From: Ectocarpus siliculosus | Lineage: Eukaryota > Sar > Phaeophyceae > Ectocarpales > Ectocarpaceae | Direction: 5' to 3' | DNA: 64,000 bases | Assembly: GCA_000310025.1 (NCBI GenBank) | Contig: FN648482.1 | Location: 127,565 to 191,564, forward strand | Shown here: one piece after another, positions 1 to 64,000 of the stretch | Numbering within the stretch: position 1 is the first letter of the stretch | Layout: every line of letters begins with the position of its first letter | Notes under the pieces: model-generated | What the model saw: only the letters and a program-made list of their open reading frames with translations | Told to the model about the DNA's origin: nothing | The model's database searches: none | Position numbers and translations under genes: made by a program

Positions 1-79
1 AACGCATCGCGGCCCGTTGTTGGGAGACACAGCACTACTGGTAACACCCAGTTCGCGATTTCTAGATGGGAGGAGGGAA

Positions 80-555
80 CAGGGGGGTGGGGGGTGTACT
101 CATAGTCGTGCATGCCGTAGTCGTTAGACCATTGACCTCGCGTCCCTACAAAGCCGGGACGGAGCACGCCGGGTTCTCACCGTACCAGGCTCTCACATCA
201 CCAAGTGCGAAGCGCCGAGAGGTATTCGGCGAGTCGCATGACGGGTGCCCTGCATCCTGCTAAGGGTGTTTCGGCATCTTGTGCTTACTTCTTTGCGTAC
301 GGACGACAGCTGCGCATGACTTTCATTTATTTTCTGGTGCTTTCACTTCCAGAGACAGTTGTAAGCACTGTGTAACTGCCTCGAGGGTGCTTGACCACTT
401 TAACACAACGTGTTGCGATCACCCCCTTTGTGCGGAGTGAGGGTTCTCGACCCTGCACAACATAATGTGCTCGACCATCACTCATGGTTACCGCAGAAAA
501 AAAAAACAAAGGCAAACAAAAAGCGGTAACATGGTTGCCGAGCTCACGAAACGGT
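80..555. repeat. Dispersed repeat R1, copy 1
   Basis: About 475 bp that recurs at 51305-51790 in the same orientation, with scattered substitutions and small indels. Shared landmarks are the stretch beginning TGTACTCATAG, the segment with CCGGGACGGAGCACGCCGGG, and the end GTTGCCGAGCTCACGAA. The last 40-60 bp also occur alone near 28211-28275. I see no conserved reading frame, so it is probably a non-autonomous repeat or a piece of a larger one. Copy 1 stops where YR element A begins, which suggests the element landed in it. Confidence 0.8.
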
Positions 556-815
556 CAAATATTTTCCGTTTATTTTGTTTTCTTTCGAATTGCTTCATTA
601 TTTCTTCGGTTTCTAGGCTACGTGTTGGGGAGAGAGACGCACGAAACGCTCATCGTCTCTCCGGCCGCGTTAGCTGCAAAGGCCGGCGTCAACTCTTACA
701 AATCCATCTCTCTCCCCACAAATACTAGCCGGGGGACTACGACTGCAAACGCAGGAGTCCCAAAACTGACCAAGTCCTCAAATGGTACACACCATTCTAC
801 AACACCCACATCGAG
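556..815 (-). repeat. Left terminal repeat of YR element A
   Basis: Starts near TTTCGAATTGC and ends near the motif CAAATGGTACACACC. It is nearly identical to 10955-11215 and resembles 8935-9200, 9490-9720 and 42915-43180. In the solo copies this segment runs straight into right-repeat sequence. Here it runs into the recombinase gene instead. Confidence 0.75.
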
Positions 816-847
816 GTCAGTTTCTGGACGACCACCGAATAAGTCAA

Positions 848-2002
848 CTATCCGTTCCCCCAGACGGTCCCCTCCCCCGGCTGTCTCGATACGATCCTAC
901 TGCCGTCTGTAAGTTTCCGTGACACTCGCCGCGAATCCTCTACATTGTTTCGCGCGTACGGCTTGTATGCATCCGACCTCCACTTCCCTTCTCTCTGAAT
1001 CACTCGTTCTGCGATGTCTCCGCCCGATGCAAGAGCCGTCGCGCCTCCAATTCGCAACGAGTGCAACGCGTACTCCTGGGGGTTACGCCCCGACTTCGCT
1101 ACCACTTCTCTGACTGCACGGAGGGCAGCAGTATACCTCACTACTCTCACTGCTCTTCCACTACGGTACGAAGCCAACGGTGCGGAGTCAGGCAACGTCG
1201 CATGACACGATAACAGCTCCACCACAAGAGCCACCGCGCCGCCGCGTGCTCTCACACCTGACTGCGGTCCGGTGACTTCGTCTCGCGTACGAACCCGTAT
1301 GTTTCCTTTCTGCTCTTGATCGGCCTTGTGCCCTCTAAACCTCATTTCGACACGGTCTGCTCTACGATAGTGACTAAAGACTAATTGCGTCTCGCCAGCA
1401 AACAATGCTACGTCCGCCCTCGTAAGACAGTGTGCCTCATGCACCCTGCCCGCATCATTCGCGAACACCTCATCAGACCGTGTGATAAAGAGATAGGACA
1501 AGCACAGACACAGCCACATCACTCTGCCCCCTTCCCCCCAGTTCTGGCTTGCGCTTTCCCCGTCCAGCAGCATACGCCAAGACACAGGCAGGCGCACACG
1601 GCGTATCGTCCCCACAGCCACGTGGTTCCTCGCAATCCCCCTTAGCGCACATTTCAACATCGGAGACGACAAGTCTAGCTCGACAGAAGCTTCCAGCCTA
1701 TGAAAATGTTGTACAGCCGTGAGTTTTCCGGATATTGTACTCGCTAGGTTACCCTCAGACTCGAAACACCAGGCTACGAAGTCTATCAACTCCCACACAT
1801 GAAGGTCCCCGGCACGTTGCCCTAGGAACTTGGGCTTCTCCGTCAGCCTGCGAAACGTGCACCAAGAGTTGAAGCCTGACGTGTAAGTCATTCTAGACGA
1901 AGACGCAACTGAGTGCTCGACGAGCTGCATGCCAAGACGTCGGTAACAAAGTCCCGTCCTGCCTGTCCCGGGTCCTGAACCTGCTGATAGCCCTGGAGCC
2001 AA
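848..2002 (-). CDS. Tyrosine recombinase of a YR transposable element
   Basis: Intact 384-residue ORF. It would catalyse DNA strand exchange through a covalent 3'-phosphotyrosine intermediate and so integrate the element. The N-terminal part (about residues 30-130) has the SSSRMTYTSGFNSW-type core-binding segment seen in transposon YRs. The catalytic part carries Arg175 in ITRSDEV, the HSLR box (His314, Arg317), GKW at 339-341, and a tyrosine at 346 or 349 in SDAYKPYAR. The R-H-R-Y set is therefore complete. A degraded homologue lies at 11.26-12.66 kb, with further remnants at 9.7-10.6 and 25.25-26.2 kb. The start was taken at the first Met; the frame may be open further upstream. Ngaro, DIRS and Crypton recombinases all share this fold. 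The family is certain, the clade is not. Confidence 0.9.
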   Translation of the reverse strand: MAPGLSAGSGPGTGRTGLCYRRLGMQLVEHSVASSSRMTYTSGFNSWCTFRRLTEKPKFLGQRAGDLHVWELIDFVAWCFESEGNLASTISGKLTAVQHFHRLEASVELDLSSPMLKCALRGIARNHVAVGTIRRVRLPVSWRMLLDGESASQNWGEGGRVMWLCLCLSYLFITRSDEVFANDAGRVHEAHCLTRADVALFAGETQLVFSHYRRADRVEMRFRGHKADQEQKGNIRVRTRDEVTGPQSGVRARGGAVALVVELLSCHATLPDSAPLASYRSGRAVRVVRYTAALRAVREVVAKSGRNPQEYALHSLRIGGATALASGGDIAERVIQREGKWRSDAYKPYARNNVEDSRRVSRKLTDGSRIVSRQPGEGTVWGNG

Positions 2003-2073
2003 CCTCGTGTAGACCGGCGTGCTGCCGTTCGATTTAGCCGCAGGTGCGCTGCCATCCGAGGTAGGCCCCCCCG

Positions 2074-3040
2074 CTACGCGGGAGAGCCCGCACCCCTATT
2101 TGTCTTTCCCGTGGGTGAAGAAGCCAGCGGCCTTGGGTCTCGCGCCGCCCTCGCCAGCGGCGCGCGCCTCTCCTCCGCGCCCTCCCCCGTTGCCGTGGCC
2201 AACGCCGCGCGCGCCGGTTGCCGGAGTTTCGGACGCTCCGCGCCTAGCGTGGGAAGGGTTCTGGGCGTGGATGTGTGGGCAGTTACGATCATGGCAACCG
2301 GACGACGAGTTGAAGGCGAAGCAGTAACCACGAGCGTGTCGAGCGATGCCGCCACTTTCTCTGTCACCAGGACGCCTTTGCGAAGCAAGGATTGCCACTC
2401 CATCTGCGACAGTTTTGAAACTGCCGGAGGCCACCCCAGGATGAGCCACGCTTTTACCCGGCGGAGGTCCCCCCACATCCGCGCTCTATCCTTTGCCGTA
2501 GCCTTAGCCGCCTCGGCGCTGGGTGTAGCGGGGGCCCGAGAGGCCGATGGTGGGGCGGTTGTGCCCACCAGTTGCACCCCCCCCCGGAAGGCCAGGTCCT
2601 GCTGCTTGGGTGGCGATCAGGTCGTCGATCGTTGCTTGAAGCTGCTGGCGATCGCCGGCAGCCTCATCGCGCTTCCGCTGCAGCTCCTCCCTCAGGCCGT
2701 CCACCAGCCCGCGGAGAGAAGCGAGCTCAGTCTCATCAGCGGGTCGCCGCGGGTGCCTGTCCCTGGCGCTCGCGAGGAGGATACCGCTCGACGCCTCGCG
2801 GGAGTACGTGATCCGCTGCGCGTCGAGGGGCGAGCCGTCGAGCTCGCCACCGATCGCGCGGTAGACCTCCTCGTGCGTGGTGTCGAAGGTGTCGCCGCCC
2901 GACCTCGCCCTGCTTGCCCACCCGCTGCCCTGCCGCTCCGCGTGGAGGCCCGTGTCGGCATCTGGTCGCGGTTGGAGTCGTATAAGCAGCGGACCGGCGG
3001 CAGGCGGCGGGCGAGCGTCAGGGCGGCGTTGCGGGAACAC
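2074..3040 (-). pseudogene. Gag-like ORF of YR element A (frame-broken)
   Basis: Three overlapping minus-strand frames make up one damaged ORF upstream of the recombinase. The first (3040-2504) is proline- and arginine-rich and then has a probable coiled coil (LRGLVDGLREELQRKRDE). The second (2577 downward) carries a segment conserved in copy C (DLRRVKAWLILG ... RKGVLVTEKV). The third (2476-2096) contains a CX8CX4CX3H zinc-finger pattern (residues CFAFNSSSGCHDRNCPHIH), then a Gly-rich tail. Small CCCH or CCHC fingers of this style are found in gag-like proteins of YR retroelements. A run of nine C on the plus strand (about 2577-2585) sits near the first break. Function as a nucleic-acid-binding structural protein is inferred. 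Confidence 0.6.
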
Positions 3041-3373
3041 TTCTTTTCCTCTTCATCGTGGGCGTAGTCGATCGCGCGCCTGGATCTGCAGTTAGAATGG
3101 TCTACAAATCCTATCTTCGGGCGAAACTATCTGACGTGGGTTTTCGTCGGGCCCAGAACGACGCGTTGTTATATCGCGAGCTCGCGTTAGTTCGTTCTCG
3201 ACGCCTGTGGATTGAACGGAGTGATTATTGCTGCTGACGCTACGGTCACCGGACGTCGACCAATCCCGAATATTTCTCTCTTTGGAACACTAGCGATGGT
3301 TTCTCTTTTTTTTTTTTTATACATATATTTTCTTGGATTCGGTGAACCCCGGTTCGCCATCGGCACGGGTGCT

Positions 3374-5020
3374 TCCACTCATTGGCGCGTCCCGTGCTGA
3401 TAATTGTTTTTTTTTTTTTTCCGATGCGTTGGATACGGTGAACTCCACTTGCCAACAGCGCGGGTGCTTCCACTCATTGGCGCGTCCCTCGCTGAAACTG
3501 ACAGCACATATGCAGCACGGGTGCTTCCACTCATTGGCGCGACCCGTACTGATACTTGTACGCAGCGCGGGTGCTTCCACTCATTGGCGCGTCCCTTGCT
3601 GAAACTGACAACACATATGAGCACGGGTGCTTCCACTCATTGGCGCGTCCCGTACTGATACGTGAATGACTTCGTTTTCGATGCGTGGAGATCGGTTAAT
3701 TCTACTCGCCAACAGCACGGGTGCGTCCACTCATTGGCGCGTCCCGTACTGATACGTGTACAGCGTTTTTGTTCTTTCTTTTTGAGATCGGTTAACTCTA
3801 CTCGCCAACAGCACTCATTGGCGCGTCCCTTGCTGAAACTGACAACACATATGCAGCACGGGTGCTTCCACTCATTGGCGCGTCCCGTACTGATACGTGT
3901 ACGACTTCGTTTTCGATGCGTTGAATTCGGTTAACTCTACTCGCCAACAGCACGGGTGCGTCCACTCATTGGCGCGTCCCGTGCTGATACGTGTACGGCG
4001 TTTTGTTCTTTCTTTTTGAGATCGGTTAACTCTACTCGCCAACAGCACGAGTGCTTCCACTCGTTGGCGCGTCCCGTGCTGAGGCTGACAACACATATGC
4101 AGCACGGGTGCTTCCACTCATTGGCGCGTCCCGTACTGATGCATGATTTGTGGTATTTCCTACCGCTGCGTTGAATTCGGTTAACTCTACTCGCCAACAG
4201 CGCGGGTGCTTCCACTCATTGGCGCGTCCCGTGCTGATACATGTACGGCGTTTTGTTCTTTCTTTTTGAGATCGGTTAACTGTACTCACCAACAGCACGA
4301 GTGCTTCCACTCATTGGCGCGTCCCGTACTGATACGTGTACGACTTCGTTTTCGATGCGTGGAGATCGGTTAATTCTACTCGCCAACAGCACGGGTGCGT
4401 CCACTCATTGGCGCGTCCCGTACTGATACGTGTACGACTTCGTTTTCGATGCGTTGAATTCGGTTAACTCTACTCGCCAACAGCACGGGTGCGTCCACTC
4501 ATTGGCGCGTCCCTTGCTGAAACTGACAACACATATGCAGCACGGGTGCTTCCACTCATTGGCGCGTCCCGTACTGATACGTGTACGACTTCGTTTTCGA
4601 TGCGTGGAGATCGGTTAATTCTACTCGCCAACAGCACGGGTGCGTCCACTCATTGGCGCGTCCCGTACTGATACGTGTACGACTTCGTTTTCGATGCGTT
4701 GAATTCGGTTAACTCTACTCGCCAACAGCACGGGTGCGTCCACTCATTGGCGCGTCCCGTGCTGATACGTGTACGGCGTTTTGTTCTTTCTTTTTGAGAT
4801 CGGTTAACTCTACTCGCCAACAGCACGAGTGCTTCCACTCGTTGGCGCGTCCCGTGCTGAGGCTGACAACACATATGCAGCACGGGTGCTTCCACTCATT
4901 GGCGCGTCCCGTACTGATACATGTATGACTTCGTGTTTCGTTGCGTTGAGATCGGTTAACTTCCACTCGCCAACAGCACGGACGAGTGCTTCCACTATTG
5001 GCGCGTCCCGTGCTGGTGCG
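3374..5020. repeat. Hairpin-forming tandem repeat array, about 21 units
   Basis: Each unit contains a segment of about 40 bp with arms CAGCACGGG and CCCGTGCTG, a perfect 9-bp inverted repeat, around a 21-22 nt loop containing CACTCATTGGCGCGT. Units start near 3361, 3458, 3504, 3562, 3617, 3714, 3808 (truncated), 3855, 3950, 4047, 4103, 4198, 4295, 4389, 4483, 4540, 4634, 4728, 4825, 4880 and 4975. Spacing alternates between about 95 bp and about 56 bp. The longer spacers share GGTTAACTCTACTCGCCAA. Four more units lie at 18246-18660. The small ORFs across the array are shadows of the repeat. Confidence 0.9.
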
Positions 5021-5167
5021 TGTCCTTGTTTTTTTTTTTTTCATTGAGATCACTTCCGCATAGACAATCCTACGGCAGGTTGACGAGTTTCTGGCATGCA
5101 TCAATTGCTGTCCGGGCGTTTTTGGTCGCTTAATCGTCGATGGACGTGACGTATTCTTATAGAAGGT

Positions 5168-5290
5168 TTGTGTCACAGTGGCAACAAATTTGACGTGATG
5201 CCCCTCGAGACCGTGATGCACTCATATGGATCGCTACCTGACGTTCCTCGCGAGTTCGAACCTCGCGTGTCACTTTCACCTCCCCCCCCT
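5168..5290 (+). repeat. Possible tRNA-related fragment
   Basis: GAGTTCGAACCTCGC at about 5254-5268 resembles an internal pol III B box, and a weak A-box-like TGGCAACAAATTTG lies upstream. The expected acceptor pairing is absent. At best this is a SINE relic inside the leader of element A. Confidence 0.2.
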
Positions 5291-5419
5291 ATTTTTTTCT
5301 CATCTTCTTTTTCCTTATGCATACAGCACGTAGTTCGCTGTCTCGTTTTTTTTTCTCGTCTTCTTTGTTTTTCAGTCTTTTTCTTTGAGTCTTTCTCTCG
5401 CATGCATGTGTTTTTGCTT

Positions 5420-6337
5420 TTATCCGTTCCCGTGAATGCTGTTGAATGCACTTTCCGATTACGTATGCGGCCGCTTTGTATGCCATGGGACTTGTCGATA
5501 CCATCAGTGGGGACTTGTCGATACCATCCGTGGAGACGATTGCTTACGTGAGTGGGCATATTATCGTCGATTCCTTCAGCTATATGCCCCTCTGTGCGCG
5601 GCACAGACAAGATTGTACCGGCAAGTAGTCCCTAGTAAGCCGGGGGAAACAGAAAACAAGGCACCTGCCTCATGTGCATACTCGTGACAGCATCATGCCC
5701 TACTGCCGCGGGTCGATTGGTTATGTCCGATGCCGCAGGGTTCCTCCACCCCGTGCAGTACAATGGCTGCTATCAACCGCGACAAGTCAGCGTGCGACCA
5801 TACAACAGGCCCCGCTCTTTCTTTTTGCCGTTGAATTTTTTTTTCTTCAGCGAGAGTACGTCTCGGTTGGGACGAACCGCATTTTTTTTCTTCAGCGAGA
5901 GTACGTCTCGGTTGGGATGAACCGCATCCCATGTTTGGGAAGGGATCTATCTGAGCGGCGCGGCGAGCGAGACTGCGGTGGCTTGCCGCCGCTTATCTAT
6001 TTTTTTTTCTTCAGCGAGAGTACGTCTCGGTTGGGACGAACCGCATTTTTTTTCTTCAGCGAGAGTACGTCTCGGTTGGGATGAACCGCATCCCATGTTT
6101 GGGAAGGGACCTATCTGAGCGGCGCGGCGAGCGAGACTGCGGTGGCTTGCCGCCGCTTATCTTACTGCACCCTCCCCCCTCGTGCTAAATGCACGCAGCG
6201 GTGAGGTCACAAGAGTAGCGGGACGCGAATAGGAACACGGCCGACACGATGGATGTTGGACACGAGTACACACCTTTATATGGAGAGTCGCGTGCTGGTC
6301 GCTTCCCCAATGCTTGCGCCGTGTCCCGTCCCGCCCT
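5420..6337 (-). repeat. Conserved leader segment of YR element A
   Basis: Matches 18730-19400 over its whole length with indels. Copy-specific changes are a 22-bp tandem duplication near 5498-5541 (GGACTTGTCGATACCATC repeated) and a tandem duplication of about 164 bp (5835-5999 and 6000-6162, each with two TTCAGCGAGAGTACGTCTCG motifs). No convincing protein is encoded. On the minus strand it lies between the right repeat and the hairpin array, where a 5' untranslated leader would be. Confidence 0.7.
5835..6162. repeat. 164-bp tandem duplication
   Basis: Two adjacent near-identical units (5835-5999, 6000-6162), each ending with GCGGTGGCTTGCCGCCGCTTATC. The homologous position in the 18-kb copy (about 19100-19212) has one unit, so the duplication happened after the two copies separated. 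Confidence 0.85.
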
Positions 6338-6598
6338 TTTCTAAACTGCCGCCGCTACTGCGTTAGGCGGCTGCTGCTGTCCTTCCGTTGCTTCACGCGC
6401 TCTGTAGCTGTCACACGTTACCCGACTTTGCTACAGCCCCTGCGTGGACTCGATCACGGAATGACACCCCCAACTATAGACTAATAATTCCAAACACCGT
6501 GACCCTGGGTTTCCGGTAGAAAATGAAGCCAAATTCTAATTCGACTGTTACAAAATAAACACCAGTTTATTCTATCTGCTTCGACGAACAAACCTTCC
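6337..6598 (-). repeat. Right terminal repeat of YR element A
   Basis: A 262-bp segment from TTTTCTAAACTGCCGCC to GAACAAACCTTCC. Near-identical copies lie at 10692-10955 and 19403-19669. It contains AAAATAAACACCAG, an A-rich motif that could serve in polyadenylation on the opposite reading. Confidence 0.85.
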
Positions 6599-7222
6599 TT
6601 TTTTTCCTGAATATAGGTGTTAGGTATGTGTGATGACGTCACTGGTTTTGTAGAGAGATGCGGCAGAGATGGCGCGGATAACCCGGGTGCCTTAGTTGTG
6701 TACCTGCATCGTGGAAGACCCCTTCAATGTGGAACGATTCCTAGTCAGTGTCGATGTTTACACTGCTGTGTCTACCACGGATGATCTGGACAGATTCGGG
6801 CGATTGTCAATTGCAATGATGGCTTTGGTTGATTGTTCTTCTTCATTGTATGTCCACGGACCCATTCCTTCAGACAGCAGCTGCATGCCACGAGCTTGTT
6901 GTGTACCATACACCATGGTGTTATTTTTGTACAGACAGCACTTCAGACAGCAGTACGCTGTAGTCGACAAACATTCATTTTGGTGAAGTGCGGGACAAGG
7001 GGGGTGATGCCGCTGTTGTAGTCGAATTGTAGTGTGTGGGCGTGTAGTTCAGTTGTGAGCACGCAAACGTGCTGCAGGGATTGTAGGTGTACCTCCTCGG
7101 GCTTGTATACCCTTTTCTTGCTAATAGTGTGCGTGTTCTTTAGATCTTCTGATGGCTCTAGCATTTTTGTGACCACCGACCGAGTCTTCGCTAGATTTTG
7201 GGATTAGCAACTGACACTTGTT
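6599..7222. other. Intergenic, nothing assigned
   Basis: Only short overlapping ORFs on both strands with no recognisable domain. No repeat shared with the rest of the window was seen. Confidence 0.5.
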
Positions 7223-7233
7223 TAATGTGAAGA

Positions 7234-7268
<35 letters not shown>
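7223..7268 (+). repeat. (AAC)n tract with LINE-like tail context
   Basis: About 12 AAC units preceded by TTTAATGTGAAGAA. The minus-strand 3' end of LINE copy 2 (54021-54060) reads TTTTAATGTGAAGA and then AAC units. This could therefore be the very end of a severely 5'-truncated LINE on the plus strand, or a coincidental microsatellite. Confidence 0.5.
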
Positions 7269-8020
7269 CCTCATTACGAGTCTATCTCTCGTGAAGATTT
7301 TAATTTTGATGAATAGACAAACTTGCCAGAGGGTCACCTCATTACAAGTTTATCCCTCATCAACCCCACAGCATTATCATGCGATATATTTTAGTACACT
7401 AGCGGTCATCATCATAGCCCAGTACCCACAATGTTTTTCTAGACTACAGTAGTATGGACCACATCTATCACTACTCCGTCTGAAGACTCCGTGTTTTTTA
7501 ACACGCGTTGTATGATAATCAGGCCGAGTTGATGATGTTGTACCAGGTAGGTTAACTCCAATACATGTGTCTCCATGAGCCACTCTTGTCTATGGCCGCC
7601 AAAAGCACATCTTTAGCACAGATGGACTTGTGGCGCATAGAGGGGGGGGTGATGTGGAGGACACCTGTCAGGAGTATAACCAACCATGTCTGCACATCCA
7701 AAGTGTAGGAAGATATGGCTCCCTCGGGGTATCTTGTCACAAGGAGAGTGACAGGAAAGGCACGGTCGGAGATGGATATCTTCCGAAGTCCCTGGCCACT
7801 TGCCGAAAGTGGAAGCGGAGAGTCTTCGACTCTCCTCTCCCTCTGCCCGCTATGGCCACTCTCTCTTTCTACCCTCTTCTCCTCGTTTACACATCACGAG
7901 AGGAAATAGCCTTCCCGTGGCAGTGGGATAATACTGCCACGGCACCGGCCTCTGTCTCCGAGAGTAGCCAGTGTCCTCAAGATGATTTAAATATTATCTG
8001 GTTATATACAATAGTCGCTT
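7269..8020. other. Intergenic, nothing assigned
   Basis: A loose direct repeat CACCTCATTACRAGT occurs at about 7267 and 7335. The 162-residue ORF at 7630-8118 has no recognisable domain and overlaps other open frames. Confidence 0.45.
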
Positions 8021-8024
8021 TGCT

Positions 8025-8250
8025 CTCGCACGGAAGCAGCCACGCTGTGGCACGTTCTCGTGCCAAATGCTTCTTCTACAACACGGATGGAGCCGCACTT
8101 TGGCGCTTCGCGTGTTGACACGCGGTGTCACGATGAAACAACAGGCGTGTGAAATGTTCGATTAGCCTACTTTGGATTTCGTTCGGTGAATGCCGTTCGC
8201 CTACAGCACGGATGTAGTCACACTATGGCGCTTAGCGTGTTGAGTGCGTC
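8025..8250. repeat. Diverged relatives of the hairpin repeat
   Basis: Three units near 8030, 8084 and 8204 read like CACGGATGNAGYCRCACTNTGGCGCTTNGCGTG and are followed by GTTGA. This is the same plan as the 3.4-5.0 kb array (CACGGG ... TTGGCGCGTCCCGTGCTGA), with different bases on both sides of the stem. Confidence 0.4.
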
Positions 8251-8354
8251 GCCTACAACATGGTTTTGTATGAATTATTGCGCACAGTGTACTTGTGAGC
8301 GACTATTGAACAGTCACGGAAAGAATCCCCAGATGTTGCGTCGATATATGAGAC

Positions 8355-8440
8355 CGTTGCGAGTCGCACGTGTTGGACGTTAAGGCGTCGGGTCCGATCG
8401 CCGCTTGATGAACGCTCTGTATCTAAGGTTCGAGTCTCGC
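8355..8440 (+). repeat. tRNA-like fragment
   Basis: GTTAAGGCGTCGG resembles the D-arm of Ser/Leu-type tRNAs and AAGGTTCGAGTCTCGCC resembles a B box and T arm about 45 nt later. No acceptor stem closes, so it is not a tRNA gene. A SINE or tRNA pseudogene relic is possible. Confidence 0.3.
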
Positions 8441-8859
8441 CTCTCATTTCCCATTCATTTGTTTTCGCCTTTTCATGAAATTTCTCTTTGTTGCGTTTTC
8501 GTCAACCCTGTACAGTGGCGGGGGGGCTCTATAGTGCCAGTTGAATAGTGCCGGTGCCCGGTATAGTACCGGTGTTGCCGGCTCGCACACACTTAAACAC
8601 CAAGTTGTTCTGTGCTCTAAATTGTGCGGATGCCCGGTACTGTCTTGGGATACACCCCGGCATCACTACAGAGGGTCCCCCACTTTATGCTACTTTGCCG
8701 ACTTCGGTTATATTCACTGGCTCTTGTCAGTGCCGTCATACGGGATCACGTTATCGACTGCGCAAGACTGAATCGTCTAGCGTTGCGCATCACAGACCGA
8801 ACATCGATGGGCAGTTCGCGTTGGCAAAGCCTGCGCCAGATGCACACGCTTAAATTTAA

Positions 8860-8940
8860 TCCGTTTGGGATTGGTTTCATCTACGGAAAAATGGAGCCTG
8901 TACGGAATCTTGACCGGAGATTTTTTACCAAGGCCGATTT
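8860..8940. repeat. Short dispersed homology to 58605-58690
   Basis: AATCCGTTTGGGATTGGTTT and TTGACCGGAGATTTTTTACC both recur near 58604-58680, with a similar central spacer. It abuts the start of the solo YR repeat at 8935. Confidence 0.5.
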
Positions 8941-9485
8941 ATTGTTTTTCTTTCGAATTGCCATTTTTTGCATTAATGTTTTCTCTTCACACGCGGGGAA
9001 GAGAGAGAAACCACACTGACATAACACATTTCCTGCAGACTCCCTCTGCGCCTGTCCTACCGTGTCTCTATCCCTCAGTACTACTGTCTCTCTCTCTTAC
9101 CTAAGAAAACAGCCCGGGGTTTCTCTTTCCACCGGTGTGGGGAACTCTTTCTACTGCACGGAACCTCTCAGACGACCAAGTCCCCAAATGGTACTCTACC
9201 ATGTACTCTACCCCATTTACTGTAGCCCTTGCATTCCTTCCGTTCCCGCACCTTCGAAAGACAAGTGTGGGTGGGCGGGAAAGAACGCAATTTCTTGGCC
9301 TCCTAACCTGGCCAATCCTTTGCATCCCTCTCTCCTTGCACATGAACTCTCCGAGAGAGTGACCACTCCAAAATACTCTTCTCCATTCTGATACCCCGAA
9401 ATACAGGAACAAAACCGCCTCTGGAAGAATCCGACGGTTTCAATAAACAGTAGTCTGCCTCGGCTATATCTGCCTCACCAAACTT
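8935..9485 (-). repeat. Joined left and right YR repeats (solo form), copy 1
   Basis: About 550 bp in which left-repeat sequence (TTTCGAATTGCC ... CCCCAAATGGTAC) continues directly into right-repeat-like sequence (CACCTTCGAAAG ... CTCACCAAACTTGCTATTTA). A second full copy lies at 42915-43506. On its right it abuts the left repeat of element B. In a split-direct-repeat model this is the downstream part of element B. Confidence 0.7.
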
Positions 9486-9729
9486 GCTATTTAATGTTTG
9501 TCTTTCGAATTGCCATTTTGGCATTAACGTTTTCTCTTCACACGCGGGGAAGAGAGAGAAACCGCATTGACAGAACACGTTTCTTGCAGACTCCCTCTGC
9601 ACCTGTCCTACCGTGTCTCTGTCCCTCAGTACTACTGTCTCTCTCTCTCTCTTTCTACCGTACGGAACCTCTCAGACGACCAAGTCCCCAAATGGTACTC
9701 TACCATTTACTCTCCCCAATTCGAGGTCG

Positions 9730-10606
9730 TCATGATGGGTTCACTACGGTGGAACCTCGTCTCTTCTTCCTGCTAACCCACACCGTGTTTCTCCCCCAGC
9801 TGTCTCGTTGCTCCCATTTCCTTGTCGCCTGAAATGCTCGACACCCGTCGCGATTCCTCCAAATTGATTTCTGTGTATGACTTACGCATCGTACTTCCAC
9901 CTCCCTGCCCTCTGGATTACTCGTTCCCAAACCTCCCCAGATTGGAAGGAATTGCAAATCAAAGTCTTTTGGTTCACCCTCCGACTTCTGGACTACCTCG
10001 CTAAATGCCCACAGATCCTGGCCATACCTTAGCGCTTTGACTTCACGACCGCTACGGTACGAGGATAGTGGCGCGTCGTCAGGCAGCGTCGCATGACAAG
10101 ACACCAATTCCACTATCAGAGCCACGGCACCGCCGTTTGCTCTGTACCCCGACTGCGCGCCACTATCCTCATCCCGTGTGCTACTCGAAACACCAAGCAG
10201 CAAGGTCTATCATAGCCCACACCATCTCTTCGGGCGAAGCATCTCTTCGCACGAACATATTATTCAGACCCATCAGCCTACGAAAAATACACAAAACCGG
10301 AAACCTGACGGGCTGACTAGTAGAGATTGGCCCCAAAATTGCGGCCGAGCCCTTACCCCTATGGGCTATCAGGTACTCCGCCACGACCGTTAGCACCGCC
10401 CGCGCCATCTCCGCCACTGCCTCGGCCTCCTCCGCCGCCGCCACCGCTGCCGCCCCCGTGACCACCGCGGCGTCGTTCGCCGCCCACAGTTCCACCTCAC
10501 TCTCCGCCTCCCGTGCCCATGTCCTGATCGCGCCCACCGCCAGCGCCTCTGCTCCCAGCGCTCGGGTGGCGGTTGGGGTTCTTGGCATGGTCCTCAAATG
10601 GTACAC
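9730..10606 (-). pseudogene. Tyrosine recombinase remnant, element B
   Basis: Translated pieces match element A: GAVALVELLSCHATLPD-like and FRRL ... EEMVWAMIDLAAWCFE (compare FRRLTEKPKF ... ELIDFVAWCFE). The order is compressed. The central part, including the Arg-I region, is missing, and the HSLR box is altered to QFLP. A GCC-rich stretch coding for an Ala-rich run is fused in. The protein cannot be functional. Confidence 0.75.
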
Positions 10607-10691
10607 ACCATTCTACAACACCCGACTAGATACCGAATACTCCCGAACTTATGCCCCCACCTTCGAAAGAAAAAGGGATGGGAGGGCGGGA

Positions 10692-10955
10692 TTTTCTAAA
10701 CTGCCGCCCCTACTGCGTTAGGCGGCTGCTGCTGTCCTTCCGTTGCTTCACGCGCTCTGTAGCTCTCACACGTTACCCGACTTTGCTACAGCCCCTGCGT
10801 GGACTCGATCACGGAATGACATCCCCAGCTATAGAACAATAATAAATCCAAACACCGTGACCCTGGGTTTCCGATAGAAAATGAAGCCAAATTGATATTC
10901 GACTGTTACAAAATAAACACCAGTATATTCTATCTGCTCTTCGAACAAACCTTCC
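10692..10955 (-). repeat. Right terminal repeat, element B
   Basis: Nearly identical to 6337-6598 and 19403-19669. It ends in GAACAAACCTTCC and is followed within about 10 bp by the left repeat of element C, a head-to-tail junction. Confidence 0.85.
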
Positions 10956-11259
10956 GTATATTTTGTTTTCTGTCGAATTGCTTCATTATTTCTTCGGTTT
11001 CTAGGCTACGTGCTGGGGAGAGAGACGCACGAAACGCTCATCGTCTCTCCGGCCGCGTTAGCTGCGAAGGCCGGCGTCAACTGTTACAAATCCATCTCTC
11101 TCCCCATAAATACTAGCCGGGGGACTACGACTGCAACCGCAGGAGTCCCAAAACTGACCAAGTCCTCAAATGGTACACACCATTCTACAACACCCACATC
11201 GAGGTCAGTTTCTGGACGACTACCGAATAAGTCAACTATGCGTTCCCCATACGGTCCCC

Positions 11260-12660
11260 TCCCCCGGCTGTCTCGATACTATCCTGCTGCCGTCTGTAAG
11301 TTCCGTGACACTCGCCGCGAATCCTCTACATTGTTTCGCGCATACGGCTTGTAGGCATTCGACCTCCACTTCCTTCTCTCTGAATCACTCGTTCTGCGAT
11401 GTCTCCGTCCGATGCAAGAGCCGTCGCGCCTCCAATTCGCAACGAGTGCAATCCGGTCGCCCCGGTGGTCTAGTTGGTAGCCTCGTAACCTTCTAGAGGT
11501 CAGGTCAGGGGTTCGAATCCCGGCGTAGGCGAGCTTTTCTTGCAAAGTGAGATTTTCTCTCGCTTCCGCTCCTGGCCAAGTGGATAGCGCTAGTTCGTGT
11601 GTACACAGAGGGAAGAGAGTGCTGAACTCTTCTCGCATTAAAAATTGAAGGCGAAGTACCGCAGGAGGGGAGGGTAGAGAGAGGCTTTTCTGTGTGACCA
11701 CGGGTTGGAATAAACGGCACTAGTGCTGTGAGCGCTGATTTGAAGTGAAGAACAAAAAAAAAAAAAAAAACGCGTACTCCTGGGGGTTACGCCCCGACTT
11801 CGCTACCACTTTTCTTACTGCACGGAGGGCAGCACTATACTTCACTACTCTCAATGCTCTTCCACTACGGTACGGAGCCAACGGAGCGGAGTCAGGCAAC
11901 GTCGCATGACACGACAATAGCTCCACCACAAGAGCCACCGCGCCGCCGCGTGCTCTCACACCTGACTGCGGTCCGGTGACTTCGTCTCGCGTACGAACCC
12001 GTATGTTGCCTTTCTGCTCTTGATCGGCCTTGTGCCCTCTAAACCTCATTTCGACACGGTCTGCTCTACGACAGTGACTAAAAGTCTAGTTGCGTCCCGT
12101 TGGCAAACAAAGATTTGTCCGCCCTCGTAAGACGGTGTGCCTCATGCACCCTGCCCGCGTCATTCGCGAACACCTCATCAGACCGTGTGATGAAGAGATA
12201 GGGCAGGCACAGACACAGCCACATCACTCTGCCCCCTTCCCCCAGTTCTGCCTTGCGCTTTCCCCGTCCAGCGGCATACGCCATAACACAGGCAGGCGCA
12301 CACGGCGTACCGTCCCCATAGCCACGTGGTTCCTCGCCATCCCCCTTAGCGCACATTTCAACATCGGAGACGACAAGTCTAGCTCGACCGAAGCTTCCAG
12401 CCTACAAGTATGAAAATGTTGCACAGCCGTGAGTTTCCGGATATTGTACTCGCTAGGTTACCCTCAGACTCGAAACACCAGGCTACGAAGTCTATCAACT
12501 CCCACACATGAAGGTCCCTGGCACGTTGCCCTAGAAACATGGGCTTCTCCGTCAGCCTCCGAAACGTGCACCAAGAGTTGAAGCCTGACGTGCAAGGCCT
12601 TCTAGACAACTGAGTGCTCGACGAGCTGGATGCCAAGACGTCGGTAACAGAGTCCCGTCC
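11260..12660 (-). pseudogene. Tyrosine recombinase pseudogene, element C
   Basis: Homologous along its length to the intact recombinase at 848-2002. It is broken by a 319-bp SINE (11452-11770) between the QEYA codons and the HSLR catalytic box, and by frameshifts near 12060, 12340 and 12410. Outside the insertion it still shows TRSDEVFAND (Arg I) and LHSLRIGGATALAS. One frame reads into the SINE poly(A) as a run of Phe. Confidence 0.9.
11452..11770 (+). mobile_element. tRNA-derived SINE with two tRNA-like heads
   Basis: The ends are exact: the uninterrupted sequence in element A (GAGTGCAA|CGCGTACTCC) is split here. The 5' head has an A box (TGGTCTAGTTGG) and a B box (GGTTCGAATCC). It folds loosely as a tRNA with a 5-bp acceptor remnant (TCGCC/GGCGA), and the anticodon position reads CTA. 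A second tRNA-like D-arm, TGGCCAAGTGGATAGCGC, starts at about 11573, so the element looks dimeric. It ends in 17 A residues. No target duplication is visible beyond an AA hidden in the tail. Confidence 0.9.
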
Positions 12661-12796
12661 TGCCTATCCCAGGTACTGAACCTGCTGATTGCCCTGGGCC
12701 AACCTCGTGTAGACCGGCGTGCTGCCGTTCGATTTGGCCGCATGTGCGCTGCCAACCGAGGTAGGGCCCCCCCGCCACGCGGGAGAGCCCGCACTT

Positions 12797-13646
12797 CTAT
12801 TTGTCTTTCCCGTGTGTGAAGAAATCAGCGGCTGTGGGCCTCGCGCCGCCCTCGCCAGCGGCGCGCGCCTCTCCTCCGCACCCTCCCCCGTTGCCGTGGC
12901 CAAAGCTGCGACCACGGTCTTCGACCCGGAAGTTTGAGAGCGTGTCGAGCGATGCCTCCACTTTCTCTGTCACCAGAACGCCTTTGCGAGGCAAGGATTG
13001 CCACTTCGGCTCCGACAGTTTTGCAACTGCCAGAGGCCGTCCGAGGATGAGCCACGCTTTTACCCGGCGGAGGTCCCCCTGCATCCGCGCCCGATCCTTT
13101 GCAGCAGCCTTAGCAGCCTCGGCGCTGGGTACAGCGGGGGCCCGAGATGCCGGTGGTGGGGCGGTTGTGCCCACCAGTTGCACCTCCCCCTAAAGGCCAG
13201 GTCCTGCTGCTTGGGTGGCGATCAGGTCGTCGATCGATGCTTGAAGCTACTGGTGATCGCCGGCAGCCTCGTCGCGCTCCCGCTGCAGCTCCTCCCTCAG
13301 GCCGTCCACCAGCCCACGGAGAGGAGCGAGCTCAGTCTCGTCAGCGGGGGGGTCGCCGCGTGTGCCTGTCCCTGTCCCTCGCGACGAGGATACCTCTCGA
13401 CGCCTCGCGGGAGTACGTGACCCGCTCCGCGTCGAGGGGCGAGCCGTCGAGCTCGCCACCGATCGCTCGGTAGACCTCGTGCGTGGTGTCGAGGGTGTCG
13501 CCGCCCGACCTCGCCCTGCTTGCCCACCCGCGGCCCTGCCGCTCCGCGTGGAGGCCCGTGTCGGCATCTGGTCGCGGTTGGAGTCGTATAAGCAGCGAAC
13601 CGGCGGCAGGCGGCGGGCGAACGTCAGGGCGGCGTTGCGGGAACAC
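12797..13646 (-). pseudogene. Gag-like ORF of YR element C (zinc finger deleted)
   Basis: Matches the gag-like region of element A: the MFPQRRPD start at 13646, coiled coil ELAPLRGLVDGLREELQRE, and DLRRVKAWLILG ... RKGVLVTEKV. The frames are broken by indels near 13340 and 13190. About 110 bp present in element A at 2225-2335, which encode the CCCH-type finger, are absent around 12900-12950. Confidence 0.65.
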
Positions 13647-13890
13647 TTGTTTTCCTCTTCATCGTGAGCGTGGTCGATCGCGCGCCCGGATCTGCAGTTA
13701 GAATGCTCTACAAGTTCCTATCTTCGGCGGAAATATCTGACGAGGTTCTGCGTCGGGCCCAGAACGACGCGTTGTTATATCGCGAGCTTGCATTGGTTCG
13801 TTCTCGACGCCTGTAGATTGAGTGGAGTGATTGTTGCTGCTTACGCTACGGTCAATGGGGGTCCCGTATCTCGACAATCCCGAATATTCC

Positions 13891-15615
13891 TCGACACGTG
13901 TTTTGGAGTTGTTGAGTAGAGGCGGGTATTAAAGGCCACCCGAGTGTTAACGACCACCTGGCTTAAAAATTCATATCTTGCCAACAATATCGGGGAATGC
14001 CTTTTTTTTTTCTTGTTGTCATGGACCATGCCGATAGTTTAAGCACAAGTTTGCTCCAGCTGGATAAAAACTGAGCCCTCTACAGCGTTCGGCGCCAAGG
14101 TGGCGTAAGATATCCCAGCCTTTCTCGATTTATTTTTTTCCAGCCGCTAAGGGCGTATGTTAACGAAGTGCAGAAATCAAAATCGAAAAAAAAATCGAAT
14201 CAAAATCGAGATCTGATTGGTCGAATATCTGCTACCTCCTGACGACGCCCTTTGATTTTTAGAAGTTCCTCTGTCTGGGAAGAAGTCCCAGGGGACTTTT
14301 TCTATCAAAATCAATATGAAAGAGGCAAGGAGTTCAAGGAGTTTGCCGCGAGGCCGCTGCAAAGCAAGTGTACGACGCGACCTGCTGCACACTGCTCACA
14401 GAGGGGCTACCGGCACCCTACCACCGAGGCCATGGCCATTATTTGTAGCCAGAAGGCTCTGCTCGCCGGCAAGCTATAAACGGGCCGGCTCGTTGGGTGC
14501 TCGAGGATAAATGCCGATCGTGACAAGCGGTGAACGGACTGACGATCAGAACAGGGCTGCGCGGCTTTCCGGGCTGTTCCGTGCGGGAGAGGGCAGTTGC
14601 AACTTTTTTTTTCCACACTCACGATACCCCATGGCATCTAACCTTGTACGAGACAGATGGTGGGTAAAGCTACCTCCCGTCGCGTGGCATTGTTAATGCT
14701 GTTGCTTCCTCCTTCCTAAGTTTTTGTCCCCGGGTAAGCATGTTTATTTTTTTATATTCCAAACGATAGCTAGTACCATCACCATTGCTTGTGCCAAAGG
14801 AGAAGTTCTGGGAAGCAGTAGAACGAGCGCAATCGCTAGTATTCAAGGTAGCCGTTAGTACCCTCCGGGCCGTGTTTTCCCTCAATATTCCATCTTCAAC
14901 TTCGGCAAACGGCTACCGCTGTACGTTGTCACTAATAACGATTTTCCTTCTTTTTATTTTTAGTTACGGGATAGATGGTAATGTTAGCTATCGTTCGATA
15001 TTTAAATATCATCGTAACTCGTTATATTGCCACAGAACGAGCTCTTGGCACCAGGGGTAGCTTAAGTGGCCTTTAATCCTTACGTGAGTACAGGCCGATT
15101 CAGCTCCGTCCTCAGCGCCGATCACTTTGCGTCCCGAAAGATCGCCGTTGTGCCTCGGCTAAGAGCAAACAGCTACATAGAGACCAGCAGGGACACACAG
15201 GCAGCCCACCCCAAAAGCGCGCTTATCAGCAATGCGCACAGGACTCACATAGCACAGCACTATTCACCCATGCCTCATCTCTCTGACGTGGGGCAGATAT
15301 CCTTGCCAGATCCAATCTACTGCCTACCGATACTGCTGTAGTCTAAGATTCAAACGCACAGTACCATCGGAGGGTACATACACCCCCTGAACATTTGCTC
15401 AACCCGGTGCCGCATCCGCGGGGGAGAGCAGAGAAAGCGCACACCGGAGTCGATGCTAACGTACTGCCTCGGTGCTTGATGTTGTTGTGGTTGGGGTGCG
15501 TGTGGTTCCCAGTATTGGGAGTGAAGGGTGGTTCGTCTGCTGTGTGCGAAATTTCGCTCAAAGGCAAGGGTTTTCGGGACTACAGCTCCGATCACAGCTC
15601 CGATCACACCTCTCT
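13891..15615. other. Largely unassigned intergenic sequence
   Basis: AT-rich homopolymers at about 14000 and 14185. A possible internal exon at about 14770-14850 reads LVPKEKFWEAVERAQSLVFK and ends at a donor-like AAG|GTAGCC, but it has no recognised homology. No repeat shared with the rest of the window was found. Confidence 0.35.
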
Positions 15616-15618
15616 ATT

Positions 15619-16131
15619 TCGTCTGCCTCCCTACAAAAAAATTGAATCTCTTGGTTTCAGAGTAATTATTTATTTATTTTTTCCTGTGTGGAGATAACAT
15701 GGCTAAACACGGGGGTGGTATTGTTCTTTCCGAGTGCCTTGTCTGCTGGTGTTCATTTTCACAATATTTTTGCATTTTTTCCGCTTTGGGATGGGTGACC
15801 CGAGGTTCGCATGGCCTTGATTGAAACCGCATAGGCGAACTTGCTCCGATAACTATGTTGTCTATGTGTATTTGGTCCTGTGGCTCCAACAGGTAGGTTC
15901 GTGGACCCATCTCCGCAGTTTGTAGAGGTGCTGCAACATGCGCGATGACCGAATAAACTGAAATCGACGGGAGGGACGGAGTGACCGAAAATAGTATAGG
16001 AGGAGAAATGGAAAGAAATTAAATTAATTAAATAAGAAAATAGTATAGGATTCGTCTGCCTCCCTACAAAACAATTGCTTCTCTTGGTTTCAGAGTAATT
16101 ATTTATTTATTTTTTCCTGTGTGGAGATAAG
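15619..16131. repeat. Direct repeat pair of about 85 bp
   Basis: 15619-15704 and 16051-16131 share TTCGTCTGCCTCCCTACAAA and TTATTTTTTCCTGTGTGGAG with few changes. AATAGTATAGGA occurs at about 15990 and again just before the second copy. Confidence 0.8.
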
Positions 16132-16276
16132 ATACCATGTGTCCTGCCGCCCGACCTCCCGCGTGTCGGCCTACTCGGTCCGTCGGCATGCATGAAGGAG
16201 GTTACCAATCTGTTTGAAAGCGCTGGCGACGTCCTGCAGTCTCACGACTGCCATCCTGGACCGTTCAGGCCTGAAT

Positions 16277-16497
16277 TACCGTATATGACACAAGATAACA
16301 CACACCCTGGGCCGATTTTCAAAGCTCGATTTCTCAACAGCAGGAAGAGTCACAGCGCCGAAAACGGCGGCGTTGGAACCGTCTCGTCGAGAGGTTTTCG
16401 AAAATGTATTGTTTCGTTTATGCATCCTCTTCGTCGTGGAGTAATCGAGCTTTGAAAATCGGTCCAGGGGGTGTGTTATCTTGTGTCATATACGGTA
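16277..16497. mobile_element. MITE with 57-bp terminal inverted repeats
   Basis: Left TIR 16277-16333 and right TIR 16441-16497 are reverse complements with three mismatches over 57 bp. The outer part is TACCGTATATGACACAAG. A TA dinucleotide lies at each edge (16277-16278, 16496-16497), consistent with a TA target duplication of the Tc1/mariner type. The internal part is about 107 bp with no ORF. The DNA could fold into a near-perfect long hairpin. No second copy was seen in this window. Confidence 0.9.
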
Positions 16498-17090
16498 TGT
16501 ATCCCGCTTCCGGCTACCTTCGAATTTAGTTGCGAGAGCTGCCCCCCTCCACCGTCCACGGGCTGTCATAAGTGTGACTACCGTCTCGTCACTATTCCTT
16601 CAGTATGTCTTTATAGGCAATCGACAGTTCTGTTGTAGCATGCGCGGTCGAGTGATCGTGCCTGCCTCGCGTGCTGCTGCTGCGCACAACCGTGTAACGG
16701 TTCCCACCGAATAAATGACGTCAGTTTTGCGGCGAGATTTTTCACGTCAGCCGAACTGGCTTTCTTTCTGTTCCGAAACATGGGAATTCTGGTCAGCTCT
16801 GTAGATGCCAACTTCCCAAAAGCGCTCGCGATCATGGCGGCCGATGCGCTCATGGACGCGGGCTTTCCCCTTGCGGCCTCTAGCAGCCCCAGAGCCCTGG
16901 GGCGTGCGCATGGAGAATGTTCTTCGCGGAATCTGTTATTCTCGTTTCTGCCTTTGTGGCTCACGGGTAGTCGGGACGGGCAGCCACTTAATTTTGGGAA
17001 CAGCAGCGCGAGCTACGTTTGTCCCTGCCTTCCCCCTCCCCCCTCCTCCTCACAATCCTCTACTCCCCACCACTCGCTCTTCTTAAGCGA

Positions 17091-17191
17091 ATGTCTTCAT
17101 CCTACGAAGTATCTTTCAACGTTCTCAACAACACTGGGCTGCTGTACATCGAGAACGGCTTCACCTACCGGGAGCACATCAAGAAACAGCA
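17091..17191 (+). CDS. Possible first exon of an unknown gene
   Basis: An ATG at 17091 in the context TTAAGCGAATGTC follows a C/T-rich stretch (17025-17080) of the kind found upstream of eukaryotic genes. The reading MSSSYEVSFNVLNNTGLLY and onwards has a natural-looking composition, and a donor-like CAGTACGTACC lies at about 17190. I do not recognise the protein and found no downstream exon with confidence. It could be chance. Confidence 0.25.
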
Positions 17192-17199
17192 GTACGTAC

Positions 17200-18235
17200 C
17201 GCGGTTTCTTCCTGGCTTTGGCCAGTGTACCTCTGATCCATGGTGGTACCATCCTGCCCTATTTTAGGTCCCCCGTCGCTATTTTGTGTCCCGTGCATAT
17301 TAAGAATTAGGGGTTAACATCCGTTTATCGCGGTTGTGTTCCGTGTTTCCTTCCGGATGGATATTCCCCATCCGCGATGATGATTTGCCGCGTTCCGTGA
17401 CCAGGTCACCCATTTGGATTTTTCGTGCCAACTTCCTCCCTCGATCTGGGTTTTGGGATCCTTGCGTGACGGAATTGACGGAATGGCATCGACGTCGATA
17501 ACTCGCGACACGGAACCTGCGTCCCCAAAATCTCTCGCTCTTCAATTCTTCTCTTGGGCGCCCCGCAATATATCCCTGTGTAATTAATTATTTAATTTCT
17601 GTCCCCTTTCTCTTCCTACCCTTCCTTTTTTCTTTGTAGTACAGAGGAGTAAAATTTATCACCATTTTTATGCATTTTGTGCGATAGAGGGTGATGCTCT
17701 CGATTCTCTGGTGAGCGGGCCGGGTTTTTTTTTTCCGTCGATCTGGCGCTTCTGTGAGGCGGTCTCCCGTCCGCGTCTTCGCATCTAGCGCCGCTAGCAT
17801 ATTATATATATGCGCTTGCCCTATGCTCTGTCCAAGGATGAGGTGGAAAAGATGTGCCAACAGGTATTGCTTGCACAAGTACATCCTGTGTGCGGACGGT
17901 TGCTGTCGGAGACAGGCATGCACACCTGCTCAGGAACTACTGCTGCTGTACAGTCTAATTCTTTCCGCAAAACTGCTGCTGCTGTACAGCAGTAGTACTA
18001 CTACTGTAGTCCTGTTCGTCACCCTTTTACATATACCGCGTCCCCATCCCTGTGAGCCCCACACATGGACCCACTGCTGCACCATCCTAGCCGCCGTGAT
18101 TTATGGGTGTACACGCATGCTTGGAAGATCTTTGACGGCAGAGAGCCAGTGGTGGGGAAAATGAAAACAAAAATCAAATTAACCCAGTCACGCAAGGGTT
18201 AGTACCCGCCTCTACTCTTTATCCAATACGGTAAT
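17200..18235. other. Unassigned; short CTG/CAG palindromes
   Basis: CTGCTGTACAGCAG at about 17977-17990 is a perfect 14-bp palindrome, and GCTGCTGTACAG also occurs near 17942. Otherwise there are only unconvincing short ORFs. Confidence 0.4.
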
Positions 18236-18245
18236 GACGCCTACC

Positions 18246-18660
18246 GCACGCGTGCTTCACTCATTGGCGCGTCCCGTGCTGACGCCCAGGCGACGTCACA
18301 ATATGGAGAGTGCGCAGATGACATACTTTGGACGTGCTTTTTTTTTTTCTCTTTAGAGCACTAACGATGTTTTTTTTTTTTTTTTTAACCTTGGATTCGG
18401 GAAACCCCAGTTCGCAGCGACACGGGTGCTTCCGCTCATTGGCGCGTCCCGTGCTGATACGTGTACGGCTTTTTTTTTTTTTTTTTTTTTTTTTCGGTGA
18501 GATCGGCTAACTCTACTCGCCAACAGCGCGGGTACTTCTACTCGTTGGCGCGTCCCGTGCTGAGGCTGACAGCACACATGCAACACAATGCGGTTAACTC
18601 TACTCGCCAACAGCGCAGGTGCTTCCACTCGTTGGCGCGTCCTGTGCTGATACGTGTTGT
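18246..18660. repeat. Hairpin repeat array, 4 units
   Basis: Units near 18246, 18421, 18522 and 18611. They keep the TTGGCGCGTCC core and the CCCGTGCTGA arm (CCTGTGCTGA in the last). The left arm varies (GCACGCG, ACACGGG, GCGCGGG, GCGCAGG), and most changes keep pairing or allow G-T wobble. Confidence 0.8.
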
Positions 18661-19402
18661 ACGACTTTCGTTTTTTTTTTTTTTTTGCGTTGAGATCGGT
18701 TAACTTCCACTCGCCAACAACACGGTTTCTGCTTCTGTTTATCCGTTCCCGTGAATGCTGTTGTATGCACTTTCCAATTACGCATGCGGCCGCTTTGTAT
18801 ACCGTGGGACTTGTCAATGCCATCAGTGGAGACGATAGCTTACGTGAGCATATTATCGTCGATGCATTCGGCTACATTTACCCGTCTGTGCGCGGCACAG
18901 ACCAGGTACCGGCAAGTAGTCCCGACTGAGCCGCGGGAAACAGAGAGCAAGGCACCGGCACCATGTGCATACTCTTGACAGCACACGCCACGTGCCCCAC
19001 TGCCGCGGGTCGATCGGTTATGTCCGATGCCGCAAGGTTTCCCCACCCCGTGCAGTACGATGGCTGCTATCGTGGCACGTACAGCAGCGCGTTTTCTCCG
19101 TTGAAATATTTTTCGGCGATAGTACATCTCGGTTGGGATGAACCACATCCCATGTGTGGGAGGGTACCTATCTGAACGGCGTGGCGAGAGAGACTGCGGT
19201 ACGCCGCTTATCTTACTGCACCCTCCCCCCCCCGTGCTAATGCACGCAGCGGTGAGGTCACGAGAGTAGCGGGACGCGGGAAGGAACACGGCAGACACGA
19301 TGGATGTTGGACACAGACCCGTTTACACACCTTATTATATGGAGGGTCCCGAGCGCGCGCTGGTCGCTTCCCCAATGCTTGCGCCGCGTCCTGTCCCGTC
19401 CA

Positions 19403-19669
19403 TTTTCTAAACTGCCGCCGCTGCTGCGTTAGGCGGCTGCTACTGTCCTTCCGTTGCTTCACGCGCTCTTTAGCTCTCACACGTTACCCGACTTTGCTAC
19501 AGCCCCTGCGTGGACTCGATCACGGAATGACATCCCCAGCTATAGACTTCAATAATAAATCCACACACCGTGACCCTGGGTTTCCGATAGAAAATGAAGC
19601 CCAAATTGATATTCGACTGTGACAAAATAAACACCAGTTTATTCTATCTGCTCTTCGAACAAACCTTCC
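19403..19669 (-). repeat. Right terminal repeat, third copy
   Basis: Nearly identical to 6337-6598 and 10692-10955, with small indels near 19545. Confidence 0.85.
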
Positions 19670-20409
19670 TATATCCCGAAACGAACGGAGGGCCTCGAAG
19701 AACATCCAAAGGCGAGCAGGGTAAGAGCACTACACACCAAACTAACCGACGACGACGGTGAGAGACACGTCGGCAAGTTAACTCTCCCAATCAAGGAAGG
19801 AATCGGGGAAACATTGTGCAAATCGTTTCGCATCGCCAGTCCTTGTCAATGGCTGTTTTGGCGGGTACCCATCCCCGCAGTGTGCCTTGCCTTCTTCCCT
19901 CCCTCCTTGTCTAAACCGTTTCTCCTCCTCCTTTGGATCGATTGGATACATTCGGTTCCTCTGCCTCTGCGCCCCCGTCGCCTTCTCACGCACGCCCTTC
20001 GTTCGGGCGACGGTTGATCAGATGAGCGCTGCGACACAATAGCGCCGGGGAGGTTACCCACCTGCCGCTTGTTGTGCCGAATATAGAGCTCGAAGCTCTG
20101 GCGATGGACGCCGTCGAGGTGATTGCGACCAGCGGTTAGACTTCGCGTAGCGCAGTGGACGGGTACCAGATGGTGTGCACCAGGCGACCAGGTGGTTAAA
20201 ACTAGCATGGCTTGGAACAGCCTCGAGACCCAAGCCTGACTCAAGCTAATTAGAGTCGGCTCTCGAGTCGCCTGAGTTCGTACACCGAGTGAGTGCTGAC
20301 CGTTCCGCCGGGAGCAATCGTTCGTCACTGCTCACTTGCCTGAAATGCTGAGGTCTATCCCGTCAGATAGGTGGCACTCCTTCTCTCCTCCAGAATGCGA
20401 TGGTTGGGT
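19670..20409. other. Intergenic, nothing assigned
   Basis: The longest ORF (19846-20328, minus, 160 residues) has no recognisable motif and is overlapped on the other strand. Confidence 0.45.
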
Positions 20410-20690
20410 GATGAACATTCATGAACATTCATGAACATTCATGAATCCTGCAGGGTGCCCACGGAATTCGTTTCTCCAACAAAATTTCGGCTTCGCGGAA
20501 AGATGACGTGGACGTCCGTGGAATTTTTCATGGAATGCCGCCATGAAACGTTTCATGGAATTACATGGAACAATTACATGGACTCCATGACAATTTCGGC
20601 CGCTTCCATGGGCCGTTCCATGTAAGTCCATGGCCCGTTCTATGGAAGTCCATGGAAGTCCATGAAATATTCCATGGGAAAGTTCCGAAT
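20410..20690. repeat. CATGGA palindromic array 1
   Basis: Begins with about four 10-bp units of ATGAACATTC, then many TCCATGGAA-like palindromes spaced about 10-20 bp apart (CATGGAAGTCCATGGAAGTC at 20641-20665). It is self-complementary. The same family is at 30200-30725 and 31005-31410. Confidence 0.9.
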
Positions 20691-20699
20691 TGCTGAACC

Positions 20700-21540
20700 C
20701 TGCTTTCGAAAAAAAAACTATATATTTGGTGAGTTGAAAGGTGGTGTCAGCGAGGCTGATGAATGTGTTAAATTTGAAACACAGCAAACGTTCAACCGTT
20801 GACTCTTTGCACACCAGTGAATGTTGTGTGTGTGTTAATTCATCCTCCGAGACACTCTGTTCAAATGCCCACAGAACCTGTGTTCTATCTATATTGGCAC
20901 GAAGAAGGAGGAGCCCCTCTTTCCAAATGAGGCGCTACAAATATCGAAATATCCATACAATGACCGAAAGACCGACAGACTATGCATACATAATCATAGG
21001 GTCGAGATATTGCCATGCTCATCAACCGGATATATAAATACGCAATAGCTGTGCTCCCGTGCAACATCGACTCGAAGCAAGTCGAAGCAAGCAAGATGAT
21101 CTTCAAGCAAGTCCACCACAAACGCATGATGTATCAACCTCTGGTAAATGTTGTAGGCATTGCATCTTCTCGTGCACGATTATTGATATCAGCGCCGGCC
21201 AGACACGCGACCATCATCATACGACACTACTCTGCCAGAGACAACTCGTGGTGTACGCTGACTGCACAACAACACAAGCACCTGATGATGTCTCTCCGGC
21301 TTGGTAGGGGAGGCCAGGAAAGGACCATGTACTTGGTTGGTCATCCTTGGTTGGTGATCTTCTATTTTGCGGCACACACCGGGGGGGGGGGCGGGGGGGG
21401 GGGGAAGACGATTTTGTGCACCCTTGACTTCCCGCGGATTGCGTCCGTTTGAAAAGAGAGTGTAAGTTGATGGCGCAGAAAAAGCCGAATTTGTTGTTAC
21501 GTGTGTCAAGCCCCCTCCCTCATTGCTTATTATGCTGATC
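20700..21540. other. Unassigned; G-rich tract near 21380
   Basis: A near-uninterrupted run of about 24 G (21379-21404) could form a G-quadruplex. No gene is recognised. Confidence 0.5.
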
Positions 21541-21543
21541 TGT

Positions 21544-21795
21544 AGCCATGATGGCTACCAAGTCTGCGGGAAATCGGGACGGTAGACCTTTGAGTGGTAG
21601 ATGGTGGTGCATGTCAGCTGTCGTGAAAGGAACATGTCGTTGGCAGGGTCGGAGGACCACGCTATTCTCGACATCTTTAGGGAGAGGTAGATCGATAGGC
21701 AAGCAGGTCCATAACGTATGATGGTTACCGAATCTGCGGGAAATCGGGACGATAGACCTTTGAGTGGTAGATGGTTGCGCATGTCAGCGGTTGAG
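21544..21795. repeat. Direct repeat pair, about 75 bp, 172 bp apart
   Basis: TCTGCGGGAAATCGGGACG followed by TAGACCTTTGAGTGGTAGATG occurs at 21565-21604 and 21733-21772, with related flanks (ATGATGGYTACC before, GCATGTCAGC after). Confidence 0.85.
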
Positions 21796-21799
21796 AACG

Positions 21800-23320
21800 T
21801 TCGCTCCTCACCACCGGTTTCCTTTTCTCGTACTTCTGTGTACTGCGTGCCGTAGCTTATCACACGCCAACACTTTCGCATTTGGTTTCATACCCTTTGG
21901 CCGCGTCGTCTCCCTGGAAAACATACAACGGTGTGTTGTCGTACCGTACATCCGGGGAGTGGGCAAACTGGATTGCTCGCACAACAGCAGGATCCCGGTT
22001 CCATGGCAATAGGTCGTTCAGATAGTCAGCCACGACCTCCTGCTCACCTGGGGCAGTCGGGTTCGTAAAAATGGTTGTGGAGATCTTTGATGATGTGGTT
22101 GCGTCTTCACACTGCGTCAAACGTAATATTCCCTTCCATGTACGGTTGGAACGTCGTCAACACTAAAATCCACCCGGCGAGTAGAATCAGATCTCGTCAA
22201 GGAGTGTTACAATATCTGTTCCGCCCGTCGTTTGTGGCATGTTTGAATACCGTAGCCCTTGGAAGACGCCGGAACCACATCATCTATTGTCCGGGCGGTC
22301 AGCTTCCCTATTCTGCAGTTGAGGTCCCCTTCAGGGAGAACGTCGCTGGCCAGCACGTCCGTCTAACGGGCGTTTCTGCTCTCAAGTGGTCGGGATGTGG
22401 CATCCCTACCTAATAGAATCGATGCCTTCGTGGAAACCCCAACCATTCGGCGGAGATCCGGCGGTCATGTAGAATTGTTTTATTGTTGTCTTGTTCTTTT
22501 GCGCTGACCATGCCCCATGTTTTAGTGATCACTCTTCATAATCACTATCTAAGCAAACCTTGCCCTTCGGGCGGTGAGTAAACCTAAGACATTATGACTT
22601 TATCCCGAGACAGACCGAGCTGCAACATTTGCTCTCAGTTTGCTCTGTCGCTGAAGAGTAAACCTCTGCTTGTAGGCTACACAACAGCCTACGGATACAA
22701 CCGATGCCTGCAAACGCACAGTATCAACGACTGAGATGCCAAACCATCAACAGCCGCTTCATGGTAGAAGGATGTATGGTTGGGTGTGCTGGGGTGCTGG
22801 TGGACCTGTGTGGACCGCGTTTTCGCGATAAATATCAGGGATGTACGTTATCGGTATCCCGGTAGTTTACCGGTACAAAAGGGTTGGCGGTTTACGTAAA
22901 TATGTCAAAAACTGAGCTAATTCTCGTCGCCTTCGTTTGTGGGGGGAAGGAACGTGTCCAATCGATGGGGGTTCCTTGTCTATCTCTCTTCGAAGACCCT
23001 GTGCTTACCACTGCCTGCAACTAACTGAAGCCATCTAAACCATATCGACACACATGACCCATTTTGATCTGCCGAGGACTTTCTGTCTTCGCCCTCTTGT
23101 CCCCCCTAACCGATTCGTCGAAATCAATCACCCTATTCCGCCTTTTTCCTTTCGATGAAGTGGCGGGCCTTGAAGTACCGCCCGATGCTCGGGACCATCA
23201 ACACTGCTACGTCCGTGAGCAAATGCTTTCACTTCCTTTTCCATTCAACAAAATATGCTCGCCTCATGTGGGCGCGTGTGCATGGACGTGTTTTCGGTGT
23301 ACATGGGCAGACACCTGAAG
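21800..23320. other. Unassigned intergenic sequence
   Basis: Short ORFs only (up to about 112 residues) and no shared repeat. No exon is claimed. Confidence 0.4.
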
Positions 23321-23323
23321 CAG

Positions 23324-23666
23324 ACCTAGGCCACCGATCGAAGCCAGACCGGCCATGACGTGCTCTCTGTTCCTTGTCCTCTGTAGGGCTAGATTTGCTC
23401 AGCAGCTCGTTGATCCCATCATTCGAAGTCGTCGTCTGCGTGTGCACAAGCTCTCTGTTACAAATTGATTTCAGGCCTTCAACACATCAGTCTATTCTCA
23501 AGTGAGGCATAACAGAACAATATCGCAGTTCGAAAAAGCAACGTACACCACGCGCATGCGTCTCTCCGTCGATGGAGAGGACGAGCTGCTGAACAAATCT
23601 ACTCCAGCAGAGAGCAAGAACAAAAAACACATCTTGGCCTGTCTGGCTTCGATCGGTGGCCTAGGG
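23324..23666. repeat. Imperfect inverted repeat, arms about 96 bp
   Basis: Arm 23324-23420 read on the minus strand matches 23571-23666 on the plus strand, including an identical 25-bp core with CTTCGATCGGTGGCCTAGG. The minus copy reads INELLSKSSPTEDKEQ and the plus copy reads DELLNKSTPAESKNKK then HILACLASIGGLG. The latter loosely resembles the cytosolic N-terminus and first helix of sugar-porter MFS proteins. They could be inverted relics of a first exon. The protein assignment is weak. Confidence 0.5.
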
Positions 23667-23669
23667 AGC

Positions 23670-24720
23670 GAGAACCTCGTGTTCCCAACAGACCATGGGT
23701 TCGCCTGTTCCTTGACTGGAAAATGGTTGGTAAATGCAACGTGCTGTGTTGCACCACCAGGTGTACCCTCTACCTATACGTCAGTGGCAGCGTGTTCATT
23801 TTCTATCAGTACTCCAGCCGCAATCTGCACCTGCACGTTACAAGCAGCGCACTCCTGAAGGTCCTCTTCAGCTGACATCTTCGGCACCAACGATGCTGTC
23901 GTCGTCCAGCACGCTGCTGTCTTCCTGGATCTGGGTATATTTAACGTCTGTAACTCCATCCTCCTTCTACAGATCCAATTTGTCTTCATCGATGTTCCTG
24001 TACTTTACCTACCACCTTGGGCTCCTAACGTAACAGCAGTACAGCGGGTGTGGTACCCCGTTGTCGGCGCATGTAGCTGAGGTTTAGGTAGAAAGTGCAA
24101 TATCATCCACACACAGGCGCCAAGCTGTCTTGACCCGAAGGTTATAGACTTGACCCAATGAAGTCGAATAGAGTTGTTCTTGTAATACCCAGTGTTACGA
24201 ATGCTGCCTGGTATGAAGAGGTTGAGCGGCATTTGATGGTATCGGTTTTTCGGAGTGGAGCCACATCTCTCCTTACGACGCCACAATGACGTAGAGATTT
24301 GGTTCCCTGTCCACGCTGTTTGGTCTCCGGTACAGGATTGTGTATACCTGGAGGCCCCGACAACATCAACTCTTGCAATGAAGCCTTCAATTCTTCTGCG
24401 ATCATCCTGGGGTACGCGGAACTTATGAGGCAAGTACCACTGCAGCTCTTCGATGCTTATCCGACCAAACACCACGAATTCATCTTGTGCGTTTGCGGTT
24501 CGACGGCCCACGGGAACATGTCTCACAGGCCCACATACCCCTCACACGTTTTTTTCAGCGCCAGTCACGTGCAACATCGATGTGCGGTCACCTTTGGATT
24601 GGTGTTGTGTGCTCTCTGTCTGCTCGGCGGTGTGGATGGAGTTTGTATGGGCAGGGGTGTAGGGGTACATGGGGCACTCGCCAAGTTGGGTTCCGGTTAA
24701 GGATTCGATATGATCATTTT
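23670..24720. other. Unassigned intergenic sequence
   Basis: Overlapping short ORFs on both strands (longest 173 residues, minus, 24005-24526) without a recognisable domain. Confidence 0.4.
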
Positions 24721-24724
24721 CCAT

Positions 24725-26200
24725 CTGTTGTATTCGTTCGAGTTGCTTTATCGTTATCGAGTTCTAGATCACCAAGGATAGAGAGAGAGAAGGGGTAGGA
24801 ACAGCCGCTGAAAAACACACAATCCTCGCGCCTGATTCCCCGTCAAAAATGTCTCTTTCTCTCTCTCCGCACGCAAGTCAGCTGTATCCAGCTTGGGCAA
24901 AACCTGGCTACTGCTACACGCAGGGGTCTGGAGTGACCAAGCCCCCAAATGGTGCTCGACTACCAACTACACTCAAGCCGAGGTCTACTCAAGACTACTG
25001 CTCATATGCAGCCGGTCATGCTACTGCCCACGGGCAGTCAGCCCCTCGTTCCACATATCGTACCTTCCCCCGGCCGCCTCACGTCAGACCTCGTCCCGTT
25101 CGCCAGTTTTCGCGACACCCTACGCGAGTCCTCGACATTGTTCTTATTTTACTGCTGGTACACCCGACGACCATTTTCCTTCTCTCTGAAATACCTGCTC
25201 AGAAATATCCCCGCCCGATACCAACGTCGTAGCGCCCCCGATACGTATCGAAGGTAACGCGTGGTATTGGGGCCTCGTCCGGACTCGGCAACGACGTCTC
25301 GTAGCGCCCTCAGCGCTCTACTACTCTACTTCACCACTTATACCGCCCACCCCTTCTCGCGGAAGGACGACAGTCGTGCGGAGTCGAGCAACGTCGCATG
25401 ACACGATAACAGCTCCACAACAAGCAACGACTGCCCCGCCACTCGCTCTTACCCCCGACTGCGGTCCCCTAGCGTGACCCCGCGTCCGCACACGAATGTT
25501 CCCGTTCTCATCCTGATCACCCTTGTTGTGACCACGAAAACGCAACTTGAGCCGATCGGCGTTGCGGTAGTTGCGGAAGTCTAGTTGCTTCTAGCCAAAA
25601 ATGGAGCTGTTTCCCCCCGTGTGAGACAATGATATGCGTGTGCTACACCAACGCCGTTGGCGAAAACCTCGTCAGACCGAGCAATGAAGAAGAAACTGAG
25701 ACCAGGACACAGCCACATGCCCCGTCCACCTGCTCCCCAACCCGGGACCCGGCATTCCGCGTCACGAAGCATGCACCAGGATACTGGTAGGCGCACACGA
25801 CGCGGGGTGCCTAGAGCTACGTGATTCCTTGCGCTCCCTCGCAATACGCATTTGTGCAACGGCGACGAGATGTCAAACTCAACAGACCCGTCCACCCTGT
25901 GGTGGATCTGCACCGCTGCTAACTTTCCTGAAATCGTACCATTTATCGGAGTTGCTCCCTACCTCAAAGCACCGTGCAGAAAAATCAATCAGCTCCGATA
26001 CCCGGCGGCCGTTGGAGATGCCACCGTGGAAATATCGCGGCTTGCCTCTATCATGCCTCGAAACGTGTACCACGATTTGGAACCCGGCGCGCAAGTGCGT
26101 CTAGACGAAGACGCAATTGATTGCCCGACGAGCTGCACGCCAAGATATGACAAGGGTGCGTAAACGCAGGGATTAATCACCGACAGATTCGGTTCGTTCT
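24725..26200 (-). mobile_element. YR element D (strongly degraded)
   Basis: A left-repeat relic at 24725-25010 (GACCAAGCCCCCAAATGGTGC corresponds to the conserved CCAAATGGTAC block) is followed by a recombinase pseudogene. Divergence is clearly higher than between A and C, so it is an older insertion. Confidence 0.7.
25250..26200 (-). pseudogene. Tyrosine recombinase pseudogene, element D
   Basis: Fragments in several frames match element A: QLVGQSIASSSRRT, FDISSPLHKCVLRGSARNHVALGT, FFFIARSDEVFANG (Arg I), and MRFRGHNKGDQDENGNIRVRTRG. No intact HxxR or tyrosine box was found. Many indels. Confidence 0.8.
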
Positions 26201-26249
26201 TGTTCAAACCGAGAGAACCGAGAAAATTCAAGAGAACAGTCTGCAACAC

Positions 26250-26914
26250 AATTCCACAGTTTTTTTTATTTTCGTTTTTTTAGTTGGCTGTTCCAGTGCT
26301 GCAGCCGCGATGGCCGCCGAAGGGAGCCCCGCTGCTGCCACGCGCGCCTCAAACCGAATGCCGAAAGGAAAAAGAAGGAATGCATGAGGCAACGCGAATC
26401 GTGTCGCGCTTGGCGCGTCTTGTTCGCGTTCGTGCGCTCTGCAACCACCTGGCGGTAGCCTCTTACGCCCCCGGATGTTGCACTTCTTCCCTCGGCCGCT
26501 GGTGCTACACGCTTGGCGCATGGCCTCCGGGCTGAGGAGAAAAATACACTACTTTGGCCACCTGTCCTATGTTGGCCAGTGCCTCAATCCTTCGGCGTGC
26601 CCACGTACTACTCCGATGATCCTCTCTCGCTCTCACAAGCGCTACGACCTACGACACGGGTGCACGTGTGCTCTCCTCTGGTGTCGAGATATTTTTGGGA
26701 GGCACGCGAAATTTTGTCTACGTATACCAGTCCCACTGTTCCAACAATGATGCTTTCAACTCTTACGGTTTCAACAAACTACGGGTTATTCCGTCTTCGA
26801 CAACAAAATTGACTTTTTTCAAATCCCGATTTGGGTGTAGATTATCCTGTTGTACATCCTTAAGAGTTACTTGGGTGTAGATACGTATTTTCGAATATGG
26901 ATGGATGTGAAATC
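26250..26914. other. Unassigned; two overlapping ORFs
   Basis: 26475-26750 and 26513-26812 are open on the plus strand upstream of the sulfotransferase exons. Neither shows a recognised motif or clear splice signals. They could hold an upstream exon, but I cannot support it. Confidence 0.3.
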
Positions 26915-27085
26915 GAGACTCTAAAGCCTGACCTCAAGCCAACACCATACGTGCTACATGGGCTGGCGCTGGCTACGTTCTAGGTTGATGTCCCGGTGGC
27001 GGAGTTCTAGGATGAAGCGCCTACGGTGGGTACTTCGAGGGCAGTTCATGGGCTGCCCATGGAGCCCCATGGGCCGTTTAGAAGA
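26915..27085 (-). repeat. CCCATGGGC-type dispersed repeat, copy 1 (inverted)
   Basis: Reverse complement matches 44098-44270: GGCCCATGG ... CCCATGAA, CACCGTAGGCGCTTC (CACCGTGGGCACTTCC in the other copy), and two TCAACCTAGAAC-like blocks. Non-coding. Confidence 0.75.
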
Positions 27086-27232
27086 ACTTCCAGTAGTGTG
27101 GAAGATTGTGGTCAGGACTGATTAACGTGTCGATAGTATCTGTTGTTCCTTCTGCTCGCAAGCCAGTGTCCGGCCCGAGAGGGTCACGATGTTTCTGCCG
27201 CTTCTTCACCACGAATGCCTTGTAATCTCTAG

Positions 27233-27423
27233 CCATTTATGCGCTCATGTTGACCAACTGCTGGTCGTTTGGTTCGTTTGCTCTCTATCGCCCTAGAGGC
27301 CCTTTGGAGGCTATCCGGAAGAACTGCCAGTACTTCACGCTATTGAGACACCCCATCGATCGCCTGGTCTCGGCATTTTTCTATTGCCCAACAGACCACG
27401 ATCAGCAATTTAGGCCTCCGAAG
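27233..27423 (+). CDS. Sulfotransferase, internal exon with 3'-PAPS motif
   Basis: The exon is bounded by an acceptor (TGTAATCTCTAG|CC) and a strong donor (CCGAAG|GTATGT). It encodes 63 residues including YFTLLRHPIDRLVSAFFYC, the 3'-phosphate-binding signature of PAPS-dependent carbohydrate sulfotransferases; the first Arg and the Ser contact the cofactor. Such enzymes act in the Golgi, moving sulfate from PAPS to polysaccharides. In brown algae the targets would be sulfated fucans (family knowledge, not shown here). The exon ends in phase 0, and the next exon at 27669 starts in phase 0. The upstream part with the 5'-phosphosulfate loop was not found. The exon enters mid-codon, so it is not the first. 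Confidence 0.8.
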
Positions 27424-27668
27424 GTATGTGTGTGCAACACGTTCCGCCGATGGGTTGTGGCGACTTATCTGATAGCGGAAATATCGCTACACTTGGGAAC
27501 AGGCGTCTTAGGCATCCCGTGTGATGAAATAGGGTCGTCACCGTTTGTACACATGGACGGTGTTCTACATTCATAGTTTCAAGTTTTCGGTGGCAGCATT
27601 CCCTCTCTGCGGGGCGACCGACAGGCGCTAAATCGCGCTGGCTACGCGCGTCCCCGACACATTCTCAG

Positions 27669-27809
27669 TGGTGCGGAGACACGGACCACCCGGTACCCGC
27701 GATCGATCGCCTGTTGGACTTCGCACAGCAGTACTGGCAGAATAAGGCATACAAGCAGATGGCGTATGGCATGTACTGCCCCCCTGGTCTCATCTGTGAA
27801 GCGACAGAG
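27669..27809 (+). CDS. Sulfotransferase, second recognised exon
   Basis: Acceptor GACACATTCTCAG|TGG and donor ACAGAG|GTAAGA bracket exactly 47 codons in phase 0. The peptide reads WCGDTDHPVPAIDRLLDF and onwards, then QQYWQNKAYKQMAYGM, CPPGLICEATE. It follows the 27233-27423 exon in the same phase after a 245-bp intron. The segment fits the region after the 3'-phosphate-binding motif in this family, where the substrate-side helices and a Cys pair lie. Its 3' partner is probably the exon at 52998. Confidence 0.75.
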
Positions 27810-29182
27810 GTAAGAGTGACATGGTGAAACGTGTTGTAATGGCGCTTTGACGCTATCCTAACTTTTTTTTCGGTGAAGCAATGGCGTAGTGTCAGAACTT
27901 GCCGTGGGTGTTTAGTTCGTTGAACGGGATACATCGGGTACAACCATGGTGGGTATGCACAAGAGTACACCACTTATTTGGGTCGGTTGATTTCTGTCCA
28001 TCACCAAACGTGTGGAGTCTGGCACGAGTTACAGCTTAGACAACGTCTTCTCCCCGGGACGGGGTACACGTGGGGAGCTCGAAGCGTGTCAAGAACCCAG
28101 AAAACGCTAGTGTTCGCTTTCACGGATAGGTTTTCGCCGTGAGGTCCCGCTCTGATAACCGTTGGATGCGCCACCGAACATCAATCAAAAGCAAGCGGCT
28201 TAGCTAGACTGTGACCTGGTTGCCGAGTTCACGAAGTGAAATGGCTTCTTTTACAACGTCGTTGCGCTTCCTCCCAAACCCTCACAGGCATCCGTCTGAT
28301 TATGGCCGCCCGCCCCATTGGGGGGCGGGGGGGCAGTCCTTACCCCTAGTTTATGTTGGATTCAAGTATGAGAATGAGCCAGCGTCAAAACCCCGAATCT
28401 GGCACCCTCACATGGGCCAATTGTTACCGTGTCATTTTTTGGAGATATTTTGCCCCCCAACGGGAAGATGACCCAAAAAGGGATCTACAAAAACGATGGC
28501 CCCCTTCTTGCGGTGCTGGTCGATCATTTTCTCTTCCGAGTCATCGATCGAAAAAATAGACCCTGCAACGGCCGTCCGTTGTCAGGGATATGCATCATTG
28601 CTTGATACCTGCGTAATACCAGTAGCATCATGAGTCACGCAGTTCCCTCTATAGTCGATTGCAGCAACACAACAAGACATATCTGTCTGTGTGATGCGTA
28701 TGCGCCAATACATGTGTTCTACACGTGTAGCCTAGGGATGATAGGTTGAGAGTTGAGGATACTTGCCCTTGAGTAGATACACAGCAGTGGTTGAAGCTTG
28801 CGTGTAGAAGTCGAGCAGGGAGACTCTTAATACGTCAGAGAGATTGTCCGAATATTTGTGGTGAAACTTTTGGGTTTGTCCGAACAGACCCCGAGAGATC
28901 AGTACAGCGAGTAGATCTCCGGAGAACCCTGCTTTGGCGGTTGGTTTGAGTTTGTTTTTTGTTTTCGAGATGAGATGTGAGGGCGCTCGCGCCCTTTTGC
29001 TCACTTTCATCTTCTACCATCAAACCCAGGCCCTGGGGTCAGCCTGTAATTAGACATCTAAGTTTGTTTCTTCGTTCCGAGGCACACATCAAGTTGCATC
29101 GGCACTCTCAGTGTATCCTCTGTGTAGGCTACTGTACAACCACAGCCTACGAAGCGACCGCGGCACACAGCACACACACACC

Positions 29183-29213
<31 letters not shown>

Positions 29214-30195
29214 ACTGCTGTTGCTGAGATGCCTGTCGCCGAGAGCCGTCACATATACGAACACCTTCCACCGCTTGGGTTTTTTGGTTATTTCTCCCAA
29301 GAAGCAGCACAAACTTGATAGCTATACCCGCGAGGTCCGTCTTGGGTGGTGGCTGATAGAGACCACAAGGCGATTGGAGGCACGGAAGCTGAGGTGGCGA
29401 GAGCCGTCAGCGTCAACATCATCCGAGACCACCGCGCGAGCAACCATTGTTTTTTCTCTATTGCCCGTGTCCCAACTTTGGTTGATCGATGTTCCCGTCC
29501 CCCGCCACCCACTGAAGCAACAGCGATGACATACATACGTATCGGCCATGACCTGTGCTTATGGTCCGTCTTTTGTGGTGGTTGACACGGACCAGGAGGC
29601 TAGAGGGCGCCCAGCAGAAGGGTCGCAACAGTTAACTGCACACCAGAAACGACCAACCGCTGCTGGGTCCACGCTCTTCTCTTGGCTCGTTTGCCTCTTG
29701 TTTGCCTCACACATCGGGTTTTCCACCTGGTCCAGTCGAATGAAAAACAACGGCTACCACTGATGCTACCCACTCTGCACCAGTCACATGACACCGCTCG
29801 TGTGAAGACCGTGAGAGTTTGTGGGGATCAACGGACGAGAGATTCAAGTTTGTAACGTGAGCGCCATGTGGTTGTGACAAAAATAAGACAAGAATTTTTA
29901 GCAGCCCCAACCTGTCACGCCGTTCCTCAAAAAAAGACAGGATGGTGTGGCCAAAGGGTTGTAATATTTTGCCGTTTTTTTTGCTGAAAACAGACACCCT
30001 AAGAAGGGGTTAGTTGGCCAGTTGTCATATTTTCGCATAAAATATTGCAAACGACAGCCTAAGGCCGAGTCTTACGTTGTGAGTTTTTCCGGATTGGATT
30101 TGGGGGGGGGGGTCTTTTTCTGAGCTCAAAAAATTATTTGGGCATCTTACGGGTAGGAAAATGCAGTCATCTACATTATAGTATTTTTTTAGTGA
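27810..30195. other. Intron or intergenic sequence with simple repeats
   Basis: Holds the short R1-related fragment (28211-28275), a GC-rich palindrome (GCCCGCCCCATTGGGGGGCGGG region at about 28307-28330) and a (GCT)n tract at 29183-29225. If the sulfotransferase is one gene, this is the start of its long intron. The ORFs here have no domain support. Confidence 0.45.
29183..29225. repeat. (GCT)n microsatellite
   Basis: About 13 GCT units with one interruption (GCTACT), preceded by a short CA repeat. Confidence 0.95.
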
Positions 30196-30199
30196 AATA

Positions 30200-30725
30200 T
30201 TTCATGGAAGTCCATGGAAGTCCATGGAAAAAATGAAAATTTTCATGGAACTCCATGGAACTCCATGAAATATTTCATCATGGAAGTCTATGAAACATTT
30301 CATGGACGTTCAAGAAATATTCCGGTGACGCCAACTTGGTTGATAAATGCCGACAATGAACCTTGGCTGTGTTTCGACATTGATTTCCATGAAATGTGTG
30401 CATGGGCTTCATTGGACTTCCAATAAACTTCTAACTTGTTTCCACGGAGCTCCATGGACTTCTAAGAATGTTCTCATGGAACTCCTCTCACTTCCATGAA
30501 AAGTTTCATGGAACTCCTTCGAGTTCCATGAGTCCATGGAGCTCCATGGAACTTTTCATGGAAGTCCATGGACGTCCATGGAACTCTTCATGAAATATTT
30601 CATGGAAGTCGAAGGAGTTCCATGAAATGCCATGAAATGTTTCATGAAAGTCCAAGGAGTTTCATGAAAAGTTCCATGGAGCTCCATGGACTTCCGTAAA
30701 ACATTTTCATGGAATTCCATGAAAA
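30200..30725. repeat. CATGGA palindromic array 2
   Basis: Dense TTCCATGGAA, TTTCATGAAA and CATGGAAGTC motifs, often at 10-11 bp spacing. Both strands read alike. No ORF of interest. Confidence 0.9.
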
Positions 30726-31004
30726 AAAAAATAATAATAAAAAAAACTACCGTTACAATAATTGAGATGAATCACACGGCGGGCTCAAGGTGCATCTGCT
30801 CCAAGTCGAAATAAAAGTGAGTGGTGGACGCCATCCTCCGCCCATCAGCAGAGCCGCGGGAGAAGCCAAACGGCCGGGCACAACTACATAATCAATAATC
30901 GGGGTAATTTTGTTCCATTTTGGGGGTGGGGGGGGGACATATACATCCCCATGTATCCTCGGGTTTTCCGCCGACGCGTCGGCGCTTCGGCGTCCCGCCC
31001 TCGC

Positions 31005-31410
31005 ATGGAACATTTCATGGATGTTCATGGGCTTTCATGAAAGATTTCATGAACGTTCATGGATTTTCATTAAATGTTTCATGGACGTCCAAGGCCTTTC
31101 ATGAAAAATTTCATGAACGTTCATGAAATGTTTCATGGACGTCCATGGCCTTTCATGAAATATTTCATGAACGTTCACGGGCGTTCATGAAAGCATGTCA
31201 TGAACGTCCATGAAATTATTCCATGAAATGTTTCATGACAAGGAGCGAAATTATTTCATGGAAAGTTTCATGACAAAAATGTCATGGACACCCACGGAAC
31301 TTTTCACGGAATGCCGTGAAAACTTTCATGGAATTCCATGCATTTCCATGGAACTTCCATGGAATTCCATGGAAAACCATGGAACTTTTCATGGAAAAGT
31401 ATGAAAATGT
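31005..31410. repeat. CATGGA palindromic array 3
   Basis: Same family as 20410-20690 and 30200-30725. It is separated from array 2 by about 280 bp of other sequence that contains the palindrome GCCGACGCGTCGGC (about 30970). Confidence 0.9.
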
Positions 31411-31569
31411 ACAAGCCCCGGAAAATGGCAAGTTCCAACAGCCCAAATATTCCTGAGATTCCGGCCGGCCTGTTAGAGAATCGGCCCATTTTCCAACAGC
31501 CATCGGGTTTAAATATCGCTGTTTGAAATGGGGGGGGGGTCACCCTCTGGTCACACACATCCCGATCGT

Positions 31570-32400
31570 GCCAGAACGAGGAACTACATCACCGTCTGCT
31601 GGCCACACAGCGGCCAGTATCATGAGGTCACGCACAAACCCCCTGCAGGTATCTATAATTCAGGTCGTTCTGCGTCGTGTTGGCCGCACACGAGCCGAAA
31701 ACGTCAAGCCTGACACATTGCTCTGCTGACGCTCTTGCCGTTCGGCCGAAAAGAGCCATTTTTGCGCCTGCTGCATGTGTGACCAGTTGAAAACGCACGC
31801 CAAAGAGAGGCCTTAGGCGGTCGACGTCCACAAACTGCAGCCAATGGCGTTTGGTCATACTCACACCTCTGCTCGCGTACAAGAAACAGAGCGTATTGTC
31901 CAGGTTTGATTGCACACGGCCTGCAAACGTGAACCAAACGCATGTTGCGGTGTTGACGTTTTGGGCCGCCTGTTTATTCCGTGTGTCACCCGCTACCTGT
32001 CAAAAACGCATGCCAGAGAGACGCCTTTCGTCGACGACATCCACAAACGGCAGCCAGTGGTATGTCGTCATGCACATATGTTCTGCTCGCGTCCCAGATC
32101 CAGAGCGTATTGTCCAGTTTTGATTGCACACGGCCTGTACACGTGAACGGATGTGTGTTGCGGTGATGACTTTTTTTCCTATTTTTTGGTTGCTCCAAGC
32201 GTGATCAGTACACAACGCATGTAAGACAGAGTGCGTTGGCCGACGACATCCACAAACTGCAGCCCCTGGCGTGCGAATATCTGCATGCCCTCTGCAGGTG
32301 ACCCAAAAACAGGGCGCTCGGTGTCTTGTTGGTCGCACACGAGCCAAAACCGTGTACTGAAGCATGTTGTGACCCACAAGAACGACTTGAATAGACCATT
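31570..32400. repeat. Tandem array with a unit of about 200 bp, 3-4 diverged copies
   Basis: Units share CGACATCCACAAACNGCAGCC, GTATTGTCCAG, TTTGATTGCACACGGCCTG and TTGGCCGCACACGAGCC in a similar order. On the minus strand the units give repeated peptides (LPFVDVVDERRLSGMRF, LQFVDVDRLRPLFGVRF, LQFVDVVGQRTLSYMRC). The longest frame, 32000-32578 minus, is 192 residues. It is either a satellite or a decayed gene with repeated modules. Confidence 0.65.
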
Positions 32401-32579
32401 CTTCCCCCAAGAAAAATATATACATATGCCTCGAGGAACCGTAAGAACGTCGTTTGGATCTGGATAATTTCTCCCATGCAAACCACCCCCCCCCCTCCCG
32501 ACCGAGAGCAAAATTATATCTCCGATTGTAATCATGACGTAAGACGGCGATTTCGTTTTGTCGCGGGACAGCTTCCACG

Positions 32580-34517
32580 AGGTTTAATTACGCGGCCGAA
32601 GGCCGCGAAAACCATTTGGAACCCATATATTTTTGGTCCGAGAAGAGCGGCGCCAGATATCTTTGTTGGACGTGCGGCTGATGAGTAGTGTACGTCCAAG
32701 TGTGCACGTACTCCTGACAGCAGTTGAACACCTTGTGTTGCACGCGTCAATAGGTGCATACTGCAGTTGTCTTTCGAATGCACTACCTCAACAACAACCA
32801 CTATGTATCTCTGGTTGGTGCCATCTGGACTACTTTTTTATTGTTTCCGGACATTATTGCGAGTGCACGTGTTTCCACTAGTTTGAACTGCGTAGCAGTA
32901 TACATGATGCACATAAAGTACACTTGACGACCTCAAAACCCGCCAAATACAGGTAATTGTGTATGCGTATGTGCACGCATAACCGAACTAACTGTTTGTT
33001 GTTGTTGTGGTGGTTGGTGCATTTTGCTTTGCTCCTCATAGACTTACATGTACTTCTTGGCAAATGACCATTCAACAGCCAGGCTATTGGTGCGAAATAC
33101 GATCGGTCCAAAAGAATCGAAAGTTTCTATCAACACAACCAGCAGGAGGCAGGTGTGCATCTCCCACGCCACAGAGAGTTGAAAGCTCACAGATGCTGTA
33201 TACGTCGCTCTAGGTTCGATCGCAATGATGTTATTCAATTTTCACCTGGAGGTTGCGTAGTTCGGACAAGACCAGGTGTTGTACTACGCGCATTTCATGC
33301 TTGGTTAGTTTGTCTCACATCGGCCATGGGGCCTTGTCCATGCCACCTCCCCTCCTCGTTGCATCCATTGCTTGAAGAATACAAGATACCTCACCAAGTT
33401 AAATAACGTGCTGCTGGCTAACAGAAGCTCCAACCATGTCCATCCAAAACAACGCAAAGAAATACCACTTTGGACACATTTCTTGTGCTCAAATGCTCGA
33501 ACCTGGTTTCGTGTGCCACCTTTCGCCACTGCCAGAACCCCCCCCTTGTCGTGTCTACTCTCATTCTTAGAATGCTCCGGCATGCTTGGTTGGTACAACA
33601 ACCCTGCTCTATAGCAAGGTCAACGGTAACTCAAACGACAGCCACAAGCACTTGTTGGCAATGTCTTCAACAGACAACAAGCCCCACCCCCTACGTTATT
33701 TCTTTGCATGTTCCCTCCGCGGGGCACCGCACACGGGCTGCGGTAAAAAGGCCCGCCGAGAATCTCTGCACGCAAAAAGTGCGCTGGTTTCCATTCGCCT
33801 CGGAGAGGAGGTATCGGGATTCTTCCCCCATCCACCCACCCCCCATCATCCAGTTTTTCCCTATCGCCCAATCCTGGTGGAAGTACGGGCCCGTGGATTG
33901 CCTGTATGCAGAGCAGAGACACAACACGTCCGGTTGACGAGATGGTGTCGCGTTTGAAAGGTGGTGTTGATCGGCAGCAGCAGCGGCAAACAGGAAACTA
34001 GTTTGTCACGAAAATGATCTTAGAAGAGGAGCCACGAGCGAGTTTAGGGTACGTGTGTCTGTTTAGAAAGAGTTGGGATTGGGGCGATGGTGCGTGGCCT
34101 GTTTGCAATAGTTCAGACCAAAAGCAAACGAGTCGTGAACGAGGAGCAGGGAACACGTCGAACAGGTTGCACACTGGACACTTGCGCAAGCGTAAAGAGA
34201 GGAATACTGGTGCTGTGCGTGGCAACGTACTAGTGTTATTTGTGTAATGTGTCTCTACCACCTCTCAACTCTCTGTCAAGACAACATTCACACATACACG
34301 TCGAGGTCTTGCATTTATATCGTCGATCTCGGCTGCTGGGTGCAGTGGTAGGATCGATCGGCCTCCCTCTACATCGCTTTGCCTCCTCTCTCAACTGTCG
34401 GATAGTTCCACACACAGACGCCATGCCCTGTCTCTCGCTTCCGGTTTGCTGGACAACAGCGTAGCCAAGCGTAGGTCACGCGTACTCCTCCCAATCGCAT
34501 CTCGCTTCCCCCTTAGC

Positions 34518-34583
<66 letters not shown>

Positions 34584-36740
34584 CTCTGTCGGTATCCGTT
34601 GCTATTTCGACGGACTGGGCACGAGCAATTGTCCCAGACCCGAATTGTCAAACCTCCTAAGCACAGGTAGCGGCTTCTAACTCGGTGCCGTATCCGAGAG
34701 ATGGGCATTGGAAATGATGTTGCAAAGATGTCACCATGCATTCATTCATAAGGCTCATTCGTTCACAAGCTGATAATTTTGGGAGAACACGATTTGATGT
34801 AATGGTACCACAGCAATCAAGCAGTAGCCATGGCGCGGTCCCAGGAACACAACATCCGTCAACTACGGGGCGAATGCCATACGAATCGAAAAACAATGGG
34901 CGCCGTATCGACGAGAGTACTGTACCAAACATCGAAGGGAGTGAGGCAGAATCCCCAAATAATAAGGGTCACTATGTTGTACTGCTGTAGACTTGTACTG
35001 CTGTACACCCACAGATACACCCGAACGTCAAGAAAACGTGAACCGGAAGCCTCTCGGGCATCCTTGTTAAAAAGGTCTTGGGACTGCCCCGCATAACGTT
35101 CGCCCTTGGTACTTGACGCGCAACAACTTGGTGCTCCGCTCCACCGAAAACAAGCGTTGTACGTGAGGAGGTTGGCTATCCTTTGGACGAAGCCTACAGA
35201 GTGTACGTGGGATTGTACCTTCGACAAGAGCACGGAGTTCTTTGCTCTGGCATGCTGTTTTACAGCAGGAGGTTGCTCGCTACTGCGCGTCAGGTGTGAG
35301 ACTCTGTGCTTTTTCACTCGTGCATGTGCTCGGGACGTCTTACGAAGGAACCAACAGGATGGCAAAACCTTCTACAACTTTAACAGTAGTACCACATTCG
35401 AACTCGTTTGAGCGGGATTCCAATTTGCGTTATGTAATACGCCGCCGTACCCTCGACCTGTTCGCGACACACAAACGTCCACTACTACCGGCCACGCTAA
35501 TTGGTAGCTCCGCCTAACATAACGATAGGGTAGTCAGCGCAGGTCAGCAAAGAGAACGAGGGACTGGGCGATGCTGTAATTGCGAGGACGGTGTACGCCG
35601 GAGGTTATGATGTCCTGGCCATGGGGATGGGCGCGGGGGGCAAAGACTTGCACACTAGTGGTGACTCGATTTTTAGCTTCTCGGGCTCCCGAAGAACAAC
35701 AACGCAACATGTTTCTCACCAAACGAACGACAGAACAGAGTGCTATCTATCCACACCTGCCATGTTTTGTACCATGCTCAGCGCAACTAGAGGGCCTGCC
35801 GGCCTCTCACCCGGTCGTGGAAGATAGACGCTGTACTCAGACTCGTGCTTGTTGTGTCTAAAAAGACCAGACGCCTGCCGGGCATCGCACCGCCTCTTTT
35901 GGCATACTGTTGGGACCGCCATTTGCTTGAACCGCTGGTGGAAGTGCTGGTCCGAATGAGACGATGCTGCCGCCGGCTGCATCTGCTGCTGCTGTTGCTG
36001 CAGCTCCTGTGGTCTGGCTGGCAAAGCTCAAGCTTCCCCATGGATGGGTTGCCGCGCTGCTGATTGATGATCTCCAACCGGAGGTCCAGTCCTGGCACCA
36101 GGAGTCAGCTTGTGGTCCTTGACTCTGAAGGCCTACCTCCAGCCCCCAGGAAGAGTTTGTCATCGCTGTGTCGTGTGTTCACATGGTCGCTGCTGCTGCT
36201 ACTGCTGCTGCTGTGCGTGCGGCGCATCCTCCGTGCTTCGTGACTTTTGAAGTTTTTGATCGGTCATGCCTCGTGAAACTTCGTGCTATGGAGGATTCTT
36301 ACTGGCCGATGCCTCGTGGACTCTGTCCCGCTCGTTTCTTATCTCGCCACACAGCCTAAAATATGACCCGTAAAAAATGGCAAATTGTGCACAATATTTT
36401 CAACGTCTTTTCAGCTTTTAGCTCGTAGTTGCTTTGGTCAACACCACTCCGGGATGGGTGCTGCTGCACACTTCACCCCACCAACGCATGCGCGCGGTCG
36501 GTCATAGACCGTTCGGCCAGCTGTGGGATACCTTCTGCTTCGGCGCCGACAAAGGTTCAGATATATATCAATTTGATGTAGGGCCAGCCCTAGGAAAAAA
36601 AAGATGGCCTCTGATAATATCGTACAATATATCGAGGTACTCCATGTTGTACTGAAAGGGCCGACGACGACCATATATGTTTGCAGTATACTAACATGAT
36701 GCACCACCGCCACATCCCCACCAACCGCATCCCAATATTT
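32580..36740. other. Unassigned sequence with simple repeats
   Basis: Contains (CT)n at 34524-34575 and CTG-rich stretches near 35975-36005 and 36185-36215 (a poly-Gln run in one minus-strand frame). The ORFs of 60-120 residues overlap on both strands and none shows a domain. If the sulfotransferase is a single gene, this lies inside its intron. Confidence 0.45.
34524..34575. repeat. (CT)n microsatellite
   Basis: About 24 uninterrupted CT dinucleotides. Confidence 0.95.
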
Positions 36741-37189
36741 CGAATAATATTGTTGTTGTGTTGTTGTCTTCACAATAAAACCGTTCCGTACTCTCTGTCC
36801 AGTACCTTCTTCTGTCCGTACTAGTCTAACACTTGACGGGGTTGATTTCCGTGGTCACAGGCTAACTGTACCCAAAGAAAGGTATACCAAAATATAATGG
36901 AGCCGAAGGGTCCGCAAGCCAATAAAGGTCAACGACAAATAGTCTAGGCCACTCCGCTCGCCTCTTCGCGCTATGCGAGGTAACCCTAGGTTGGAAAAAG
37001 AAAGAGCAATAAACAGAAAGACACTGACAGAGAAAGACACACGCCGTAACGACAAACAACAAACAAACACAACAACGCAACAAAACACAAAACAACACAC
37101 AAGACAAAGTGGCCCACTCGCGCCAGCCCATGCACGTCATCGCTCGCGGGGGGTTAGTGCAATCGTGCAGTGCCGGGGGGGGGGATAAG

Positions 37190-40100
37190 TCAAGCAAGGG
37201 GTTCAATTCGGCACGGTATTTCGCGGCACTCGGTCCGGTGTTCGCTTTTCCTGCCTTTCCTCGCCGTCTTGTCCGCCTGCTGTACCCCTCCCACCCCCGT
37301 GGTTGTTGCCGTGTCCGTTTTGTTGTCGGGCTTCTTGTTTCGTTTGAGCGCGCGTTGTCGGCTAGCCTCCTCTTCCTTCTTGTGCCAGGAGGCCATGAAC
37401 CTCTTAGCTCCCTGCAGTACCTCCGTAGCCACGGTACTCCCCGGTCCACCTTCGCTGCTTCCATCCAAGTTGCTTCCGGGACTCCGAAGAAGCATGGCTC
37501 TGCGTCCGTAGATACGTGCTCTGCTTCAAACATCTTCAGGTCGTCCTTTAGGCGCATCTGTCAGTTTTGCTCCGGTCACCCCCTGCCTGCCCCCCCCCCC
37601 CCCCCCACCAGTTTGCGAGGCATCACCCGTTTCCGGAGTCGTCCGTCTGGCTGCCTTGCCAGCGCTCCCGCGAACAACAGGCGCCGTTGCCGGATAATGG
37701 TTTCCACGCTTTGGCACCCTACCCTCTTCAGGGTCTGGGCGTAGGAAAGCTGCCGGTAGGTGCCCTTCTTGCGTTGGTAACCGATACCTCGCAGGAGCAG
37801 TCGGTGGTGTATCGTCCGCAACGTCCAATATTGGTCTTGATGTGGGGCCCATGACATGCAGCCGTACAGCAGTGCCTCCATCGCCTCGGCCAGGAGCAGG
37901 CGAGTCTTCAGTCGGAACGGTGCTTTCGGCCTGTCGAAGAGCTCCTGGCCCTATCTCCTGACGCACGCCCACGCTGCTCTGCTCCGGTATTTGATCTCCG
38001 GGGTCAGGTCGCCATGTTCGTTGACGAGGCTACGTAGGTATCGGAATTCAGTCGTCTGGGCATACCTCTACGCTGCTGCCTCGATGATGAGCGGTGGCGG
38101 CGGGGGGGGCGGTGGTGTTGCTGTCTGCTTCTCCGTTGCGGGCATCAGGAGCGTCTCCGTCTTCTTCTCCGATACCGTCAGGCCGAACTCCCCAAACACC
38201 TCCACGATGACGGTCATTATTCTCGTCAGTCCTTCGGCAGATCTCCATACGACGAAGACATCATCGGCATACAGCAACTCCCATAGAGCACCTCCACGAG
38301 ATACTGTTTTCTGCTGCGAATAAGCTAGGCACAGGGGATGCCACTGCAGCAATTTCGGCCAATAGACCAGATCTTCCCAATTCGTTGGTTTGAGGCAGAG
38401 CAGAGAGCGCACCCCACGCAAGCACGCGTGAAGCTTGCTGCCTGCACCAGCGGACGCCTTGAGAGTGGGCTGTATAGTCTTCCTGACCCTACTAGCCTTT
38501 GTCACACAAAGCTCCAAGCCAAAACGGTATTCTGAAGTAGTTAACGAGCGTGGAATGTAGATGGGAAATATCGTGGGGTGAACACGAAAAAGTAGTTGTC
38601 CAACATGCATTCAAACAAGCCTATGAAAACGGAACGGTCAGACCTCCGCCCCGGGTGCTTCAAGGTACAACTGTGGCCGCCATACCCAACGTTTCGAGAG
38701 ACGACGAGGTTCCGAACAACCCTATGCCCGTAAGGAGTAGATCGGTGTAGCGCTACGGCGTGGCCTGTGGGCCCAAGGAGCTAGTTTTAGGGTTTCGCTG
38801 TCGAATTCAAGTCGGTGATCCGATCTAAAAATACACCCACAACGAGAACGCGAGAAGGGAATACATTGCAATCAAGCTCTTAAATCTTGGGTCGAGAATA
38901 AAGGCAAAAACGTGCTGGTCCCGACTGCTGTGTTCACTTTCCGTCCGCGGAAACGTTGGGTTGCTTGGGCACGTCGAATAATCCCGTACCTGACTTGCTG
39001 GTGAAACGAGCAAGCCCGACATCGGGAGAAGCGCTTTTGCTCGTTTTCAAACGGAAAATCAAGCATCAATGGACCGGACCTTCCTTGTAGTACGTCAGAC
39101 AGCTGAAAGAGGCAACACAGCACACCAGCTGTAGCAGCGCGTGCAAGCAGCTAGGCTCCCGTGTGCAGCGACACGTGCAGCGACGCGTGCGTGATGAACG
39201 CATAGATCGGTGCTACCCAATGTAGTGGATAACTTTCAGATCGGTTGATCGTATCCCGCCCAAAGGCAAGAGAACATGGTGCTGTCGGTTTGATTCACCG
39301 CAAATTGAAAGAAAACATCATTTCATCTTTGTTTTTCTATGTGGAACAATCAAGTGGCAAATCTCCGACAATTTGTGAGTGGAAGAAAAAAGGCAGTGTA
39401 CTTTGGTCGCTTGGGTCCCACATGATGGTATGACCTTGAAGGCTGTCACCCGTACTCATTGAACCCTGCCTGGGTGCGCTTGCTCTCACTCAGGTTGGAC
39501 ACATCGCGAGATATCATGAATCAAAACGGCGAGGGTTTCAAGGATCAAAACGAGAGGGCGCCACGGCGAGAAAAGGACAATCAACTTGTGGAGAAAACAT
39601 ATTCTTGCAGAAATACGGTTCGTTGCAGCCATGGTCTCTCATGCCCGCTCTCTCGCCCCAGCACTCGTACATGCAGAGTGAAACGTAGCGACGAAGTCAG
39701 GATATAGCCAAATTACACGGCCACAGACGGAAACCACTATCAGAGGTGGAAGCCCTGAAAGTTTTAGCTTCACGTGTCATCCCCTTTGACGCCCATGCTG
39801 GTGATTTTGCTGTCTACAGTCAAACATGTCTCTTTTTGTGTTGAAACAAAACGAAGACAAGCCTGACCATGGGCCCACACGGTGATGCCTACCACGGATC
39901 AACGGCCCTGAGGGTGGCTGCATGGTATAGGGCAACCTCTGGCAGTCAACCTACGGTGGGAATTACCGCTGCAGTCGTTGATATACGCTTTCAGGCGTGG
40001 AGCGTTGTCGCTCCTTTTTTATATGCTTGTTTGAAAGTAACTTGACGATTGTTTTCAGCGATATTTCTCAGAGAGAGACATCTACATTCCACGCTCGATA

Positions 40101-42500
40101 CTCCTTCAGAAAACCGTTTAGACTTGGAGCTTTGTGTGACAAAGGCTAGTAGGGCCAGGACGACTATACAGCCCACTCTCAGCGGGCCGACTCGTGCAGG
40201 CAGCAAGCTTTACGCGTGTTTGTGTGGGGTGCGCTCTCTGCTCTGCCTCAAACCACCAGCGAATTGGGAAGATCCGGTCTATTGGCCGAAATTGCTGCAG
40301 CGGCATCCCCTGTGCCTAGCTTATTCACAGCAGAAAAAAGTATCTCGTGGAGGTGTTTTATACCGCCCTCCGCACTCGGTCAAGTGGTGTCCTCGCCGCC
40401 GCTCCCGTCTTCTCTTCCAGGTACACGAGGTTCTGGAGAATAACATCATCCTCGCTGAATAGAATGGCAACGACCTCGATGACCGCGGCGAAGAAGATAT
40501 TGAACAGCAGTGGGGACAGCACACACCCTTGTTGTAGGCCTTGTGTGACCAAGAACCAGGCTGAAAACTATCCGTCGTCCATGCGTACCGGGCCGCATTC
40601 CGCGTGGAATTGGCGGATGACGGCGATCATCTCCTCAGGAATCCCGGCCTTGGCCAGGCCCTTCCACAGCAGCTCTCGGTCCACCGAATCATACGCTTTC
40701 TTCAGGTCGACGAAGCACATGTAGAGTGGTATTTTCCTTCTCCGCCCCAACTCCTGGAGTCGGCACACGACGAACAGCATGTCGATGGTGGATCGACCAG
40801 GTGGGAACCCGCATTGTTCCTCCGGGAGGATGTTGTTGGTTTCGCAGAAGGCGCTTAGGCGGTTGGTGATGATCTTGACGGGGACCTTGCCTACGTGAGA
40901 TAGGGGCGAGATCCCCCTGATTTTGTTGCAGTTGGACCGGTTATCCTTCTTGTACAACACCTTGATGGTTGCGTCATTCCACTCTTGGGGGATCTCTCCT
41001 CCGTTCCACACCTCAACGAGGATGGCACGGAGGTGGTCCAGGACGATGGGTTCCTCGTCGTCGTCGTCGATCTTGAGCAACTCTGCAGGGAGGGAGTCAT
41101 TGCCGGGTGCCTTCCAGTTCTGCAGTCCTTTCGGTGCCCGTTCCACTACCTCGAGGTCTGGCACCGCTCCCAACCGTCGAGTGGCACGTGTCGCCGGTCG
41201 CTGCGTCACTTGCTCGATGATGTCTGGGTTCAGGGTGGGAGACTCGGTGTTGAGGAGGTTACCGAATAATCTCGCCCAACGCTGGAGGATGTCGTTCTTT
41301 CTCCGAAGCAGCACGCCATTCTCGTCCGCAACGGGCTGCTGCCCTCCCGCATATCGCCCACTGAGCCCCACTGATCTCTTGATGTGTTGATAGAGGCCTC
41401 GCATATCGCGGTCCTTGTAGATCGCTTCGAGTTCCGTCGCATATCTGTCCAGGTGGGCATGTATGCCCGTTTCGACTGCTGCGGCCACTCCCTTACACGC
41501 TGCTTTGAGGGCCCTCCAAGATGTTGTGTTCCATTTGTCCTTCATCGCTCGGCGCGCTTCCCGCCGTTGGTGAGGGCCTCCTCCAATGTTGCTCTTGTCT
41601 CAGAGGTCTTACACCATTCTCCGCGGTTCCTCTGGTATATTCGCCCTCGCCGCTTCGAGGAGAGCATTGGTGAACTCGGTCGCCTTTTCCGGGGTGGTGG
41701 TCGTTCGTTCTCCCTACTGTTGGTCGAAGTTGGGGAGAAACCGATTAGTCACCTCCCATCGCGTTGGTTCGACCTTCAGCTCCCGTCGGTCGAAGTGCTT
41801 CTGGTCCGGTTTGGTCAGGACTGCTCGGTTATGGGCAAGCCTGCCACCGAGGGTGACGGTTGCTATAACCATGTTGTGGTCTGAGTCCGCCTTGACTGGG
41901 TATACCGGCTGGGGGGTGACGGCCATGTTGGACACTCGGCCGCGGTGTGCCTGCCGCGTAAGAATGTAGTCGAGGCGCCGGCGGTCGGTCCCTGACGCAC
42001 CGTTGTAGGTGTGCCATATTCCGTCCTTGCGTGTCTCGAAGAACGTGTTCGCGAGTACTAGCTTGTTTTCCGCTGCGAAGGTCAGCAGTAGTCTGCCATT
42101 CTCGTTTATCTCATCGCGTCCTCCTCGTCCATCCTCTCTCCCGTCCGAACATTGGCATCTATCAAGATATACACGTATTCTTTGGAGGGAATCCTCCGCA
42201 CGAGACTGTCAAGGTTTCCCCAGAACTCTGTCTTGCTGTCGTCGCCGGCGACCTCGGTTGGGGCGTACTCAGCATCCAAGTTGACAGCTCCGCGGTGGCC
42301 CGTCATCTCAAAACTCATGGCCATGAGGCTTTCATCGACATTGTTCGTGGTGAAAGTGGAGGTCTTGCACAGGGACTCTTTAACGGCTATTCCCACACCA
42401 TGGATATTGCGCTTTCCGTACCACAGCAGAACATTCGGAAACCCGCTACTGCGAACTCCGTTTGACCTGGCCTTCTGGTCTCCTGCGGCCCTACCACCGA
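37190..42500 (-). pseudogene. LINE ORF2 (endonuclease and reverse transcriptase), copy 1
   Basis: Endonuclease part (42396-41714): YAPTE, LIDANVRTGER and SDHNMV motifs of the APE fold. RT part (41545-40360): KVPVKIITNRLS, EEQCGFPPGRSTIDMLF, FVDLKKAYDSVDRELLW, GCVLSPLLFNIFF. After the insertion: LLYADD (about 38258-38275) with the two catalytic Asp, then VSEKKTETLLM. The C-terminal part (37972-37190) has YRQLSYAQTLKRV. The reading frame is broken several times even outside the insertion, for example near 42100, 41700 and 40555. The arginine of the usual GFRPGRS motif is changed to Pro. Non-functional. Confidence 0.85.
38286..40360. mobile_element. 2.07-kb transposon with inverted repeats of about 350 bp, inside LINE copy 1
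   Basis: Outer ends read GAGCACCTCCACGAG on the left and, in reverse complement, AAACACCTCCACGAG on the right. The inverted repeats run 38286-38632 and about 40003-40360 with small indels. Comparison with the uninterrupted LINE copy 2 (55715-55745) places the insertion at a TA dinucleotide, apparently duplicated. The interior has no intact transposase. A minus-strand frame (39022-38825) contains ILDPRFKSL, a motif typical of hAT transposases, but hAT elements make 8-bp duplications, so this does not fit the ends. Confidence 0.8.
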
Positions 42501-42914
42501 TACATCTTGTTTCGCTGCCTCGATGCTGTAGGCTCGCCCTTAGCCATTCTTCCCGTTTACAGCCAGAGTCCGCACGTTCCAGGGTGCTGCCCTAAGAAGT
42601 AGACCCTCTGTCTCCCTCGGGCGGTGCGTGCTGTTCTCTTAACCAGCCTAGGCTTCGCCCGTCCCCTCCTTTTCCTCCTTCGTGCCCTCTCTTTCTGTCG
42701 GGGTTTAGTTGTTTTGCGGGCTCTCGGGCTAACGTACAAGTTACCCCGGTGTTTGCCTTTTGTCCCAGCGAGTTGTCTTGTCCCGGAGCGGTGCGACCCT
42801 CCAGCTCTGAACCCTCTCCTTTCCCCTCGCTGGTGCATACCCCCACGGTGGACACCGTGTTCTCTGTTGTGTGGTACGTGTAAATGCTGGTACAAAATAC
42901 CCAGGAGGTGTGAC

Positions 42915-43506
42915 ATTATCATTTATTGCTTGTCTTTCGAATTGTCATTTTGCATTAATGTTCTCTTCACACGCGGGGAAGAGAGAGAAACCACACTAGC
43001 GGAACACCTGCAGACGCCCTCTTCGCCTGTCCTAAAGTGTCTTTGTCCATCAGTACTACTGTATCTCTCTCTTCTCCAAGAATACAGCCCGGGGTTTCTC
43101 TTTCCCCCGGTGTGGGGAACTCTTCTTACTGCATGGAACATCTCAGACGACCAAGTCCCCAAATGGTCCTCTGCCATTTACTCTACCATTGCATTCTTTC
43201 CTTTCCCTCGCCTTCGAACGAAAAGGGTGGGTGGGCGAAAAAACAAACCAATTTGTTGCCCTCCCAACCTGGGCAATCCCTCTCTCTGAACTCACCTACT
43301 ACTGTTATGTAGTTCTGCTACTCCACGCTGTCGAGGGGGCCTTGTCCTTGCACGTGAACTCTCCGATAAAGTGACCATTTCATGGAACTCTCCAAATCTG
43401 ATACCCCGAAATACAGGAACCAAACCGCCTCTGGCAAATTCGACGGTTTCAATTAACAGAAGTAGTCTGCATCGGCTATGTTTGCCTCACCAAACTTGCT
43501 ATTTAT
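42915..43506 (-). repeat. Joined left and right YR repeats (solo form), copy 2
   Basis: Homologous along its length to 8935-9485: TTTCGAATTG start, CACGCGGGGAAGAGAGAGAAACC, the CCCCAAATGG block, GGGTGGGTGGGCG, then CCCGAAATACAGGAAC and the CTCACCAAACTTGCTATTTA end. No recombinase is adjacent, so it is a solo repeat, analogous to a solo LTR. Confidence 0.85.
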
Positions 43507-44097
43507 ACCACATGTGCCTCCCGAAAAAGTTCGAAACGCACCGGAAGGCGGCAACTATTGTTGTCCGCGAGGCCTGCCTGTGCAGCTGTGTGTGGGGAGG
43601 TATGTGAGATTCCTTTCGAGCTAGGAGGCAGACAACGGCGGTAGGCCTGAGTGTCCATTTACATCGTTGATCGTAGAGGCCGAGGTGCACTGTATTCTCT
43701 CTTCTCGAGCAGCTACGGTCTGTGCGTCGGTCCTATTTGTCCAAGGGGAGGAAACAAAAGGGATGCAAGATGCGCACTTAACACAATTAATTATATATTT
43801 AAACGAAGTGGAGGACTCGGCCGTATTTTTAGGCCACACCCAGGGGTTGAACCTTGACCCGACGTTGACGTTTCTTATCTGTTGGCCCGTTCTGTACTAT
43901 ATACCCGCTTTCATTGCTAGTTGTGAAGTCAAACACGTACGAATTTCAAGTCAAGCGTGGAGGAAGGGGCGAGAGGAGATGCAAGCCACGATTCACGGTT
44001 TCTTGTGGAAGCAAAAATATCACTCCGTTAGTTGTGCACCATCGGACTATGGCCTAGAGGAACCAGTGGCAATCACACACACTACTGATAGTTTTTC
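43507..44097. other. Intergenic, nothing assigned
   Basis: Short ORFs on both strands only, with no recognised repeat or domain. Confidence 0.45.
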
Positions 44098-44510
44098 TGA
44101 ACCGCCCATGGGACACCCATGGACATGCCCATGAAGTGCCCACCGTGGGCACTTCCAGCCTAGAACTTCGCCACCGTCATATCAACCTAGAACTTAGTCA
44201 CCTGCACATCAACCAAGAATTTGGCCACCAGCGCCAACCTAGCACGTATCGTGGGGCTTGGGGTTTGGGTAAGGGTTGGAGTTACGGTTATTAGCCGCTA
44301 TTGTGCCCGTTCCAACGCAGATAATCAATTTTTTAGGAGTACACTGGTTCGGTTGAAGGGCTCTCATTGGCCGCCCATGGGTCACCCATGGGCTTTCCCA
44401 TGGGCCGCCCATGGACTGCCACGGGCTACCCATGAGCAAGCCCATGGGTTCCCCCATGCGTCAACCATCACCCATGCGTCACCCATGGGTGACTCATGGG
44501 CTGCCGATAG
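44098..44510 (+). repeat. CCCATGGGC-type dispersed repeat, copy 2
   Basis: 44098-44270 matches 26915-27085 in inverted orientation. 44360-44510 is a dense run of CCCATGGG palindromes spaced about 10-12 bp. It ends in two TTAGGG units (44508-44522). Confidence 0.8.
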
Positions 44511-44543
44511 GGTTAGGGTTAGCTGTAGAAAGTGTGGGAGACC

Positions 44544-44808
44544 TGTTTGAGTGTTTGCGGCCTACGCCACTTATTTATCGAGTGAGGCTGTTTCGGTGAT
44601 GTATTAACTTCACGAGAGGTAGGCGACCGTCCTTCACACGGACGAAAGAGGGAGTGCTCCACACAGAGCAGCTCCAACGCTCCAACAGCAAGGAGGGGCC
44701 CCGTGACACATCACGGTGCCCCCTACCAAACGGCAATCTTACCAATCTGCGTGACACCAAATCATACAGCACGTGTATCCAACACCAATGTTCGCAGACT
44801 CTCGAACA
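44544..44808 (-). repeat. Copia 3' LTR
   Basis: 265 bp with TG...CA ends. Differs from the 5' LTR by G/A at about 44587 and C/T at about 44720. Confidence 0.97.
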
Positions 44809-44824
44809 CCCTCCCTGGTTCTTC
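44809..44824 (-). other. Copia polypurine tract
   Basis: Read on the minus strand, GAACCAGGGAGGG lies directly before the 3' LTR, where plus-strand DNA synthesis is primed. Confidence 0.8.
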
Positions 44825-45020
44825 ACGCGAGTGACTAACCATTAATGGGGCAAGGGATACATCAGAAATACCAACATGGTAATACGTGGAGGGGAAACCC
44901 GGCGTCCGGGCAAAACCCCTCGAAAGAAACCCTAACACCACAAAGAAAAAACCGTCGCTATCACAGCGAATCACAACGGCCGCACTTATCAGAAAATCCA
45001 ATGCAAGTTCTAAAAAACAG

Positions 45021-47600
45021 CTACAGCTTCTCCGGCAAATTCATCAACTTGCGCCGGTGGTACTGCAGACTGGCCCTGCTAAGGGCCTTGGTTAGGAGGT
45101 CCGCATGTTGCTCCGTTGTCGGAACGAACTTGACCGAAATATCCCCCGACCTAAACAATCCGCGGATAAAATGAAACCTCACGTCGATGTGTTTCGTGCG
45201 GCCTGAGCTGAGGGGGTTCTGCACCAACGCTATGGCCCCCTGGTTGTCCTCAAGGACCTGGATGCTGCTACCACTGGTCTCTGGGGCAACAAACGAAAGC
45301 ACAGCACGCACAAACAACGCTTCCTTGACGCCCTCCCCGGCAGCAATGTGCTCGGCTTACGTCGAAGACAAAGACACGATGCTCTGTGTCTTGCTACCAT
45401 GGCTGACTACGGTACCTCCAACCGTTGCTGCCAACCCTGACACCGAACGCCTATCCTCCGTGTCGGCGTAGCTAGCGTCTACGTACACGGCAAGCCCTAA
45501 CCCCGATCCCCGTTGGTAGGTGATGCCCAGGTCCCTCGTCTGTTTTAGGTAGCCGAGGATCTTCTGTATCGCGTCCCAGTGCCTCTTCGCCGGGGCGTGG
45601 GCGTGGCGCGCTACCGCACGCACGGCGAACGATACGTCTGGACGCGAGAACGTCGACACCCACATGATGCTGCCGATGGCCTCCCTCACCGGCCACTCCC
45701 CTCCCTTCTCATCATCTCGCTTCGGTCCTAGGTCGGCACCGGGGGTAGCGGGGATGTGGGAGGTCGATTGCACATCAAAGCGTTTCACCATGCTGTCAAT
45801 GTACGCGGTTTGGGAGATTCTAAGAGTCCCAGCCTCTACATCTCTCTCGATGACGCACCCGTCAAACCATTCACACTCTCCAAGGTTTTTGGTGGGAAAT
45901 TTCTTGTTGAGAGAAGCAAGCAACTCCTCACAATCCTCGTCAGACCCAGCCACCAAAATATCATCCACATAGATCACGATAATCATCACCACGACTTTGT
46001 CTACCATCTTGCGGAAAACACACGGGTCCGCTTTGCACTGTTCGAACCCGTTCTCGACTAGCGTATCAGCAGCGTGGTACCCCCACTGCCTACCGCTCTG
46101 CTTCAGACCGTAAATCGCACGCTCAGCCTTAACAGTTTTATGCGATTTGTCCCAGCACCCAGCGGGGAGCTTCAGAAAAACCTCCTCGTCTAGCGTGGCG
46201 TGTGTGTACGCCTGTTTCACATCCCGGTGATTGAGGTTCATGCCCTTCTCGTTTGCTACCGCAAGCATCAGCTTAATGGATGCGGATGAGGGGCAAGGGG
46301 AAGACGAATGGAAATAATCGACGTTCGGGATTTGCGAAAACCCCCTAGCAACCAGACGCGCTTTGAACTTGTCTATCTTCCCTTCCTTGTTGGTCTTCCA
46401 ACTAAAACACCACTTTGAGCTCACAGGCCTGCGCCCCTCTGGCGTGCCGTCTACGAATGAAAACGTCCCCGTGCCAAAGCGCCCTTCAAATTCTTCCCTC
46501 ATGGCCTGTTCCCATCCCTCTCTGTACACAGACTTGGCAACACCGGCTACGGTCATGGGGGGGGGTTCTACATCACTCGGACGCTTGCCTATGGGGGATT
46601 CACTTAGCTCGTGGGACGCCAGAGCCGTCTCGAAGGCGTCTGGCGAGTTGAGCATGAGGTCCACCGCGCCCAGCAGGAAGTCCTCCGCTTCTTGGCGCGC
46701 AGCGTGGGCCTCCTCGGCGCGCTCGAACAGCAACTCTCGCACCACCCTCGCCTCTAGCCCCTCCACCACGTGGAGGACCGCCGAGAGCACCCAGCGGGTG
46801 AACTCCTCCGTGCTGCTGACGGGCAGGCTCGCCACCGAGGCGAGCAGGGCTTCGGCACTTGTCGGCGACGGGGGCGACTCGTACCTCGGGTTTCTGCGGG
46901 GGTTCTCTCTGGTGCGGCGGCTGGTGAGTTCCGCCGGCTTGTCGAAGCGGGCGAGCCGCCGGGCCTCTGGCCCGCGGAGCGCCAGGAGATCCATCTCGCT
47001 GTCGCTGTCGCTATCACTGCCGCTGCCGCTGCCGCTGCCGCTGTTGAAGCCGCTGTCGCGGCCGCTGTTGCTGCCTCTGTCGCTGCCGCTGCCGCTGCCG
47101 CTACCGCTGCCTCCGCTACCGCGGCTGCTGCTGCTGCGGCGGTCGTCCTCGCCGCCGCCCACATCGGCCATGCCGGTCGACGTGGTAGATGGGGCGACGC
47201 TCGCGCCTTCCCTGCTCGAGGGGGTGCCATCGCCAGCGTCGCCTGCGCCCGACTCCTGGGGCGCGGCCGGCTGCGCCGCCGGCGCTGCGCGCGCGGGCGG
47301 CCCCGCGGGCCCCGGGGCTGCCGTCGTGCCAAGGTTGAAGCCTGGTCCTCCATCCACAGGTTCTCCCTCCGCCCTCCCTCCACCTTGGCTCGACGAGCCC
47401 TCCCCAACTTCGTCCTCCTCAGTCGCGAATTCCTCTTCCTCCTCTGCGATGGGAGGCAGCGACTGGGGCAGGGCGGTGGGGGCGGCGGGTACGGATTGCC
47501 AGGTAAAGTTGCGAGTTGTTATCGCTTGGCGTTTTCCGTTCAGGATGCGCACGAAATCACGGTTGGTGTTGATTCCCGGCCGAGGTAAAAACACTTTTGG
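45021..47600 (-). pseudogene. Copia pol, reverse transcriptase and RNase H part (one stop)
   Basis: Contains the Copia RT hallmarks: FKARLVARGFSQ, NHRDVKQAYTHA, AIYGLKQSGRQW, and YVDDILVAGSD (catalytic Asp pair, about 45960-45980). RNase H follows: VYVDASYADTEDRRSVSG, then the SLSST motif, which hits an in-frame TAA at 45357, and EDNQGAIALVQNP and TKHIDVRFHFIR beyond it (45317-45021). The stop falls inside the conserved STEAE-type motif, so RNase H would be truncated. Upstream is an unusual Ser/Gly- and Asp-rich linker (about 46990-47130, GSGSGSGSD-like) between integrase and RT. Confidence 0.93.
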
Positions 47601-48883
47601 GCTTTCGGCTCGGACTTGTATGTGCGCTTGACCTTGTATACGGCAGGTTTGAGTAACGGGTACGTCGCCCCCGGCGGGGGAGGGTGCCCGTGCCACATCT
47701 CGTACGGCGATTTCTTCTCTGGGTTGGATGTGGTGGAGGTGCAGTTCAGGGCGTTGCATGCCCAAGCTATGGCCTCGGCCCAAAGGGAGGGGTAGTTCGG
47801 TGCTCCGGGGTAAAGAGTTGGCGCTTGGATACGGGCGGCTAGTGCTGCATCCTTGATCAGACCCAGTGCTCTCTCAGCTACACCGTTGTATTCTGGGCTG
47901 TGTGCGGGGGTGAACTCCTGTTTGATGCAGTACTTCCGGCACACCTTGCCGCACTCTCCCTCAAAAAACTCTCCTCCATTGTCGGATCTCACGACCATGA
48001 CATCGGACGGGGCACCGTCTGCCCGGTTTTCTGCAAGATACCTCTCGAATGCCTCAGCGGCGTCTGATTTGTGCTTCCGGAAATAGACACGGTTCCACCT
48101 TGTGTAATCATCCTTGACAATGAGAGTGTACCACTTCCCCCCCAAGCTCTGCACCCTAGCTTTTCCACTCAAATCCACGAAAACCCGATGCAGTTTCTTA
48201 ACTGCTCGGGTCGACGTCTTGTTGGGGATGGGCTTGGAAAGCCCCTTCGCCGTCGAGCACCCCAGGCACTCCCGGAGCTCGCCCACCAGCGTCGTTCCCT
48301 GCTGCTTCGCCGTGGTCCTCAGCAGCACGTCGTGGGAGTGGCCGTGCGCGCAGTGGAAGTCGTTGATGTCAACGGGGGTGATGGGCGCTTTCGCGCTACC
48401 AGGAGCAATTGCGGCATAGGCTTGTTCGGAGTGTTTGCGGAAACCGTTCTGAACGTACAGGTTACCGCATCGGGGGAAGTACACCGACTTCCCCCCCCCT
48501 CTCTCCAATTCCAACTCGTGCTTATTGAGGGTTTTGGTTTCGAACCCGTCGTCGAAGAGGGAAGTGAGAGATACTAGGTTGTAATCTAGTCGGGGAACGT
48601 GTGCAACCCGTTTCAACAACAGGTCGGTTGTACCGTCGCGCGAGCTAAGGGTTACCGTCACGTCACCATACCCTACAATAGGGAAGGTTTCTCCTGCGGC
48701 GACGCGCACACGTCGATCACACTCTTCGTAACGAACGAACCCATCTGAGTTCGCGAACATGTGGGTGGTAGCGCCGGTATCGGCAACATACCTCCCCCGC
48801 CTAGCCTGCTCTACACCCCCTCGACCAACGACTCTGTGACACTCGCCTGAGATGTCACCGACCAGCAGCGCCTCTTCTGCCAC
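47540..48883 (-). pseudogene. Copia pol, protease and integrase part
   Basis: A 447-residue frame. The aspartic protease active site is DTGATTHMF (DTG at residues 35-37). The integrase zinc-binding domain has His and Cys ligands in HCAHGHSHD and CLGC (206, 209). The catalytic triad is Asp237 (FVDLSG), Asp301 (VRSDNGGEF) and Glu337 (YNGVAERA). Each domain looks intact, but the frame joins neither gag (break at an eight-G run, plus strand about 48911-48918) nor RT (break near 47580). These are single-base shifts at G/C runs. A programmed shift, real mutations or assembly errors could all explain them. Confidence 0.93.
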
Positions 48884-50360
48884 GTCCAGTTGCTGTGGCG
48901 TCCGCAGACGCCCCCCCCGCCGGCACTTTCACGACGAGCACGGCCTCCTTGGTCGGGCACTTGCTCTTGTCGTGCCCGTAGCCCTTGCATGTCTCACATC
49001 GCACGGGCTTGCTCTCGGGGCAGTTGGCCACCTGGTGGCCCTTCTTGCCGCACCGGAAACAGCGACCGCGCATGCTACCCGCATCGTCGTCGCCGCCTCC
49101 GCCGCCGCCACCAGCCTTCGCGCCACCCCCTCTCTCCTTCTGGTTGCCGCCGCCGCCGCCGCCCTTGCGGCGGCCGCTGTTGCCGCGACCCGGCGCTCCT
49201 CCCCCGCCGCTACCGTCGCTCGCGAGGAGAGCATGCTCCGCCCTACGCTGACCCTTCACAGCCTTCCTCCCCTCCGGGAGGCTCGCGTGCACCGTGCTCA
49301 CGATCCTGACGATCTCGGCTCTATCCAGCGCCGTCGCTGTCTCCAACAGGAACTTCGCTTGTTGGTACTCGGGTGGGAGGGAACCAACGAAGTGGGCGAG
49401 AACGAAGGGTTGTTCAGCATTGTGCCCCTTTTCGCGCAGGCGGGCATACAGCAGCTCGAGTGAGTAGAGGTGCTCGATGGGGTTGCTGTTGCTGTGTGTG
49501 GGGATTGCAAAGTCGAACATCTTCCGCATCAAGGCCTGTTTTGACCCCTGTGACTCTGGATCGCAGACCTTTTCCAGTTCCGCGAGGACCTCCTTCGCTG
49601 ACGTACAGTTACTGATGATTGCTTTGTCAGCTTCTTTTACCACAGCAGTAGTGATAAAGTGGAACGCCTGAAGCCCTCGTTGGACTTCTGCTCTCGTGTG
49701 CCCCCTACGGACCAGTTCGGAGGTCGGCAAGTTTGGGTCGCCCACGGGGATACTGCTCTCTGCATCCCCTATAAACTGCCCGTCCAAGTCGATGGTCTTC
49801 GCAGCTTGGATGAACGATTTTCGCCACGAATCAACTCCGTGGCTACTGCTTTTTCCGTCTAGAAGCGGGGCATTGACCGTCACTCTTTTCTGGTGGCTAC
49901 TGCTGTAGCCGTCGAGGTATTCTCCATTTCCTCGAATCACGGGTATCTCACCTGGGGGGTTTAACCCCCTCGCTTCCCCGTAGTCCGGTCCTATGCCCGG
50001 GCCCACTCCGGCTGGTCTCGCAGGGTTCGCTCCCGATCTGCTGGCCCAGCCGCCTTCCAGCAGCTGCCGTGGTCCTTGCCCACCATCTCTCGCTTGCTGC
50101 TGGAGAAGTCCCCCGCCTCTGCCGTGCGGCTGCAGGGGCTGATCTTGGCCTCCGGTGGCGGCAACCCAGCCGCCACTACTGGCTGCATCCGCCACGACGC
50201 TGCCAGGCTCCTTCTTCTTCATCGACTCCTCCACCAGGGCCGCTAATTGCGAAATCTGCAGTTGCAGACTTGCAAGCTCTGCATCGCGGCCCTCCTCCAC
50301 CGGCGGGCGGATCTGTTCTCCGCTCGCAGCAGTGGGCACCTCGTCTCCGGTAGAGCTCAT
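48855..50360 (-). CDS. Copia gag (nucleocapsid-like)
   Basis: A 501-residue ORF starting at MSSTGDEV, only 37 nt inside the 5' LTR; the frame is also open back into the LTR. The middle matches the retrotransposon gag fold (AFHFITTAVVKEADKAI ... LEKVCDP ... LYARLREKGHNAE). Two zinc knuckles, CFRCGKKGHQVANC (434-447) and CETCKGYGHDKSKC (455-468), both CX2CX4HX4C, bind RNA. A Gly-rich linker precedes them. Gag forms the virus-like particle in the cytoplasm that packages the element's RNA. The start could be further upstream, but an LTR-internal Met is less likely. Confidence 0.92.
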   Translation of the reverse strand: MSSTGDEVPTAASGEQIRPPVEEGRDAELASLQLQISQLAALVEESMKKKEPGSVVADAASSGGWVAATGGQDQPLQPHGRGGGLLQQQARDGGQGPRQLLEGGWASRSGANPARPAGVGPGIGPDYGEARGLNPPGEIPVIRGNGEYLDGYSSSHQKRVTVNAPLLDGKSSSHGVDSWRKSFIQAAKTIDLDGQFIGDAESSIPVGDPNLPTSELVRRGHTRAEVQRGLQAFHFITTAVVKEADKAIISNCTSAKEVLAELEKVCDPESQGSKQALMRKMFDFAIPTHSNSNPIEHLYSLELLYARLREKGHNAEQPFVLAHFVGSLPPEYQQAKFLLETATALDRAEIVRIVSTVHASLPEGRKAVKGQRRAEHALLASDGSGGGGAPGRGNSGRRKGGGGGGNQKERGGGAKAGGGGGGGDDDAGSMRGRCFRCGKKGHQVANCPESKPVRCETCKGYGHDKSKCPTKEAVLVVKVPAGGASADATATGRGRRGAAGR

Positions 50361-50397
50361 CCCGATGTGGCTTCCCTGGAGGGGCAAAACTCTAGAG

Positions 50398-50662
50398 TGT
50401 TTGAGTGTTTGCGGCCTACGCCACTTATTTATCGAGTGAGACTGTTTCGGTGATGTATTAACTTCACGAGAGGTAGGCGACCGTCCTTCACACGGACGAA
50501 AGAGGGAGTGCTCCACACAGAGCAGCTCCAACGCTCCAACAGCAAGGAGGGGCCCCGTGACACATCATGGTGCCCCCTACCAAACGGCAATCTTACCAAT
50601 CTGCGTGACACCAAATCATACAGCACGTGTATCCAACACCAATGTTCGCAGACTCTCGAACA
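50398..50662 (-). repeat. Copia 5' LTR
   Basis: 265 bp, two differences from the other LTR. Expected to carry the promoter for the minus-strand transcript. The bases just inside it (CTCTAGAG, a palindrome) do not resemble the usual TGG-starting tRNA primer-binding site. Confidence 0.97.
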
Positions 50663-50667
50663 AGACC

Positions 50668-51304
50668 CACTAGTGGTGGCGTGTTCATAGTTTACCACCG
50701 TCGACCAGGCTTTAAAATTGCATTCTATCTAGCGATATCAACGTTGAAATATTGAGTGTATCAAGTATGGGGAAACAAATTTCGGAATCGTACACGACGT
50801 TGCCCGCCGTCTTTCATACATACGTAGCGCTCGTGCTTGTCAAGGCGATCCAATTGACGTATTTCACGCCTCCATTGAAACCGGCGATGGTGCTATACTG
50901 CCACCGGAAACATAACGGAAACTCGTCGCCATAAATACACGAAACAATATGGAAACGAGGTGCGTCTTTGAAGCGGGGCCGACTGTATGCGACTGGAGAC
51001 CACCCACGGTCTTTTTCCGACCGGGAAGCGGAATTATATCGAGAGACCTTCGTTCTTGGCCTGTTTTGAGTCAAACGGCACTCCCCAATGTTGAACACGT
51101 ACATACACCAACCCGCAGTATCTCGTAAAATTCTAATGTTGCGATTATCTTGATGTGGGTTACCCGGGTTTTCGGCAGGTTGAAATCGCGCCAGGTCTGG
51201 ATGAACCCCGTGGTCTAGATGTTCTACAGGAGGTCGAGGTGAGAGTATCGTGACCCTGCTCGTCATAGGAACAGCGCGATCATACAACGCACATGTCCAA
51301 CGAT
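50668..51304. other. Intergenic or intron, nothing assigned
   Basis: The 171-residue minus-strand ORF at 50814-51329 has no recognisable domain and runs into repeat R1. Confidence 0.45.
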
Positions 51305-51920
51305 GGGGGGGGCGGGGGGGTGTACTCATAGTTGTGCATGCCGTAGTCGTTAGACCATTGACCTCGCATCCCTACAAAGCCGGGACGGAGCACGCCGGGT
51401 TCTCACAGGACCAGGCTCTCACATCACCAAGCATGAAGCGCCGTGAGGTGATCGACGAGTAGCATGACGGTTGCGCTGGATCCTGCTAAGGGTGTTCGGT
51501 ATCTTGGATTTACTTCCTTGCGTGCGGATGACAGCTGCGGATGACCTAATTTACTTTCTGGTGCTTTCACTTCCAGAGACAATTGTAAGCACCGTGTGTA
51601 ACTGCCTCGAGAGTGCTTGACCAATGACCAACTTTACACAACGTGGTGAAATTATCCCCTTTGCGCGGAGTGAGGGTTCTCCAGCCCGCACAACATATTC
51701 TACTCGACCACCATTCATGGTTACCGCATAAACAAAACCCAAACGCAAAAAATAGAAGCAGTAACCTGGTTGACGAGCTCACGAAGTGATCGGCTTGTTT
51801 TCCAACATCGCTGCCACGCGACGAAAAGCCAACCCAGATTGCAAACACCGTGCGGGGAGGCTTGTTTCACAAAATCTCTGCCAAGCGACGTAAACCCAAA
51901 CCCCGAAGGCAAACACCAAC
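51305..51920. repeat. Dispersed repeat R1, copy 2
   Basis: 51305-51790 matches 80-555. It continues beyond the point where copy 1 is cut, into a tandem duplication of about 65 bp (51784-51850, 51853-51917; CTGCCACGCGACG and CTGCCAAGCGACG mark the units). Confidence 0.8.
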
Positions 51921-52997
51921 GGGGGGGGGCGTCTAGCGAGGGGTGTCAGATCTGTTTTCTCCTAGGGCTGATAAATAACTCTCGGGAGACTAAAGACATG
52001 CGTTCCCCGGGCGAAGAGACAATTTTCTATGAATTCTAGGCAGATTCTTAAATGTGGAATATCACTCACTCTACTGTATATGCGGTGCTCAAGGGTATTC
52101 AACCCCGCTGAAATCCGGGATACCATGGGACGTCTACCCAACTGCTGTTGACGTGACAGGCGTCTTAGCCGCGAGCGTATATTTTGTAGTCAATTAAAGT
52201 TCGACACATATTTTTCATCCTAGTGTTACACCTCTTACAAAATGTGCTCCACATGCGTTATAGCTGATACTCCCCTTCGTTTGGAACTCAGTAGTTCAAG
52301 CAATTCAATATTTTCGCGAATCCAAGGACTGTCTCCTGTCTCTGTTGTCTCCTTCTCATTCTTTTGGGTCAACGTTTGACAACCCAAATTGGATAATATT
52401 TTTCCTACACACCTTTGCGCGTACGGAAAAGGGAGGAATTATAGCAGGGCAAGTGTCTCACCACGTGTTGTACATAACACTGAAGAAAAACAGCCAACAT
52501 ATCACGTACGTGTTCTCGAACCTGAGGTGTACTCTATTGTTGTTTTCTTCGATAATCTGGTCGCTTTTCGTAAATTCTTGGACAATGGTCGACATGAAGC
52601 AGCGGGTGTTGGCCCGCCGTAGTACTGTAGTTGTAGCTGATGCCGAATTTCACACATTTCATATGCGTACAATGGAGGTTGCAGAGGAGAGACATAAGAT
52701 ATTCCTCCGGGACGTTGCGTGTTTTCCTCGTTTAGGAAGTAGCACATCTCGCCAGGATTCTAACATCCTTTGGGGTCGATGATGGCACTAATTTGTTTGG
52801 CGTGTGGCATGCTTTTTGGCGATTCATGCCAAGTCATCACGGGATGAATTGCACAAAATCAGTGTTTGGTAAGAATCCGTCACCACTAATGTTGTTTCAC
52901 CCTAGGCCGTTCGGCCATCGCTGACTGCGAACACCGCACGTTTGGAAAATCCAATGTGCACCATATTGCCTGCTCCGGTTGCCTCTGACGTCCGCAG
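51921..52997. other. Proposed end of the long sulfotransferase intron
   Basis: The ORF at 52345-52782 (145 residues) and the overlapping frame 52389-52622 show no recognised motif. The 3' end is an acceptor, GTCCGCAG|GATATC, at 52997/52998. Confidence 0.4.
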
Positions 52998-53282
52998 GAT
53001 ATCTTGGCTGGATACACTGCAGTGGGTATTGTGGAACACTGGGACCTGTCTATGCAGCTCTTCAACGCCCGCGTGCGCTCCCCCGTGCGTGAGTGGAACA
53101 GTACTCTGCACATCAATGCGGGGATACCGTCCGGACTTCGAGAGGAGGTGCTTCAATGGGCTCACGACAGCCCGGCCATTCACCGTTTGATAGGAACAGA
53201 TATGCTGTTGTATTCCTTTGCGCTGTCCATTTTCAAGCATCAGACCACGGAAGCACTCGGTACAAACTGGCTCAAGGGCTAA
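52998..53282 (+). CDS. Sulfotransferase, 3'-terminal exon
   Basis: Starts in phase 0 after the acceptor GACGTCCGCAG and ends at TAA (53280-53282), giving 94 residues. VGIVEHWDLSMQLFNAR corresponds to the VGhxExxxxSLxLL motif, and GTDMLLYSFALSIFKHQ to the D-x-LLYxYAxxxFxxQ C-terminus typical of carbohydrate sulfotransferases of the Sulfotransfer_2 type. It continues exactly where the exon ending at 27809 leaves off, both in phase and in expected protein order (ICEATE then DILAGYTAVGIVE). It is therefore probably the last exon of that gene. It could instead belong to a separate paralogue whose upstream exons are lost. Confidence 0.75.
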   Translation, partial: DILAGYTAVGIVEHWDLSMQLFNARVRSPVREWNSTLHINAGIPSGLREEVLQWAHDSPAIHRLIGTDMLLYSFALSIFKHQTTEALGTNWLKG

Positions 53283-54018
53283 TCGCAGTGTCGGCCGCAC
53301 TCCTGAATAGTTCGTGTGCCCGTCGTGGCAGATGACTCTCTATTCGGCGTAGGTAGACTAGAGTTACGTCATTTTTCGGGGGTGAACCGATGGATGCTCT
53401 TTCGCTGTAAGTTCGGAATCAGGCGGGGAGCTGGAACGTGTCAGTGCGTATTCTCTCTGCCATCAGAAAACATCAGGTGTGACGCAAGCAGCGACCGCAG
53501 TTTGTACTCTTTGTGTCGCCGACATCCTGCCTTGGAGCACGTTTGGCACTGAAATGTGTAATAAATGGTAGAGAAAGTGAGCAGACCGCAACAATAGCGT
53601 TGCAGTTGGTGGAGTGTTGTTCGTAGTCAGTAGTAGGTAGGGCAGAGTGCACAGAGCGGAGGAAAGAACGGCGACATTTGTCGTTATTGACGTCCACCAA
53701 CTTTGGTCACCACACGTGATCTACTACAGTAACAGTGAACAGTAGCTCGTGAACAATTAGGAACGTTTCTTCGTCGAGCAGATATAGTAACTGGGATTTC
53801 GTCATAGGACGGTCGCCTAGTTGAAAGGGTGTGTGGACAAAGTTACCAACACGACCTACGATACGACGAAACTGGATACGGCACCGATGTGCAAGCATAC
53901 CGCATAAACCAGAAGTGTGCGACCACCTGCGGCCATTCCCCCTCTTTCTCTCCCCTTCCCTTTGCCGTCTTCCGGTCTCGATCGCTGTCTTCTCTTGTAA
54001 AATACTTCTCGAAGTGCA
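53283..54018. other. Downstream flank of the sulfotransferase exon
   Basis: Probable 3' UTR followed by intergenic sequence. No further exon or repeat was recognised. Confidence 0.4.
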
Positions 54019-54020
54019 TC

Positions 54021-57000
54021 TTGTTGTTGTTGTTGTTGTTGTTGTTGTCTTCACATTAAAAACCGTTCCGGTCTCTCTCTACCCAGTGCCTTCGTATGTC
54101 CGGGCTGATCCAACACTCGACGCGGTCGATTCCCGTGGTCACAGGTTAACTTACCCTAAAAAGGTACACTCAAACAAACTGGCCCTGAGGGGTTCGCAAG
54201 TCAATAGAAATCAACGACAGATATTCTGGAATCCTCCACTCCCTCTGCGCGCTATGCGAGGTATCAGCTGAGACTAGCAGTCACTATCTATCATGGGCCG
54301 GTGAAAGAGGTACACCCCCTTGGTTCAATCTTGGTACTTCACAACGCAAGCAGAGACCAGGCCATCTGGCACAGGAAAAGAGAGAAAAAAGAGAAAAAAT
54401 AAAAATAAATGGAAACCGTAAGGAGAAGAGAAAATAAAATGAAAATAAAATGAAAAAGGGCGGGGACAAAGAGGGACTAGGCCGAAAATGACAAGAAGTA
54501 TGAGGCAGAACAAGGCACACGGTGGAGAGACCACTAACGAACAAGCAAACACCTGGCCACCAACCAGCGATACATTGTAATGGTACGAAATCACTACTGG
54601 GGGGTTGGTGCAATGGTGCAGCGTTGGGGGGGGGGAATTGGCTAGCTAAAAGAAATTCAATCCGGCACGTGTCGTGCCACTCGGTCCGTTTCTTCTCGTT
54701 TGCTTTCTTCCCTCGCCGTCTCGTCCGTCTCCTGCCCCCCTCCCGCCCCATTGGTTGTTGGCTTGTGGTTTCGTTTGAGCGCTCGTTGTCGGCTGGCCTC
54801 TTCTTCCTTCTCGTGCCAGGAGGTCATGAACCTCTCAGATCCCTGCAGCACCGCCGCATGCCAGGGTACTCCCCCCTCCACCTTCGCGGCTTCCGTCCAC
54901 CTTAACTTCGGTGCCGTGTCTTTCGGTACGGGGATTCCGAGACAACATCGATCGGTTTTCGTAGATCCGTGGTTGGCCCCGAATGCCTTCAGGTCGTCGA
55001 GCACACACTTCGGCCAGTTCTGTTCCTGTCCCCCCCTACGTGGCTTCTCCCCCCCCGCCAGCTCACCGAGCATCAGTCGTTTCGGGAGTCGCCCGTCCGG
55101 CTGCCTTGCCAGTGCTCCCGCGAACAGTAGGCGTCGTTGTCGGATGGTGGCTTCAACGCTCTGGCATTCGACCCTCTTCAGCGTCTGGGCGTACGAGAGC
55201 TGCCGGTAGGTGTCTTTCTTGCGCTTGTACCCGATAACTCGAAGGAGAAGTCGGTGGTGTGTCGACCGCAGCGTCTGATAGTGGCCGCTAAGTGGTGACC
55301 ATGTCATGCAGCCGTACAGCAGTGCCTCCATCGCCTCCGCCTGGAGGAGGCGGATCTTGAGTCGGAATGGCGCTTTCGGTCTGTCGAAGAGCTCCTGGCC
55401 ATATCGCCTGAGGCACGCCCACGCTCCTCTGCTCCTGTAGCTGATCTCCCGGGTGAGGTCGCCATGTTCGTTGACGAGGCCACCGAGGTACCGGAACTCG
55501 GTCGTCTGGGCGTATTTCTGTCCCGCGGCTTCGATGGTCAGTGGTGGAGGCGGGGGGGGCTGTGATGTTGTAGTCGACTTGTCCTTCGCGCGCATCAGGA
55601 TCGTCTCCGTCTTCTTCTCTGACACCGTTAGCCCGAACTCCCCGAACACCTCAACGATGATGGTCATCATTCTCGCCAGTCCTTCTGCAGACCTCGATAC
55701 GACGCCGGCATCATCTGCATACAGCATCCCCCATTGCCCTCCGTACTCGGTCAAGGGGTGTCTCCTCCCCCCCCCCCGCTTCCATCTTCCCCTCCTCCAA
55801 GCACACCAGATTCCGCAAGAACAACATTATCCTCGCTGAATCGGATTAACGACGACCTCCAGGACCTCGGCGAAGAAGATGTTGAACAGCAGTGGGGATA
55901 GCACACATCCTTGTCGCACGCCCTGTGTGACGAAGAACCAGCCCGATAGTTCTCCGTCGTCCATGCGCACCCGGGCCCGCATTCCATCGTGGAATTGGCG
56001 GATGACTTTGATTAGCTTCGCGGGAATCCCGGCCCTGGCCAGCACCTTCCATAGCATCTCTCGGTCCACCGAATCATACGCCTTCTTCAAGTCGACGAAG
56101 CACATGTAGAGCGGTATCTTCTTTCTCCGCCCCAGCTCCTGGAGGCGGCGCACGACGAACAGCATGTCCACGGTGGATCGCCCGGGTCGAAATCCGCACT
56201 GTTCCTCCGGGAGGATGTTGTTGGCTTCGCAGAAGGCGCTTAGACGGTTGGTGATGATCTTGATGGGGACCTTGCCGACGTGATAGCGAACCCCCCCTGT
56301 AGTTGTTACAGTTGGACCGGTCACCCTTCTTGTACAGCAACTTGATGGTTGCATCCTTCCACTCTTGGGGGATCTCTCCTCCGTTCCACACCTTGACGAG
56401 GATGGTATGGAGGTGTCTCAGGACAACGGGTTCGTCGTCATCGATCTTGAGCAACTCGGCAGGGAGGGAGTCATGGCCGGGTGCCTTCCAGTTCTTGAGG
56501 CCTTTCGCTGCCCGTGCCATCTCCTCGAGTTCTGGCACCTCTCCCAACCGTTGAGTGTCACGTGTCGCTGGCCGCTGCGTCACTCGTTCGGTGATGTCTG
56601 GGTTCAGGGTGGGGGATTTGGTGTTGAGTAGGGTGCTGAAGAATCTCGCCCACCGTTGGAGGATGTCGTCCCTGTTCCGGAGCAACACGCCGTTCTCATC
56701 TGCGACGAACTGCTGTCCCCCCGCTTGTCTCCCGCTGAGGCCCACTGATCTCTTGAGGTGTTGGTACAGTCCTCTCATGTCGCGATCTTTGTAGATTTCT
56801 TCGAGTTCAGTCACATATCCGTCCAGGTGGGCATAAATGCCCGTTTCGACTGCTGTAGCCACTCCCTTACACGCTGCTTTGAGAGTTCTCCACTTTGCTG
56901 AGTTCCACTTGCCCCTCATCGCCCGGCGCGCTTCCCGCCGTTTGGTAAGGGCCTTCTCCAGTGCTGCTCTCGTCTCTGGGGTCTCACACCACTCCTGCGT

Positions 57001-58350
57001 GCGGCGTCTCCGCGGTTCCTCCCCTAGGGTCGTCCGCGCTGCTTCGAGGAGAGCATCGGTAAAGTCGGTCGCCAATTCCGCGGCGGTGGTTGTTCGCTCG
57101 TCCAGTCGTGTTTCGAGGTTGAGGAGGGACCGATTAGTCACCGCACCCCGTGCTGCTTCGAACTGCAATTCCCGTCGGTTGAATTGCTGCTGTTTCGGTT
57201 TAGTCCGGACTGCACGGTTGTGGGCAAGCCTGCCACCGAGGTTGACGGTGGCTACTACCATATTGTGGTCTGAGTCTGCTCTGACTGGGCGAGCCGGCTG
57301 GGGGATGACAACCACGTTAGATACTCGGCCGTGATGTGCCTGCCTTGTCAGGATGTAGTCAAGGCGCTTGCAATCGTTTCCCGACACACCGTTGTATGTG
57401 TACCATATTCCGCCCTTGCGTGTCTCGAAGAACGTGTTAGTGAGAGCTAGCCTGTTTTTCGTTGCGAAATTCACCAGTAGCGTGCCATTGTCGTTGAGCT
57501 CATCACGCCCGTACATTCCTAGTACCCTTCCGTCCCCTCCGTCCAACCTATCTCCCGTCCGCGCGTTGGCATCCAATAAGACATACACGCATTCTTTGGA
57601 AGGGATCCTCCGCACGAGACTGTCAAATTTCCCCAGAACACGCGCTTGCTGTCGGCGGTTGAAGGTTCGGTTGGAGCATACGCGGCTACGAAGTTGACCG
57701 CTCCACGGTGGCCTGCCAACAGACACCTCATGGCCATAAGGCGTTCGTCGATAAACTCGGTAGTGAACGTGGATGTCGTGCACAGTGACTCTTTGACGGC
57801 TATCCCCGCACCATGGACTCCACCAGTCTCCGTACCACAGCAGAACACCCGGAAACCCGCTGCTGCAAATTCCGTTGGACCTGCCCTCCGTGTCTCCTGC
57901 ATTCCTACCACCGATCCGTTTTGTCTCGCTGCCTCGTGTAAAATGCTGTAGGCTCGCCCGTATCCATTGGCCCCGTTTACAGCCAAAGTCCGCACATTCC
58001 TGGTTGCTACCCTAAGAAGTTGACCCTGCTGTCTCTTTCGCGCGGCGCGCGCTGCTGTCTTAGCTAGCCTACGCGCCGCCCGACCCCTCCTTCTCCTCCA
58101 TCTCCCCCTCTTTTTTGTTTTTTTGCTATTTTTTCGCGAACACTCGGGCTACGATGATAGTTACCCCGGTTCTTGCCTTGTTTCCCATAGAGTTGTCTTC
58201 TTGTCCCGGAGCGTTGTGGCGCTCCATCTCTGGACTCTCTCATTTCCTCTCTCTGGGGCATACCCCCACGGCGTGCGGTCACTCCGCCACCCTCACCGTG
58301 CTCTCTGCTGCTGCATAACCCCGGTGTCCAAGCCGGGGCGTTAGGATCCA
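54021..58350 (-). mobile_element. LINE copy 2 (APE-type non-LTR retrotransposon)
   Basis: About 4.3 kb on the minus strand: a short 5' region (58350-58000) that could encode about 97 basic residues, endonuclease, RT, C-terminal domain, a 3' UTR (54640-54050) and a tail of nine AAC units (54048-54021). Shares coding and UTR sequence with copy 1. Copy 2 has no large insertion and shows the original LINE sequence at the site split in copy 1. Confidence 0.9.
54657..57995 (-). pseudogene. LINE ORF2 (endonuclease and reverse transcriptase), copy 2
   Basis: Three single-base-scale frameshifts (about 57632, 56290, 55850) divide an otherwise complete ORF that starts MRTLAVNGANGYG at 57995. Endonuclease: GMQETRR (catalytic Glu), YAPTE, LLDANARTG, RLDYILTR, SDHNMV. 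RT: KVPIKIITNRLS, EEQCGFRPGRSTVDMLF, FVDLKKAYDSVDREMLW, GVRQGCVLSPLLFNIFF, LYADDAG, then VSEKKTETILM. A proline run (PPPPPP) precedes IEAAGQKYAQTTEFRYLG. The C-terminus is Lys/Arg-rich. ORF2 nicks target DNA and reverse-transcribes its own RNA there. All catalytic residues remain, but the frame does not. Confidence 0.92.
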
Positions 58351-58604
58351 GTCTCATTTTGCAGCTACCAAAGCTGGCGGTTCACGAGCTACCCCGATCT
58401 CACGACAGCAGTAACTCCCAACCGCCAAACTCAGGATCCCCCTCTCAACAGTGCTAGGGACCGTATATCCGTCTTTGCTGGGTGGTCTTTCGAGGTCTAG
58501 ATCCACTTGCGGAACCTCGGCCTTCCCCAGGGACGCGGGGGGCAGGCCGGGGAGGATTCATGTTGGGGTTTCAGTCAGCGCTATTCCGAAAAAAGCTATT
58601 CCAA
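58351..58604. other. Flank of LINE copy 2
   Basis: No feature recognised. Confidence 0.4.
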
Positions 58605-59040
58605 TCCGTTTAGGATTGGTTTACTGTAATGCCTATATGATTTCGCGGCATCCGGTTTTTGACCGGAGATTTTTTACCGCGGCCGATTTCTCTCGGCTCG
58701 CGAAAGCTACGACCACGAAATCGCGGCGATGCCTTGGCGTGACCTACGCCTCGAGAGCCCTGTAGAAGGAATTTCAATCGAAGCGACACCGGTGTCAAAC
58801 GCAAGCATTTTGCCTCCACCAGAATCCCTTTGATGTATTTTCAGTATGGTTGCCCCTTCTCCCGAAACCAGAGCCGATTCCTCTCAGCCTGCGAAAGCTA
58901 CGACCACGAAATCGCCGCGGTGCCTTCGCGCTAGCTACACCTCGGAGGTTTTTCTTGGAATTTCAATCGAGGCAACACCGGTGCCAAACGCGAGTATTTC
59001 GTCTTGCTCAGCATCCCTCTAACGTATTTTTGGTATGGCT
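58605..59040. repeat. Tandem duplication, two units of about 175 bp
   Basis: GCGAAAGCTACGACCACGAA at about 58698 and 58884 marks the two units, which continue through GGAATTTCAATCGARGC and RTATGGYTGCCCCTT. Divergence is moderate. The 85 bp before the first unit recurs at 8860-8940. The 232-residue ORF at 58850-59548 overlaps the second unit and has no recognisable domain. Confidence 0.75.
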
Positions 59041-61140
59041 GCCCCTTTCCTCACCAAATCAGAGGCGCCTCTTGGGCAACCCCTTGAAATTTTTTGCCAC
59101 GGCGTTCTCCGCAACCGAGCAAGATGCAGCCCAATGCTGGCCACGGCTCGATGCGCTAGGACAAAATAGGCGTGCTGCGCAAGTCTCGGCAAGGACGGTG
59201 GCAAGGCGAGCGAACAGGGCAACGAACATCGTTTCGGCTGGTTTTCGGATCCAGTTGCGCTGCGCTGCCCGCACACGACATTTTTGCTGCATCAATAACT
59301 CCGCATCCAGGTCACGGAAGTCCACGGAACCCGGACAGCCAACGCCAACACAGTCCACACATGTGTTTGCCAATTTTCAACGTCATCCGACCTGCACGCC
59401 GCCCGCGACAGCATTTCGTCATCCCCACGCTGACCTCTCGCGGTATAAATCAATCACCGTGCAAGAATTCGCAATTTCTCAGCACATACTCAGCCCCCGA
59501 CACAAATGTGACATCTATGTGGAGCTAGAACTACACTGTCTTCGATGAACATCCCTTTGGTATACCCCGTAGGTCGGATCACGACACAAGCCAAGTTTGT
59601 GCTAAGGGGAGACGCAAAATGCACCGCATGAACTACGGGGGTAATCTCGGACTTGAGACGAATCCAGATTTCGGAACGAAATCGGGACGAGTCAGATATC
59701 CCATGAAACACGTTTGGAAATGACTCAACCTTGTTCAGTCCCCTTTCTCTCTCCCGAATACGCCGGAGCTATCGAGGAGACAGGAAATATTTGAGAGAGT
59801 AACAGACCGCCTCGCAACACGCGGCGTTCCGCGACGGCGGCTTCGGCGACTGCTTGGCGGTGGCTCTCTCGGCCCCACAGCGGCTGCGAGCTCACTGGTG
59901 GGCCCGCTTTTATTTCCACTCCTCAACTTGACCGCCAATCGGCCCCGTTTGTGGACGCGACCATCGCGGCCTATGCTTCGCCGTGCTACACTGCGCTGGG
60001 GCCGGGCACGGGGTGCTACGTTAGACGTTGGGGGGGTCTTTGACCGCAACCGCATGAGTTGAGCGATCAGGGCTCGATGTCAGAGGAGGTGAATTTGCGA
60101 TTGGGGGGAGTGCCCACATCTGAGTGCCGCTTCTTCCAACAGCGCTGCTCACTGGGCACACGACAAACCAGAGGTGCGATGCCCGCTTCGTGCCAATGAA
60201 TAAAAAAAATAGTATAAGCATGTATAGTTGTGTGCGAATCTTTGTGGGGAGAGGGTATGTAGTTCGAACTTGACTCTGCGCTCTCGCCGCTACGCATCGT
60301 TCGAGACATGACCAAATTTTATGAGAACATTCCCGGGTATATTTCACCTGCAGTAGATCGATTCCAACCATGCGACCGAAGCGATTTTGGTGGCCAATGC
60401 CACTACACTAGTAACGTCATGTTCGCGATCATCGATACCTGACGGATTCATGTTTCTTTCCCACACACGAACGTGCATGTGCACACACACACCATTAACA
60501 ACAAAATATGCGCGGCGGAGCTGTTGCATCGTTGAAAGCAGCCGTTCGGAAACATCGCACCGGGAGATACTGCTCGACCAGTTGATGCTTTGGTTCCCCA
60601 AAACCTAGGCCCTGATATTGGGTACTCGACATTCGAGAAACTAACGCCGTGGTCAGCGCCAAGTTAAAGTGGTGTGGCTAGGAACTGTCTTCGACACCGC
60701 GGTGCGGAAATACCAACAACGGTCCGATGAATGAGGCACGACCCAGCCAGTTATTTCGCCCACCCACAAAATACGCGAGTAATGGCCAAAAGTATCAAAG
60801 TCTTGCAAAGGGGCGGGTAAAACAGACCTTCCCTGGTTTCCTCCCACCATGATAACCAGCAGATTCTTTAGGGCATTGACGGCCGGAACCGTGTGCACAA
60901 GTTCATGGTCGCCGGGTTAGCATGGAACTACAGTAGTCTTCACTTTTTTCTCGTAAGGAGTCGCACGTTTCTCAGCACGTTTCGTTTATTTTCACTAGAC
61001 AATACGAAAGCAATCTCTGTTATTTCCCCCGTGTGATTGCAGCAGCTGCCTCCGTATCTACAACGCGTCGGAACGGAAGAGCAGCGTTTTTGTGACGTAC
61101 GTTGGCTGCTGTCACCGATACGGACGCAACCGTCCTGCAT
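59041..61140. other. Unassigned intergenic sequence
   Basis: A short inverted repeat (TACCCCGTAG at about 59560, CTACGGGGGTA at about 59632) is the only structure noticed. ORFs are short and overlapping. Confidence 0.4.
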
Positions 61141-63275
61141 GAGCGTAGCGATCGGCAACAGGGCACCGTTCGAGCGAGTTTCCGGGAATACACATTGGTA
61201 CGCTTGTTTTCATGCGTCAATGGCGGCGTCAGCTCGTGAGAACCGACATGATTTTTTTTTTATATATTTGACACTCCGGATCCCACTACCGGCGGACTTT
61301 GCGACTAGCGCTGACTTTGCATCAGCGGCGAGGGCCAATCCCAAACTCAGCGACCGGGCACCGTTCGAGCGTTTGAACGTTCGATTTATATATACTGTAT
61401 AGATTGATATTTTACCTACTGATTTGGCGGTGGCGGCCGAAACCCATCCCGAGCTCCGTAACAGGACACAGTTCGAGTGGTTGTGGCACTCCTGATCCGA
61501 CGACCTACTGAGTTGGCGGCGGAAGCCGAAGCCCGCCACAAACTCAGCAACAGGGCACCGTTCGAGCGACTATCATTGCACTCCGGACCCTACCTACTGA
61601 GTTTCCAGCAGGCGTGGCGTCAGGACCGGATCTGTGCCTACTGAGGAGGCGGTCGTGGCCGAAGCCAGCCCCCGAGCTCAGTAACAGGGCACCGTTCGAG
61701 CGACGTTTCTTGTTTTGTTTTGTTTTTCCCTCTCTTCTTCTCAGATATATATTTATTTCGTTGCACCCCGGATCCGACTACCCACTGAATTTTCGGCGAT
61801 GGCCGAAACTAGCCCCAGGCTCATTGGCAGGGAATCGTTCGAGCGACGTTCGTTGCGCTCCGGATCCGACTACCTGCTAGCTGTGCAGCGGTGCATGGGC
61901 CAGCGGGCGACAGGGCACCGTTAGAGCCACAGCTGACAATTGTTTGACACTATGTTATTGTTATTGCACTCAGGGTCCGACTAGCCTACCGAATTGGCAG
62001 CGATGGACAGAGCCATCCGCCGGCTCAGTACCAGGGCACCGTTCGAGCGACAATATATTGTTCTTTGTTACTGTTTCCTCTATATTGTGATGGTACTCCA
62101 GATCCGACTACCTACTGAGTTGGCGGCGATGGCCGGGGCACCGTTCGAGCGACAATTTATTGTTGTTTAACAATGCTTTTATTCATTGTTCACCTCGGAC
62201 CCGACTACCTGCTGAGGTGGCGGCAACGGCCGAAGCTAGCCTCGCGCTCAGCAACAGGGCGCTGTTCGAGCGACAATATATTTTCGTTTGACGTTACTTT
62301 GTATTAATTGTCCACCTCGGATCCGAATATCTCTCTGAGTTGGCGGCAATGGTCGAAGCCAGCCCGGGGCTCAGCAGCAGGGCACCGTTCGAGCGACAAT
62401 TCATTGTTGTTCAACATTGCTTGATCCATTGTCCACCCGTAATCCGACTACCTGCTGAGGTGGCCGCCAGTGTCGAAGCCAGCTCCGAGCTCAGCAGCAG
62501 GGCACCGTTCGAACGACAATTCATTGTTGTTTAACATTGCATGTTGTTCATTGTCCACCCCGGATCCGACTACCTACTGAGTTGGCGGCGATCGTCGAAG
62601 CCAGCCCCGAGCTCAGCAGCAGGGCACCGTTCGAGCGACAATTTTCGTATTCAATATTGCTTGATTCAGTGTCCACCCCGGATCCGACTACTTTCTGAGG
62701 TAGTTGCAACTGCCGAAGCCAGCCCCGAACTCAGCAGCCGGTCACCGTTCAAGCGACAATTCATTGTTGTTCAACATTGCTTGATTCAATGTCCACCCCA
62801 GATCCGACTACCTGCTGAGGTGGCGGCCAGTGCCGAAGCCAGCCCCGAGCTCAGCAGCAGGACACCGTTCGAGGGACAATGTATATTTTCTGTTTATATG
62901 TTTTCTTTTTTGAAACATTGCATGTTATTCGTTGTCCACCCCTGATCCGACTACCTGCTGAGTTGGCGGGAATGGTCAAAACCAGCCCCGAGCTCAGTAG
63001 CAGGGCACCGTTCGAGCGACAATGTTGTGTAGTTTAGCATTGCATGTTATTCATTGTCCACCCCGGATTCGACTACCTACTGAGTTGGCGGCAACGGCCG
63101 AAGGACAGCAACGGGTTCAGCAACAGGGCACCGTTGGAGGGACAATGTATTTTTGTTTAACCTTGCTTTTATCCATTGTCCACCCCGGATCCGACTACCT
63201 GCTGAGGTGGCGGCCACGGCCGAGGCCAGCCCCGCGCTCAGCAGCAGGACACCGTCTGAGCCAAAATTTAGTGTT
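61141..63275. repeat. Satellite array, about 17 units of about 121 bp
   Basis: Each unit has a conserved GC-rich half (GATCCGACTACCTGCTGAGG, TGGCGGCNATGGCCGAAGCC, AGCTCAGCAGCAGGGCACCG, TTCGAGCGACAAT) and an AT-rich half (TTCATTGTTGTTTAACATTG). Units near 61155, 61365, 61475, 61555, 61695, 61835, 61910, 62040, 62140, 62260, 62385, 62505, 62625, 62745, 62865, 63010, 63135 and 63250. Spacing is 105-150 bp. Units on the right are more alike than those on the left, so the left edge is older. ORFs here are shadows. Confidence 0.9.
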
Positions 63276-64000
63276 GTGTAGCATTCATTGCATGTAATTC
63301 ATTGTGATAGCAGCTCGACGAGTATCGTCGCGTTGCTTGTCTGAAGCTTTCGAGTTGTTCAGCGGGTAACCAAGCTTGTGGCAATAACCGAAGGTGGACA
63401 CGAATTGCCCGATCAGCACACAGACGGGAACACTTTTGTAACAAATTGACCCCCCAGACACAAACAAACAACCAAACGAGAAGTAAACATGACCAGCCCA
63501 CGACATGGACACGTTCGAGCACTACACCACTACGTACCTAAGACAAGGTTCGCAACGGTGCCCACGCGAAAGACGACTGAAAAGAAAAACGAAATAGTAT
63601 TTCATGCAGTTCTTCCCGACGGGCTGACAGGATCAGAAATAAGCTGGTCGCGTGGCGTCGTCCGACCAGACGGGCTTCCGCTAGTCATGTCCCCCAATGT
63701 AACGTTGTGTTCCCGAGGTGGTCGTCCTGATGGGCTGCTAGGTTCATCATAGGCTGGCGGTGTGGCGATGCACTAGGAACTCCGCAGGTAGACCAGCATG
63801 TAGGGGCGCGATTCGTAGAGTCGAATTCGTCAGAAGACGTTGTAAGGCCCCCTTGTAGGCAGTCGTACTTGTGCCATCGACCCCTCGATCGCATTTGAGT
63901 GACGTAGTGGTTCCAGGAGGCGCCGCCAAGAGGTAGATGATAAGAAACCCCAACAAGGGAGAATTCCGCCCCCAAAGATAAAGTCAATGAGGCCGACATC
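63276..64000. other. Unassigned sequence at the window end
   Basis: Short ORFs only. GACGGGCT and related words recur loosely at 63617-63735 without a clear unit. Confidence 0.4.

Follow-up and report, generated by a model that had tools for sequence, protein, structure and literature searches.

RT-less tyrosine recombinase elements of Ectocarpus siliculosus as very probable non-autonomous derivatives of a Ngaro-like retrotransposon

The stretch of DNA analyzed here (the window) comprises 64,000 nucleotides of contig FN648482.1 from Ectocarpus siliculosus (assembly GCA_000310025.1, forward-strand positions 127,565 to 191,564). The tyrosine recombinase (YR) elements described below, and their parts, lie on its minus strand. 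Element A (564-6605), an RT-deleted Ngaro-like copy of the main RT-less group (type I), consists of an A1 repeat, a leader, a hairpin array, a gag remnant, the YR, and a B1 repeat. The A1 repeat (6337-6605), called the right repeat in the original prediction, carries AGGAAGG as the 5′ edge of the element, and the B1 repeat (576-847), the former left repeat, lies next to the other edge at about 564. No A2 repeat follows B1 in element A; this lack of A2 is seen in three of 49 type I copies, and one further type I copy has a damaged B1/A2 region. The leader contains a tandem array of hairpin units of about 94 nt (3270-5051), which is also found in the leader of RT-bearing relatives. The array stretch 3700-4680 folds better than 20 of 20 shuffled sequences (z -6.05), whereas four array stretches folded singly gave weaker values (z -0.42 to -2.75).

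The gag remnant (2032-3126) was delimited by matches to the 564-aa gag of an RT-bearing relative. It corresponds to residues 1-266, 439-477, and 539-564 of this protein and has thus undergone two internal deletions as well as frame changes; the middle segment is the CCCH part, with the CCCH-type finger at 2326-2210. A tblastn search with the 768-aa RT frame of the relative matched only residues 1-39 (2095-1979) and 723-768 (1983-1846), so that residues 40-722 are missing and element A has no RT core. Both segments meet at the 6-nt microhomology GCAGGT (1979-1984). The YR frame (848-2002) stays open back to position 2095, resulting in an open frame of 415 aa (848-2095) in which the start of the RT frame is fused to the YR. 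The YR frame, the gag-like remnant with its finger, the hairpin array, both repeats, and the lack of an RT had all been predicted from the sequence and are confirmed here. The alternative named at the outset, that 556-3270 and 3270-6598 are two independent elements, was ruled out by the single A1-to-B2 order in the sister copies L001-L004.

The YR of element A carries the catalytic-type residues R175, K226, H314, R317, W341, and Y349 (numbering of 848-2002). The pattern R..K..HxxR..W is invariant in all seven YRs compared, and the tyrosine is present in six of them, the seventh being cut at this site. The window YR itself has no match in Pfam, NCBIfam, or PHROG and no meaningful match in PDB sequence searches, and its family is not among the 23 matches of a genome search with PF00589. 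Among eight YR members, four match a PHROG integrase (best E 1.4e-4) and one matches Phage_integrase (E 0.0046). A Foldseek match to Cre (E 4.5e-4) was obtained with a weak AlphaFold model (mean pLDDT 43.9) and serves as support only.

Nearly all sister copies of element A continue from B1 into A2, and in complete ones B2 follows after a spacer of 69 nt, giving the order A1...B1-A2-spacer-B2. The split direct repeats of the Ngaro type in the original prediction are therefore right for the family. RT-bearing copies L010 and L012 have the same A1-internal-B1-A2-B2 layout, with 69 nt between A2 and B2. Within a copy, the identity of A1 and A2 is 98.7-100% (eight fetched copies) and that of B1 and B2 is 98.3-100% (seven copies). 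In the RT-less copy L008, these values are 99.6% and 100%, respectively, whereas its A repeat is only 92.5-94.8% identical to those of four other copies compared. Because of this difference, the repeats of L008 look as if they were renewed after the loss of the RT; its B repeat is less discriminating (95.8-99.2% to other copies). The terminal repeats are direct; the inverted terminal repeats and the internal complementary region of DIRS1-like elements were not found. None of the seven complete copies has a target duplication of at least 8 nt abutting its edges. In L010, the 7-nt word AAATAAA occurs at both edges and either belongs to the element as its end word or is the core of a crossover; L011, which is cut in the spacer, has a 33-bp duplication instead.

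A second RT-deleted element of the window (10590-19670) belongs to type II and has an extra leader segment. It comprises A1 (19402-19670), a gag remnant (12740-13854) with a deletion unlike that of type I, an interrupted YR (11236-12685), and an end region (10590-11235) consisting of B1 (10964-11235), A2 (10692-10963), the spacer (10624-10691), and the start of B2 (10590-10623). The element breaks off about 33 nt into B2, and its A1 and A2 repeats are just 95.9% identical. It is interrupted at 11452-11768, within the YR, and at 15590-17632 by an insert of about 2 kb without a match in L008. This insert contains an inverted repeat (16277-16338/16436-16497), and apart from this pair at 16277-16497 there are no inverted pairs of at least 40 nt at positions 1-22000 of the window.

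Elements A, B, C and a half copy at 18.2 kb had been combined into one plan, which holds only in part. C and the half copy, described as separate, are in fact one and the same type II element, and B mixes two families, which rules out a single family for A, B, and C. Nor does 8935-10955 form a single element. Positions 10692-10963 are A2 of the type II element, and 8937-10440 make up the 3′ end of an element from a second YR family, with a YR fragment, B1 (about 9487-9721), A2 (about 9218-9488), and B2 (8937-9217). The repeats of this end gave no self-BLAST match to those of element A (at least 60 nt, E≤1e-6), and a laxer search yielded matches of 30-37 nt only. Regarding the two proposed solo A-B units, 42915-43506 looks solo and is probably such a unit of the second family (42921-43506), while 8935-9485 is the A2-B2 end just described. 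A further, diverged YR (25047-26146) is 46% identical at the amino acid level to the YR of an RT-bearing relative.

Full-length relatives with an RT are present in the genome. L010-L012 have the order A1-leader-array-gag-RT/RH-YR-B1-A2, followed by spacer and B2 in L010 and L012, and L010 has open frames for gag (564 aa), RT/RH (768 aa), and YR (392 aa). Outside the array, the parts shared by L010-L012 and the RT-less copy L001 are 87-99% identical (YR 98%), and the YRs of six RT-bearing loci are 94-98% identical to the window YR. The RT frame carries the RT motif YVDD and conserved D/E/D residues of the RNase H type, shortly after which it ends. Matches to RVT_1 were obtained with all four RT members but stay below the cut-off (best E 0.014; L010 0.02), and PDB sequence searches with the RT gave no meaningful match. 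A weak AlphaFold model of the RT (mean pLDDT 53.2) matches the RTs of CaMV and retroviruses in Foldseek (best E 2.7e-9), which again is support only. A methyltransferase was not seen in the 768-aa frame with Pfam, which barely detects even the RT here. The dS of about 0.05 between L010 and type I shows that L010 is a relative of type I rather than its literal ancestor.

The YR family is large: scoring of 733 candidates gave 107 YR matches. An RT is listed directly upstream in ten of the 107, six of these in close relatives, when all 77 and 61 RT matches of two RT searches are used. Among 67 copies read, 60 have the RT-deletion junction, six carry the RT, and one (L066) is too truncated to tell; these are minimum numbers, and some of the contigs counted may be duplicates or alleles. 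The junction word is exact in 59 of the 67 copies, and L053 has it together with an adjoining 1-nt deletion.

Over the stretch that was compared, 39 of 49 type I copies have an open YR frame. Variants common to at least two of 43 type I YRs comprise 11 nonsynonymous changes, one stop codon found in three copies, and three synonymous changes. The probability of at least 12 nonsynonymous or stop variants among 15 is 0.00075 at a dN/dS of 0.2, in a test based on 15 shared variants of which some may have been copied by duplication. As far as can be judged from the aligned copies, the type I YR thus shows no sign of selection. The dN/dS values among RT-bearing pairs range from 0 to 0.61, so that normal constraint is not sharply fixed, and the value of 0.13 for L010 and L007 rests on synonymous sites that are saturated (dS 2.35).

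The RT-less copies very probably derive by internal deletion from a Ngaro-like YR retrotransposon and are non-autonomous; they would be mobilized by the proteins of RT-bearing copies. The original prediction had offered non-autonomous derivatives as one of two options, which is strongly supported by the gag-RT/RH-YR elements of this genome, whose A/B repeats, leader, and array are the same. Mobilization in trans is most likely because the type I YR is without a sign of selection. RNA of the RT-less copies would be packaged and reverse-transcribed by the proteins of RT-bearing copies, and the repeats would serve to rebuild the element and to form a circle in which ACAAAATAAA abuts AGGAAGG. A YR would then recombine the circle into an A-rich site, and this YR would probably come mainly from the RT-bearing copies. 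The other option was a distinct replication route independent of RT, for example excision and reintegration of a DNA circle as in Cryptons. The result named in advance as refuting was obtained, since gag and YR are separated by an RT/RNase H frame in L010-L012, and such a route is very improbable. It would agree with the open YR frame in most type I copies and with the excess of RT-less over RT-bearing copies (60 versus 6), but RT-bearing copies with the same ends exist, the repeats of L008 look renewed per copy, and variants spread in the type I YR without constraint. Another explanation, which we consider unlikely, is that RT and gag are supplied in trans while the YR acts in cis and is retained for this function. 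Through the deletion, the YR comes to follow the RT-frame start, which may keep it translated, as in the 415-aa in-frame fusion of type I and in a single 533-aa frame that leads from the gag remnant into the YR in the type II copy L008. The L008 YR retains the catalytic-type residues, and dN/dS is 0.24-0.34 between L010 and type II. However, the 12:3 ratio of shared type I variants, the stop codon among them, and a dN/dS of 0.61-0.87 between type II and its nearest RT-bearing relative, L056, argue against this explanation. With the frame open in most type I copies, some role of the YR in cis is nevertheless conceivable.

Phylogenetic trees suggest two separate RT losses at the GCAGGT site. The junction word is identical in types I and II, which would also be expected from one ancient deletion ancestral to both, if gene conversion or template switching involving RT-bearing copies caused the conflict between trees. 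This is a possible but less probable history. A single RT-less clade is compatible with the left flank (228 columns; AU p 0.069) but is rejected by the YR (AU p 4.7e-5) and by the left flank combined with the YR (AU p 3.8e-4), and the gag deletions of the two types differ. In addition, the nucleotides beside the junction read CAATC in ten of 11 type II rows (TAATC in L060) and in RT-bearing L087 and L056, and CTATC in type I as well as L010, L011, L012, L089, and L090, with CGATC in RT-bearing L088. A more far-reaching proposal is that RT donors and YR-bearing parasites separate repeatedly and almost in a programmed way: on two or more occasions, the RT would have been lost and the YR kept at this one 6-nt microhomology, with the RT-frame start fused to the YR in every case, and the RT-less lineages would then have out-amplified their RT-bearing relatives, the parasite YR perhaps acting on its own circles. 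This we regard as rather doubtful.

These loci need no RT-free split-repeat YR retroelement, and a possible exception is removed. A repeated loss of the RT with retention of the YR, as suggested by the trees, would be a modest curiosity. Copies that share their ends and differ in the presence of the RT form a natural pair with which it could be asked which Ngaro parts are needed in cis.

Cryptons are DNA transposons that are not known to carry gag or split direct repeats. They resemble the window copies in having a YR without RT, but the latter in all probability derive from an RT-bearing element. PAT-like elements share the split direct repeats and, in some cases, a zinc-finger gag; PAT elements carry a methyltransferase domain (PMC4157794), which was not seen in the RT-bearing relative. 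An amplified Ngaro family that has lost the RT and kept the YR was not found in a partial literature search, nor was a matching RT-less family in passages of PMC3783388, PMC9210276, and PMC3266345. Ectocarpus is Ngaro-rich, with 15 Ngaro families (PMC12477816). As compared by layout and domains from published descriptions, Ngaro elements have the same A1-[gag, RT/RH, YR]-B1A2B2 split direct repeats. They are without a methyltransferase, and none was seen in the 768-aa RT frame of the RT-bearing relative, in which Pfam barely detects the RT itself. Compared with Ngaros such as those of Cafeteria burkhardae, for which isolated A-B repeats are also reported (PMC8547959), RT/RH and a portion of gag are missing from the window copies, while the 69-nt A2-B2 spacer of complete copies and the long hairpin array in the leader are features of the elements described here. 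SIRE, the truncated form of VIPER, is likewise non-autonomous and derives from a YR retrotransposon with split direct repeats. As described in PMC6681497, it represents the end region only, with the A2-B2 part and a short internal segment of its own, whereas the window elements retain the YR and the long leader.

Within the window lie non-autonomous derivatives that arose by deletion from a Ngaro-like tyrosine recombinase (YR) element. The original prediction had left a choice between such derivatives and a YR element with a distinct replication route, and full-length copies with a reverse transcriptase (RT) between gag and YR, which would speak against an RT-less plan, are present in the same genome: L010, L011 and L012 have the order gag, RT/RNase H (RH), YR. 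In L010 (contig C74), open frames of 564 aa for gag, 768 aa for RT/RH and 392 aa for the YR lie within the layout A1...B1-A2-spacer-B2, where A1, A2, B1 and B2 are the split direct repeats. L011 and L012 show the same order of parts, with L011 cut in the spacer and with frames not open throughout for RT in L011 and for gag in L012. L010 and the RT-less copy L001 show 87-99% identity over the parts that they share outside the array (97.8% in A, 87-94% in the leader, 96.8-97.1% in the gag pieces, 98.1% in the YR and 97.8% in B1). The RT assignment is supported by a YVDD motif; RVT_1 matches lay below the cut-off in all four RT members, and Foldseek matches to RT structures were obtained from a weak predicted model.

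A genome search with the YR yielded at least 107 matches scored from 733 candidates. RT was found directly upstream of at least ten of these 107, four of them in a diverged group, among the RT matches listed (the best 73 of 456 and the best 58 of 627 candidates scored). The search with the RT of L007 placed RT frames directly 5' of six YRs, each 94-98% identical to the window YR, and the search with the L010 RT gave at least eight loci at 92% identity or more among the matches listed. L007 itself is a diverged relative (YR 63% identical) with frames for gag, RT/RNase H and YR and with a stretch of N in its assembly at the RT. The long tandem array in its leader (381-2664) and the window array do not match in BLAST; the presence of such arrays in the leader may be a trait common to L007 and the window family.

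Element A, a type I copy, occupies 6605-564 on the minus strand and consists of A1 (6605-6337), a leader, a hairpin/tandem array (5051-3270), a gag remnant, the YR (open back to 2095, stop codon 848-850) and B1 (847-576). The complete RT-less copies L001-L004 have these parts in the same order and continue after B1 with A2, 69 nt and B2. A second, longer element, of type II, extends from 19670 to 10590 on the minus strand and ends about 33 nt into B2, with inserts interrupting it at 15590-17632 and at 11452-11768; it unites what had been regarded as a third copy and a separate half copy. The former insert, of about 2 kb, carries an inverted repeat whose 62-nt arms (16277-16338 and 16436-16497) are 94% complementary. 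The region 8935-10955, previously read as one split-repeat layout, contains at 10440-8937 (minus) a 3' terminal part, YR fragment-B1-A2-B2, from another YR family. The predicted solo A-B unit at 42915-43506 does look solo (43506-42921, minus) and probably belongs to this second YR family. A further diverged YR (26146-25047, minus) shares 46% of its amino acids with the YR of an RT-bearing relative; beside it, only an overlapping RT tail (residues 738-766) was found.

The B1/A2 junction joins ACAAAATAAA to AGGAAGG in all eight copies printed, and these words also mark the outer ends of the element. In five of seven complete copies printed, the 5' flank closes with six bases that are all A or T, the exceptions being one C in L001 and a GC end in L012; AAATAAA stands at both edges of L010. 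Duplications of at least 8 nt adjoining the edges were found in none of the seven complete copies, in contrast to the RT-bearing L011 (G000 C27:2934300-2943800), which breaks off about 14 nt past the start of the A2-B2 spacer and is flanked at both edges by a perfect 33-bp direct repeat. L011 looks like an incomplete cDNA inserted by a non-YR route.

Element A retains just residues 1-39 and 723-768 of the RT frame. The deletion breaks at GCAGGT, a word that occurs at either end of the missing stretch in the RT-bearing relative, and fuses the start of the RT frame to the YR, giving 415 instead of 392 aa. The comparison took in 67 copies, made up of 57 retrieved for it, eight full loci and the two of the window. 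The junction word is exact in 59 of them, and in L053 it adjoins a one-base deletion; six retain the end of the RT ahead of the YR, and L066 is a truncated copy. Type I gag has lost about 510 and 80 bp, and the type II gag deletion is a different one. Type II leaders also contain about 2.56 kb of additional sequence without a match in L010 (2872-5433 in the type II copy L008; 13855-15589 and part of 17633-18343 in the window). In L008, one open frame of 533 aa (6100-7701) leads from the gag remnant across the RT-frame start into the YR; in the remaining YR matches at 87-91%, the open frames measure 369-596 aa.

The YR tree places type I together with RT-bearing copies of the L010 kind (bootstrap 72), and it joins type II to the RT-bearing L056 (86; 100 in a reduced set). 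A gag tree, from which L056 is absent, likewise unites type I and the L010-like copies (100) and keeps them separate from type II. When a single RT-less clade was imposed on the reduced set, the AU test rejected it on the YR (p 4.7e-5) and on the YR and left flank together (p 3.8e-4), but not on the 228 columns of the left flank by themselves (p 0.069). The bases beside the junction are CAATC in L087 and ten of eleven type II rows, CTATC in type I and in L010, L011, L012, L089 and L090, and CGATC in L088, a pattern that fits two separate RT losses. One loss followed by conversion is a possible alternative to these two events.

Between the RT-bearing L056 and L010, YR dN/dS is 0.21; it is 0.13 for L010-L007, where synonymous sites are saturated, and 0.15-0.61 for other RT-bearing pairs, one pair having no nonsynonymous change. 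RT-bearing copies compared with type I give 0.13-0.49 (L010 versus the window copy, 0.13). Segregating sites in the 27 type I sequences that differ have a pN/pS of 1.00, and the variants shared among the indel-free type I copies (43 of 49) comprise 11 nonsynonymous changes, one stop and three synonymous changes; at least 12 of 15 has a probability of 0.00075 under a dN/dS of 0.2. For type II, dN/dS is 0.61-0.87 against L056 and 0.24-0.34 against L010, with 18 nonsynonymous and 15 synonymous changes common to all ten rows. From these shared-variant and dN/dS figures, which are few, constraint on the YR looks relaxed in RT-less copies, most clearly in type I.

In L008, which has no RT, A1 and A2 are 99.6% and B1 and B2 100% identical, versus 92.5-94.8% (A) and 95.8-99.2% (B) between L008 and four other copies compared. 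Judged from the sequence of this copy, the likeness fits repeats renewed in every cycle after RT loss; gene conversion could also have produced it. Type I repeats are uninformative on renewal because all are alike, and the type II copy in the window is older, as its A1-A2 identity is only 95.9%. For the movement of the RT-less copies, RT and gag are probably supplied in trans by RT-bearing copies, with the YR acting in trans or in cis.

The layout agrees with that of Ngaro elements, described as A1-[ORFs]-B1A2B2 and, in these accounts, as having no methyltransferase (PMC8547959; PMC4157794). For Ectocarpus, 15 Ngaro families making up 2.45% of the genome are reported (PMC12477816). For Cafeteria, isolated A-B repeats are described and compared with solo LTRs (PMC8547959). 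SIRE, given as the A2-B2 part of VIPER, is an established example of a non-autonomous derivative (PMC6681497).
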